Shown here: positions 1 through 64,000 of the stretch, piece after piece | How the letters are laid out: every line of letters starts with the position of its first letter | Numbering within the stretch: position 1 is the first letter of the stretch | Assembly: GCA_963555705.1 (NCBI GenBank) | Contig: OY743182.1 | Coordinates: 50,782,592-50,846,591 of the forward strand | Direction: 5' to 3' | DNA: 64,000 nucleotides | Origin: Ligustrum vulgare | Lineage: Eukaryota > Streptophyta > Magnoliopsida > Lamiales > Oleaceae | Notes under the pieces: model-generated | Database searches by the model: none | The model's input: the letters and a program-made list of their open reading frames with translations, nothing else | Told to the model about the DNA's origin: nothing | Made by a program: the position numbers and the translations under genes

Positions 1-628
1 AAAACCTTGTTAGGAAAGACCCTGTGGGACAAAACCTTAGCGAGGGGAAAAATAGTACATTATTCTCATTGATACGCCATAATTGATGCCTCATTAAAAA
101 CCTTACTAGGAAAACCTTTTGGGACAAAACATCAGTTAAGGGAAAAAGAGTGCAGAGCGTATTTGTTCCCTTCATAAGAATATCACAAGTATATTAATGC
201 AATCTCAAATCATTTCATCAAACATATAGTTTGTGATGAGCTTTTATAAATAGTTTATAACTCATTTATGATGTCATAGCTCATTTATGATGTAATGAAC
301 ATGCTATACCAAGCAATGTTTAGTTAGTTGACTGATTACATTACTCAAATCTACAATTGATTCATTTCTGGTGAAACTATCAAAATCTAGAATTCACTTC
401 TGATGAATAATTAAATATTCATTTTCAAATTCACTTCTGGTAAATATTCATTTTCGGTGGATAATATAATTTTGCATATTGAAAATCAATTGCATGCCCA
501 AATATTAAAATATAATAATAATAATACACTCCAATTTCATTTTCAACATATTATATTATGGGGTCATATGTATCATTCTTCATGTGATTTTATTTTAAGA
601 ATCACATTTCATTCTATAATGATACTAT

Positions 629-2066
629 TGTTGTCTTGTAAAATCGCAAGTGTACGATATCGCAATCAAGTAATAAAGTGACTTTTGAGTCGAGTGATCG
701 TTCCCACGAGGACTGTTTACTAAGTACCGAAATATGTCAGTTCTAAACTTTATTTGAACAGAAAAAGAGAATTTGTGATTTTAAACTAAAACTAATAAAT
801 TAAACTAAAGAATTAAATTTGCAAATTTGTTTTTGTTTTAAAAACGATTGTAAGGTAGTTGGAATTCACGAATTTACCTAACCAATTAAATCAATTCCAA
901 TTCCAGATTTGATTTTCTAAATATGTGCTCGATCGAATTCACTAATTCAAATTGAGATTCCTTTCTCGAGTTTAAATTAATCTTACCTAAATAAGTCAAC
1001 CTTGTATCTCTACAGCGGGTCCGAATATTCTTTATATAGATGCATTACACACAAGAATTCACACACGACCGCAATAATAACAAGAGTATATCTCTATCTC
1101 TCATTCAATTACTTGATTTATTACCTAGATCTATGTTATTAACTCACCTCTCGGATTATGGAAATACCACATAAAATCATGAAAGAGTGGTCAGTTCATT
1201 CACGCATTAAACACAATAATAAATCAACAAATGCATTAAAGCGTTAAAATAAGGAATACGGAATTAAAATAATTAACTAGGCTACATCGTTCATCCCAAC
1301 ATTATAATTAGTTACACATCGGAATAAAGAACACAAACAATAAAATAAAACGTTCATTGAAAATAACAAAGAAGAATGGAAAGATTGCACCAATTATCAA
1401 TTCTTCAAGTATTTTCAATTCACGCCCCTCTGCGATGCTTGAATCTTCAAGAATTTGAATTGAAATCTCTGTTGTGGCTCATTCTATGGAGAGGCAAATA
1501 TTTTATTTTCGTGCCTAATGAGTTGTATTTATAGGTTTTGGAGAGAACCTAGGTCAAAAAGCCTAAAGCCTGTTAAAAATCGCGAGAAAAATATGATCTG
1601 CGGCCCAGTCGAATAATCGCGCGATCGCGCAGGCATATTTCCGGCGATCGCGTGGTTAAGTTGTTTAGCCTCGGGTTATGATTTTGCACCTTCGTGCGAT
1701 CGCGTGGTTAGTGTCCAGTGATCGCGATTTCCATCTTTCCTCGGCCTTAGTCATCCACTTTCAATTGTTGCGATTTAGTCCCCAACTTTATATTCTTCTT
1801 GAATTTCTCAATTAAGCTCTCAATTCCTTCAATTGGGACCTCCAACCTCTGATTTGTTCACTTGAGCACCATGAACCTTCCTGGTTGACGTCACATATCT
1901 CTCACTTGCTCAATTAAGCTCCAATTAACATCAAATATTGCCGTTTTTTCCATTAATTGCTTCATTCTTCTTCGATTGGGACATTTTCTGAAAAGTAAAC
2001 AAATAAACACAAATTAAGGAGCATATATTCTAAAACGACAATAATTTCTTATAATTTATACATACA
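629..2066. mobile_element. Solo LTR (1438 bp) nested in the older LOG element
   Basis: The segment starts TGTTGTCTTG and ends CATACA. It is flanked on both sides by ACTAT (624-628 and 2067-2071), a perfect 5-bp target duplication. Removing it restores the 'gatactat..tctgggcaaattg' order found uninterrupted in the young LOG element around 60510, so the insertion boundary is supported independently. No internal domain follows, hence a solo LTR. It contains a GC-rich patch with GCGATCGCG palindromes near 1615-1735. Related sequence recurs at 53070-54549. The superfamily was not determined. Confidence 0.8.
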
Positions 2067-3671
2067 ACTATTCTGGGCAAATTGAATCTTTCAATGATTT
2101 ATACATGTATGTTCTTGCACTTTATAAACTGTAATTTCTAATTTGATGGAGTATAATCAATCATTGAAATAGATATCAGTTTCGACATATAATCTATAAT
2201 CATTTCGTTTGAAATCTCAATGTACCGCGATTAACTGGTACATCAAAGAAAACTCCCAAAGTACCGAGATGAGAATCACACTTTTTGATCTCACTCATTG
2301 GTATATCAAAGAGCTCAAACTAGTGATCTAGATTATAGTTCCATCCACCATATGTCATGCCAGTTCTTTGAAAAACTTCTAGCGCAACGAGTCGTCTTTT
2401 ACGAATGTGTAATATTTTTCATTTGTACAAATAACTACTGACATTACACATTTAAGTATTTTGGACTTCAGGTCCTATAACAATAATCCATACATTGGGA
2501 TTTTTATATTTGGCCAAAGTATTATAATTTCAAAAACCTCATTTTCTTAAGAGGGTTGTGTGTAGTCGACTTATTTATCGATTCCATTTCATCTCAATAT
2601 AAACATAACATAGAGAGATCTCTTTGTATATTCTATCATTAGGTACCTGAATCTCTCATCATTTAACTATGTCCCTTTTACTCATCATGAATATTTAGTC
2701 TCAAAAGAGATCATTTCAATTATTCAAGAGATATTTGTTTTTGGAATCGATTGTCATTATGCTTCAGGCATAATTACGCTTTAAGCTTGATCACGCTTCA
2801 TACGTGTTATTGTTTAATTTTCCCATAATATTCAAGAATATTGTATTATATCAGTCGGCTAAAAATGTCGCAACATAAGTCATTCGTTATTATGGATTTA
2901 ATCACAATTATATATCAAATGTGTATTGTTGGAGTGTATATAGATATCGCACTTCTTAGAAATCATAAAGCTTCACAAGCAAATCTTTATTTCATCGTAT
3001 TGACATGCTTGTATGTAGAATATTGCTGCATGAGAAATATTTATATTCAAGTTGTTCTCATAGCAAATATTTGAAAACTTTTAATTTGCTAAACCATTAG
3101 CAACATAATGCTATTATCTCAAATAATTCATAAAATCATTAATGACTTTAAGATATATTCATGCTAGCATTTATCACTTTGCTCGTAATATCATTACTTG
3201 AGCAAATAATAAGTCATTCATTTTCTTAGTGAGATAATCAATTTGCTTTTGAGAACAAACAGCAATGATAACTTGTTAACCTGAGCAATCTTCTGGTTCT
3301 TTAATGAATGCCATTTTGCATTCTCAATAAATCTCATTATTGAATTGGAATCTAACCAATCATGCTAAATTATAGAACTTCTGGTTTAGTAAGATATTTC
3401 ACTTGTACATATGTATGAACTTCTGGTTCAATATAATATTCATTTCATCAGTTCGTATTTCTGTATAGTGCAGATCAGTATACCTTTATTTAGTATATCC
3501 AAAAAGGTGATTAGAATGAAATCACAAGAAAATGATCATTGTCCCCACCTTTTGATTACAAATATTTTCCCTTTTCTTGGTGGAATCACTGACACACGGA
3601 GCCACCGCTCTTTTACGCGTTAAATAATGCATTTAAATAGATCACTTTGGAAGAAGATCAGATCCATCAAA

Positions 3672-4190
3672 ATGGATGTTATATTATCAAATATCCGCAA
3701 ATACTACTCAAATCTTCCCATAAATGTTTTGAAAAAGATTTACCGAGTTCGACTCGAAAGATTGAAGCAGCTGATGGACCAAGGTATCCCAAAAGATGTT
3801 CGTTGGTTGATCGAAGCAAAAGTTCGTTTAGCTGGTAAATTACCAGATTCATTTTCTAAGCACATGCCTAGCTTAGGTAAGAGTATTTTTGCAAAGAAGC
3901 GAAGAGCAAAAAGATTGAAATGTTGTTACAAATGTGCTTGATGAACATGTAATACCTGTTGTAAGTCAGTAGGATATTCATCCATAAATCGAGATGATAA
4001 GATAGACTTCATTAAGGGTGGACTGAGTAAGGAGTCATTGGATGATATCCGATTGACTCTTGAGACACACCATAGTGGGTATGTGCAGCGTGAGCTACTA
4101 TCTTTATGAGCTAAATTCATCAGCGATAAAGAGCGTTATAGTCTCAAAAATATAATAGCAAAAGACCCTGTTTGCCAATGATGTTTTTGG
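3672..4190 (+). pseudogene. Decayed ORF-A of the older LOG element
   Basis: The start codon at 3672 opens a frame closely similar to the intact 181-codon frame at 58503-59048: the N-terminal MDVILSNIRKYYSNLP, the basic KKRRAKRL tract, then CYKCA. The frame is closed by TGA at 3939-3941, exactly where the other copy has TGG (Trp in CARW). A second in-frame TGA falls at another conserved Trp (SLWAKF in the intact copy), and further damage follows near 4180. Function is unknown. The likeness over the whole length shows that this gene was part of the element before the two copies diverged. A possible intron-like stretch (gtaaat..attaacag) lies at about 4209-4274. Confidence 0.75.
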
Positions 4191-4507
4191 TACTCAACAT
4201 TGATACAAGGTAAATCAGTATAGTATATATGTTTTAACAAAGTATTTTGTATTTTCATTTTTCGCGTATTAACAGATGATATCTGAGAGATCACCGAAAG
4301 ATTATCCATTATGGAGCAAGATATATGCTGTCAGAGACAATATCAAAAGTGGTGTCATTTAGTCAAAAGTAAATAGCAACTTTTTCAAAAAAAAAAAAGC
4401 AGTAAATAGTGAATATTTTCAAGTTTAAAACATCTAATAATTTCGCAGTTTAAAGCATCCCAAAATAACAAGTTCTTGTAAGTTTTTCTTTCCTTATACT
4501 CTCAAAG

Positions 4508-5161
4508 ATGGAAGGACCAAAACTTCTACAGATCAAAACTATCTGTGTATTTTGTGGATCAAAAGTAGGGAAAGGTTTTAGGTATCTAGAAGCAGCAGTG
4601 GATTTAGAAAAGAAGTTGGGAGAGAAATGTATCAATCTAGTATATGGAGGAGGTAGTAGTGGATTGATGGGTTGCATTTCATAATCCGCTCAAACATAGA
4701 AAGCAAGAGTGATAGGTGTTATACCCGTTCCTTTAGCTGATATCGTAGGCAAAACACGAGGGCATGAAGTACAGACGTTATCTATCCATGAACGCATAAC
4801 TTGCATGTTATATGGTTCTGATGCCTTCATTGCCATGCCCGGAGGTTTTTGGTACTTTAGAGGAAATCTTTAATATTACCTCATGGGTTCAATTAGATCT
4901 CCATACCAAGCCTATGGGCTTTTAAATGTTAATAACTTCTTTGATTGTTTGCTAACATTTCTTGATTATGTTGTGGAAGAGGGATTCATCTCTCCATTTT
5001 CTAGGAGAATCCTTATTTCTGCTCCTACTTTCGAGGAACTGCTGGATAAGTTGCAATCATATATTCTAATACAAGATCCAGCAGGATTAAAGATAGATTT
5101 GTCGCGAGGAAGGGGTGCCAAGCGAAAATGGAGTCCGGTTAATGTAAATTTATCCTTGTGA
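4508..5161 (+). pseudogene. Decayed LOG (cytokinin-activating phosphoribohydrolase) copy
   Basis: The frame opens with MEGPKLLQIKTICVFCGSK and keeps the LVYGGGSSGLMG motif, matching the intact copy at 57600-58253 almost residue for residue. It is broken by two in-frame stops (around 4681-4710) and by an extra base in the run of T within the conserved PGGFG segment near 4850, which shifts the frame. The C-terminal third (4883-5161, GLLNVNNFFDCLLTFLDYV onwards) is readable in another frame. LOG enzymes release active cytokinin bases from their riboside monophosphates in the cytosol; this copy cannot encode a full enzyme. It is uninterrupted by introns, as is the young copy. Confidence 0.85.
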
Positions 5162-6643
5162 ATCTCCAAAATATTGTGGGTGGTAGAGTACGGGGTATTC
5201 TTACTCTTGAGACACACCTTTAATATTGATGAGTATTTGAACTTAATCTTGTGAACCTCAAAAGGATTAGGAGTGGTGGAGTACGGAGTATTCTTACTCT
5301 TGAGACACACAAAAAAGATTAGGGGTGGTAGAGTATGGAGTATTATTACACCTAATACACACCTCTACTTTTGAGGATCATAAATGTTTCCCCCTTTTAT
5401 ATTTTGCATGTATGACTCGCTTATACTTCTTCAAGAGTAATAATAATAATTATCATTTCAGTATGTTTAGATGATAATCTTTACTTCTTCTGGAGTACAT
5501 AAGTGCTTGTGTAAGAACTTTGATCAAAACTACTTATCACAATCATATAATATTTATCTCATAATACTGATGAGATTATTTTCACATTAGCCATATCCGT
5601 GCTATCACGTGATATTATCTTATCATAAATCAACATTTTTATTGTTGGATAATTCATTTTTATCTATCTTTTCAATACAGATAATGGTAATTTCTGGTAC
5701 CGTTTGATAAAATATTTTTATCAACATTCACCAACTTTTTGGTAATGATAACTTCTGGTATCATTTGATAAAATATTATCTAACTTTAGTAGTGATAACT
5801 TTTGGTACCATTAAATGAAATATCAAATAACAATAATATCGTATATATATTAATAATAATAATGTTGGGGTTATACCACCACGTATATATGTTGATAATA
5901 ACCTCTAATATGTTAGAATTAATCAATAACTGAGGTGTTTTTGAAATAATATAAAATTTGAATATATGTAAAATATTCCATGTATTCAATTGATAGACCG
6001 ACCATATAGGCGGTGTCAACATAATGAAATAATTATCTTTCTTGAGTGAGCGAATCATATCTTCAAATCCAGTCAAGGTATTCATAATAGTCCAATTTGT
6101 TATGATAATAAGTCATATCCAGTTAAGGTATAAATTCAGTCCATAATAACTCAATCCATCACGGTATGACAATAATTATATTACTTATACCTTGTTTAAA
6201 CTCTTTAATTTATTGATCACAGATTAATGTTAATTAGTTATGAATATTGTTAATGCTAATCATATAATTAATATGCATAATTATAATGAAACGATTTAAA
6301 ATCTTACCACTATACCTACCAAGTTGGTGGACTTTTGTTAATTTTCACCAAGTTAGTGTTGGACACCATGATCACAACTGCAGCCGTGCCTTTAATCTAA
6401 ATTTTCACAAATCTCCCGAGCATGAAACAGCTTTTCTCTTCTCATTTTTTTTCATCAAAGTATTCATCTTCAAGATCAATTTTGCAATTCCAGCAGTCTT
6501 AGTAACAATATAGGATTTAATTGAGTGGTTCGCAATGATTAATAATAATCAGGTTTCTGATACAGATGTTCATTATTTAGATGCAACTGTAGAGCATACT
6601 CCCATCATATTACTCAATAGGCTAGAGACTCGTGCTGATAACG

Positions 6644-6841
6644 TGTTGTGAAACTACCATAATAATAATACTAGATATAGGATAGAGAGATATAGAGATG
6701 AGAAGAGGAGATAATTCTCATTCCATAGGTGTATGAAATACAACATTAATGAATGCTTCTATTTATAGGAAATTCTATATGGGCAAAATAGTCATTAATA
6801 TAATAATTTATATTATAAATTAGGTAAGGAATTTTATAACA
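6644..6841 (-). repeat. 5' LTR of the older LOG retroelement
   Basis: This is 198 bp that reads, on the minus strand, TGTTATAAAATTCC ... TTTCACAACA, so it has TG..CA ends. It contains a TATA-like 'cctataaatag' around 6770, matching the position of 'cctataaatag' in the LTR at 55469. Immediately inside (6625-6643) is the minus-strand reading 'cgttatcagcacgagtctc', identical to the sequence next to the 5' LTR of the complete copy. The five bases outside (6842-6846, taaac) are the expected target duplication, but the partner end is not in the window. Confidence 0.8.
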
Positions 6842-7252
6842 TAAACAACATTCTTTGCAACGATTATTATTTATTAGTCACGTTTATAGAAACTAAATTA
6901 AAATCAGATTTTTAATAATTTTTAATATAAGGAAATGAAATGTGTAATGTAAATGAGAAGTTGTGAATTTTATGAAATATGTAATTGAAATTAATTTTTT
7001 ATTTTGACTTAGATTAAAATCTAAATTTTAATCTATACCAAAGATGGGCTAATTGGATTCCTTATTTTTGTCCCAGTTTCACAATGGGTAGTTGACATAT
7101 TTAATCTATGATGTTTACATGCTTTGTGGAATATATCTATATCAATAATTTTAGGAAGACATTTTTTAGAAACATTATTAAGTTATGTCACAATCTTAAT
7201 TAAAAATATTTTAAAAAAATGTTTCAATAGAATTACTCTATCTATATTTTTT

Positions 7253-8182
7253 TATTTTGACGCAAAACATCCTAAATTACTCAAATCTTGCTAAATATAT
7301 CATTTTCATCATTTTTCCTTATAATATGACAAATTTACCATCTCTCTTTAAATTAAAAATAATAATAATAAATAAAGAAAAGAAAAGAAAAGGTTGAGAT
7401 TTTCATCCTTATTTCAACATTTTCTTGTATGGTCGATAATTCTCTTGCACAAAACATCCTCACTGTTTGTCTTTATTGCACAAAGCCACAAATCGTCCAT
7501 ATCGTTTTAACATTGACATTTGGACCATCCGATCGATTTTTTTTTTTTCTCAAAACTCATTATCATCTATTTTCTCCATTGTAAAATGACTATTTTATCT
7601 TTTTTTTAAAAAAAATAAGCATACCCCTATTAAAAATTTTGTATCTTAAAATTCACCCACAAATTTTAGCTTATATACAGACCAAGTTCTGATTAAATAA
7701 CATTTAAATTATTATTTATCGTATAAATCCTCTCAATTTTGGATCAATGATCATTGAATTCAAAATTAGTAGGATTTAATGATAATTTCAAATTATATGT
7801 GAAAATTGTCACAATTTTTAAGTTCAATAAGAAGAAAGACATGTTAGAAGTCTTTTGAGTTTTAAAGTTATATAAATAAAATAATGAACTAAATGATTTT
7901 ATTAAATTAATGATTTGTTGATATATTTATATGATCTTAAATTAAAATATGAAAATACTTTATTGCTATTTTTTTTCTAATTTTCTAATTGTTTAATTAT
8001 GACACATTTGTACTTTTTGAAAAAAATTGATGTTAATGGGCAATTAATTTTTGCATCTTCTTCTTTTCTTTTCTTTTTTATTTAAAGAGTGAGAGTAAAT
8101 TTTATAAGGAAAAATGATGAAAATTTGAAAATGATGTATGTAGCAAGGTTTAGGTGATTTAAGGACGCTTTGCGTCAAAATA
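7253..8182. mobile_element. Element with ~100-bp terminal inverted repeats (MULE/foldback-like)
   Basis: The left arm (about 7253-7350, 'attttgacgcaaaacatcc..cattttcatcatttttcctta') reappears inverted at about 8085-8182 ('taaggaaaaatgatgaaaa..gctttgcgtcaaaata'). The arms are about 100 bp with several mismatches. The interior is AT-rich with no coding capacity. No convincing target duplication was found, so the exact ends are approximate. Long arms and no gene would suit a non-autonomous MULE or foldback element. Confidence 0.5.
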
Positions 8183-8221
8183 AATGGATAAAGATGTATT
8201 TCACATAGTATGAAACGATAT

Positions 8222-8594
8222 GGATGTAATGTAACAATTACCCTTTTACTAATAATGACTATGCATTTTGTGTTCGGCACACATTCATTATTAATATATA
8301 TATTAATTTATCTAGGTATTGGATTATTGGTGAGTCCTTGAGTTAGATTGGTCTGCTCGATTCGATTATCGATCATATTTTAAAATATACGATTGAAAGA
8401 TTATTTGAGGAAGGATGTAATGTGACAATTACCCTTTTACTAATCATGACTATGCATTTTGTGTTCGGCACGCATTCATTATTATTATATATTAATTAAT
8501 CTAGTTATTGGATTATTGGCGAGTGTTTGAGTTGGATTGGTTTGCTAAATTCGATCATATTTTAAAATATTCTTTTGAAAAGTTATTTAAGGAA
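8222..8594. repeat. Tandem duplication, two copies of ~190 bp
   Basis: The block beginning 'ggatgtaatgt.acaattacccttttacta' at 8222 is repeated from 8413, period 191 bp, with scattered substitutions and small indels. Each copy contains 'gactatgcattttgtgttcggcac' and 'cgatcatattttaaaatat'. Nothing coding is seen in it. Confidence 0.75.
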
Positions 8595-8656
8595 ATATAT
8601 GGTTAAAAAGTGGCTTAAAAAATGACTTGTTTATAAACAAGTTACAAAATGAAAGC

Positions 8657-8826
8657 TAAGCCTCTGTTTGTTAAAAAAAAAATTGTTTAAAAATATTTTT
8701 TTTATATTTTCTAGGTAAAATGTGTGGTTGAAAAATAGAGAGAGAAAATGTTTGTGATTAAAAAGTGATTTGAAAAATTGTGTAGAAAAAAATATATTTA
8801 AAAACAAGTTTGCCAAACAAAGGCTA
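8657..8826. mobile_element. MITE with GCCTCTGTTTG-type inverted ends
   Basis: The left end 'agcctctgtttgtta' pairs with the right end 'tttgccaaacaaaggct'. The interior is an AT-rich 170 bp with 'aaatgtgtggttgaaaaatagagagagaaaatg', which recurs in similar units at 39397, 41942, 63086 and 63751. It has no coding capacity, and the superfamily is not assignable by eye. Confidence 0.6.
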
Positions 8827-9335
8827 AATTATTCCTTCATAGACTATAATTTCATTATTCATAATAAGTCTATAGTTGGTGAAGATTAAAATTAAATTTT
8901 TACTATATTGATTATTGATAGAAGTTAATTAAGCTCTTTTTCGTTAAGATAAAGAGGTATCTGAAATATGTGGCTGAAAAATTGTGGAACCTGTGATATG
9001 TATGATTGAAATTAATTATTAATTTTGTCTTAGATTAAGTACCAAAAGGGGACTAAACGATTTTCACTTTTTTACTAATTTTGAGAAGATGAACAGCACA
9101 AGTCCTCGGGTACAATCTGTAAAGCACAATGGATCAAACAAAGGAGTAAAAACTTAGTCAATATTGCAATCTTAATATTTATTTTATTATATATTATTTT
9201 ACCGACCCCCCTTTTTTATTATTTTAATTAATAACTAGTCCATAAAGAAGGCTAGAAGATTGTTTAAGCACGAAGGGTCCTCATGAGAGTGGTTACAAGT
9301 GTCAAAGTAAAATCATACAACCAGTTCATTTTTTT

Positions 9336-9760
9336 AAGGGAATTGGCGCATTTGATCCCTAATCTTTCACTCTAGTGTGCAACGGGTCAAAACCTTTAAC
9401 TAGTAGTCCAAATGGTCCCAAACCTTCCAAACTTTTGTGTAATTAGTCATATTGAATGAAAAACCTCGTTCTCCTCTCGAGTTCAAAGTTTTCAATGAAG
9501 AAGTTTGTGGATTTGATGAAGGGTAAGGATATTTTTTAGTAAGCCTTGTAATGACGCTAAGTTAGTCCTAAACATTTGGTTGAATGTATTAAAAATAGTC
9601 CCAAACTTTCAAACTACATTGCTTTATTGGTCCCAAATTGTAACCATATGTTGTGAAAACGTTCCCAAATCTTTATAGTTTTATTGCTCATTTGATAATG
9701 AGATGTATGTTGTTGCTCAGTTTGACCCAAACGTGTTACAGACAAAGAGTAAGGAAATGT
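9336..9760. repeat. MULE-like terminal sequence
   Basis: This stretch contains repeated short phrases such as 'ggtcccaaaccttccaaac', 'agtcccaaactttcaaac' and 'ggtcccaaattgtaacc', the style of long terminal inverted repeats of plant Mutator-like elements. It lies just downstream of a minus-strand MULE transposase remnant (9889-10195). The partner terminus was not located. Confidence 0.35.
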
Positions 9761-9888
9761 ACTAGTACAATACACAATGATTTTCAATCATATCGGGCTA
9801 AATTAAGAACATGTAAAATAGTTACAGTCTAGACCAATGAAACGTATAGCTTAAGCTATTGAAAATGGGATACGTAAGATTCTCAAAC

Positions 9889-10195
9889 AATATTGGACTA
9901 GTTTACTGTGGTACTGTGCATGACCTTCTATTGTGTCCATCCCCTTCGCATTTTCTATATCTCATCTTCGTACCATGCTTGCTTGTTCACCATTCTTGTC
10001 ATCAAGTTGTTTAGAAATTGTTCCAACATACTAAATGTTGGGTTGTCTCTTGCGTTTACTATTGAAGCATTAAAAGTCTCACATAAGTTGTTTAAAAGTA
10101 CATCGCATTTGATAGAATGCAAGAAGTGTGATCGCGATCATTGAGTGGCTACTTTATTTTCCAGCCATGTCTTGTCAAACTTACTCTTAGCCCCT
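9889..10195 (-). pseudogene. MULE (MuDR-type) transposase C-terminal remnant
   Basis: Read on the minus strand, about 10105 down to 9955 encodes NNLCETFNASIVNARDNP followed by TFSMLEQFLNNLMTRMV. This is the pattern that follows the catalytic core in MuDR-family transposases (NNxxESFNxxIxxARxxPIxxMLExIRxxxMxR). A few codons further, in another frame, comes KCEGDGHNRRSC, a decayed zinc-knuckle of the usual C-terminal C..GHNxRxC type. Stops and frameshifts are present throughout, and the catalytic DDE part is missing. A protein fragment only, with no function expected. Confidence 0.6.
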
Positions 10196-11837
10196 GTTTC
10201 ATTTAGGAGTTTTTACATAATTTTTCTTCAAAAACTCATTTTCAACTACATATTTTTGTAAGGCCCACCAATTTCACACTTTTCAACATATTTTCAACTA
10301 CACATTCTCCCAAAATCTAAGGTGGCGTTCTGTTTGTATTTTATTTTGTATTTTCATTTTCGAAAATATTTTGTGTTTTCGTTTTTGTTTTCAAATTTGC
10401 TGAAAACGCGTTTAGTTTGTCATTTCTGAAAACTGTTTTTGAAAATGAAAAACTGGAAAACACATTCTGTTTGAAATTTTGCAGAACACTATTTAAACTA
10501 TTTTTAATTAATTTGCTTACAGAATACTACTAACTCCAACTCAAATTTCCTTTCACAATACATTAAAAATATGGTTACATGCAATACACTAATGTGAGTA
10601 TTAAAAGTCTATATTAACACAGCTTGGTCAGGTTCGGGACTTGAGAAAGCTCTACTTATATTAAAATTCAAAAAATGCAAGTTCTTTCAAAACCAACAGA
10701 GTCCATTTATCATTGGATTTTTTGAAATATAACAACAAGAATTCTCATTTTATTTTTTTTGTAATGTTGATATTGAATTCAATAAAACTTTATTTAAACT
10801 AAGTTTCAAGTTAGGATAATTCTCAAAAAAAAATTCTTTATTTAGACTTAGTTCCAAGCTAGGATAATTTAAAAAAATAATAAAAAAAAAATAAAAAAAA
10901 ATAAAAACTTTATATTAAGCTTAGTTCTAAGTTAAAAAAAAAAAAAAAAAAAATTCTCAAAACGCGTTTTGGACATTTTTTGTCGAAATACACACAAAAC
11001 GCCCAAAACGATGTTTCGAGCGTTTTCCGTTTTGTGTACAAATTTTTTTTTTTTTTTTTTTCCAAAATGCGTTTTCGAAAATGATAAAGAGAACGCGTTT
11101 TTAACATTTTGAAAAATAAAAATAGAAAACGACCTCAAAACAGCAAAGAAAACATGGGCTAATTTTCTTCCAATTTCTGCTCCACCAAACGGACTATTTA
11201 GTTTTCTTGTTCTCCTTTTTAACATTTGTATCATATATTGATAAAGAAAGCAAAGTGAGTTAATTCAAAATTTTAGTAGGTATGATGTCCCCACCATAAT
11301 TAAAGTAAATTGAAGTGCAAGAAATTTCTGTACGTGAAGCAGAATAACAATTGGTCTCCTTGTCGCATCAGGAGCGTTAAAGATTTATATATATGAGTGT
11401 GATTTGTGGAATAGCTCCAAAAATTACCCATTCGCGAGTCTTGAATTTAACCTATGTTTCTATCTCATTAAAGATAACAAATGAGTTTGAAATGACGAGT
11501 TTTTAGAAAATATGTATGGTTAAAAGTAGGGAAAATATTTTGATTTTTTTCGAAGTGTTTTATTATGATAATGTGTGATTGAAAATGAGTTTGAAAAAAA
11601 AAAAAAATTGGGATAATGATTGATTAATAGAAGCTTAATCTTCTCGTTCAAAGTTTCTGAATCATAGATGAATATGTTGGTCGATTATTTAAGGAAGATT
11701 TAATATAGATTTAACTTTTAAAAATCCAATAGAAAAGTTACAAATGAGCAAAAAGCTTAAATATGCCAAAAAAGTTATGTATAAATATAAAGGAAAAATG
11801 AGCATGTTAGAAAAGGAAAAAAAAAAAAAAGACTTAA
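10196..11837. other. Gene-free AT-rich stretch
   Basis: No supportable gene. It holds a partial unit resembling the MITE family with GCCTCTGTTTG ends (10188-10330) and, at 10324-11130, a low-complexity stretch rich in A-runs and the palindrome AAAACGCGTTTT. It also has homopolymer A/T runs near 10880-10950 and 11042-11062. The open frames here are made by the A-runs and are not credible. Confidence 0.6.
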
Positions 11838-12011
11838 TTAATAAATGGGTAAATATATTACCACCACAAAATTTATTTACTACACCACATTATAATCACA
11901 CAACAATTAAAATATATTTTCAATAAATATACCACAACAAAATTACAATAATACTCATATCCTATAAAACTTAAAAAATAAAAATTATTGTGCTGTACTC
12001 ATCATCCCAAT

Positions 12012-15000
12012 CAGTGGCGAAACTAGAACATTTTGATCTAGAGGGCTGGGGGTTGGAAGGGGGGCTACCGGGGGCTGCCCCCGATTTTTTTTTTTTTTTT
12101 TTTTGGGGGTCCTTAATGACTACAACCAAAAATCTACACCAAATTAACTTCATTAGAAGTATAATGAGAAATTCAATACAAATATTTATAACATAATACA
12201 TTAACTTAACAGTCGTTCTCTAAAAGACAAAAAGTCAAAATATGCAACACAAATAACTGAAAATGCTACCTCTAACGCATTCTTCTACTTCCTACACGAT
12301 AAAATTTATCAATGATGAACTTCATATCAATATCAATACCAAGAGCAACATCCCTCTCAATATAGATGATCATAGAATTTGATAGAAACTCATTTTCCAT
12401 TTTATTTCGAAGAGATGTCTTAATGAGTTTCATTGCTGAAAAAACTCGTTCTGTTGTTGCTGTTGAAACTGGAAGAGTCAATACTAAACGAATCAACCTG
12501 TCAATTAAGAAATAATGACGTGATTTATTTCTTTCCACCAATAACTGGCATAACTTAGGAAGACAATCAACATTTTGAAACTCTGTATGACATAGTACAC
12601 ATTTATAATGATCTAGTTGTCTTCTCAAATTATCTCTTTCTTCCCTAGTGAAATCCAAAGGATAAAACTTCTCTGCCAAAACACAAATATGATCTATAGA
12701 GAATGATTCGAACTCATCAATCGGATTCAAAGCCTCGCAAAGCTGAAGAAGTTCCATTGTTTTCTCTGTAAATTTATTATTCAATTCCATCAACTGAGAA
12801 TCTATCACAACATTGAATATATGAAAATGATAATAGTCCTCCACTCTCATATTATTTTGTTGTTGACAAGAACGTCCTGTACCTTCTACATAATAATCAT
12901 CTAATTCAGGCACATCAATATTATGACTCGTACAAAACTACACCATACTCCGAAGAAAACCTTCCCACTGATTATCTCGCATTTCTTGAAGAAACATCTT
13001 CTTAGATGAGACTAAATCAATTGCATTCAAAATATCCTGATCTTTCCTTTGCAATGCTTGACATAAAAGATCTGATTTTCCCAAAACATCATGCATCAAA
13101 AACAAGATAAATACAAACTCAAATCTTTTCATTTTTATACACAAACCTTTTGTCTCACCTCTTATGTTGCTGTTTGATCCTCCATCAATAAGATTTTGAA
13201 GAAACAAAAAAGTTGAACCAAACATCTCGATCAATCTTTTAACAAAGGAAAAATGTGAACTCGAACGAGTTGCTCCAGCTCGCTTCAAAGTGCAAGCTTG
13301 ATTAGCCCCAGTACCGATCTGAAAATCCCCTGATGCTATAAAACCTTCAATTTCATCATGTCGAATTAATTGCAACTGGGAATGACGCTTAGAAGAAGCA
13401 ATAACAAAGTTGATAATAGATGCTAATGACCGAAAAAATAGATATACATCTTGCACCTCTTTAGCCCCTGCAACTAAAGTAAGCTGTAGTCGGTGAGCAA
13501 AAGAATGGACATAATAAGCTGATGGACAATCTTTAAGGAATAAAGCTTGTAATCTATTCCATTCACCTCTTATGTTGCTAGCACCATCATACCCTTGACC
13601 CCGTAGATCTTTCGGTAGGAGATTATATTGCATTAATACATTACATCTCTTTTTTCAAAGTCAATGAATTCGTGTCTGCAACATTCACAATCTCAAAAAA
13701 CCGTTCTCTGATAAATCCATGATAATCAACATATCTCAAAATAATAGCCATTTGTTCTTTGTCAGCTTCATCAACTGCTTCATCAACAAGTATACAAATT
13801 TTGGCCTCTCCAATTTCCTCACGAATCTTATGTCGCACAGAGTCGGCAATAAGTTTCATTATCTCCTTCTGGATTTTTGATGAAGTGTAGTTGGCATTTT
13901 TGGCCGCATTTTCCAATGTAACGTCTTCAATTTCTTTGTTTGCCCTTCCATGCAGTTTGATCAATTCAATATAATTTTCACGGTTCGTAGAACTAACAGA
14001 TTCATCATGACCCCTAAAAGCACACCCTTGCAATGCTAGCCACTTCACACTTTCTACAGCGTTATGTACACACAAACGATGATTTCTAGCATCTTTTGAA
14101 TTTTGCTGCGCTACCATTCTGTCAATATGCCGAGGCAGATTTTTCAAGTTGTTCCACTTTTGCACAGCAAACCCATGTAGTGAATTACCATTCCCTTCAT
14201 GCCTTCTGAATGCACAATTTTCAAAATTAATTCTCTTCCAATTTTGAAAACCTTGGACTGTGAATTTGTCAAATTGTGATGTGTTATTATCAAATACATA
14301 ACACAGAAAACAAAATGCACATTCTTTCTCTGTGGAATACTCGAGCCATGGAAATTTCTTGAACCAGGAGGATTGAAAACTGCGATTTTGAGTTCCAAAT
14401 TTGGTGGCAGTATATGCATATATAGGTTGAAATGGTCTCATTTCAACATATGCTCTTCGAACCCCATCTTTCTTGCCAACTGGATACTGTGATATTGGGA
14501 TGCGTTTTCCAGGGTCACGCTCATAATAAGTAGTATTACTTTGAAGTGGTTCGACATTACATTCATTCTTAGGGTTGGATCGTTTTGTCTTCTAGGATGT
14601 GATTGAAATTAAAGTAGGAATATCTTGTTGGGCATTTGGGTTACTTGAAGATCCATGATCATCTATTTTGTTGAAGAAGTTCAAGATATTTGTGTTTTTC
14701 ATTTTAACCAACATGTGAAAAGTATAGAATTATCATCCTCAATGGCTTAAAATATAACCATGTGGCAACTAGAATTTAAACGTTTTCCAATATTTTACTA
14801 TCTTAAAATCACAATAGAAGTCTACAATCTTCAACATTTAAAAAAAATTGCAAAATCCCTAATTTTCAACCTTTTTATTGGACCACGCAGAAACAATTTC
14901 AAAAAACCCTAGCTAACTAAATAGACATTAGTAATTAAAAAGGAAAAAATACACCTATTATTATTGACATTATCATGGTTAATCAAATCAAAGTTCAGTT

Positions 15001-15130
15001 GTAACAAAATAAGAAATTCAAAATTCAAAATAATTAATAAATCTTCGAAAAAATAAAGATAATGCATTTATTCTTTGAACTCACCTCTTAATCTCATTTC
15101 AAGAAAGTCACCACACAATGTCAACAGAGT
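12012..15130 (-). mobile_element. hAT element (TTF-finger type); right terminus not found
   Basis: The left terminus CAGTGGCGAAACTAG at 12012 has the CAGTGGCGGA-like form of plant hAT ends, followed by a G-rich hairpin (gggggctgccccc, about 12069-12082). It sits downstream of a minus-strand hAT transposase (12272-14702). A splice-donor-like 'gtgagt' on the minus strand near 15083 suggests a 5'UTR intron above the coding region. I could not find the right terminus or the 8-bp target duplication, so the right limit given is only approximate. Confidence 0.55.
12272..14702 (-). pseudogene. hAT transposase, TTF-type zinc finger (ZMYM1-like), broken
   Basis: On the minus strand the frame starts at 14702 (MKNTNILNFFNKIDDHGSSS). 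An in-frame TAG at 14592-14594 is codon 37. The TTF-type zinc finger then follows (SSWFKKFPWLEYSTEKECAF with C-x2-C), then the DUF4371-like body to about 13641. There is a frameshift near 13635, then DLRGQGYDGASNIRGEW and, after one in-frame TAG around 12935, the C-terminal hAT dimerisation region (PVSTATTERVFSAMKLIKTS). The order and motifs are those of plant zinc-finger-MYM-type-1-like transposases. With at least two stops and one frameshift it cannot make a full protein. Elements of this family cut and paste DNA in the nucleus. Confidence 0.85.
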
Positions 15131-15994
15131 TTATATGTCTCTATCCAGAGTTTCTTGCTTTCTTCGTGTGATGATAATATTTTCTTCTAAACTTTGGAAG
15201 CAGTGAGGGTCTTGATTTCTCAAGCAGATGTGAATTTACTAATTTCGGTCCTCCTCCTCCATTTTCTTCTTCTCTCCCCACTTCTTTGCATCCACTTGTC
15301 AGTGGCTCATGGAGTAAGCACTGCCCAAAGCGACTTAGCGGCTTCACCAACACGACCCTTCCTCGTTGTCTTCCTCTTTGGCACTTTCAGTGGAAGGAAC
15401 ATTATCAAATAATACAATTTTTACACCACAGAACAAAAATTCTACTTATATTTTCTTTAAAAAAAATAAAAAATTCAATGTTAGAGAATGATGGTGGTTT
15501 TTGCCAGAAATCTCCCGAAGCCAGCCACTTTTTCCCAGAATCTCTCCCCCAGTAAATTCAAGAAAGTCATGTTTTGGTCCATCTTCAACTAAGCTCTCAC
15601 ATTCTGAACAATTTCCAATAAAAAAGGGATCTCAAATGGTGGAAGAGATAGAAGAATTATGCTTCAAGAAGGTAATTGTGGTGGAAGAAGTAAAAGTATT
15701 GTGGGTGGATTTTTAGAAATAAGGTTATTTATGTCATTTTATAATGATTATGATAGTAATTGAAAAAGTACCCAAAAATTGTGGTGTGTCAAATAATTTT
15801 TGTGGTGTAAATATAGCCACCCTTAACAAATATATTAAAAGGTTAGATAATTCCAAACTAACTTCTAAACCAATTTTTTTATTTTCAAAATACTATTTTT
15901 CAAGTTTTTTATCTACATTGTTACACAACATAATTCCTTCATCACCACTGTCATCATCGTCACTATAACTATAATAAATTATTGTTGGGTCATT

Positions 15995-16130
15995 TTTTTT
16001 CCTCCGGGTAGTGGTGGGGGAGGCAAATGGGCCAGCCCTGCCTTGGGCCTAGTCTAGAAATTGGACCATGTCGGTGGGATTATAGGCCCTTCAGCCCGAA
16101 CAAAAAATTACGGTGAAGATTATTGACAAA
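15995..16130. repeat. hAT-terminus-like GC-rich fragment
   Basis: The stretch 'gggtagtggtgggggaggcaaatgggccagcc..gggcctagtc..tataggcccttcagcccgaac' resembles the GGGCC-rich subterminal DNA of the TAGGGNTGGCAA-type hAT elements seen at 30637 and 54581. Only one end is present. No gene. Confidence 0.3.
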
Positions 16131-16438
16131 AATAAATGGGAATATTGCGTTGGGCACTGATAAAAAAACACCAAATTGAAAAATACGTTCAAATTGTATT
16201 CAACTGAAAAATACTCCATCTTCTTCACTGCCATCTTCCCTAGCTTCTCTCTCACTTGTGCGCAGCTTCCATGTTATCTTCTTCTTCTTCCGTGGTGATA
16301 TCTTCACAAATTGCCAGCCGACCTCACCATCACCACGATCCACCATCGGCGCCGACATCACCCTACCCCTCAACCCCATCATTGTCGACGATTATTACCC
16401 AATAATTTTCAAATCCTAAATCCCAATAACTGTCGGTC

Positions 16439-16644
16439 CCTACTGCTTGCTGCAATGATATTTCTTCGCTCTATAACTCACTCAAGACCACCTCGACCGC
16501 CAAGTCGTCTACTCCTACTTGAAATCTATTGCTGGTTCCCCCTCCATTGCCACCTTTAAGAACGCTGCAAGCTTCCCGAACAAATGTGGCATCAAATTTC
16601 CATACAAGCTCGACCCCTCCGTTGATTGCTCCAAGATTCAGTAA
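16439..16644 (+). pseudogene. Type-1 non-specific lipid transfer protein fragment
   Basis: From 16439 one frame reads PTACCNDISSLYNSLKTT, matching the PxACCNGIKxLNxxAKTT segment of plant nsLTP1. After a frameshift near 16490 the next frame reads DRQVVYSYLKSIAGSPSIAT, then NKCGIKFPYKLDPSVDCSKI, then Q and a TAA stop at 16642. This is the family's C-terminal half (DRQxACNCLKSAAG...GKCGVNIPYKISxSTDCSKV). The two cysteines of the CxC motif have become Tyr..Tyr, and the signal peptide and N-terminal half are not recognisable. nsLTPs are secreted lipid binders held by four disulfides; this copy cannot fold as one. It sits next to an ILP1-like fragment on the same strand. Confidence 0.7.
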
Positions 16645-17183
16645 AGCAGATGAAGATGGATTTTCCTTCAACAATGTATTATAATAGATAATTGTATAAA
16701 TAAGAACAGTTATTGGATTTACTGGCTACTCCACCTGAAGGAAAATCTATGTTTTTTAGTCATGTGTTCACCCAGTAGTTTGAAGTATCCCATGTTGTCT
16801 GGTCTATGTAGTTGCTATCAAAATCAGTCTAGTGAATATAAATCTGCAGTTTTTCAAAAAGACAAAAAAAGGAAGAATTTTGGGTGAGTTTGGTGCGATG
16901 ATAGAGGTTGTTGTGTATCAATGTGTAATGGAAAACAATGTGCTTGAGGTTCGGTTTGTGTTTGGTATTTGTGCAAAGGTATTTGTGCAAACTCCCCAAA
17001 ATAAATACTATTGAGATGTATCAAAGAGAAACTAACTTTGTCTAAGTTTTAAAAAAATGCATTTATCTAAATAAAAAATAATTAAGAAAAATTTATTAAG
17101 AAAATGAGAACAATGGTACTTGCAAATATATCACAAAGACAAATATCTTAACTATATTAAAAGAGTAGAAGTGGCCGCACAGT

Positions 17184-17224
17184 GTTTCAATTTTCGACCA
17201 AAACGACGTCGTATTGATGACGTC

Positions 17225-17295
<71 letters not shown>

Positions 17296-18288
17296 TTTTC
17301 TTTTTACCATCACCCCAATCAACGGCAATTCTTCCACCACAAAAAAACCCTCCGTCATCAATAAACCCAAGAAAACACCCTCGCAACCCCCAATCAAGAG
17401 CCTACTTTCTTTCGCTGACGATGAAGACTCGTTGGAAACACCCTTCTCTCACCCTTCATCCAAACCTTCATCTTCGAGATTCTCCAAATCGACACACAAG
17501 CTTGCCTCATCGAAAGACCGAATTGCCTCTCACCCCTCTTCGACCTCCCTCCCTTCCAATGTTCTGCCTCAAGCTGGCACCTACAAAAAAGAAGCCCTCT
17601 TAGAGCTCTAGAAGAGCACCAAAACACTCGCTGCCTCCTCCCGCTCTGTTGCTCGTGCAAAGCCGAAACCCGAGCCTGAACCTGTGATAGTCTTGAAAGG
17701 CCTTGTTAAACTTGCAGTTCCGGATGACTCGGATCCTATAAGCACTGGAAAACCCTTTGAAAAGGATGGAGTGGAAAATGATGATGCTGTGGTCCGGTTT
17801 GGTTCGATGGGGCAGGGAATGGATTCGAGAGAGGGTAAGGAGGAGATTCCGGACCAGGCAATGATACAGGAGATTAGGGCGAAGAGGGAGAGGTTAAGGC
17901 AGGCCAAAGCTACAGCTCCAGATTTTATAGCACTGGATGGAGGTAGTAATCACGGTGCTGCCGATGGGTTGAGCGATGAGGAGCCAGAATTTCATGGGAG
18001 GATAGGGTTCTTTGGGGACAAGATTGATGATAACAAAAAAGGCGTGTTTGAGGATTTTGAGGAGAGGACCGTACCAAAAGATAGGGGAATTGGAAGTGGT
18101 GACATTGATGAGGATGAGGAGGATAAGATGTGGGAAGAAGAGCAAGTGAGAAAAGGGTTAGGGAAGAGGATAGACGATGGCGTCGGAAGTAAAGGAGTAA
18201 GTTCCAATGTTAGCGGCAGTAGTGTTCAGCAGACAAGTTTTGGGTACTTGGGATCGAACCAACGGTCGACCTCTGTAAATGCATTTTA
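17184..18288 (+). pseudogene. ILP1/GCFC-type gene fragment (N-terminal half)
   Basis: The frame reads NFRPKRRRIDDV, then a run encoded by a TA microsatellite, then KSLLSFADDED, SSKPSSSRFSKSTHKLAS, PQAGTYKKEALLEL, an in-frame TAG at 17609-17611 in the position of the usual Gln, and PVIVLKGLVKL. It continues to AMIQEIRAKRERLRQAKATA, PDFIALDGG and an acidic DEDEEDKMWEEEQVRKGLG. This is the N-terminal half of plant ILP1 / PAXBP1-like proteins, nuclear factors linked to transcription and splicing. The C-terminal GCFC domain is absent: homology stops near 18240. The one stop plus the truncation make it non-functional. Its intronless run is compatible with a captured exon or a retrocopy. Confidence 0.75.
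17225..17287. repeat. (TA)n microsatellite
   Basis: About 31 TA units followed by a T-run lie inside the ILP1-like fragment and add an artificial Tyr-Ile repeat to its frame. This is probably expansion after the fragment became non-functional. Confidence 0.95.
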
Positions 18289-18720
18289 GATCTTAAGTAT
18301 TTACCCCGATGCAATAGCTTTGTGTACTTTAGTGGGAAGGACAATTTTGAGGCTCCCTGGGTCCCCTCTTCGATCACGCAATGGAAAGAAAAGTTATCTT
18401 TATAAAATCGCGAGAAGGAGAGACTATATTGTGGCCGACCTTTATGAGGCCTGACGTTGATAGCTTCAATAGGATGGGGAATTTAAGTGAAAAGGCTATA
18501 ACTGAGCTCATGGGCAACGCTGTAAGGGTCTGTGACTTTGGTCTATTGGTTGAGGAAGCCTTAGATTTTATAAATAATTAAATTTTAGATCTGGCCGGCC
18601 TCGACCTTCAGCTCGGTATGGTTCAGCCTCTTATATTACGTAACCTAAATACCCGTCCTTCTTTTCTCTTTTCTTTACTTTTTATGTTTCCAAGATATGC
18701 TATTACCATCCCCCCTTTTT

Positions 18721-21700
18721 TTAGGGATGGCTTTTGATTCCGAAAAGTTGAGGAAGGTGGCTAAGTCGAAAGCTCGAGATGCTATTGGAAAAAGGAAGGA
18801 AGACGGTGTCGTGCGATGTCGATCTCAAAAAAGATCTCGTCAGGTCCCGTAAGGTCCTGGGCAGCCTTCCAGGTGGAATAGGGAAGCTCCCCAAGCACGG
18901 GATGTAGTAAGGGACACTCAACGTACAACGTCTTTCAGGATTAAACATCGAAGGTAGGGAAGTGTGAAACTTCGAAGAAACAAAGTGTTCTGCAAGATAG
19001 TAAATCTCCGGGTTCTTGGTCTAATTCTTCTTGCCTCTGCTTTGTCGCTTGACAATCTTCCCAATGTCAAGTATTCAATAATTGGGTCCATCTAGGAAGG
19101 TTCATGCTTCGAGATGTCCATGATATCAGGTCGGGGTGCTATGCTAGGCTCATGAAGTGTTCGCACAAACACCATTCTTTCCAAGTTATCCAAATTGGAA
19201 AAAGTAAACCTTGACAGGGCGTCGCCCTGTGATTGGCCGACCTTGGTATTTTGTCTATGTTTCAAGATATGAAATTCCTTTGTAAGTCAAGAACTATCAT
19301 TCTGTAAAATGACATCTTCTCATCATTTGCTTCAAAAGTTCCATCAACTTGCTCTACCACCAACTGAGAGTCACTCATTACTTTGACGTGCTCGACCCCA
19401 AGGTGTTGTGCGGCCTGAAGCCCGGTAATGACAGCCTCATATTTTGCATCATTGTTGGTGACCGGGAAGTCGAATCTAATTCCGCACTGAATTTCCATTG
19501 TACCATCATTCTTTCTCAGTATGATTTTGGCCTCCTAGCCTACGGGGTTTGATGCCCCATCTACCTACAAAGTCCAACTATCTTCTTTCCTGTCATGACC
19601 TGTTGGCCCCCAAGGTCTTGGAGCAAGTTCGACAACGAAATTTTCCAAGACCCATGTCTTTATAGAAGGTCGGGGTTTAAATTCAATGTCATACTCCCCA
19701 AGTTCGATTAAGCACTTTAGGAGGTGACCAAAGACGTCCAATTTTTGCAAGATCTGTTTCAAAGGTTGATTTGTGAGGACTGTTATGCCATGAGCTTGAA
19801 TGTAAGGCCTCAACTTTCTGCTTGTTATGACTAGTGCAAGTGACAATTGTTTTACTAGAGCTTAACGTGTTTCTGATTCTAGTAATATTTTGCTAACATA
19901 GTACACTAGTTTTTTAATCTTCCCTTCCTCCTTGACTAAAACAGCTCTTACTGCATGTTCTAATACTGCTAGATATAAGAGAAGGTCATCTCCTAGATTT
20001 GGTTTTACATGTATCGGTGGTGATCCCAAGTATTCTTTGAGCTTTCTTAAAGAAGTCTCACATTCTTTGTCCCACCTAAATTCCTTGTTTCCTTTGAGAT
20101 ATTCGAAGAAAGGGAAGCATTTATGTATTGCCCTTGACATGAAGCGGCCCAATGCTGCTACTCTTCCTGTGAGTTTCTGGACTTCCATTATGTTCTTAGG
20201 GGATTCCATGGATATGAGGGCTATGATTTTATCGGGATTAACTTCAATGCCTCGCTGGGTGATTATGAACTCCAAAAATTTTCCCGACCTTACCCCAAAA
20301 CACACTTTGTAGGATTCAGTTTCATGCGGTGTTAGCAAAGCGTAGAGAAGATGTCTTCCAGGTCTGCCACATGATCTTTTCCTTCTCGAGCTCTTTACCA
20401 CCATGTCATCAACATAGACTTCGATGTTCTGTCTTATGTGTTTGGAGAAGACCATGTTCACAAGCCTTTGGTAGGTAGCCCCTGCATTCTTTAGTTCGAA
20501 GGTATGACATTGTAGTAGTATATTCCTTCGTCAGCCATGAAGGATGTTTTCTCTTGGTCTTCTTCAGCCATTTTGATATGATGGTATCCCGAAAATGCTA
20601 CAAGGAAGCTGCATAGTTCAGAGCCCGATGTGGAATCAATTAAGATATCTATTCGAGGAAGAGGATTGCTGCCTTTGAGGCATGCTTTGTTTAGATCTAT
20701 GAAATCAATTCAAACTCGCCACTTACCGTTTTCCTTCTTCACCAAGACTACATTGGCTAACCATTTTAGATATTTCACTTCTTTGATGAATTTTTCTTTC
20801 AAAAGTTTATCAACTTCTTCCTTGATTATTTTCCTCCTTTTGGTTGCGAACTATAACAACCCGGGTCCCACTTAACGGGCTGTCCTGGTCGTTAGATGAT
20901 GACATACTGTCCTCACTGTACCAACATGGATCTTTTCAGTATGCTTTGTCCTCACTCGTATGCTCCCTGAGAAAACTTCACAGGAGGTCACCTATCATAT
21001 AATTGCTCCAAGCCAATCACGCTTAACTGTAGAGTTTCTAACGATGGACTTCCAGAAAAGAAAGTACACCTTGTTGGTATGAGTAGTACTTATCAAATCT
21101 TTAAGCTTTCCTGGCCTGGGTGTTACGTGAACTGTCTTCTTCGTTGTTTTACATGTTTCTTATCAGGTTGGACGTTAAGTCTGTGTACGGCAAGTGTGGG
21201 ATCAATCTCGGGCATGTCCTCTGTGTTCCATGCAAAAATATCTAGATTTCTCTTTAAGAATTGTAATAGCTTTTCCTTCATAACTTTAGGAAGTTCCTTC
21301 CCAATAGTGAAATTTATGCCTTCTGAGATAAGAACGTTTTCTAATTCTTTTACTGGTGACATGCGCTCTTCCGTTGAAGGTTCTATCAACATCGATTATG
21401 TCTTCCCCTTTCCAGTGCAGCTGATGTAACAACTTCTAGCCTTTGCTTGATTGCCCTGTACTGTTGCAATACCTGCAGGAGTGAGGAACTTGATTGCCAA
21501 GTGGTATGTGGATACAATTGCTCTTATACTATTTAGAAAAGGTCTTCCTAAGATAGCGTTATAGGACATCGGAGTCTTCACAACTTGAAACGGAGTCATT
21601 CTCGTGACTTTTTTTTTTCTCTCGATTCCAAAGAAGTGGGAAGTTCTATCAATCCTTCTAGTTTTACTGTTCATCCACCAAATCCAGTCAATGGAGTAAT

Positions 21701-21889
21701 GACCTGCTAAAGCCGATCTTTCGGAAGCTGCATCTTATCAAAGGCTTCCGAGGAAAGAACATTGGCTGTAAATTTTTCTAACCTTGACGTGGTAAGATCT
21801 GAAACTGCTTGATCACTGGAAAAGATGGATAAATTCGCCTTCAACCTACAAAAAAGGGGAGGATTCTCTCCGTCGCCCCTCCGATGCAA
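18721..21889 (-). pseudogene. Ty3/gypsy pol remnant (protease to integrase N-terminus)
   Basis: On the minus strand the order is: protease-like region (21889-21430; MSYNAILGRPFLNSIRAIVS, typical of plant gypsy retropepsins), then PR-RT linker (NLDIFAWNTEDMPEIDP, 21390-21123). Reverse transcriptase follows on both sides of a solo LTR (WLANVVLVKKENGKWR near 20740; YVDDM near 20410). Next come RNase H (TNNDAKYEAVITGLQAAQ and SDSQL, 19498-19262) and a decayed linker and integrase start (about 19240-18721). Stops and frameshifts occur throughout. Gag appears deleted, because protease follows the LTR region almost directly. The integrase core and the 3' LTR are missing. A dead element. Confidence 0.85.
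20852..21127 (-). mobile_element. Cassandra-like TRIM solo LTR with 5S rRNA-like segment
   Basis: On the minus strand the 276-bp insert runs from CGTAACACCCAGGCC to GGACCCGGGTTGTTATA. It contains 'agttaagcgtg.ttgg' followed by 'tgataggtgacctcctgtgaag', clearly related to the 3' half of plant 5S rRNA (AGTTAAGCGTGCTTGG ... GGATGGGTGACCTCCTGGGAAG). This is the hallmark of Cassandra terminal-repeat retrotransposons in miniature. The flanks are CGAAC (20847-20851) and TGAAC (21128-21132), 4 of 5 matching and explained by one CpG-to-TpG change. It interrupts the gypsy reverse transcriptase region, and the coding similarity continues on both sides. No internal domain, hence a solo LTR. Confidence 0.85.
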
Positions 21890-22430
21890 GAATTAGTTTT
21901 CTGGAGAGAGGAAGTGGAGAGAGAAATATAAAGCTGATAATTATGGTAGAAAATGAACTGTATTTATAAGCCTCAAAGCCTATCACCTTCTCCTATTAGA
22001 AGAAGGAGTCCTTAATAAAGAAACTTACCTTTCAGGGAAAGAATCCTTATAGGGATTAGACTTTCCTTCTGAGAAGCGGCTTGCCTAATTTATTGATATC
22101 TGGATTAGGCCCATTTACGAAGCCCATAGGTCAAGGATGATCCGTGATGGGCCTCTAGCACATCAAGGCCGAGGTGAACCCATCTCAAGGTCAAAAGTGA
22201 AGATTAATGGTAGTGAGGTCGACATATGCCTGACCTTATGTTTGGAACAAAGTCTGGGCATATGGCCCGACCCATGAACTTGTGAGGGAGAGAGTCCAAG
22301 ATGAGGTCGGGCATCTAGGCCGACCTATAAATCTTGATTGGACCGACCTATAGGCTTTTTAGCTCATAGCCCTTATTCTTGAATGGAGTGATCGAGAAAT
22401 TAGACCGATCAGTAGGAATCAATTGTGTTT
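21890..22430 (-). repeat. Probable 5' LTR/leader of the gypsy remnant
   Basis: On the minus strand a TATA-like 'cttataaatacag' (about 21970) is followed by a CT-rich leader and 'aactaattcttgcatcgga' before the protease region. This layout is that of a gypsy LTR promoter and R/U5. The LTR ends were not defined and no second copy lies within the window. Confidence 0.4.
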
Positions 22431-23423
22431 AGTACCATGTGCCAATCATACTTGGATATGAACAAAATAGTGATATATAGATATTTATGCGCACAAGAAA
22501 TTATCATTTTTGGAAACTAAATTGTTTCCAATAGTGATATATTGACATTAATGGTGGAATACTCCATAGCAAAACATTTCCATTACTTCAGAAGTACCGA
22601 GACTCTTGATCAATGGGAAATTGCTCATTGTAATAGGGGTCTAACTAATTAGTTTTTTTCCTTGTTTGATAGATATTAAAATCAGATTTTTATTAGCTTT
22701 TGATAAAAAAAAATGATGTAATGTGTGATTGAAAAATTGTGCAACTCGTAAAATGTGTGATTAAAATTAATTATTTGTATATTATTATTATTATGTGTTA
22801 AATGATGTTACAAAGTTTGTAATTTTTTGAAATTATTGCAACTAACCTTCCATTAATATTGTTACAGTGCATGCAACTTTTTTGAAAAGGTAGCCCATGG
22901 GGGGGCCAATTTACACCTTAATGTACAGATAGGTACGAAAATTGATCATGTCCACACGTGGCAGCTTTCAATCTAGTTGGCAACATAAGAGTTGTCCATC
23001 ATGAGCAACAAATCAGGTTTGTAAGTTACAACAGCATAAAAATTGAACCAACACAATCTTTGATTTCACATTTTTTTTTCTAAATATATTTTATTTGAAC
23101 AATGTTGAATGTATTGCATATATCTATAATCAAAACTTCATTACTCACTTTATCACAAACATTACAAGTACTTTTTTCGGAGAAAAATGAATCATTACTA
23201 AGTCATATGATCTACCTACATGATGAAACTACCTCGAAATTCTGGATTACATTCAATGAAGAATTCGAATAATATATGCAAAGAAGAGGGAGCTCGAAAG
23301 AATTTACAATTTTTTTTTTTTTTCAAAACAGTTGAAGTAACCGTCAAATGTAGATTAAAAGTAGCAGAAGTCTCAGGTTAATTTATCAATATACTATTTT
23401 CTGATTATCAGTTTGAGGAGTGT
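22431..23423. other. Spacer downstream of the NT-C2 gene
   Basis: No gene seen. The 22650-22800 part resembles a MITE unit ('tgtttgatagatattaaaatcagattttt') also found near 6890 and 61880. The last few hundred bases probably hold the 3'UTR of the minus-strand gene ending at 23424. Confidence 0.5.
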
Positions 23424-26400
23424 CTATGAGCTCTTCTTTGCATTCTTAAGATTGCGTAATGACATTACGAGCTGTTGTCGTTCGCCCTCGACCTCAGCAA
23501 ATTTGAGACTTATTTCTGAATACCTCTCCTGCATTTCCTTCAGTTCACCTTTCATTGATTTGTTCTTCTCCTTCAGAGAAGAAATTAAACGTAATGATTC
23601 CTCGAGGCCTTGACTATTATTTGAATTGGTTTTCAGTTCATCCGACAAAGTATGATCGGCACTGCAAGAGCAAACACATTGATATGATTTATTGCGCCAA
23701 GTCTGAAAATTATTGAACTGATTTACCAAGTCTTACCTATTTTCCGATACTGTCAAAGAACTGTTCAAATTGGATAAGCTGGTCATCGTCCTGGTATCAT
23801 AATCCGCGTTCATCACTTTTTCAGTTACCTGCATCCCGCAATGAATTGCCAAAGTGCAGTAAAGGGAATGGTTGCAAGACATCTAAAGCAAATGAAAACA
23901 CAAACTGGCTAGTTTAAGACCGAGACTTGACGGAAAAAACAAGAATCAAGAGTATCCACAAGAAATACTGCAACTCAATATGCATAACTAATACTAGGCA
24001 ACCTAATGGTGAAAATGTCTAATCTCAATGCACAATGTGAATGGCAACAATACTAACCTTTTGGATTTCTTTCTGACAAATATTGAAACTACTTTGGTTT
24101 AGAACTTCCAGTCTTCCCTCTAACTCTTCCATTTTATTATGAAGATCATTTTCCTTCTCTAAAAATGTATTAGCCGACCTCTCCAGAGCAGTTTCCTTTA
24201 ACTTGATCTGACACTGTTAAATACCGAAAATGGCATCAGCATAGCAAATTCTAAGGCATTGTTCAAACTCACTACTGTTAGTGGTGAAATATTCAAGTAT
24301 AGCAGTTATCAGAAAGTAAAAGGATAAGACATCTTCAAAACAAAACTTTCTGAAAATGATGCTAGTTCAAAATATCAGAAATAAGATATGCCCATCAGGA
24401 AGAATTTTATCGTCATGATAATGCTTGGAAAAAAAAATTACTTTCACTTCGGCATTCAATGCAAAATTAAGGTGTAGATTTACCTCAAGCAATCTTATTT
24501 TCTCCTTCAGATTGGAGACCTCTTTGGTGCCACGCGTGGATTTGCTAGTTTTAGAAGTTGCTTTTGTTCCATCAAAAGTTGTTGCTCGCCCATTACTGTC
24601 CTTTGTCTTTTTCTCCATACTACTGAATGCATCTTCCTTCTTCTTAAGATCGCTTTTCAATTGAAACGCTTGCTTCCTTAACTTCTCTTTCTCCAACTCA
24701 TCCTCCAATTGACAACTCTTCATCTCTTTATACTGAGCTTTAAGGGTGTCTATCTCTGGCTGCAGATTCCCAACCAACGATTCCTTTTCATTGCAAAGAC
24801 ATCTCATTTCATTTAATTCCTTCTGCAAATCCTCAGATTCCTTCTTTACAAAATCAACCTTGTCCTCCATTTCAATTCTTTCCGTGTTCCCATTCTGTAA
24901 AAGCAATTCCAATTCCTTAATTGATTTTCTCATTTTTTCCACCTCTTCCATCAAAATTTCCTTATATTCTGCCTGCTCTGAGAGGACATTTTGCTCTTTT
25001 ACATATGTTTCAACCTCAGTTTTAAGCATTTGAATTTCTTCTGATAGGAGCCTTTGAGTTTCTTCAGCATGCTTTTTCTGATGTTCAAGCTGCATCATTC
25101 GGTCTTCAATTTCAGACTCCATCTGTTGTATTTGATCTGTCATCAAAGTCACTTGACTGGAAAGTTGTTGCAATCTAGCTTCATACTGATCCTTAACAGA
25201 CTGGTTTTCCTCAGAAGCTTCTTGGAACATTTCTTCCAGGCGCCTTTTCTGCATGCGGAGCTCATGTGCTTCAACCAGTGCTTTATTAGCTAATTTCTCA
25301 TTTGCTTCGAAAGTAGAAGCCATCTGTACAGAGAGCCTTCTAAATTCCTCCTGAAGCCGCTCTGCTGAATTAGCATTTTGCCACCGCGTCTTTCTCAATG
25401 TTTCTTCAGCTCGTATTGCTCTCTGCTCCTGCTCAACTTTGGCAAGTGTAAGGGTTTCTAGATCAGCTTCGAATGCTGTTGCCTGCTTTTCAAGTTCTTC
25501 CTCTAAATTCTTGACATGAGCTTCAAGTTCACTTATGGTGACCAATGAATCTGAAAATTCTTTTGATTGCTTCTTCAGTTCATTCTCCAGGTTTTTGATA
25601 TGGGCCTCGAGTCCACTTATTGTGACCAATGAATCTGAGGATTCTTTGGATTGCTTCTTTAGTTCATTCTCCAGGCTTTCAATATGGGCTTTAAATTTAC
25701 TTATTGTGACCAATGAGTCTGAGAATTCCTCCGACTTCTTCTTCAGCTCATTCTCCAGATTTTCAATATGGGCTTCAAGTTCACGTGCAGAGGCATATGT
25801 GGACGAGCATTCATACTGCATCTTCAGTTGTTCCTGTAGCTGGCTTTGCTCCATTTTGTATGACATGTCGTGATTTTCCTGCTTCATGATCTCATAGTCA
25901 AGGGAAAGCTGCTCCATTTGCATCTCGAGTTCATCTTTGTCTCTCTTGTATATCTCTATTTCACTATGGAGGTCAATGATTTGTTGTTCAAGAAGGTATG
26001 CTTCCTTGGCATCATTATGCTCCCTCAAGAGCTCCTCCAATGCTTTTTGTTCGTCATCGTCATCGTCATCGTCATCTGTTTGACACTTGGCGTTTGCTTC
26101 CCATAACTTTTCATCAGTGCCAATTGCCCCTGATTTGCTTGAAAGGGCTAATATTTCCTGATTTTTCTGTTCTAACATATCATCTAGGTCTTGCACGGCA
26201 AGAATTAATTCTGAGTTTGATTCCTGAGTCTTCTGAAGTTGAATCTGAAGGTTAGTATTACGGTCTTTTGCATAATTTAGTTCTTGTCTGAGTTCCTCAG
26301 CAAGTGCCCGAGAATCTACTCCGTTAAAGGGCAAATTGGTTTTATTTTTTGCTTCATCTAAACGTCCAGGGAAGGCTTTAAGTTTTTCACATTCTTCTTT

Positions 26401-28228
26401 CAGGGCATCTCTTTCCTCTTTCAAGGAAGAAATTTCTCTCGAGAGATCCTGCCCCCTTCTGTTCTCTTTCACAATCTGCTTACGAAGAGTCTGCAGTTCT
26501 AAATCTGACATCTCTACCTGCCTGGATAAAGCAGCAAGCTCAGATTTGAATTTCTCAATCACAATACCTGAAGCCTCTTGGGATTGTTCCTGAAGAATGA
26601 TTTCCCTCGGAGTGCTTGAAGCACCATCAGTACTTGGCTCAAAGGCAGAACTTCCGAGACATTCCCATTGTGTCTGATGCTCGTCATACATAGCTGTTGG
26701 TGCATCCGGTTTTGGTTGTCCACTAGGCTCGTGATGGGAGTTCTTCCTCAGGGATTCCCAAGGTGTCTCAAGTCCCGAGCTGCTATCAGAACTCGACATT
26801 GTAATATCAGATCCACTAGATGCTCTGCAGTTGCCATTCAAGTGGGGAACAGTGTTATTGAAAGGCACATCCTGTCAAAACCAGATAGACCACATGGACT
26901 GAATTATCATCAATATTCAAGTAAAACCGCATCTAAAAGATCCCAAGTTTTTCATTTCTTGTACAAGAGGGAGAGGGAAAAAAAAAAAAAACCCAGATGC
27001 ATAGAAGGAGATATCCTTATAATCCACAGTGTATTTTTAGTAACTGTGCATGAAATAGAAGAAAGTGGCCTGAGAAAGTGAAAAATTACTTCAATAGAAT
27101 TGTGTCTAACCGTCCCATCTATGTTGCCATTGCTTAAATGTGCCCTCAAGCTCCTATCTTGGGATTTCAATTTTGCATCCTCACTTTCTTCAACCTCTCT
27201 GTATGGATGCCAAGAAAATATTTATCAATCTCAGTTTAAAAACACATTAATTAAATTAGGAAAAAGGAAAGCCCGTGTTGAAGGCACAAAATAATGGTAA
27301 GGTATTCATCAGAACCTTTGATCAGCAGAGTCCTGTATCCTTTGAATTGAAACCTGTTGTCATACATAAATCAAATAAGGAATCCATCAATCAATTACCC
27401 TATCATAACATACACAATTAAAGCAGAGAAAGAGAGATTTACATGCAAGATAGCCTCTGATTTTGAATTCTTGAGGGGTAAAGACAGAGAGACCTTAGTC
27501 GTCTCAGCATAAATTGAAAAATCAATTGAAGCTTCCCCAACAACCCCAGCTTTAGATGAACCCTAAAAGTTTCAGTATAAAAGACATTACACATAACTAT
27601 CGCTTGGCAGCAAAGCAAAGAATAAAAGCTCATAGATCATTTTATACCGTTCCCACGATAAAGTTGTATATCTTCTCTTGAATCTTCCCCGATTTTGAAT
27701 CTCTATTGAGCTTCACTGTTTCATATACTGGATTCTCCCATAAACAAACCCCATCTCGAACTATTGCCTTCTCCGATTTTACGCTCGGCTTTCCAACGTC
27801 AGCAGGAACCACAGATATCATCAATGCATCCCCTCCCACCTGTGGCAGCTGCATTCATGAATAACTTATTACTTATTTCACTATTGTGTCACCAGAATTG
27901 GAAAATTTAAGTCTCCTAAATGCTGTTAAATAAAGAAACGTCAACCATTGTAGAACTGAAGCACGTTGTTAAGATTACTGAAGCACAATTATCTTGATCA
28001 AGTAGCCAAATTCAACAAGTCATATTTATTGGAAAAGATCAAGACATAATTATCATAATTTAATTAATTTCATACATTAGTCTTCAACACAATGTAAATA
28101 TTTTCTTCAATAAAAGTACATCGAATGCATGATGAAAGAGATGAAGGAACCTGAGTTGCATGAAACTGCAATCTGAATACAACTCTGAACTTGTTCTTCT
28201 CGCTCCTCCAAAGCGCCGACTTGAACAT
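23424..28228 (-). CDS. NT-C2 domain, coiled-coil (myosin heavy chain-like) protein, nine exons
   Basis: The gene is assembled from GT..AG borders that keep frame throughout: exons 28228-28151, 27848-27648, 27562-27443, 27353-27316, 27198-27111, 26871-24484, 24213-24058, 23828-23737 and 23661-23424 (3399 nt, 1132 residues plus TAG). The start MFKSALWRSEKNKFRVVF and the following QVGGDALMISVVPADVGKP and VYETVKL are the N-terminal C2 (NT-C2) domain, roughly residues 1-150. Residues about 250-970, in one 2.4-kb exon, are Glu/Lys/Gln/Leu-rich heptads, a long coiled coil, with a poly-Asp run near 440 and four-heptad repeats near 535-645. Plant proteins of this build are called myosin-heavy-chain-related; NT-C2 domains are thought to attach to membranes or cytoskeletal partners. 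No motor domain is present. It is the only intact host gene seen here. Confidence 0.9.
25470..25795 (-). repeat. 84-bp in-frame tandem repeats within the coiled-coil exon
   Basis: 'gaccaatgaatctga' and its surroundings recur at about 25540, 25624 and 25708, spacing 84 bp. They encode near-identical 28-residue units (SDSLVTIS..AHI.NLENELKKQSKE), i.e. four heptads each. Units at the edges are more diverged. Length is preserved in multiples of seven residues, so the coiled-coil register is kept. Confidence 0.9.
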
Positions 28229-28576
28229 TTTTCACTATTTTACCTCAAGCACACATTATGTTTCTTCTGAGCTCACTTGAGCTCCAGCGAGCACCACCGG
28301 AAAACCAACATTACACTCCAACACTCAAACTACAAAAAACCCATCTCGAATTTCAAGCTGAAAAAGCTAAGAACAGATAGAAATTTTCAAATACTGATGA
28401 AGATTCAACTAGGCACCCAGTCGATTCAGAGAATAATCAATGCTGAGACGAACTCCTGCGAACATATACAGCTCCATTCAATCTTCTCGATACTAAAAAC
28501 TCCGCTAGTGAAATTATAACAAGGCAGATCTGAAGAAGATTTCAATAATGTATGTATATGCTCTGTTTCTCACACA

Positions 28577-28653
<77 letters not shown>

Positions 28654-28830
28654 GTCTACTGTATATCAAGAGGAGCATGAGGGCTGTGACATAATTTATT
28701 GCTAACTTTTAAATATTTTATTTTAAAATAAAAATTTGATTAAATAATTAAACTTATTGAAGGGGAAGCTTCTTAATTTTAAATTAAGATCCCTTAATCA
28801 GATATTAGGTGAAACTTTGTCTTTAAATAA
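28229..28830. other. Upstream region of the NT-C2 gene with CT/TA microsatellite
   Basis: The first few hundred bases should include the 5'UTR and promoter of the minus-strand gene starting at 28228. A (CT)n(AT)n microsatellite lies at about 28575-28650. On the minus strand this reads as a TA tract then GA repeats, a common arrangement in plant 5' regions. No specific TATA box could be picked out from the TA repeat. Confidence 0.5.
28575..28650. repeat. (CT)n(AT)n microsatellite
   Basis: About eight CT units run into about 30 AT units. This lies 350 bp upstream of the NT-C2 gene start. Confidence 0.95.
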
Positions 28831-29075
28831 AGGTGTAGCCCACACCCTGAGGGCCCGAACCGACCACGCCCAAGGCCATTAATTCGGGAAGGTAAATCCA
28901 GGTTATGCCTCCAAGGAGCCAGGGTGGAAGGGCTTATGGTAAGCATGAGAAACGCTCAATAACTCCCGCTTGCCACAAGGCCAATTCCACCTTGCGGGGA
29001 ATCGAACCAAGCACACAGCTGCGCTGAGCACTTACCACCCATCCCCTTTGCCACTTGGAGATGTGCCCTGGGGGC
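28831..29075 (-). mobile_element. tRNA-derived SINE with 20-bp target duplication
   Basis: On the minus strand the 245-bp unit begins GCCCCCAGGGCACATCTCC. It has an A-box-like TGGCAAAGGGG and a B box GGTTCGATTCC, the split promoter of tRNA genes and SINEs. It is flanked by exact copies of GAAACTTTGTCTTTAAATAA at 28811-28830 and 29076-29095. The long direct repeat and internal RNA polymerase III boxes identify a SINE insertion. Its protein coding capacity is nil. The SINE family was not assigned. Confidence 0.9.
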
Positions 29076-29221
29076 GAAACTTTGTCTTTAAATAATTATA
29101 CTACGGATTGTCTGTGCTTAGGTAACAGAGCGTGAGTTGTCAATACTACCCTTGGATAATTTTAATTTTAAAATTGTAAATTTCGTACCTTACCGTATCT
29201 GGTCAAAAGATAAAAATATAT

Positions 29222-29290
29222 ATTCCCTCCGTCCACAAAGATAGACATGTTCCTATTTTCACACAAATTAAGAAATGATAATTAATATAG
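29222..29290. repeat. Stowaway-type MITE terminus
   Basis: 'tattccctccgtccacaaagatag' fits the TA+CTCCCTCCGTCC(C) end of Stowaway (Tc1/mariner) MITEs. The matching inverted end (ggacggaggga) was not found nearby, so only a fragment or a one-ended remnant is present. Confidence 0.5.
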
Positions 29291-29559
29291 TTGAAATAAT
29301 AAATTTATCTATATTTTTTCAAATATACTCTTATGTTAATTTCTAAGACTCATTAATTCATTCAAATTACATGTCATTAAATTGATATTTGAATTAACTA
29401 ACAAGGTATATTAATTAGGGGTATATGAGGAAATGAAAAATTAAATACATGCTCATTAAATTAAATATAAACCCGACCCATTCGATTAACCTATCTGCCA
29501 TTCAATTTCATTTTCAAAAACTGAACGAGAGCAGAAAAAACAAAGTAACCATTGCCACT

Positions 29560-30628
29560 TCAACATCTTCTGCTCCGATAACATGTACAACGCCTTCGCA
29601 GCAGTAGTGTATCGCTGTGCGTAGTAGGGTCTAGGCGCTGGGGTAACAAGGTTAACGTCATTGCGCAGATCTGTGTTAGCAATAGATGGTGTCGTCGCAA
29701 ACAGATCTTCTAGATTTTGATTACCAGTTAGATCTGTAATGGCGATAGGCGGTGTTGGGAGCGTCAGGCAGGTTTGATAGTTGATTTGGGTGTTGTATCT
29801 ATTGGTGGTTTGATAATTGATTTAGGGTTGTAACGTTAGATTAGTTCCACAGTTGGTGGTGGTGGAGGTGGTTGTGGTGCAGATTGTGGCTTGTTGGAGA
29901 TGGTGGTGGATGGTTGGAGGTGTGTGGATTTGTGTACGAGTGAGGTGGCGACGGTAGTGATGGTGCAGAGGAGGAGAAGACTGTGGTAGTAGGTGATGTG
30001 AGGAGGCGGTTGCGACTAGTGTGTTTGTGAATTTGGAGGTAACTACGGGTGGAGAGGTGACTTGTGCTGATGGTTGAAGTTTGGGGAAGTGGTGGTGATG
30101 GTGATGGTGCTGGTGGTGGTGGTGGAGGCGACAATGAGGTTAGGTGGTGGTACCGTTTACGATGGTCAGTGATGGTTTTGGCATCGGTGTCGGTGTCGGT
30201 GGTAGTGGTGTTAAGATGGGGTGGTTGTGGGCGTAGGAGATAGTGGTGGCTGTCGTGGTATGTGACTTAAAAAATGTGAGAGTTTGACTAAATTTATAAT
30301 TATAACTCACAATTTGTTAAGTTATGACCAATTAATTAGTAACTTGTGACCTAAAAAATAAGTGGTAATTGGTTATTCTTATAATTTGAGACTAAGAAAG
30401 AATGTGTGACTTGTAATATTTATGATATGATTTCTAACCGAGAAATCAGTTGTAACCTAAAACATTTGTGATTTATGACTAAGTAATAAATTATGATTGA
30501 TTAATTTTATAAAATGTGATAAAAAAATAAGTTTTGACCTATAAATTTGTAATCTATGATCGAGAAGAAAGTTGTAACCAAGTAATTCTATAATACCTGA
30601 CCGAGAAATAAGTAGCATTTGTGAGTTG
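29560..30628. repeat. GGTGGT- and GTGAC-rich repeat block (left part)
   Basis: From about 29830 to 30260 the plus strand is dense in 'ggtggtgg' runs. From 30260 it becomes a degenerate series of short phrases such as 'tgtgacctaaaaaataa' and 'tgtgaccgagaaataag'. The same style continues past the hAT insert at 33688-33830 and recurs on a larger scale at 49740-52585. No credible gene; the open frames are repeat artefacts. Confidence 0.6.
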
Positions 30629-30636
30629 TGGCCAAG

Positions 30637-33600
30637 TAGGGTTGTCAAACGGGTCGAGCCGGGCCGGCTCGACCTGTTTGACCGTGACTCATGTGAGTCC
30701 ACGAGCCAGCCCAAGTTCGGCCCGTGGCTCGTCCGTATGAGCCGGACTTGGGCCGGCTCGTGGGCCCTTTTTTTTCTTTCTTTCTTAAAGGGGTAATGAG
30801 ACGACTGGAATAATTGAAAATATAAAAATTTAAATAAACCCTCATCCTTTAATTCGGGCTTGGGACCGGCTACATTTAATTTCTTGTTGGCGGAGTTAAA
30901 ATTGTACACGAACAAAATGTTACATGTACAATTTTTTTATTTGAATTTGAAAGAAAGAATTAAAAATATAGAAAAATAAAAATGCATATATTATTTATAG
31001 CATAATACATAATTGTAAAGATAATAATTAATAATACAAAATAATTTACTCACCTATATGATTGTTCTCCGAATTCCTCTGCCAGAATCTCACTTATCCT
31101 ATTTTGTAACATTTTATCCGCAAACTGCCAATCCTTCAAGCACATTAAGGCCTCCAGTATGTCTTCTTTAAGCCTTGACCTATATTCAGATAACACTCTT
31201 CCATCTGCACTAAAAGCTGCCTCCGATGCTACAGTTGATATCGGAGGTACTAGTAGATCTCGTGCAATCATAGAAACAATTGGGTATTGACGCTCGTTTA
31301 GTCTCCACCACTTAAGAATGTCAAAATTATTTCTCTTGTTCTCGTCTAACATGCTAAGAAGGTCGTGTGAAAAATACGTAGTTAACTCGCTTGGAGTTTC
31401 ATCTGAACTATTAAATGTACTAGAAGAACTAGAACCACTGGCATATGTACTGGAAGTTCCCTTCATAGTCATAAGGTAGGAAAGTAAATCACTGTCTTCA
31501 TTTTGTATCACATTACTTGTGAGAGCAGTTCTTATAACATTTTTGCCTGACTTTTCGGCATTGAGCTCGTACATTTGACATAAACATTTTTCTAAATCTG
31601 TACATGTCAACGGAGTCTCAAAAGTTAATTTATTTGATATTGCATTTATGGTGTGTTTAGTTCCCTCTAAATTTATTCTAGGGTCTATAATCGTTGCTAA
31701 TGGAAATAAAGTGGGTACATTTTCCCAATATTTTTTAAACTTAGTCTCCATTAATGAAATGATTTGCTTAAAAATAGGAAATTTTCTGTACTTGTTAAAA
31801 TTATTAGCAATGCAATAAAAATACTTCAACCCTAAAGGACTAGTGGGATAATAAACACCAGATAATTCGTTTGTAGTATCGTAAAAGGGTTTCAAAAAAG
31901 TTTTAACATGAAAAACAAGTTCCCAATCATCAGCCTCCAAATCAAAACTTGGGCCATGTGAGTGCCGACCGTTGTAATATTCACATATTAAATTATCGTA
32001 ACCTTGACAGTGTTCAATCATTAAATAAGTTGAGTACCATCTATGCCCTACATCTGTAACAAATGATCGTGCTGGCATACCATTTTCTACACAATGTGCA
32101 TCAAAAGCTTGTTTTCTAGAAGGTGCTATCATAATGAAATTGCAAGCACACCTAATTTTTCTCAATTGATTTTCTATATGCTTAAGACCATCTTGAACTA
32201 TTAAATTAAAAATGTGACACACACAACGAACATGAAACAAGACTCCATCAAATTCATGATTATGTGGTTAACTAATCTATTTATCACTGCTTTATTAATA
32301 GAAACATTATCTAGTGTAAAACTACGAACTTTACTATCACAGTTAAATTCTCTAAGAATTGCAAGTAGTACATCGAAAATATTTGTTGCATTATGTGGGT
32401 AATCAATAACTTTAAATGTCATAATTTTTTTGTTCATTAACCAAGTATTATCAATGTAATGACAAGTAACAGCTACATAACCTCTATGATTATTGCTAGT
32501 CCACAAGTTCAAAGTAAATGATAAGTTACCATTATACTTATTTAAAGCATCTATAAAATTTTGTTTTCTCTCGAAATATTTATTGATGCAATCAGCTCGT
32601 AAAGTATTTTTAGAAACGGGTTTGTACTAGGATTGGAGATACTTTTGAATGAATTCTGTGAATTGTGAACTTTCTACAATTGAAAGCGGGAACTCACCAC
32701 TCGATATGAACATGACCATCCCTTCTCGATGCGCTAGTTCTTGCTTGAAGACCCAATTGGTTAGACTCGATTGACCAAACTGTAGAGTTGATTGGTTTGC
32801 TTCAACCGAGCCAGGTTTTCGACATGCTTTACAGTGTCTGTTGAGGTGTGTTGTGCCCCCACCCTTCTTCCAAGAGAAAAGTTCTCCGCAAGTTTTACAT
32901 TGTGCTTTGAATACTGGATTCCCATCAGCGTCGATGGCTGTTGTTTTAATCAATTCGAAAAAATTCCTGCAGCTCGATTTTTTCACCCTTTTTGGATTAC
33001 TGCTGGAGCCTGCCGTCGTGCTAGAGGAGCCAGATCCATATGTAACAGCAACATCTTCATCAACAATGTCATCCAAATTAATATGAGTTCTAATATCTAT
33101 ATCATCGATCTCATTTTCCAAATCCACCAAATTTTCAGGAATTGGAATATTATTGAGACCGAAAAATTCATCAACAAATTGGTTAGAAGAATAACCATGA
33201 GATTGTGAGTGTACCATTAGAAGTAATGAATTTGGAAATTTGAAATTGGAGATGGAAATGAAATATGAAATTTGAGACAATATTATAAATGAAAACGAAA
33301 TATTATATGCTATGGCACTACAAATTAGAATTTAAGTAGAAAGTAGAAATGTAGAATATTGCCAAACGGTCTTGTGATCGTTTGATCCCAAATAGTCACA
33401 TGATCGTTTGGGACGAGCCGGATGGGCCGGCTCGCGAGCCAACCCGTCCGGCTCGTGAGTCCGACGAGCTTGGGCTCGTTATAACGAGCCCAAATGAGCT
33501 GGACCATTTTCGGCCAGTGGCAGTCCGTTGGACTAGTCCACGAACTTTAGGAGTCGAACTCGAACTGTCCAATACCCAAATTTTTGGTCCGGTCCAAGCC

Positions 33601-33679
33601 CAAGTCCCTTTTTTTACGAGCCGAACAGAATTTTTAACGAATCGAACTCCCGAATTGTCCAGTCTGTTTGCCACCTCTA
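30637..33679 (-). mobile_element. BED-finger hAT transposon, complete with 8-bp target duplication
   Basis: It is 3043 bp. The left end TAGGGTTGTCAAACGGG and the inverted right end TAGAGGTGGCAAACAGA form short imperfect terminal inverted repeats. The flanks are TGGCCAAG at 30629-30636 and again at 33680-33687, a perfect 8-bp target duplication. GGCC-rich subterminal repeats (ggctcg, gagccgg) lie inside both ends. It encodes a minus-strand Ac-like transposase (31050-33217) that is broken. It inserted into the GTGAC-rich repeat block, whose sequence resumes after the duplication. Confidence 0.95.
31050..33217 (-). pseudogene. hAT transposase with BED zinc finger, broken
   Basis: The likely start is at 33217 (MVHSQSHGYSSNQFVDEFFG). 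A BED finger follows (CKTCGELFSWKKGGGTTHL, then NRHC) near residues 120-145, then the RNase H-like region in pieces: in-frame TAG at 32627-32629, continued frame LWTSNNHRGYVAVTCHYID (32510-32230), and a frameshift near 32235 into FHVRCVCHIFNLIVQDGLK. The C-terminus holds the hAT dimerisation motif (PPISTVASEAAFSADGRVLS, YRSRLK) ending at 31050. One stop and one frameshift separate it from a full frame, so the insertion is not very old. Such enzymes excise and reinsert elements with matching ends. Confidence 0.9.
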
Positions 33680-35419
33680 TGGCCAAGTAATAAATTGTGA
33701 TCGAAAAATAAGTAATGACCAAAAAGTTCTATAATATGTGACCGAGAAACAAGTCTAGACCAATTAAATTTTTGATAAAAAATGACATCTAAATTTTGAT
33801 TTGTGATTGTGACCATAATTTGTATGTTACATTGACATAATTCTATAGTATTTAGTTAAAATTCTTTTTATTATTTATTTTAATTAAAAAATATAATTAA
33901 CACTTGAATTTAAAACTTTTAGACATTTTTCCTTAATTTTGAGATTTGCATTTCTAACCCCCTTATTTATCTATTGTTCCCTAATCTTTATCATATATTT
34001 TAGGTTCATTTGACAAGACTTTTGCTTTGACTTTGCTTCCTATATAAAAGTTTTCTAAAAAATGACTGTTCTAATATTTGTTTGAAAACTAATTTTAAAA
34101 GCACTTCTTACTCAATAAATGCTTATGGAGGAAGTCATAATAGATCAACTTCCTCTAAAAACTCTTCTATCTTGTGAATATATTTTTAAAAAACTATTAA
34201 ACGGGTCAAAAAGAACTTTGGATCTTAAAAATGGCTTTTAAATTCTGAGAAGTCATCCCAAAGAGACCCTTCGTCGATCTAACAAATTTTATCTATTTTT
34301 TCGACCCTTATGCTAATGGAACAATTAGCCATGGAATTCTCTCTTTATTATCCAATGCATAACAAGGATAATTTGCGCAAAACATCTTTATGTATGACAT
34401 TATTAGTGCAAAACATTCTCACGTTCATATTTTTTTTGCGCATAATGTCCCTATGTCTCAATTTTTCTTGAGGTTAAGGTCATTTATGTTAGTTTAAACG
34501 TTTCATCTTCCTCAACTCCTATGAAACGAAACCTTAATGAGCGTACTCATAGCACCTAAAAAATATAGTAAAGATTACCGTATTATAGCATGTTAGAAGT
34601 GTGACCCTTTTGTTTTTATTTTTCTTTTCTTTGTGACTTTGAAACCCAAAAAGTTACAAATATATTTTCATTCCTCGATATAAATGTGAAAATTTATTAA
34701 TTAATTTGATGAAGGCTTCAAGAAATTAACTCTCTTATGACGATGGATGATGGCCAAGTAGCAACGGTGACAGTTTGACTAGATTATTATAATTATTTAT
34801 TATAATTAATTTATGTTCCGAAAATTAACTAGGAAAAATACCTATTTTCCAATTGTTTTTTAGCCCTATTAAACTTATATAAATTAATTTAGGGCCTTAA
34901 CAACCCATAACTTAAATAAACGAAATTTATAATCACTATGAGATTTTTAGCCCTACTCCCGTTGACCAAATTTTGGCATCAACAACCAAAAAATCAATTA
35001 GTGATATAGTTGACGTTAATAAAAAAGAATTCAAGCGTAAGATAGACTAAATCGTTCGTGCATTTTCTATATTACATGATTAGGCCATACCAATTAAAAT
35101 ATGTAAGTAAATATAAATTTAATGTTCAATTTGAAAATAATTAACAACTATTAAAATCTCTTTTATATATAGAAAATAAAATAATAAGGTCCGCATCTTA
35201 ATGAAAACTAGTTGCAGGCACTGTTATTTAGAACAATAAAATTGTAGAAAAGAAAAACTTATTGATCGAAACTCGTGACAGCACGATGTCCTAAAATGAA
35301 ATTGTCCGCCGTAATTTGCTGCGATTTCATTATTTCATAAGAAACTGCCTCAACAGTCAGAAACAATAAAAATTTAGTTAATTAATTGGAAAATAATTGA
35401 AAAATAAATAATAAAAATA

Positions 35420-35545
35420 TTTATTTTAATCAAAGAAACCCAATGCCCTATCAAAGACTATTTAAATATGCGAGTGGAATGTGAATTGAACCACCGACCT
35501 CCCTCATAAATTTCACAATTTTCACCACTTGGGCACTTTACGTAA
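35420..35545 (-). repeat. tRNA-derived SINE-like fragment
   Basis: On the minus strand an A-box-like TGCCCAAGTGG is followed about 33 nt later by GGTTCAATTC, a B-box match, the spacing seen in tRNA-like heads. The downstream part 'cacattccactcgcatattt..gggcattggg' has no tRNA fold. No clear target duplication was found. Confidence 0.45.
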
Positions 35546-37000
35546 TTAATTTATTTCTTTCAAATCAATTAATATATATAATATATATATCTAACACCGC
35601 ATCATCTAATAATAAGTCAGAAATTAACACTGAAGCGCAATTAATTAGCTCTTGTTTGATTTGCTAAACATCAATTTTTTTAGATAAAAGTTGATGAAAT
35701 ATTTTTGATGAACCGTTTAATGATCATTCGGCAGGACTTCTATGTTTTATTATTCAATTTCAAGTGTTTAAATGATTTTATCTATACAAAAATTCAAAAA
35801 TGAAAACACTTAAGAAAATTGATGAAAATAATATATTTGACTATTTGTAGGAATTATCAAGTACATATAGTAATTTATAATTTTATATGGTTGATTTTAA
35901 TTATTTTAATTATTAAATAATTTTTAGAATGGTTAAAAATTTAAATTAACATTAAAAATAAGAAAACTTTTTTTTACCCCTTAACATCGTCTAGGTTCAT
36001 AAAGCTTGAAATTTTGCATCCACGTCTAACTATGTTTTACATTTTTTAGAACAATGATATTTACTTCTACTTTATGCAGAAGTATTTTATGAAAAAGCTA
36101 CTATCCAAACGTGTTCAAATTCAACTTCTTACCACAAAAACAACTTTTAACTTTTCTTTAACCTCATCAAATAGACCCTAATTGCATTATTCGGATCTTT
36201 TTCGAGTCTTAAAACCCATGAATCACAATCCATCATTATTTTAAGTAATCATTTTTAGAAAAAGTAATTGATGATTACATAAAAACAAGGATGCTCCATG
36301 TCTTCATTTGTCACAAAAAGGACTAATATATGTATATAATGGACCCACTCACCAGTAATGCACACGTCTACATATAATTAATTAGAGGAATAAAATCGAG
36401 AACGAATTAACTATATTGTCTGTATTTAAACAAATTTTGGCATAAATTTTGTATACATACAAATTAAAAAGTAAAGAAAACACCTAACGTTTGGTATTGT
36501 ACTCTTGTTAGTTGGTAGGCATGGTGTTGTATATCCATCTCCAAACTAATTATAATACAAATAAGGTGGTTTGGATGTAATATTTATTAGTAGGGACAAT
36601 ACTATTATTTATTTATTATTTTTTTTACTATTACGAAATCGATCTATTTTGTTTAATCTTTTATAGTTATGTACTGACTATATTTTACATTAGACAAGAT
36701 TTTGATTTTAATTTTAATTTTCACCCCACTAAACATGTCTTGTGGTACATTTGGTATACACTATATCCTAGTTTGACAACCATTTTTTAGAAATTTATTT
36801 TTTACTGTATTCATTTTCAACCACACATTCACGTAATAAAATATTTTTTGCGTAAACCCAAAAAATAAGATTTTTTTTTTTAAAACACACATTCTATTAA
36901 AAATCACCATTCAGAAAAATATTTTTCTCAAATAATGGTTATCAAATGAGGGCTATATTAAACTTGTCCTTAGGTTCTTGATTTCACTCCATACACATTA

Positions 37001-37038
37001 CACAAGCACAAGCACAAGCACAAGCACAAGCACAAGCA
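37001..37038. repeat. (CACAAG)n minisatellite
   Basis: About six perfect copies of the hexamer cacaag, ending in cacg. No associated gene. Confidence 0.9.
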
Positions 37039-37609
37039 CGTAAATAGTCTCTATGTTACACGTGATTATACCTTCACCAAATGTTGTCATTTATAAACTA
37101 GTCATTATTTAAAAAAAATAAATAATAAAAAAAAGGTGTGTTTGATATTGTTAAAAAAGAGTTTCTTTTTTTTTTTAAATGAATAATGATTTTTAGAAGA
37201 ATGGATGGTTGAAATTTGGTTGAAAAGTCAAATATTATGAATTTAACTTTTAATAGATGATTGAGAATGAGTACTATAGAAAAAAATAGAAAAATTTAAT
37301 AAAAATCAAACAGGAATAATTAAACTACAAATTGACTAATAAATAAGAGCTTTAACATTAATTATTACAGACTGTTCGGCTCCTTTAGCCGTAATTTATT
37401 TTTTGAATTTTTAGTGTTTTTAGGTAGATCAATGGTTGAAAATTGGAGTGAGAAAATATGTGTGATTAAAAAGTAATTTAAGAAATTATATTGTTTATAA
37501 ATTATAATCATTGTGTAAAAGAATGAAGTGTAAATTTATGTTTTGCTATCTACGAAACTGAAAATGATGATAATTTCATGCATGAAGACATAACATACGA
37601 TCAATTTCA

Positions 37610-37817
37610 TCTATATTATATATTAAAGCAGAACAGCCGTCAAAAATTTTCCCGCCCATTTTCAGTTTCTATTTTTGGAAATTTTTTTTTTTTTTTTTCA
37701 ATTGAATTTCCGGAATTGGAAAATGAGTTGTTGACAATTAATGAGACATTTAATGTGGGAAAGTGTGTAATGCATTGTAAATAGACACTTGACTACATGT
37801 ATTGAATGCTAATAGTT

Positions 37818-37874
<57 letters not shown>

Positions 37875-38283
37875 TTAGGGAACTATATTCATACAACACA
37901 TTTTTTTAAATTTACACCATAGTTTAATTGCGAGATAGATCTTCGGTGTTTGTTTAGTTTGCTTTTATATCCTTAACTTTTTTTAATCGCATTGTTATTT
38001 ATAACATTCAATTAATTAATAAATTTTATTTCTAATCGCAATTTCTATTCAAATATTCTGCTAATTTGCATTGAAAGGATGTGCAAATATTTTTTTTAAC
38101 TTTTGTATTAATTATTTAATTTGATTATTTAAAAATATGAGAGATAAATAAGTGTTTTTTTTTTCAATTGAATTTCCGGAATTGGGAAATGAGTTGTTGA
38201 CAATTAATGAGACATTTAATGTGGGAAAGTGTGTAATGCATTGTAAATAGGCACTTGATTACATGTATTGAATGCTAATATGT

Positions 38284-38326
<43 letters not shown>

Positions 38327-38640
38327 ATATATTATTTTAGGGAACTATATTCATACAACACATTTTTTAAAATTTACACCATAGTTTAATTGCAAGATAG
38401 ATCTTCAGTATTTGTTTAATTTTGCTTTTATATCCTTAACTTTTTTTAATCGCATTGTTATTTATAACATTCAATTAATTAATAAATTTTATTTCTAATC
38501 GCAATTTCTATTCAAATATTCTGCTAATTTGCATTGAAAGGATGTGCAAATATTTTTTTTAACTTTTGTATTAATTATTTATTTTGATTATTTAAAAATA
38601 TGAGAAATAAATAAGTGTTTTTCGCCAACAAAACAAATAT
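37610..38640 (+). mobile_element. Helitron 5' end and internal tandem duplication (3' end not found)
   Basis: TCTATATTATATATTAAAGC begins at 37610 after an A, and is almost the same as the 5' end of the Helitron starting at 39949 (TCTATATTATATATTAAACC..acagccgt). A 466-bp segment (from 'caattgaatttccggaattgg' at 37699) is repeated in tandem from 38165, each copy with its own TA microsatellite (37820-37871; 38289-38322). No hairpin plus CTAG terminus for this copy was seen, so its right limit is unknown. No RepHel gene. Confidence 0.55.
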
Positions 38641-39396
38641 ATTGAACAAAAATCGTCTCAAAAGACAAGATGTAGAAATTAATAAAGAGTTGATGATAAA
38701 AAAATTATAAAATTTTTTAATATAACTATTATAATTTGAAGTAGTTTTATTGTTTGTAAAATTTTAATAATTATTTTAATATAATATTATTTTTTATGCA
38801 TTTTGTATACTGGATAAATTATGTATAAGTATTAAAAATTAACAAGCACTTATCAAAATTCATATTGTTAAATTGCAATTTCCGTACATCATTTTTGTTT
38901 TCCAGTCTAAAATACTTTCCAAAAATTGAAATGCATTAATATTCATCATTAATTGCTTTATAAAAAATAAATTTTATAAAGAAATTAATACATTTGGAAA
39001 ACTACACATTAACTTTGAAAAACAAAAATAGCTTTACTTTTTCTTACATTATTTGTGCATTAATTAGATTAATATTTTATTAAACTTTAATATTTGTTCT
39101 TTTTTGTTTAGTTAAAAATATTAGTGACAAATAAGTTTGTTTACACTTCTTAATAGATTTTTTTTTCCAGAAAGCAGTAATTTTTTTTTAGAAAACGGTG
39201 ACTATTCATTTTTTTAATTATTTGAATTAAACTTGCTTGCATCAACGTAAGAGGTACTGATGATAATTAATAATTTATTGAAACTAAAACTAATTATTAT
39301 GTCATCACATTGATATACATTTGAATGGTATTATGGAAATCATTTTACATAGTGAAATTAATTACTATGTTATGGATAACGTGTTGACTGCATTTG

Positions 39397-39583
39397 GTCC
39401 CTGTTTGAGACCCATTATTTGGAATAATGTGATTTGGAATAGTAAATTTTTTAGAAAATGTGTAGTTAAAAATTGGAGAATATTTTTGGATTTATGTGTA
39501 GATTATTTTATTGGTATAATGTGTGGTTGAAAATGAGTTTTTAAAAAATGAGATTTAAAAATAATAGATACCAAACAGGGGCT
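39397..39583. mobile_element. MITE, same family as 8657
   Basis: The left end 'ggtccctgtttgaga' pairs with the right end 'ataccaaacaggggc'. The interior has 'aaaatgtgtagttaaaaattgg' and 'aatgtgtggttgaaaatgag', the shared phrases of this MITE family. Confidence 0.6.
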
Positions 39584-39948
39584 TGATAATGCGTTTAGTG
39601 CAATGGGAAATGAAATTGAAATTATTAAGGATGTTCATTTTAATACTTAAAAACGCAACTCCAAACAATGTGCAAATATCTGTTATTTTCGATAAAAAAT
39701 AATATCAATTTTTTATCGAACAACAACTTCATTTTTTTTTTTTGTGAAAAAATGTGGAAAACTTAATAACCATTTACTACTTAAATATATAAATTGATTT
39801 TTATTACTCAAAGAAGCTATTATAATTTGAAATAGTTTTATTGTTTGTAAAATTTTATTAATTATTTTAATATATTATTTTTTATGCATTTTGTGTACGG
39901 GAGAAATCTTAATATATTATTATTATTATTATTATTTTATTATATATA

Positions 39949-41668
39949 TCTATATTATATATTAAACCACAACAGCCGTAAAAAAAAATTCCCACCCACT
40001 GTCACTTATTTTTTTTTTGGAAACCTTCTGTTTTTTTGAGTTTTTTTTTCCTGATTTTCGATACAATTGTTTAACATTAATTATCAACTTGAATATGTAT
40101 TGGAATAGGTGGAAGACGTGTCATGCCAGTGACTTTTCATTTGTTGATGTTGAATTGATTAATGAGGTGTGGATGGGAAATGGCTTTTCATTTTCCCATT
40201 TCATATTAAATGCTCGATGCAATTTTTTGCTGGCCGAACTTAAGTATTAATACATTTTTTTGAATAAAACAAATATAAGATTAATTTTAATAATTGTCTA
40301 AAAATTATATGATCTAAAATTCTCGGTATAATTTTTTGACCTTCAGTGTTATCCGGTTGCCATGTCATGATAATTGCAAGATTTGCGTAAGTATTATTTT
40401 AACTACTTGATTTTATATGTAAAACTATAATGTTATTGGTTAAGAATGAATAATATTTTTTTAATAATTCTTAATTTTAATAGTTTTGTAAAGGTTATAT
40501 GGTACGATTTTTGCTATAATTTTTTTACTCCAACATTGTCGATTGTTATATCATGATAATTGCTAGATTTATGAAATTGTTATTTTGACCACTTGATTTT
40601 ATAGGTGAAAATATAATTTTATTGGTCAAATGCAAATATTTGTGGGTTAAGATTCAGCACGCTTTTATAATTATTATGATTCTTATTTTTGAGTGAAAAA
40701 TTTAAAGCTTAAATACGAGAGGAGAATGCATAAACCATTAGAAATATGTTAATACATTCCACACAATCAATATTGTATCCATAATATTAAATAAAAAACA
40801 TGATAAACCATTAAATAAACTACTAAATTTGGATTTTCTTTGAAGTTGACAATAACTCATAAAAATTATTGAAATTAACAATCATTTTTATTGGTCAAAT
40901 ACAAATATTTGCTCTTAAGATTAAACAAAAACTTATAATTACTGTGATTGATGTTTCTGAAAGAAATTTAGATAAAATGTTAAATACGTGAGGAAATTGC
41001 AAAAATTGTGGTTAAAAGCGAATAATATTCTTTTAATCATTCTTAATTTTAATAGTTGTGTAAAGATTATATGGTATACCATTTTTGTTATAATTTTTTT
41101 GTCACCAACGTAGCATTTTGTCATATCATGATAATTGCTAAATTTATGTAATTATTATTTTGACTACTTGATTTTATAATTAAAAATATATTTTTATTGG
41201 CTAATACAAATATTTGTGGGTTTAAGATTAAGCACACATTTATAATTATTGTGATTTATATTTTTGAATCAAAATTGGAAAAACATAAATACGAGAGGCA
41301 TAAATCATGAGAAATAATTGATACATTCCACAATATATTTATATTTGGCGAATACTTTAGTATTATTTACCAATGTATTAAGTAAAATACTAAACTATCC
41401 GACAAACATAGCATCCTCAATATCTCACTTATTTTTATTTATGGATTAAAATGGTGTAGTATTGAATTTATAATGCTTATACTAAACTTAAAAGAAAAGT
41501 GTTGACATATTTTATTACAAATCAAATTTGTATTTTCAATTGGAAAATTGCATTCGTACAGGCCTGTACCTGTAGGATTACCCTTTTCAATATACCAAAA
41601 TTATTCACTAATTTTACAATATATTTTGTACGATACAATATCCGTGCATCGCACGGGTGATGCACTAG
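39949..41668 (+). mobile_element. Non-autonomous Helitron
   Basis: It starts TCTATATTATATATTAAACC and ends with the hairpin CCGTGC-atc-GCACGG (41642-41656) followed by GTGATGCACTAG. The host A at 39948 and T at 41669 give the A|T target with no duplication. TC start, GC-rich hairpin and CTAG end are the defining Helitron signals. The 1.72-kb interior is AT-rich with repeated phrases ('aatatttgtgggtt.aagatt.a', 'catgataattgctagattt') but no Rep/helicase gene. Its 5' end matches that of the copy at 37610. Confidence 0.85.
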
Positions 41669-44570
41669 TTTTTAAATTTTAGACAGTTTGATATGATCAT
41701 TAATTTCATTAATCAAGATTCTAGTATCCCGTACAGATGAAATTGGTACCAATGAAAAACACATTTAATTTCCCGATTTAATAATTAATAGAGAATTCGT
41801 GTATTTTTACTTAACCCTATAAAAAAAAAAAAGTTATGATGTCCCCATAACTTGTGCCCGTTGAGTCCCACTCGACATCCTCAATCAAGAGGGGGGACAC
41901 GTGTTCCTTGTGGGCACCATAAAGAGCTCACAAAGGGCACCTTAGCCTCCGTTTGGATCTGTCTAATCATATTTTTTTTGGTTTTTCACGGATTTCAAGG
42001 CAAAATAAATGGTTAAAATTTAGAGAGATAAAAGATGTGTAGTTAAAAATTGATTTAAGAAATTGTGTAAATTATAAATTAGTTTAAAAACCAATTTTTT
42101 TAAATTACCGAACAGTGGCTTAAATTTTTCATCAATCATGTTTGGTTTAATTTAAAGTGATTAAAATTTAAGTCAAAATTAATGGGGGTTCGGAATTTTT
42201 TAATTACATATTTTATTATAAAAATTCTACTTTTTATCTAAACTAAGAAAGGATTTATATTGAACAAGACTCATTTAAAAATTATACTATTCTGTCAAAG
42301 ATTTAACTAGTGAAATTTTTAATAAATAGGTGACACTAATATTTAACGATGGCAAGGTCGATCTTGGGAATTAAAGACATATATGCAAAATTTTATATGA
42401 GGTTTTCATGAAAAAAATTACTAAACAAAATCGTTCAAAATTACAACAATAATAATGTAAACTGTCAAGACTTCAAATTAAATTTGCTTTTTTAGCATTT
42501 TTTGATAAAAAAACTAATAATTAAATTATTTGAGCATTTTTATTCAAAAACTTTGAAGAGGGTCATGCGTTGATCGTGAAGTGTTCTTAACTACAGTAGT
42601 GGGATTTATTTATTTATTTTTTCATCATCTATCACGTGAATTTCAGGCGTGGGTTCGCAGTCATCAACCAGACAAGCACTATTTCTTTGGAATTTGGAGT
42701 TTGACTATTGCACTAGTTATTTTTCAACAATAATCTCACTCGATGCACGAAATATATAATTAATAATTTAAATAAATTGTAAAAATACAATATTCAAAAA
42801 CAATAATGTAATAAGCAATCAAAAATATTACTTGCATTCATAAATTGTGGATTATTTATAATTTTCCTTTCTCCCTATAATATTTCTTACTTGATTTAAT
42901 ATCCTTGTATAAATAACATAAATTTTCTTAGCACAAAATAAAATAAAAGAATCAAGTAACTTAATGTTAGAAATTATACACAAATTCCCTCTCTAATTAA
43001 CCTTACAGGAATTTTGATGTTTAAAAAATAATTGAACCAACAAGAAAATAAAACAACGCAAAATTTACGGATCGTCAAAACTTTTCACTATATAATAAAT
43101 TGTTACAATTAAATAGAATTTACACTCATCAAACCTCCAAGTATTGTAGGAAAAATAACTAAATTTTACCACATCTACCAATTTCTATTTTTTTGTACAA
43201 CTCACAAAGAATTCAAGAAAAATCAAGATGTTAGACTACATTTTTCCTCACAATACTCTCTAATCAATGTGCAATTAATTGGCTGCTCAACACACATATT
43301 TATAGGTAAACTTAACCAAAAAATGTGTATTACTTGTGCCCCAAGATGTTTCCTCGTTGAAGTAGAATAATCAGAATAAGAAAAGAAATTCATGCCAAAA
43401 AGATTATTTTCCTTTTCTTTTCACCTTTAACTTGCTCTCCAAGTTAACTACTTTAACAAGAAAATCAATTGTCCGAGATATTTTTTGATCAAAATCCAAC
43501 ACTTACATCATAAATTGTGCATTCATATATAATGAGAATTACTCAGAAAAATAAAACATAAAGTCGCTACTTCCATATTTCTTTTAACATCTAACTGTTC
43601 GTTCTCTAGTTTTCTTAGTCTATTTAGACAACGTAAGATTTGGATACGTAACATATTCTATACTTTACAATTTTGATTTGATGACTGAAGTTGTGCTTAT
43701 AGTTAATTGATTTATAAAAGTTGAAATATTTACAATTTTCAAATTATAAAATAAAATAAAGAGACTAATAGATATTCAAAAAATTAAGTACTAACATGCC
43801 GACTAGCCGTAAACATCAACAGTTTATGTAAGACTAAGGTCCAATCAAGCACTAACATGACGGCTAGTCGTAAACATTACTGATACTAGATAAATTAGGA
43901 GTGCAATAGATAAGATTTTTGAAAAGTCAAAAGGTGCTTCAGAGTCCAAAAAAAAATATTTTCGATCCCATTTAATTTCTGAAAGTGCTTTATCTTGTCA
44001 TAAGATCTTTTTTACCTAAAGTAAATTTATCTGCAAACTCTCACATACAAAAGACAAAAGAAAAAAAAGTCATGTCAAACAAACCCCACAGTATGATCTA
44101 GATATACATATATTAATTAAAGTTTTTTCTTTACTTTTTATGTGATAATAACAATTAATTAAATTAGTTAATAAACTTAATACATAAAACTCCAACGCCA
44201 AATTTCTCTCCACCATTTCTCTCCCCAAACCCTAAATGAGAGCTTCTTCAACCCTGCACTCTTCTTTCTCACCCCCACCTCGACTCCCACCCATTGACAA
44301 TGATAGCAGTGGCACGTCGAAATAACAACAGAGATAGCCGCGACTGCTACAGCTACACTGGCGGACGACCCGCGCACACAGCAGGGCTCCTGCAATTGCA
44401 CGGCTACCACGAGACACTAGACGCCACTGACAGTAGATCCTCCAAGGAGGTGTCGTGTATGAGGTGAAGTAGATTTCATATTTGTTGTGGTGCTTGAACA
44501 TTTATACTACACAATTTGGTTCTAATGAGCGCGGGCTATCCTGCGCTCTACGCATTTTTTTTATTATTTT
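41669..44570. other. Gene-free AT-rich spacer
   Basis: No gene could be supported. It contains one MITE (41942-42122). 'actaacatg.cg.ctag.cgtaaacat' occurs twice (about 43791-43819 and 43852-43880). Near 44190-44560 is a CT-rich tract with 'ccctaaatgagagcttcttcaaccctgc', which looks like a gene 5' end but leads into no sustained frame. Confidence 0.5.
41942..42122. mobile_element. MITE, same family as 8657
   Basis: The left end 'ttagcctccgtttgg' pairs with the right end 'accgaacagtggcttaa'. The interior carries 'agagagataaaagatgtgtagttaaaaattg', shared with the other members. Confidence 0.6.
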
Positions 44571-44590
44571 AATGGGTTGTCAGGCTGACA

Positions 44591-45309
44591 ACCCATTTCT
44601 TATACTCTTTTTTTCTTTTAATAACTTATTTGGTCCATGATAAATTAATCAATTTTTTTTTCTCAAATTCATTTTCAATCACACATTTTTATGGGACACA
44701 TCACTTTACATATTTTTCAATCACACATTTAGAACTTAAGCTAATTAATTGAAGAGACAAGTTAGATAAAAAAATTGTTGACGTGAGAATTCAGCTGAAA
44801 AATACATTTTTTTTTTTTACTGAGTTGTCTATTCTGCCTTGTTTTTATAATCTTCATTTCAATTATATTTTCCTGAGTTAGTAGATTTGTGTAACGTCTA
44901 TTTTAATTTATTAAGTACACACTTAATGTAATCATTACAATTTATAAATCGATTTATAAACAACACAAATTTTTAAATCGTTTTTTAATTGCACACATTT
45001 TTTTACAACATAATTTTTAAAACAACTTTTTAATCACACACTTACTTTTTAATCACACATTTTACCTACAAAATATAAATAAATCAATTTATATTATTAC
45101 AGTATTATCGAAAGGAGGCTTAATGTCTGTTTGGTATAGGAGAAATTGAATACATTCTTAAATGTGTGATTGAAAAATATATAAAGTGATGTGTTCCATA
45201 AAAATGTGTGATTGAAAATGAATTTGAGAAAAAAATTGATTGATTTATCATGGACCAAATAAGTTATTAGAAAAGAAAAAAAATAAAAATAAAAAGTATA
45301 AGAAATGGG
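44591..45309. repeat. Large inverted repeat, ~145-bp arms around a 425-bp spacer
   Basis: The left arm 44591-44734 (acccatttcttatactctttt..aataacttatttggtccatga..tcaatcacacattt) recurs inverted at 45160-45309 with few mismatches. Each arm contains the MITE-like phrases 'ttttcaatcacacattt' and 'atttggtccatgataaat'. Transcription through it would give a long hairpin RNA. A simple explanation is two MITE copies in opposite orientation, or one larger foldback element. Confidence 0.85.
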
Positions 45310-45347
45310 TCCCATTAATTAAAATAATAAAAAAAAATCCACTCTCA

Positions 45348-45351
<4 letters not shown>

Positions 45352-45397
<46 letters not shown>

Positions 45398-45430
45398 GTG
45401 TGTGTGTGTGTGTGGGGGGGGGGGGTGTGT
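45352..45430. repeat. (GA)n(GT)n(G)n simple repeat
   Basis: About 20 GA units, then tgagtgtgtgtgtgtgtgtg, then 11 G and another GT stretch. Open frames across it on either strand are artefacts. Confidence 0.95.
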
Positions 45431-45691
45431 GTGAGGTGATTTGTGCGGTGGTGATGGTAGTTGTGATTATCTCAAGTAGCGGCATAGGCTGTGAGTTTTT
45501 TTTATTTTTTATATAGCAATAGGAGATCAATTGTGTGTTGATGAGTTGATGCAATTGAGAAGGTTTGGAGGCAGTTGTGGATGTGGTGGTGTGTGGTGGC
45601 ATTCACGATGGTGTGTGGTGGCATTGCCATGTGAGAATCATTGTAAGGTCAAACTTATTCTTGCGATGGCATTGAAAGGCTTAGGTGGAGC

Positions 45692-48600
45692 CAGTGGTGG
45701 ATCCAGCCGACGAGTCCAGCTAGAGCGTTGACCGTTGACTTTGTGATCGTTGACCGACGTTACCTACGAATGTCAACGATCGCAGTATCGAGATTGTAAA
45801 TATTTTTTAATGTAATAATATTTAAAAATGAATAAATAGGTATAGAAATGAAATAAAAAGTTGTAATGAAATATATAAACATATAATTCAATACAAATCA
45901 GAATAGATGAAAAATACATGACATTGACATTAATCGGTATTCGTTTGCTCAGACAATTGCATTCTTAGGGGTCTGATATTTTGGAAACGCTGCAATATTG
46001 CCTCATTCTCAATCTTCTTAAAAATGTCTCGCTCCGTGTACACAACCAAATTGTCATTCAACCATTTATCTCCCATTTTGTTGCGCAAGTCACTCTTGAT
46101 TAAATTCATAGCAGAGAATACTCTTTCAACACTTGCAGTTGCCACAGGTAATATCAAAGCCAATGTGATGAGCCTATAAACCAATGGAAAATAACAAGAA
46201 TTCACTGTTTCAACTAATTTTTTAGATACACATGATATGCTGTTGAGGTTAAAGAAAGCTTTCTCTGACGTGACAAGTATAAAAAACTTATCAAGTTCAG
46301 GTCTAAGTAATAACAACTCTTCATAATTGAAGTTTGAAAGATAGAACTCAGCAAGACGTAGCAATTTAGCTGTATCAAAGGCTGCAAATGAATCTTTCGG
46401 ACTCAAACATGAAATGCAGATAAGGAGCTCAGTAGTTGTCTCTGAAAAACGATCGTTCAACTCTTGCAAAATTGAGTCTATAACATGACAGTACAAATCA
46501 ACATAAAAACGATGATAATATGTCACCTGCTGAGAACCTCCACGTCTTGTTGATCGACCTTCCACAACCATAAATCCTCCATGATAGGCACTCTGATATT
46601 TTTACCAACGCAAAACTCAATCACCCTATCCAATAATTTATTCCAACCATTGTCCCTCATGTTCTGCAGTGTACACTTGACCACATTTAACAATCCCATA
46701 GCATTCTGAATATCCTGCTCCTTTTTTTGTAATGCTTGTGAAAGATTATCTGTAATGGCAAGAATGTCAAACATAAAATGGAGACAAAAGACATATTCAA
46801 AGGTTTGCATAGTGGTCATATGTCGATCGGCCAATGCTCTTTGATCTACAGTTGGCCCATCTTGTGATACAATATCAAGAACATCTAAGATATTATTGAA
46901 CATACTAATAAAACGAGTGACTGTGAGTAGATGCGAGCCCCATCTAGTGTCGCCAGGTCGTGCCAAATTCATTTCTTGAAACATTCCGCTGCCACTACAA
47001 ATTTCTCCAAGATTGAGCCTCTTCACAATCTCGGAATGATAACTTGCTCGAAGTGCATCTACACGCTTACATGACACCCCCACTAGACTCACAACGCTAG
47101 AAAGCACATTAAAGAAATCACCAACCAATATAGTTCTACGTGCCACCGAAACAATTGATAACTGAAGTTGGTGAGTAAAACAATGAACATAAAAAGCGTA
47201 GGGATTTTCCCTTAAAATCAAAGCTTTTAATCCATTGAACTCACTAGACATGTTGTTTGCCCCATCATAACCCTGACCTCTCAGATTAGATATGCTCAAA
47301 TCATGTGTAGCAAACATTGCATCGATCGCATCCTTAAGTGACTGTGCACAAGTGTCGCTAACATGTGTTATGCCTAAAAAATGCTCTCTGATTTGTCCAT
47401 ATTTGTCTACAAATCGTAAAACAACTGCCATTTGTTTTGTCACGGAATTATCACGAGACTCATCAACCATGATTGAAAATAGAGAATCACTCATCAGTCT
47501 CATCTCATTCATGATAACCTTAGTCGTCTCAACTGCACAGCAGTTCACCAAATCCTTTTGGATTGAGGGTGAAGTCATTTGGTCATTTCCCGGTGCATTA
47601 CCAAATACCGAAGCCTTGACTTCCTCACAACGAGATGCATGTCATTCTAGTAACTCAAGTAGATTACCTTTATTAAGTGAATCTTCTGATTCGTCATGCC
47701 CACGAAAAGGCAACCCTTGCATCAAAAGGTATCTAGTACAATCTAGTACCACAGTCAACCTCGTCCTATAAATTTTCTGTTGTGTACTACTTTGGCTACG
47801 CATAACATAAGCAATATTTTGTCTTTGATTCTTCAAATTGTTGCATTTCTCAAAAGTTATATTATGAGCACTATCCACAAGACCGACATGATCTCTTATA
47901 ATCTTTTTATGGCTCCAATCTCTATATCCATTCTGAGTGAAAGTATACCCACCCCCTTGACATCCCCTATCAGGTTTGAACAAATAGCAATACAAACAAT
48001 ATGCAGCATCCTTTTCTACACTATACTCCAACCAATAAAATTTATTGAACCATTCTTTCCTAAAACATCTATTATCCTTTCCCATCAGTCTTCTTGGAAA
48101 GTCATGTCCGTGTGGTTGACAAGGGCCTTTCTCTAAGTATGCCATCCTAACATCATCTCTAATGTTAGGGTCATATGACTCGATTGGGGGCCGTTTCCCT
48201 AGATCCGATACTAGTTCATCCATATTGAATTCAGTGTGAAATTTCTTTGTGTTGTCAAATTCTACTAACTCAAGTGGTCTACTAGAATCAGTTGCAGGAC
48301 CATTAGAACTAGAACCACTAAGTTGAGATTTACGTTTAGGTGGAAAAAAAACGTTCCATAATCTGTAAATCAGTGATAACAAATCAAATCAAATATTCAC
48401 AAAATCTCAATTCATTAGTTATAAATCAATAACCACATTTCACAAATCAAATCATATTTTCATCTCAATAATCTCAACTTACAAATCTAATCACATTGTA
48501 AAAACTTAAGTATAACATTTATGATTTATGCATAATTCCCAAATTAATTATAACAAATCAAAATTTGGCCTCTCAATTTTTTCTAATTATAAAACTTACA

Positions 48601-49234
48601 AAACTACACTTATTAACACTGGCTCTAAATACTCTACACAAATAACACAAGCTTCACAAATCACAATTCACATCATAAAAATCTGAAAAATTATACTGTT
48701 AAAATATTTGAAAATTATAAACAGGAAAAAAAAAAGTAAAGCTTACCTTCACTTCACACTTCACAGCGCGAGAAGGTAGAAGCAGTGACCCGTCCGCCGA
48801 GCAAGCTGCGAGAGAGAGAGAGAGAGAGCTGAGGTCAGCGATCGGAGGGGGCGGTGCCGGCCGGCAATGGCATCACGCTGGTGGGCGGAGGCGGAAGAAT
48901 CTAAAGCTCAGGGCGCTCAGCACTCAGCAGTCAGCAAGTAAGGAGTAAGGTTAGGGTTGTGTTCGGATTCAATTTTTCTTCATTTTGATTTCTGCCTTTT
49001 GCTGGTTGAGGCTATTAGAGTAGAGAGAACTGAGAAGTGAGAAGTAGCAGCAGGCCTGGCCAGCAGCGTCCGTTTGGGCTACCTTGGGCTTGGGTAGTTG
49101 GGTTGGCCGGTTGGGTACTATTGGGCCAGGAAAAAATATATATATTTTTTTTACAGCAACCGGTCTAGCGCGCTGGTGGCGCGGAAGGATCGCCGGCGGC
49201 GAGGTAGCGCGGCCCTATAGTGCATCCGTCACTG
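45692..49234 (-). mobile_element. TTF-finger hAT transposon, complete with 8-bp target duplication
   Basis: It is 3543 bp. The left end CAGTGGTGGATCCAG and the inverted right end CAGTGACGGATGCAC are related terminal inverted repeats. GGTGGAGC flanks both sides (45684-45691 and 49235-49242), a perfect 8-bp target duplication. Inside is one minus-strand transposase gene (45930-48359) with a probable 5'UTR intron: minus-strand donor gtaagc near 48747 and acceptor 'gatttacag' near 48362. The transposase has few lesions, so the insertion is relatively recent. Confidence 0.95.
45930..48359 (-). pseudogene. hAT transposase, TTF-type zinc finger (ZMYM1-like), few lesions
   Basis: The apparent start is at 48359 (MERFF), just after an intron acceptor. 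It runs at once into a T8 homopolymer where the frame is lost by one base, and resumes as PPKRKSQLSGSSSNG. Then come the TTF finger (FNKFYWLEYSVEKDAAYCLY, C-x2-C) and the DUF4371-like body. An in-frame TGA lies near 47645, where the sequence LLELLE..HASRCEEVKA suggests a former Trp. Next are NLRGQGYDGANNMSSEFNG, a frameshift near 46565 and the dimerisation region (LPVATASVERVFSAMNLIKS). Motif order equals that of the copy at 12272-14702. Three small lesions make it inactive as read, though sequencing error at T8 could account for one. Confidence 0.9.
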
Positions 49235-49739
49235 GGTGGAGCATCATTCTAGATTGATTAATACTTGGAAAATTTTCCCCCATCTTAGCTAGTATAGGAA
49301 ATAATTTGGAAAAAAAAATCGAGAAAACAGAAATTATAGTAAAAAGGAAGAAAGAAACCTTGTTGTACAACAGTTTACCTTTTCTAGTCCTTGCTAGAAG
49401 AAACTAATTTTGTAGGATGATGGCAATATTTATGGTGAATGGCTATGGAAGTTACACTTTTTATTTCTCTATGCAGAAGTTGTGTTCTGATGCATATTAA
49501 GAACATTACTGTTTGCCAAAATGTAGATGTTGGATCTCAAGAAAATAGGTGGACTTGCATGATGAAATACTAATTTTTCTGCCTAATCTGTTATATCAAG
49601 CTTCTGGATTGAATTAAGATAGTACTATTTTTTCCTATTTGATCTCTAGATAATCCTGAGCAACTTGTTCAGTCAATATCACCAATTTTTCTACCTAAAC
49701 TGTTGCACCGTTGCATATTGTAGGATGGTGATTTTTTTC

Positions 49740-51472
49740 TCGTATGTGTCACTGTGTGGGGTAGTGGTTGTGGTGGTAGATTTGTGGTGTATGTGTGTAG
49801 ATCCCAGTGTATGTAGTGGTAAATATGTTATTTTTTTGGTGTTTTAGGTTGTGGCTTTTTTGAGATGGTGGCAAAGGTGGTGTTTACGTGGTGGTGGTAG
49901 GTAGTGCCCAGTGGCACGGGTGGCAATGGGCAACATTGATTATGATGATTGTAATGGTGGTGGTGGAGAGGGCGGATGACTTGAATATTGATTGTGACCA
50001 ATTATTAGGTAATTGTGATCAAAGTATTAACTAGTTGTGACTTTGTGAGTCTTGTAACGAGTACGGAATATGACCAATTTATTAGGTAATTGTGACTTTG
50101 CATCGTGACTTTGTGTGACCTTTCTAGTCACAAATATGATAAAGAATTGACTAATTGTGACTTTATGCGACTTGTAACGAGTACGAAATGTGACCATCCG
50201 ATTTGCATCAACCTTACTTTGTGTGATCCTTCTAGTCACAAATGTGACCAATTATATGGGTAATTGTGATCAACGGTGACTTTGTAATATCATGGGACGT
50301 GACTTGGTAAATTAATTTATATGTTACAAAATTTTATCGATCACAAATGTGATCAATTATTAGGTAATTGTGAACAAAATTTTAACTAATTTTGACTTTG
50401 TGTGACTTGTAACGAATAAGAAATTTGACCATTAGATTTGCATCAACCGTAACCTTGTGTGACCCTTCTAGTCACAAATACCCTTTAGTCACAAATGTGA
50501 ACAATTATATGGGTGCTTGTAACCAATTGTGACATTGTGTGGCCATTGAACGTGACATGCTGAGTTAATTTATATGTCACAAAATTTTATTGGTTACAAA
50601 TGTGACCAAAATATTGACAAACTGTGATAGGAAAAATGAGTGAGTTCTGACCAATAAATAATATGCGACTAAAAAATATTAATTGCGACTATATTTGTAA
50701 TTGTGACTAAGAAAATGAGTAAACTATGAGTAATAAATAATATGCGACTAAAAGTGTTTGATTGCAACTATATTTGTAAATTGTGACCAAAATTTGTGTC
50801 GATTGTGACTTTGTGGAACTTTTGACAATTACGGGATGTGACCTGCTTAATTAAATTTTTGGTCACAAAATTCGATTTGTGACTAAATTTATAATTGTGA
50901 CCGAATAGTGATTTTGCGTGACCAGATTATGGTATTTTGAGTGAAGTGGGGTGGAGTGGGATTGGAGGTGGACTGTATTGGAGTGAATTTTGCAACTAAA
51001 TTTATAATTGTGATCGAAACGTGACTTTGTGTAACCAACTGTGACTTTGCGGAGTGTGGTGGGGTTGGGGTGAAATTCGTGACTAAATTTGTAATTGTGA
51101 TGGAAACTGTGACTTTGTGTGACTAACTGTGACTTTGCGGATGGGGTGGGGGTAGGGGTGAGGTGGGGTGGGGTGGGTGTGGCGAAATTTGTAAGTAAAT
51201 TTGTAATTGTGATCGAATTGTAACTTTATGTGACCAATTGTGACTTTGCGAGTGGGGTTGGGTCGGAGTGGGTTGGGTTGGGGTGAAATTTGTGATTAAA
51301 TTTGTAATTATAACTAAAATGTGACTTTGTCTGACCAACTGTAACTTTATAGGTAAGGCGGGTGGGGGTGGGGGTGGGGGTGGAGTGGGAGCATGGTAAA
51401 ATTTGCAATAAATTTGTAATTGTGACCAAACTGTAACTTTGTGTTATCAATTGTGACTTTGCGTGATGGGAT
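49740..51472. repeat. GTGAC / G-run tandem array (left part)
   Basis: After a 'ggtggtgg'-rich start (49760-49970) the plus strand is a series of GTGAC phrases. From about 50930 it becomes clear tandem units of about 100-120 bp of the form 'aaatttgtaattgtgaccaaactgtgactttgtgtgaccaactgtgactttgcgg' plus a G-rich piece (ggggtgggg..). Four to five units are visible. G-runs at 51139-51180 and 51357-51383 could form G-quadruplexes. The array is interrupted by a hAT element at 51473-52491. The frames read from it are repeat artefacts. Confidence 0.75.
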
Positions 51473-52491
51473 TAGTGATGGCAACAGTTCAGTTCGGGGT
51501 CGGTTCGTCTAAAACCATAACTGAACCACCATTTTTTTGCCCATACCATAACCGCCTAAGTCGGATCGGTGCGATTTTGGTTCATGTCTTGGTTTGGTGC
51601 TTTTAATAACCACTTAAACATAAATTAAATTTTGCAAGTCCAATTGAAAATGTCGTTTATTAAAAAAAAAAAAAAACATGACAATACTAAGCATATTTTG
51701 TAAACAATATCAAATTTAAATGCGAAATGCAAACAATATCCAAATTCTCAAATTCAAAATTCGAATTTAGCAAATAGTATTACGAGCATATTAGTATACA
51801 AAAGAGCATAAGTTTCGATGGATTCAAACTATTCATTGAAAAACTATAAAACAGGATAACTTCGATTGTGACCTAAATATTTTTAAGAACATACTAGCAG
51901 ATAAAAGTTGACAGTAAAGCACGTTGAACAACCAAAAGAAAATCAAGTTACTCAAATAAGTTCTCATGTTAAAGCCAATTTGAGAGTATAACGATTAGTA
52001 TAACCCTCCACATACAAAGTTCCCTTTCAATACCATTCACTTACGCATTTCCTAGAAGCAGGTTATTGTCTGACAACACTATACTAAGACGCACCAACAA
52101 TATTCTTAATACACAACCTGTGGAAAATTGTCGTATGCCAAAATTGAGATTGACTGAAGGAGTGGAGATGAATAAATTAAATATTCAAATGACTATAGAC
52201 ATAGGGTTAATGGATTTGAATTAGGCTTTGGTTATGTGGGTTGAGCCAATTGACTTTTAAATATAAACTTTAATTTTGAGCTTTTTAAGTTTTAAATATA
52301 GCTCAAAATCATTTTTTTAATCGGTTTTATTCGAGGCACCGACACAATTAATATGTCCGCCCCACCAAAAATCGGATCATTAAATTAGCATATCATACCC
52401 GCCCCACCGCTCAATCGATTCGATTTTTTTTGCACCATTTGGTTCGATTCATTGCGATTTTCAGTTCAGGCGGTTCAAATTGCCATCTCTA
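51473..52491. mobile_element. Non-autonomous hAT element (TAGNGATGGCAA ends)
   Basis: The left end TAGTGATGGCAACAGTTCAG pairs with the inverted right end TAGAGATGGCAATTTGAACC. The flanks are GATGGGAT (51465-51472) and AGTGGGAT (52492-52499), 6 of 8 matching. It is 1019 bp with no transposase. The terminal sequence is like that of the BED-finger hAT at 30637, so it may have been moved by that enzyme family. Confidence 0.75.
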
Positions 52492-52585
52492 AGTGGGATG
52501 AGTAGGGTGAAGGGTTAAATTTTGTAATTAAATTTGTTTATGTGAAAGAATTTTGACAAACCGTGACTTTGTGGGTGGGTCTGAT
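52492..52585. repeat. GTGAC / G-run array, continuation
   Basis: After the hAT insert the array resumes with 'gggatgagtagggtgaagggttaaattttgtaattaaa..accgtgactttgtgggtggg' and then ends. The rest to about 53070 shows nothing distinctive. Confidence 0.6.
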
Positions 52586-53069
52586 TTTTAAAAGGAAATT
52601 TTAAATTTGTTAACTATAAAAAAATGATAGTTTTAATTTTGTAGTTACGTATTTTTTCCTTAATTAATTAATCAGTATAAACGAAACATAGGCAATCTAA
52701 CTTTATTATATGTAAAAAAAATGGGGACAAAAGCTTAACCAAAAATAGGTGGTTTGGGGACCAAAAATTTCCTAGGACGTCATCTTCCAACACATGGTCG
52801 GACCATAATTTGGTTAAACTATCTACATCCACAAACAATCCACGTGCGTGAAGGACATCAAACGGTGAAACAGTAACTTGTTTTTATTTTTGTGACTCGT
52901 GCATTAATTCAAAACCTCACTAGCTAGGGATACGGAAAAGGACCCAAAGCCTTCAATTATGGAGATTAAATTTAGGGTAATTATATTAATAACACATTTT
53001 TGTAATACATTTTAATTTTAATTGTAAAGGATGTTTCCAAATTTTGTTTGTTGTTGTACTTATATTTCT

Positions 53070-54549
53070 AATTTTTCGATTGTATTCTTATAGACTTTTA
53101 ATAAAAATATAAAGGGTAAATAAGTGGACTTTTGAGTTCAAGTTGTCGATCCCACGATGACTAACTTACTTATTACTAGTTTCGATTAATCAATTCCTAA
53201 ACTACAAATAAATGTAAAGATTTATTTTGAACTCTTAAACTAGTGAAAGCAATTAAATATCAAAATAAACTAATAAAGCAAATAAAAGATTTGATTTTTG
53301 TTTTTAAGAATTAAAAGGGTTGGGACTCACGATTTCATTCTAATTTTCGTATTCAATTTCTTATCTCATGTTTTCTTTCTAAAGTAGTATTTGATCGAAT
53401 TCACAATTATATCTAAAATTCTCCTCTCGAGTTTAAATTAGCTCTATTTAATTATGCCAATCACATATTTTTATGTTAGGTCGGAATAAGCCCTAATTAA
53501 ACGTATTCAATCACAAGAATTTACAAAAATCACAACAACCACAATCATGTATCTCTACCCTTTTGTGAAATTGTCGGAACTTATCACGTGGTCTAGGATG
53601 TTAACTCACCTCTCGGATTATGAAAACACCCCACAAAATCAATGAATTAGTGGCCAATTAATTCATGCATTAAGATTGAAAATAAATTCAATACATCAAA
53701 TTAAATTATAAACACATGAAAATTGAAATTAAATAATTAAACTAAGATTACATCGTTTGCCCTAACAATAGTTAGTTACACATAATTTAATAAATACAAG
53801 AAGAATGTAAAAAGAAGAATATCACCAAATTCTAGCAATAAGTTGAGAAGAGGAAGGAATTATTGCACCAAGATCCAATCTTCAACCCAAATTCTTGATC
53901 TCTTCCTTGGCTCCTCGAAATTTCTCCTTGATTTCTTGTGTAATGTGTATGAATAATGAATTGGGATCTCCTTCTCTAGGTTAAAATAGGTCCTTTTTTT
54001 TTTTTTTTTTTTAATATAGTTTAGAAGTCAAGAAAGTGGTTTTAATTCTTGTTGGGCTTGAAAACAAATTGAAAAAAAAAAGGAAAAAACCAAAAAATCT
54101 GCAAAAAAACCCTACAGCGAGCCGCGGTCGGACCATGGGTTGCAAACCGCGATCGGGCTGCGGCAAACAAGGCCTAAAGATTAGACCGCGGTTCGGCCAT
54201 GGTTTGCAAACCGCCGTCCGACCGCAGTTGAAATTCTGGTCCGACATCCGAACTTCAAACGTTCATAACTTTTGATCTATAACTCCGATTTGTACACCGT
54301 TTGTTGCATTGGACTCTAAATTCAATTATCTTTCCAATGATATATTATAGGATCCATGGAGATATTTTTACTGAAAGTTATGCGCTGATTTCTTCACATA
54401 CTCCGCACATGACTTCCTTATTTTGCTTCAATCTCTTCCAAATTCGAGTTTTTCAGTCAAAATAAATAAACATTTAAACAATATCAAACTCTAAAATACA
54501 CATAATTGTTTAAATTTGAGATCAAAATAAGTACGAAAAACGTACTTAT
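53070..54549. repeat. LTR-like sequence related to the solo LTR at 629-2066
   Basis: It shares several blocks with 629-2066 in the same order: 'aagtg.acttttgagt..gatcccacga.gact', 'ttaactcacctctcggattatg.aaa.ac', 'tacatcgtt..cc.aaca' and a GC-rich patch. The probable start is TGTATTCTTATAG near 53073 and the probable end 'acgtacttatca' at 54549. No target duplication was found, so these limits are uncertain. Confidence 0.55.
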
Positions 54550-54580
54550 CAAATGACATTCTGTTATCAAGAATAAAATG

Positions 54581-54942
54581 TAGAGATGGCAAAAAAACTC
54601 GACCCGACCCGAAGGGTACCCGCCCCTAATGGGTGGAAAAAAACTCGCCCCGCGGGTTGGCGGGGCGGGCACGGGTTTTGGCTGCCCCGCCCCGACCCGA
54701 ACCCGCCCCGATTATATTATTTTAAATAATATATTAAAGAAAAACAATAAAAAAATGTCGAAAAAATTAAAAAAAAAATTAAACGGGTCGATAAACGGGG
54801 CAGCAGAGCCGACCCGACCCGATCCGACCCGCGCCCGAACTCGCCCCGACCCGAAACTCGCGGGGCGGGTTTGAGTTTAATAAAATTTGGCGGGGCGCGG
54901 GTCAGGGAGACCCGACCCGAACCCGACCCGTTGTCATCACTA
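54581..54942. mobile_element. Non-autonomous hAT MITE (TAGAGATGGCAA ends)
   Basis: It is 362 bp. The left end TAGAGATGGCAAAAAAACTC pairs with the inverted right end TAGTGATGACAACGGGTC, and the interior is rich in 'cccgacccga'. The left flank is ATAAAATG (54573-54580). The right flank reads ATAAA, then the next MITE and its duplication, then ATG. So the 8-bp target duplication ATAAAATG is present but split by the later insertion. Confidence 0.85.
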
Positions 54943-54947
54943 ATAAA

Positions 54948-55320
54948 CAGTGTTCTAAAATGCGTAATGCGTTGCGATGCGTCGAGGTCGAGAATCAAGA
55001 ATCACAAGTTTAGGCGTGTCAATGCGAAGAATAAGCGTCATAATGCGTTTTGTATTTTTAATATTATTTTAATTATTTTTAGACATTAAATATATTTTTA
55101 TATAAAAAAAATAGATTTTTTACCAAAAACAAAAAAAGAACCGCATTAGGCGGCGCCTAGACGGGATTAGGCGCGTTTAATCCTGCCTAGGCGCGCCTAA
55201 TCCCGCCTAGGCGGTCAAAAAAAATCGTTGACCGTATTTTTTCGCGCATACCACTTGTTCGACGCGTTTTAATAACGCATCGCGTCTAGGCAGCGCATTT
55301 TCGCGCATTTTAGAACACTG
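54948..55320. mobile_element. hAT MITE (CAGTGTTCTAAAATGCG ends) nested in the previous one's duplication
   Basis: It is 373 bp with perfect 17-bp inverted ends CAGTGTTCTAAAATGCG. The flanks are CTAATAAA (54940-54947) and ATAATAAA (55321-55328), 7 of 8 matching. The centre is rich in the palindrome GCCTAGGC. It lies inside the right target duplication of the MITE at 54581, so it is the younger of the two. Confidence 0.85.
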
Positions 55321-55468
55321 ATAATAAAATGTGATGAGTAACGAAGTTGAGGATAAGAACGTGTCGAAGAAAATTGAGGACAAAAGTACGGCAATATATA
55401 AAGCAGGTTTAAAACCTTCATTGCATTTGCAACCAAAATTAAAGAAATAAATAAATAATGATGACAAT

Positions 55469-55676
55469 TGTTATAAATAATGTATATATGTGAATGACAT
55501 AACCATTATATCCCTGTAAACTTTACAATATTACGATTGTGCCATTGTCCACTCCTATAAATAGGAGCCTATACTTACCAATTTATTACACCAATTCTTG
55601 AAGAGAAATTCTCTCCTCTAAACTCTCTCCATTTCTCTCTCTATGTTGTTCTTATGATTTCGATGATTTTATAACA
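55469..55676 (+). repeat. 5' LTR of the young LOG retroelement
   Basis: 208 bp, TG..CA. The TATA-like 'cctataaataggagc' (about 55554-55568) gives a probable start of transcription some 30 bases on. It matches the 3' LTR at every base I compared. Confidence 0.95.
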
Positions 55677-55695
55677 CGTTATCAGCACGAGTCTC
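55677..55695 (+). promoter_or_regulatory. Putative primer-binding site
   Basis: 'cgttatcagcacgagtctc' directly follows the 5' LTR and is identical in the older copy (minus strand, 6625-6643). It partly resembles the TGGTATCAGAGC initiator-Met tRNA complement; the match is imperfect, so the primer tRNA is not certain. Confidence 0.6.
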
Positions 55696-55811
55696 TAACC
55701 AATTGAGTAATAACGGAAGTATGCTCTACAGTTGCATCTAAATGATGAGCCTCTGTATCAGAAACCTGATTATTACTAACCAATGTTTCCTTTTCTCTCA
55801 AACTGAAAAAG

Positions 55812-56110
55812 AATGATTCTGGCCGATCCAGATATCCGATCGACGATCGGCCACCGCCATCAGAACGGGCTTGTCAAGGAGAAGACTCGCCTAAAATTTG
55901 GCGCAGAACCAACGGCTGAAACAAAAGATATCGACCGAAGAAGAAAATCTGAAAAACTGTGCAAAAACAGATATCTGACCGAAAATTGAAATGCTTATTC
56001 CGGACGATTCTGAACTCCGATCGACGATCGGCCAGCGGCATATCAACGGGTTTTTCTAGGAGAAGACTCGACTGAAATTTGGCGCAAATCCAACGGTTAA
56101 AACGGAAGTT
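55812..56110. repeat. Two leader repeats with CCGATCGACGATCGG palindrome
   Basis: Two copies of a unit of about 110 bp, period about 181 bp, each contain 'ccgatcgacgatcggcca' (55836 and 56017), 'aggagaagactcg' and 'aaatttggcgca.a.ccaacgg'. They lie 150-450 bp downstream of the 5' LTR, in the leader. The older copy lacks them. Confidence 0.8.
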
Positions 56111-56616
56111 ATTGTCCGGAGAAGAAGATGCTGGCGGACTGAAAAATGATGATTCCGGCCAAACGGTTGATCTTTTGGAAAATCGGAGACCACCGGCATG
56201 TTCAGGACGCCGAGGCACATATTATGGTGATGGGTCAATTTTTCCGATCACCGGCGCGTGGCGGCCGGCGGCGGCGGCGCATGGCGGATCCGGCGATGAC
56301 GAAAGGCAGTTTGTCCGTTTTGATGAATTGGATTTTTCTATGATCTTATTTTTCTGTTTTGTGCAGTTTTTAAAATATTCCGGCGGTCGAACATGGCGGT
56401 TTTCTTAAAAACTGTTTTTGGAGCAATCCTGACGAGATTTTGAACTTCGGACCAAAAGTAAGTTTGTTCTAAATTAAATTTTAAACCTATTGACGGTTTC
56501 AATTTATTCATATGAGCAATATATTAAAATATGGACGATTTTGCCCTTAATAATACATACAAGTATAATAATCGTAAATTAACGATTAATATGTGATCAA
56601 TTGAATTATATTATGC

Positions 56617-56790
56617 TGCCACCTACATGGTTGGTTTTACCACCTACATGGTTGGCTTTACCCGGTTTAATTATTTCATTATGTCAATTCCGCCTATATG
56701 GCCGGTTTAATTGTTTCATCTCGTTGATACCGTCTATATGGCTGGTTTAATTATTTCATCACGTTGACACCGCCTATATGGTCGGTATAT
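56617..56790. repeat. ~40-bp tandem repeats
   Basis: About four units of 'ggtttaattatttcatcacgttgacaccgcctatat' type, period about 40 bp, preceded by two shorter units of 'acctacatggttgg'. The older copy shows a single related unit near 5993-6035. Confidence 0.8.
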
Positions 56791-57599
56791 CAATTGAATA
56801 CATATAAACACCTCAGTTGTTGGTTAATTCTAACATATTAGAGGGTTGTTGTCAACATATATACTTGGTGGTATAACCCCAGTATCGTTATTGTTAATAT
56901 ATATATACAATATTATTGTTATTTGATACTTCATTAAATGATACCAGAAGTTATCAATACTAAAGTTAGAAAATATTTTATCAAATGATACCAGAAGTTA
57001 TCATTACCAAAAGGTTGATAAATATTAATAAAATGTTTTATCCAATGGTACCAGAAGTTACCAATATCTGAATTTGAATGGGTGGATGAAAATTATTCAA
57101 CAAGAGAATGTTGATGTATGATAAGATAATATCACATGATAGCACGGATATAGCTAATGTGAAAATAATCTCATCAGTATTATGAGATGAATGTTAGATG
57201 ATAAGTGCCTGGAAAAGTTCTTGCACGAGCACTTATATATTCCAGAAGAAGTACATATTTACTCCAGAAGAAGTAAAAATTATCATCTAAACATACTGAA
57301 ATGATATTATTATTGCTCCTGAAGAAGCATAAACGAGACATACATGCAAAATGCAAAAGGGGAAAACATTTATGATCCTCAAAATTAGAGATGTGTTTCG
57401 GGAGTAGCCGTATCCTACCACCTCTGACCTTTTGAGGAAATAAAGAAAAAAGTGTGTTTCAAGAGTAAGAAATACTCCATACTCTACCACTTTAAATCTT
57501 TGAGGTACACAAGATTAATACATTGATAAAATCCTAGAAATTTATGGTGTGTCTCAAGAGTGAGAATACTCCGTACTCTACCACCACCTATTCTAGAGT

Positions 57600-58253
57600 T
57601 CACAAAGATAAATTTACATTAACCGGACTCCATTTTCGCTTGATTCCCCTTCCTTGCGACCAATCTATCTTTACTCCTGCTGGATCTTGTATTGGAATAT
57701 ATGATTGCAACTTATCCAGCAGTTCCTCGATAGTAGGAGCAGAAATAAGGATTCTCCTAGAAAATGGAGATATGAATCCCTGTTCCACAGCATAATCAAG
57801 AAATGTTAGCAAACCATCAAAGAAATTGTTTACATTTAAAAGCCCTATAGGCTTAGTATGGAGATCTAGTTGAGCCCATGAAGTAATATTAAAGATTTCT
57901 TCTAAAGTACCAAAACCTCCAGGCAGGGCTATGAAGGCATCAGAACCATATAACATGCAAGTTATGCGTTCATGGATAGATAAGGTTTGTACTTCATGCC
58001 CTCGTGTTTTGCCTGCAATATCAGCTAAAGGAGTAGGTATAACACCTATCACTCTTGCTTTCTCTACTAGAGCGGATTGTGAAACACAACCCATCAATCC
58101 ACTGCTACCTCCTCCATACACGAGAGTGATACCTTTCTCTCCCAATTTCTTTCCTAAATCCACGGCTGCTTCTAGATACCCAAAACCTTTTCCCACTTTT
58201 GATCCACAAAATACACAGATAGTTTTGATCTGTCGAAATTTTGGTCCTTCCAT
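57600..58253 (-). CDS. LOG-like: LOG-family cytokinin riboside 5'-monophosphate phosphoribohydrolase, retroelement-borne
   Basis: An intact frame of 217 residues, close to the usual LOG length. LOG enzymes cleave ribose 5-phosphate from cytokinin nucleotides to release the active base. Visible family marks: ICVFCGS (12-18), the nucleotide-binding LVYGGGSSGLMG (44-55), His-Glu-Arg (94-96, the position of the catalytic Arg; the usual Lys after it is Ile here), and PGGFGTLEE (111-119) with the catalytic Glu. The C-terminal half (SWAQLDLHTKPIGLLNVNNF) is typical. An extra tail of about 25 residues ends IKRKWSPVNVNLSL. Plant LOG genes have several introns; this one has none, so it most likely came from a spliced mRNA. 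It lies antisense inside a young LTR element, 249 bp downstream of ORF-A on the same strand. Expression is unproven. Confidence 0.9.
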   Translation of the reverse strand: MEGPKFRQIKTICVFCGSKVGKGFGYLEAAVDLGKKLGEKGITLVYGGGSSGLMGCVSQSALVEKARVIGVIPTPLADIAGKTRGHEVQTLSIHERITCMLYGSDAFIALPGGFGTLEEIFNITSWAQLDLHTKPIGLLNVNNFFDGLLTFLDYAVEQGFISPFSRRILISAPTIEELLDKLQSYIPIQDPAGVKIDWSQGRGIKRKWSPVNVNLSL

Positions 58254-58502
58254 TTTTGAAAGTAAAGAAGGAAAATGTTATTTTGGGATGCATGAACTAT
58301 GAAAAATGTTTGGCTATTTAAAACCGAAAAACTTCACTATTTACTGGTCGTTTTTCGAAAAAGTGAAGATTTACTTTTGACAAAATCATCCTACTCACCT
58401 TTCGGCGATTTAATATTTTTAACCAGCCTTTATCAAAACTCGTGAAAGGAAACAGAAAAAAATATTTTATATGTGCATATATATCAAATGATTTACCTTG
58501 TA

Positions 58503-59048
58503 TTAATGCTGCATAGCCAAAGCATCATTGTTTATAACAGCATGGCAAACAGGATCTTTTGCTATTATATTTTTGAGACTATATCTCTCTTTATCGCTGA
58601 TGAATTTAGCCCATAAAGATAGTAGCTCACGCTGCACATATCCACTAGGGTGCGTCTCAAGAGTCAATCGGATATCATCCAATGACTCCTTACTCAGTCC
58701 ACCCTTAATGAAGTCTATCTTATCATCTCGATTTATGGATGAATATCCTATTGATTTACAACGGGTATCACATGTCCATCGAGCACATTTGTAGCAACTA
58801 TTTAATCTTTTTGCTCTTCGCTTCTTTGCAAAAGTACTCTTACCTAAGCCAGGCTTGTGCTTAGAAAATGAATCTGGTAATTCACCAGCTAATCGAACTT
58901 TTGCTTCGATCAACCAGCGAACATCTTCTGGCATGCCATGATCCATCAGCAACCTCAATCTTTCGAGCCTAATTCGATAAATTTTTCTCAAATCATTTAC
59001 TGGAAGATTGGAATAATATTTGCGAATATTTGAAAGTATGATATCCAT
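58503..59048 (-). CDS. ORF-A, 181 residues, basic tract and Cys cluster, function unknown
   Basis: An intact frame starting MDIILSNIRKYYSNLPVNDL, in tandem with the LOG frame and upstream of it. It contains a basic segment KKRRAKRL (about 72-79) directly followed by a cysteine cluster CYKCARWTCDTRC (C-x2-C-x4-C-x3-C), then a Ser/Leu-rich tail. No signal peptide or membrane segment is seen. I do not recognise the family. The basic-plus-Cys build would suit nucleic-acid binding; it superficially recalls the small cysteine-rich proteins of flexuous plant viruses, but also retroviral-type or host zinc proteins, and I would not assign any. The same frame, decayed, sits in the older element in the same position. 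Conservation over 181 codons despite its divergence suggests it was once functional. Confidence 0.7.
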   Translation of the reverse strand: MDIILSNIRKYYSNLPVNDLRKIYRIRLERLRLLMDHGMPEDVRWLIEAKVRLAGELPDSFSKHKPGLGKSTFAKKRRAKRLNSCYKCARWTCDTRCKSIGYSSINRDDKIDFIKGGLSKESLDDIRLTLETHPSGYVQRELLSLWAKFISDKERYSLKNIIAKDPVCHAVINNDALAMQH

Positions 59049-59344
59049 TTTTTGATGGATCTAGCCTTCTTCCCAAATCATCTATTTAAATGCATTATTC
59101 AACGCGTAAAAGAGAGACGGCTCCGCGTGTCAGTGATATGGATTCCATCAAGAAATAATGGAATAAATTATTGAAAAGGTGAGATAATATGCCATTACCT
59201 TTTTCGATATAAGGGAAGATTTGGCGACAAGATTGAGATTATGAGATATTTCCTTGGATATTGTACCTGATTTTTCGGTATACTAAAAGTAATAAAGGTA
59301 TACTGATTTGAACTATATAGAATACTGATGAAATAAATGTTGTA

Positions 59345-59560
59345 TTGAACCAGAAGTTCATACATATGTACAAGTGAAATATCTTATTGAACCAGAAGTT
59401 CATACGTACAAGTGAAATATGTATATAGTATGAACCAGAAGCTCATAAATGAAATATACATTGTATTGAACCAGAAGTTTAGTGATATTGTATTGAATCA
59501 AATATTCATACATAGAAATGAAATAAAACCGTATAGAACCAGAAGTTCTATAATAAACGG
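59345..59560. repeat. 'gaaccagaagttcata' tandem repeats
   Basis: About six degenerate copies of 'attgaaccagaagttcatacatatgtacaagtgaaat', spacing 30-60 bp. The older element has the inverted form 'aacttctggttca' near 3378-3430. Non-coding. Confidence 0.75.
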
Positions 59561-60595
59561 TTAGATTATCAAAAGTTCCAAATTATTTTCTATGAGAATA
59601 ACTTATTCAGAAATTGTTTATCATACAACAATATTCTATGTCAAACAGGGAATAGCTCAAGAAGCTTTATTATTTGTAAAAGTGCGATATGCATACACTC
59701 CACCAAAGCGCACTGAGATATATGATTGAAATTACATCCCTAAAAGAATGACATGTGTTATGGCATTTTAGCCGATTGATAATATTTGAGAACATTATGG
59801 TGAAAACACGCCTGAAGCGTAATTATGCCTGAAGCATAATGACTATCGATTCCAAAAATAAATATCTCTTGAATGATTGAAATGATTCCTTTGAGGCTAA
59901 ATACTCAAAGTAAGTAAAAGGGACATAGTCAAATGATGAGATATTCAGGTACCTGATGATAGAACATATAAAGAGATCTCTCCACGTTATATTGAGATGG
60001 AATCGATAAATAAGTCGACTGCATACCCTCTTATGAAATAAGATTGATGAAATCATAATTCTTTGGCCAAGTATGAAACCCTAATGTAGGGATTATTGTT
60101 CAAGGACCTGAAGTCCAAATGCTTAAATGTGTAAAGCCAGTAATTATATGTACAAATGAAAAATATTTCACAGTCGTAAAAGACGACTAGTTGCGCGCGA
60201 AATTTTTCATAGAACTGGCATGACATATGGTGGATAGACTATAGTCTAAATCACTAGCTTGAGCTCCTTGATATACCAATGAGTGAGATCAAAATGTATG
60301 ATTCTCATCTCGGTACTTTGGGAGTATTCTTTGATGTACCAGTTGATCGCGGTACGTTGGGATTTCAAGTAAAATGATTGTAGATTATATGTCGAAATTG
60401 ATATCTATTTCAATGATTGATTATGCTCCTGCAAAATTAGAAATTGCAGTTTATAAAGTGTAAGAACATACATGTATAAATCATTGAAAGATTCAATATG
60501 CCCAGATTAGTATCACTATAGAATGATACAAATGACTCCATGATATAATATGTTGAAAGTGAAATTGGAGTGTACTATTTATGACATCTGGGAAA

Positions 60596-60796
60596 TTGAT
60601 TATTCACTAGAAGTGAATACGAAAATGAATATTCACCAGAAGTGAATTTGAAATTGATTATTCACTAGAAGTGAATTTGAAAATGAATATTTAATTATTC
60701 ACTAGAAGTGAAAGATGCAATCTATGAAAGTGAATTATAGATTTGATTATTCACCAGAAGTGAATTCTAAATTTGATTATTCACCAGAAGTGAAAA
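60596..60796. repeat. 'attcactagaagtgaat' palindromic tandem repeats
   Basis: Seven or so copies of TTCACyAGAAGTGAA, itself an imperfect palindrome, spaced 20-45 bp. Fewer copies occur in the older element (366-450). Confidence 0.8.
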
Positions 60797-60864
60797 ATAC
60801 AATGAAAAGATTCGTGATTGCACCAATATACATGTAATATTCCATGAAAGGAATAAATACGCGT

Positions 60865-61560
60865 TGCACTCTTTTTCCCTTAGCTGAGGTTTTGTCCCAC
60901 AGGGTTTTCATAGCAAGTTTTTTTAATGAGGCAACAGTTGAGGCGTATTGATGAAAATTAATGAGAATAATGCACTCTTTTTCCCTTCGCTGAGGTTTTG
61001 TCCCACAGGGTTTTCCTAGCAAGGTTTTTGAGGCATCATCATAGCTATCAACAAGCTATAATTCAGCAACACATTGTTATACTGGAATGATATCAACAAA
61101 TGAAGAAAATCATACACATCTTATGAAGAATGTTATGATATCGACTACACACAAGAAGATTTTCATATATATTCCAGAAGAAAGATGATATCATTATTCA
61201 AAAGGTTCATGAATACTTGATTGCACACTTCAGGGGGAGAATCATGCTGTCATGCTGTACTCTTTTTCCTTCGTCCAGGTTTTGTCCCACAGGGTTTTCC
61301 TGACAAGGTTTTAACGAGGCAGCGGCTGTACTCTTTTTCCTTCGTTCAGATTTTGTCCCATTGGGTTTTACTGACAAGGTTTTAACGAGGCAGCACTGAA
61401 GCACTGAAGAACTTCAAAGATTCAATACATGATTTGTTCTACTTGAACATTAAGACTCAACGATTGACGATGGCCAATATCAGGGGGAGCAACTGTACTC
61501 TTTTTCCTTCGCTCAAGTTTTATCCCATTGGGTTTTCTTAGCAAGGTTTTAACGAGGCAG
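60865..61560 (+). repeat. Five copies of the 'ctctttttccttcg..gttttgtcccac' 3' motif
   Basis: Copies at about 60868, 60970, 61257, 61328 and 61494, each about 60 bp, read 'ctctttttcccttcgctgaggttttgtcccacagggttttcctagcaaggtttt' with changes. They lie between the cassette and the polypurine tract. Two copies are seen inverted at 1-145 in the older element. Confidence 0.85.
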
Positions 61561-61582
61561 ACAATTGCGTAATATGTCATTC

Positions 61583-61591
61583 AAGGGGGAG
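61583..61591 (+). promoter_or_regulatory. Polypurine tract
   Basis: AAGGGGGAG sits immediately before the TG of the 3' LTR, the usual place of the plus-strand primer in reverse transcription. Confidence 0.85.
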
Positions 61592-61799
61592 TGTTATAAA
61601 TAATGTATATATGTGAATGACATAACCATTATATCCCTGTAAACTTTACAATATTACGATTGTGCCATTGTCCACTCCTATAAATAGGAGCCTATACTTA
61701 CCAATTTATTACACCAATTCTTGAAGAGAAATTCTCTCCTCTAAACTCTCTCCATTTCTCTCTCTATGTTGTTCTTATGATTTCGATGATTTTATAACA
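61592..61799 (+). repeat. 3' LTR of the young LOG retroelement
   Basis: 208 bp, no difference from the 5' LTR found by eye. Followed by ACAAT (61800-61804), the target duplication. Confidence 0.95.
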
Positions 61800-61875
61800 A
61801 CAATATAATTATCCTATCATTTAACTTTGTTAAAATTCATCTTTTCTTTGCTTTTGAGGTTAGAGATAAATTCAA

Positions 61876-62029
61876 CCCCTATTTGATGAAGATTAAAATC
61901 AATTTTTTAGTAAATTTTGATAGAAGTTAATGAAATATGGGATTGAAAACTTGTGAATCATACTTAAAATTAATTATTGACTTTGATTAATTTTAAAATC
62001 TTGATTATAATCAATATCAAACAAGCTCT
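61876..62029. mobile_element. MITE with 'cctatttgatgaagattaaaatca' ends
   Basis: The left end 'tatttgatgaagattaaaatcaa' pairs with the right end 'ttgattataatcaatatcaaaca'. Similar units lie near 6885-7050, 8890-9060 and 22650-22800, sharing 'gaaattaattatt.attttg'. Non-coding. Confidence 0.55.
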
Positions 62030-63085
62030 CAAATTCTTTTGTTGCATTCGTGATAAAATGTAGTTGTCCATATATTTTACTTTGCCGTTTTAGTGCTCCT
62101 TTTCTTTTGTTTGTGTTATTACTTACTCTTCTATTTTCTTCTTCTTTTTTGTTATTTATTTATTTATTTTTTTAAAAAAGCCTGTTTAAAATTAGGACAA
62201 AGAATTATGTATTTACGTCGGTTCTAGACGATGTGATTCTTCATTAAAAAAAAAAAAGAAAAAAAAAGACATGCGAAGATCTTGATTTAAAGTCTATTGT
62301 ACGTTATATTTGAAATTTTCTTGTTGTCATGCAATTGATCCGTTAGCAAATAAACTGAATATCGATCTCTCTAACAATTTATGATTCTAATAAAGTGAAT
62401 TTGATAGCATTGGACAATCTCAAAAAGGAAGAAAACTAAAACATTGTCACTTGTATTATATGCTCATATTTAGTATTGCATGCCAAACAGACTCTTACAT
62501 TATAACGGGTTCGGCATATTAAAAACTTAAATTTCCAAAAAAGATAGACTCCTTTATTTATATAGTAATTTTTGTCTTCAGCACTCTTCATCGCTTGCTA
62601 TAACTCATATTTTTTTTATTATTACCATATAGAATTATTATCTTTTTCAAAGTGAAAACTTGTTGAATGTGACAATCATATAAGATTATCAAAAGAGCAC
62701 GATTAATAAGAAAATTAGCAGGTTTGTCAACATCTTAAAATCCTTAATTTCAGTTTTGAAGGATACCCTTAATCCAATTTCTTATCATGATTTTCACTTT
62801 TAATCTTCATGATAGTACATAAGATTGCAATTTGCCGTCTTATTTCTTATTTTAAGTTAAAACCATTTTGATCATTCTAATTACAAAAGAAAGCCTATGT
62901 ATGGCAAGCTGATCAAGTTATTGCTTTGAGTAAGAATCCACTTTTGAACATGTTTACAGAATTTTCTGAAAATATTTTATCCAATTAAAAGAACTTTTAG
63001 ATAAAATTAAATTGATAAAATAGTTTCTTCATAAAGCTCTTTTAAAAATACAGAACAAAAAACATCAATCGTGTCAGAAGAACGA

Positions 63086-63248
63086 GGCTATGTTTGTTAA
63101 AAGTTTTTTATTTAAAAACATATTTTTTATATTTTCTAGGTAAAATCCGTGATTAAAAAATGAAGAGAGAAAATATATGTGTTTAAACATGATTTGAAGA
63201 ATTATGTTGTAAAAAATATGTTTAAAAATATTTGCCAAACAGAGACGT
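63086..63248. mobile_element. MITE, same family as 8657
   Basis: The left end 'ggctatgtttgttaaaag' pairs with the right end 'atttgccaaacagagac'. The interior 'tatattttctaggtaaaat..gtgattaaaaaatga' is nearly the same as in 8657-8826. Confidence 0.65.
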
Positions 63249-63750
63249 AATCATCCATCATACAAAAACTTCAAGGACATTAAAGAGCAATAATTACTTG
63301 GTTTACAAAACTAATAAATAACTAGTTTTATACTCGTACAATGCTAGAACATATTTCATTGACAATGACTAAAGTACAAAAATGTACAATTGAAAGAAAA
63401 AAAAATAGCGACACGATTAAAATTGAAAAAAAAAAAAGAAGAAAAAAGGAAGAAAGAAAAAGCATATTTGATAACCACGTTATTAAAATTATGCGCTATT
63501 AATATCATAATCAAATCTTCGAAGAACTGACAAATAAACTAATGTGAGTAACCGACTTTAAAATTTATAAGAAGTAAATTTCTCGTCTATTATTTTTGCT
63601 AATTTCAATTATTGAACTACAAAGTGACACGTTTAATAGATAATTTTATCAAAAGCCATTTGAACTCATTAGATAGCTTAAGGACTGAATTTCAACGGGT
63701 GAGGTGATGTATATGTGATTATATAATTGAAGTCTTTCTAAGATTATGTG

Positions 63751-63905
63751 AGCTTATTTGGTGTAGAAGAAATTTGAGAAATTTTTAAATGTGTGATTGA
63801 AAAATGATTAAAAAGTTTATAAAATGTTGAGTCCCAAAAAAATGTGTGGTCGAAAATTAATTGGAGGAGAAATTGGAAAATCTCTCTTGAACCAAACATG
63901 GGCTA
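63751..63905. mobile_element. MITE related to the 8657 family
   Basis: The left end 'agcttatttggtgtag' pairs with the right end 'ttgaaccaaacatgggct'. The interior has 'aaatgtgtgattgaaaaatga' and 'aaatgtgtggtcgaaaatt', also seen in the arms of the inverted repeat at 44591-45309. Confidence 0.55.
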
Positions 63906-64000
63906 AATTAAGATAATTAATTCCTCTATTATAGACTAACCAAAGATTTATATTTTCAAGAAACACAAAGTATTACCATCTTTAAATGACATACGTATTC

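Follow-up and report, generated by a model that had tools for sequence, protein, structure and literature searches.

An antisense NABP-LOG gene pair under purifying selection in a young family of non-autonomous LTR retrotransposons from Ligustrum vulgare

A 64,000-nucleotide stretch of the Ligustrum vulgare genome, referred to here as the window, contains an LTR element with an antisense LOG gene, which raises the question of where this gene came from and what it does in a transposable element. The two LTRs of the element start with TG, end with CA and are identical at 208/208 bases, and a primer-binding site (PBS), a polypurine tract (PPT), a target-site duplication and dispersed copies complete the features of an LTR retrotransposon (Table 1). 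With X placed at stops, gag and pol had no Pfam match in the three sense frames at E<=0.1 or in the three antisense frames at E<=0.01, and the window element is a non-autonomous LTR element without detectable gag or pol. The antisense frames otherwise matched only the LOG and NABP families; an additional TyeA match (E 0.0066) was not credited because it falls under its curated cut-off. A first-pass annotation, made from the letters alone, had described the identical LTRs, the ACAAT duplication, the polypurine tract, the lack of gag and pol and the complete LOG frame on the opposite strand, all of which were recovered. The complement of the primer-binding site matches the 5' half of tRNA-Ile(AAU) at 21/24 positions, and the site may be of the Ty1/copia Bianca type. 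A half tRNA-Ile (1/2) PBS is a feature of the Bianca lineage of Ty1/copia elements (PMC6317226).

Table 1. Positions of the element, its genes and an older copy in the window
Feature	Position	Strand	Basis
Target-site duplication ACAAT, left copy	55464..55468	none	sequence
5' LTR, 208 bp, TG..CA; TATAAAT at 55556	55469..55676	+	LTR comparison
Primer-binding site	55677..55700	+	complementarity to tRNA-Ile(AAU) 5' half, 21/24 positions
NABP-LOG cassette, approximate extent, ~2 kb	57320..59380	-	limits of resemblance to the L084 LTR family, which is unrelated
LOG, cytokinin riboside monophosphate phosphoribohydrolase family, 217 aa, intact; tail KRKWSPVNVNLSL	57600..58253	-	PF03641
TTAAATA box upstream of LOG, candidate promoter	58315..58321	-	inferred
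NABP, 181 aa, intact; Viral_NABP (PF05515) and Carla_C4 (PF01623)	58503..59048	-	Pfam
TTAAATA box upstream of NABP, candidate promoter	59083..59089	-	inferred
Polypurine tract AAGGGGGAG	61583..61591	+	directly 5' of 3' LTR
3' LTR, same sequence as 5' LTR	61592..61799	+	LTR comparison
Target-site duplication ACAAT, right copy	61800..61804	none	sequence
Older inverted copy of the element, fragmented, truncated by the window edge	about 1..6770	-	sequence comparison
NABP of older copy, with stop codons	3672..4178	+	sequence comparison
LOG of older copy, interrupted by stop codons, one stretch shifted	4508..5158	+	sequence comparison
LTR-and-leader-like part of older copy	6533-6770	-	sequence comparison

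The window element is a member of a large, young, high-copy family with hundreds of near-identical copies. Its 28-base junction of polypurine tract and LTR occurs exactly 687 times in the 1.385-Gb plant assembly, while the reversed control occurs 0 times, and matching 5-bp target duplications flank 16/16 fetched LTR pairs, which rules out chance or assembly duplication. At all 150 scored places, a lower bound, the window-type LOG is 100% identical and free of stops. The earlier view of a recent, non-autonomous element that spreads an intact antisense LOG frame is borne out. Across 17 full copies (the 16 fetched and that of the window) the median pairwise difference is 0.21%, although the fetched pairs are biased to young copies because they were selected by both LTRs equalling the query. 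Among the 16, LOG is identical over 217 aa in 12, matches at 216/217 in 2, is broken in 1 and deleted in 1. The deletion, in L018, removed LOG and part of NABP from a young copy whose LTRs are identical and whose target duplication is perfect; either LOG is dispensable in cis or the loss came after insertion. The alignment of this copy makes the variable-site counts too high for both LOG and the spacer, as it does the largest distance (1.17%), and those figures were not used. L027 and L028, which were fetched from the side away from their elements, were left out of the counts, and the L025/L026 interval, 16 kb between two identical LTRs with open LOG and NABP, was kept out of the 16.

The LOG gene is an intronless frame of 217 codons that matches PF03641 (E=7.4e-34), carries the PGGxGTxxE motif and adopts the LOG fold in an AlphaFold2 model (pLDDT 87), in which the top PDB matches are LOG3, At5g11950 and type-I LOGs. 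It shares fold and catalytic motif with cellular plant LOG (At2g37210, PDB 2a33), but is 52% identical to it over the fold alignment, lacks introns and has an extra basic, LxLxL-like tail. The first-pass annotation regarded LOG as the cargo; LOG is indeed intact, but the cargo also includes a second intact gene, NABP, which is by its sequence a protein of the flexivirus cysteine-rich family. It contains a C-x2-C-x4-C-x3-C motif and a basic cluster, KKRRAKR, and scores 37.4 bits against Viral_NABP (cut-off 23) and 24.7 bits against Carla_C4 (cut-off 20.9). The NABPs of L083 and L085 are above the Viral_NABP cut-off and slightly under that of Carla_C4 (20.4 vs 20.9), and PF01623 is assigned, in precomputed form, to all of the best 120 of 335 NABP homologues. 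The structure model of NABP is poor (pLDDT 65), and among the top 11 viral fold matches of this low-confidence model 9 are named flexivirus proteins and 2 are nameless, none of them a significant match (E>=0.099). No viral genome or integrated viral segment surrounds NABP in the window or in L086/L087, where the surroundings are those of an LTR element, and in L083 rve and Integrase_H2C2 domains adjoin it. Both NABP and the older element copy in the window had been missed in the first annotation.

The same cassette, NABP first and LOG after it, lies antisense and intact inside a second LTR family of this genome that is unrelated to the window family (L084), where LOG is identical to the window LOG at 205/217 positions. 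The noncoding flanks of the cassette are common to the two families, and both genes are also present, in conserved order, in L085 and L086/L087. In addition, NABP and a C-terminal portion of LOG are fused in the Orobanche gene model P0021. These observations bear on the first-pass proposal that a spliced host LOG transcript had been captured by the window element itself, an origin which accords with the intronless frame and is now very improbable. In a tree, 31 element-type LOGs separate from 18 cellular LOGs (100/100), the latter being 17 of 120 LOG1/3/4-type matches plus At5g11950, hence mainly of the LOG1/3/4 type and none from the host species. The window LOG groups with element-type LOGs whose named sources include Diospyros, Reevesia, Diplodiscus, Populus, Xanthoceras and Primulina. 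The split between element-type and sampled cellular LOGs, the LxLxL end that 95/120 element-type but 0/120 cellular LOG matches have, the presence of LOG in the older, broken copy and the recurrence of the antisense cassette with its flanks in another LTR family all speak against a fresh capture of LOG.

Between the window and L084, LOG has dS 0.494, dN 0.031 and dN/dS 0.062, and NABP has dN/dS 0.179. Furthermore, the median LOG dN/dS, from pairwise values that are mutually non-independent, is 0.254 for the window against 30 older copies and 0.928 among the older copies, which argues that the source lineage is constrained while inserted LOG copies decay; the NABP values, over 28 of the 30 older copies, are 0.297 and 0.55. 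Both cassette genes are under purifying selection between the source lineages of new copies, and this pattern suggests that selection has kept LOG and NABP working. A functionless cassette, merely copied along in a successful element, is accordingly disfavoured and improbable. L018 amplified or survived without LOG, and antisense extra ORFs are described as relatively frequent in plant LTR elements (PMC7264820), but a passenger is hard to reconcile with dN/dS, which is 0.06-0.30 from one source lineage to another and 0.93 within the older LOG copies, and with noncoding flanks that are more diverged than the genes. It is quite improbable, too, that the genes serve the plant, with selection on the host for additional LOG and NABP dose: frames are intact in very many copies, but recent amplification accounts for the identity of these copies, and the near-neutral decay of older LOG copies is what one expects when selection works on the transmission of the element rather than on copies already in place. 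The NABP value among older copies (0.55) falls short of full neutrality, contrary to a simple decay model.

The explanation that we hold to be somewhat probable is that selfish LTR elements exchange a selected, accessory NABP-LOG cassette that moves by template switching and acts on host cells. Gag and pol would be supplied to the window element in trans, and the cassette would pass between element families by template switching when RNAs of different elements are packaged together; its antisense orientation would thereby be kept. Transcribed from promoters of its own, LOG might release active cytokinin and/or work in the nucleus via its basic, LxLxL-like tail, and NABP might bind nucleic acid and dampen silencing. 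Their joint effect would be cells that divide and are poorly silenced, and such cells would transcribe the element and pass it on; the element may thus be a parasite that uses both genes on its host. A bolder version, tentative and on balance doubtful, is a selfish host-manipulation cassette: different LTR superfamilies would trade a putative virus-type silencing-suppressor/transcription-factor-like protein together with a nuclear-targeted cytokinin-activating enzyme, and proliferating, weakly silenced cells would favour germline transmission. Such manipulation would resemble what gall-inducing microbes do, with the genes for it residing in a genomic parasite. The 'developmental-gene vector' of the first-pass annotation is a possible description of the element, because LOG is under purifying selection and its catalytic motif is kept.

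The LOG-fold protein could alternatively be mainly a nuclear regulator, whose tail recruits co-repressors and which, with NABP, keeps element chromatin or RNA expressed; we consider this rather unlikely. An LxLxL C-terminal end, which counts towards both this reading and the main one, occurs in 95/120 element-type LOG matches vs 0/120 cellular ones, and a basic cluster within the last 25 residues in 105/120 vs 1/120. The tail of the window LOG is predicted to be disordered at residues 202-217; its sequence VNVNLSL departs from strict LxLxL. The LOG of L085 retains an LDLELRL end despite a degenerate catalytic motif (PGDFGTLEQ), which indicates that enzyme activity is not retained in every family. 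Against a mainly regulatory role, PGGxGTxxE is present in 108 of the 120 element-type matches, as in 108/120 cellular ones, and is kept in the window and L084 families, and the whole LOG body is strongly constrained.

LOG inside plant Gypsy elements is already published. Steinbauerova et al., in 2011, reportedly found LOG-like (YgdH/LOGL4) extra ORFs in two Athila-like elements. A further survey places LOG-like extra ORFs in Ty3/gypsy consensuses of Citrus and Populus and reports no domain gain for Copia-type elements (PMC9289625). Those ORFs are likewise LOG domains within plant LTR elements; the window element differs in being small, with a putative Ty1/copia-type primer site and LOG antisense beside a viral-type NABP, and its cassette, for which purifying selection was measured, recurs within one genome on another backbone unrelated to the first. 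For the viral-type partner and the cross-family cassette, no published description was found. Elements such as Grande (gene23), RIRE2 and Retand carry conserved extra ORFs that are antisense like the window cassette, with its own promoter in Grande; these are described as not clearly resembling any other protein, TE or virus (PMC7264820), whereas both window proteins are identifiable.

The cysteine-rich proteins (CRPs) and NABPs of carla-, viti-, allexi- and mandariviruses belong to the same Pfam families (PF05515/PF01623) and have a basic cluster adjoining the Cys motif, and p12 of chrysanthemum virus B is presented as suppressing silencing weakly and as a transcription factor that brings about hyperplasia (PMC12172455). 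The element NABP differs in its length of ~180-195 aa, its C-x2-C-x4-C-x3-C spacing, its pairing with LOG and its encoding by an LTR element with no surrounding virus genome. Endogenous non-retroviral RNA virus sequences are likewise RNA-virus-type genes in plant chromosomes, the betaflexivirus case in one survey being a replicase-like sequence in cucumber (PMC3136472), but NABP is intact, is under constraint and has multiplied within LTR elements. A virus-type gene persists within retrotransposons. The extra genes of plant LTR elements have no agreed function so far, and two that are identifiable, paired, common to unrelated families and under purifying selection make an effect of transposable elements on host hormone signalling or silencing directly testable.

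In viral contigs, examined for a viral genome that carries LOG, searches with the NABP protein and alignment gave zero matches, and those with the LOG protein and alignment gave 24 loci at 23-41% identity. A genome-contig scan with the NABP alignment only returned a single relative, a contig that looks like plant contamination of a bacterial bin. As a candidate for fusion of NABP and LOG by splicing, a donor-like CAAGGTAAATC follows the window NABP stop. Plant gene models called 'LOG' or 'hypothetical', for example in Reevesia, Populus, Xanthoceras and Orobanche, may be element genes. Where NABP and LOG matches lie on contigs of equal length, the short lengths (1018, 1558 and 2128) could be due to chance and were excluded from the pairing evidence, while the lengths 8723 and 4511 are suggestive of pairing.

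The window element is real, abundant and young, and its structure is as the first-pass annotation described it, with identical 208-bp LTRs, an ACAAT target duplication, a polypurine tract (PPT) and an intact antisense LOG gene (cytokinin riboside monophosphate phosphoribohydrolase family); neither gag nor pol is detectable in its interior by a Pfam search of frames on both strands. The object is more unusual than that annotation held, being a constrained two-gene cassette that is common to unrelated LTR elements and in which one gene, encoding a flexivirus-type nucleic-acid-binding protein (NABP), belongs to a viral family. In addition, ACCAGAAGTT repeats, similar to the TTCACCAGAAGTGAA arrays, lie at other places within the element.

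Features of the window element and of the surrounding window
Feature	Position	Strand	Remarks
LTR element	55469-61799		Two 208-bp LTRs, no difference between them; ACAAT target duplication
Primer-binding site			Immediately 3' of 5' LTR
PPT			AAGGGGGAG; immediately 5' of 3' LTR
NABP	59048-58503	minus	Intact
LOG	58253-57600	minus	Intact; 249 bp beyond NABP
Element-interior repeats	55816-56129 and 60592-60810		133-bp direct duplication (80%); short-repeat arrays around TTCACCAGAAGTGAA
Older copy of element	1-6770		Inverted; NABP and LOG both broken
hAT-type transposase remnants	12272-14591, 31050-32267, 46523-48388	minus	Dimer_Tnp_hAT and DUF4371 matches
Reverse transcriptase piece	19862-20530	minus	RT_RNaseH_2 match
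NTR2-like piece	17612-18289	plus	Possible host gene exon
835-aa open frame	24367-26874	minus	Possible host gene exon; no Pfam match at E<=1e-4

Searching the genome with the LTR gave 254 first-look candidates, and all 40 scored places are 100% identical. These 40 comprise 16 pairs whose members lie 5-6.2 kb from each other, one pair at 16 kb and 6 singles. The 28-base PPT-LTR junction occurs 687 times (345 + 342), with a control count of 0. The LOG protein is 100% identical over 217 aa, without a stop, at no fewer than 150 places (150/150 scored of 9449 first-look candidates), a lower bound because all of these lie on contigs C1-C5, whereas the window is on C15. The 16 pairs at 5-6.2 kb were fetched as whole copies, a set biased to young copies, and their 5-bp target duplications match in every case. 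Fourteen of the 16 have a full-length open LOG frame, which is identical in 12 and has a single difference in 2; LOG is broken in copy L022 and deleted in copy L018. An open NABP frame of 181 aa is likewise present in 14 copies, being identical in 10 and having a single difference in 4; NABP is truncated in copy L012 and altered in L018. The median difference among 17 full copies (these 16 and the window copy, hence biased to young copies) is 0.21%, or roughly 150,000 years at a rate of 7e-9 substitutions per site and year.

Selection was estimated by the Nei-Gojobori method from pairwise counts that are non-independent. Between the window and L084, another NABP-LOG locus of this genome, 205/217 LOG residues (dS 0.494, dN 0.031, ratio 0.062) and 148/181 NABP residues (ratio 0.179) are identical, and against the older copy within the window dN/dS is 0.29 for LOG and 0.26 for NABP. 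The window LOG compared with 30 older copies (the best 30 of 40 scored matches to one older copy) has a median dN/dS of 0.254 (0.164-0.392), whereas the older LOG copies pooled against each other reach 0.928; the genes are therefore constrained in the copy-making lineage and drift after insertion. The corresponding NABP values, with 28/30 copies long enough, are 0.297 and 0.55, the second value suggesting at least two constrained sources for the older copies.

The window LOG matches PF03641 (E 7.4e-34), with At2g37210 as its best PDB relative, and its predicted model (pLDDT 87; residues 1-3 and 202-217 below 50) is closest in fold to At2g37210, At5g11950 and bacterial type-I LOGs. A homologue search returned 7301 matches, and a good part of the 120 listed are loci scattered over one plant's chromosomes, as in Reevesia; we call these element-type from similarity and copy pattern, LOG having been seen inside elements only at loci of this genome. 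An LxLxL C-terminus is present in 95/120 element-type matches versus 0/120 cellular ones, and a basic cluster within the last 25 residues in 105/120 versus 1/120. Such a tail resembles EAR repression motifs; the window tail, VNVNLSL, is weaker than LxLxL.

The proposal that a host LOG had been freshly captured by the element is not supported. In one tree, 30 element-type LOGs (29 of the 120 listed matches and the window LOG) separate from 18 cellular LOGs with an SH-aLRT of 100, and in another, 31 (28 matches, the window, L084 and the NABP-LOG locus L085) do so with support of 100/100; a nearer cellular parent is possible, since the cellular rows of both trees are 17 of the 120 LOG1/3/4-type matches plus At5g11950. 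Moreover, the older broken copy already holds NABP and LOG, and the same cassette sits in an unrelated LTR family.

Two more NABP groups emerged when the genome was searched with the L083 NABP, 150 of 8543 candidates being scored. The first has nine places at 70-73%, including L085, an NABP-LOG locus possibly lying within one element; there the two genes are in line, LOG being open in the same frame directly past the NABP stop, with an altered catalytic motif. The second has a 195-aa open frame without a stop at 135/150 scored places, often in tandem every 6.5-7 kb, and in L084 the 6697-bp tandem units carry both genes intact and antisense to the element. A separate copy of this group, L086/L087, has two 3.37-kb LTRs (99.85% identical) and a primer site, TTGGTATCAGAGC, two bases past the 5' LTR, which we take to be of tRNA-Met type. 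Its target duplication is less clean than that of the window family, because AAGAT stands on both outer sides and also ahead of the inner LTR edge. TTTCGAGGACGAAATT precedes the PPT, an arrangement presumably typical of Ty3/gypsy chromoviruses. The second-group and window elements are alike over ~57320-59380 of the window (79%) and similar only at background outside it; thus, the antisense NABP-LOG cassette is present in two unrelated LTR backbones. L083 has NABP without LOG, in the same sense and downstream of an integrase frame (rve, Integrase_H2C2). Thus, NABP, alone or with LOG, is a recurrent extra gene of LTR elements.

Several side observations concern these loci. The L083 contig comes from a GTDB bin named 'Nomurabacteria' and resembles plant LTR-element DNA, i.e. 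it looks like a contaminant. The L085 LOG (2634-3467) has the degenerate catalytic motif PGDFGTLEQ, HES in place of HER, and a longer, internally repeated tail that still ends in LDLELRL. A conserved same-frame readable stretch follows the NABP stop in L085 (3380-3500, FKPFLDVKPEEDVS), where it continues into LOG, and in L083 (2340-2420, FKPLLDVKLEEDVS), possibly reflecting stop-codon readthrough or ancestral fusion. NABP-bearing units form head-to-tail arrays at L084, C22:1306460-1326780 and C23:10311325-10338630, with spacing constant inside each array and different between arrays; the unit that was read is from L084.

LOG-like (YgdH/LOGL4) extra ORFs were reportedly described in two Athila-like elements by Steinbauerova in 2011. 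One survey places a LOG (YgdH) domain in LTR consensuses from Populus and from two Citrus species, and all 15 unusual domains in Gypsy-type and none in Copia-type elements (PMC9289625). Other sources describe antisense extra ORFs of unknown functions in plant LTR elements (PMC7264820), primer sites for half tRNA-Ile, a feature confined to Bianca (PMC6317226), and endogenous RNA-virus sequences in plants (PMC3136472); in passages of a review on gene capture by plant elements, neither cytokinin nor LONELY GUY is mentioned (PMC13317346). Among the matches listed in open-licence PMC literature for LOG or carlavirus/betaflexivirus/NABP linked with LTR elements, the pairing is unreported.

The window NABP exceeds the cut-offs of both Viral_NABP (37.4 against 23 bits) and Carla_C4 (24.7 against 20.9 bits). 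PF01623 is carried by all 120 listed relatives (120 of 335), and C-x2-C-x4-C-x3-C by 106 of them. The predicted model of the window NABP is poor, and no viral fold match reaches significance, although the top 11 include 9 named flexivirus proteins. The mechanism that we propose starts from the observed structure, copy number, NABP-LOG pairing and constraint. NABP and LOG would be transcribed from candidate TTAAATA boxes, one ahead of each gene, gag-pol would be provided in trans, and the cassette may pass between element families by template switching. It may act in hormone activation or silencing; for NABP this is proposed because, according to PMC12172455, one carlavirus CRP suppresses silencing weakly and also works as a transcription factor that induces hyperplasia, and another CRP suppresses local and systemic silencing. 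Copy L018, without LOG and the end of NABP, indicates that the cassette is either dispensable in cis or losable after insertion. This copy (C3:46046469-46051903) is a deletion derivative with identical LTRs and a perfect target duplication, and short filler pieces lie at its deletion junction.
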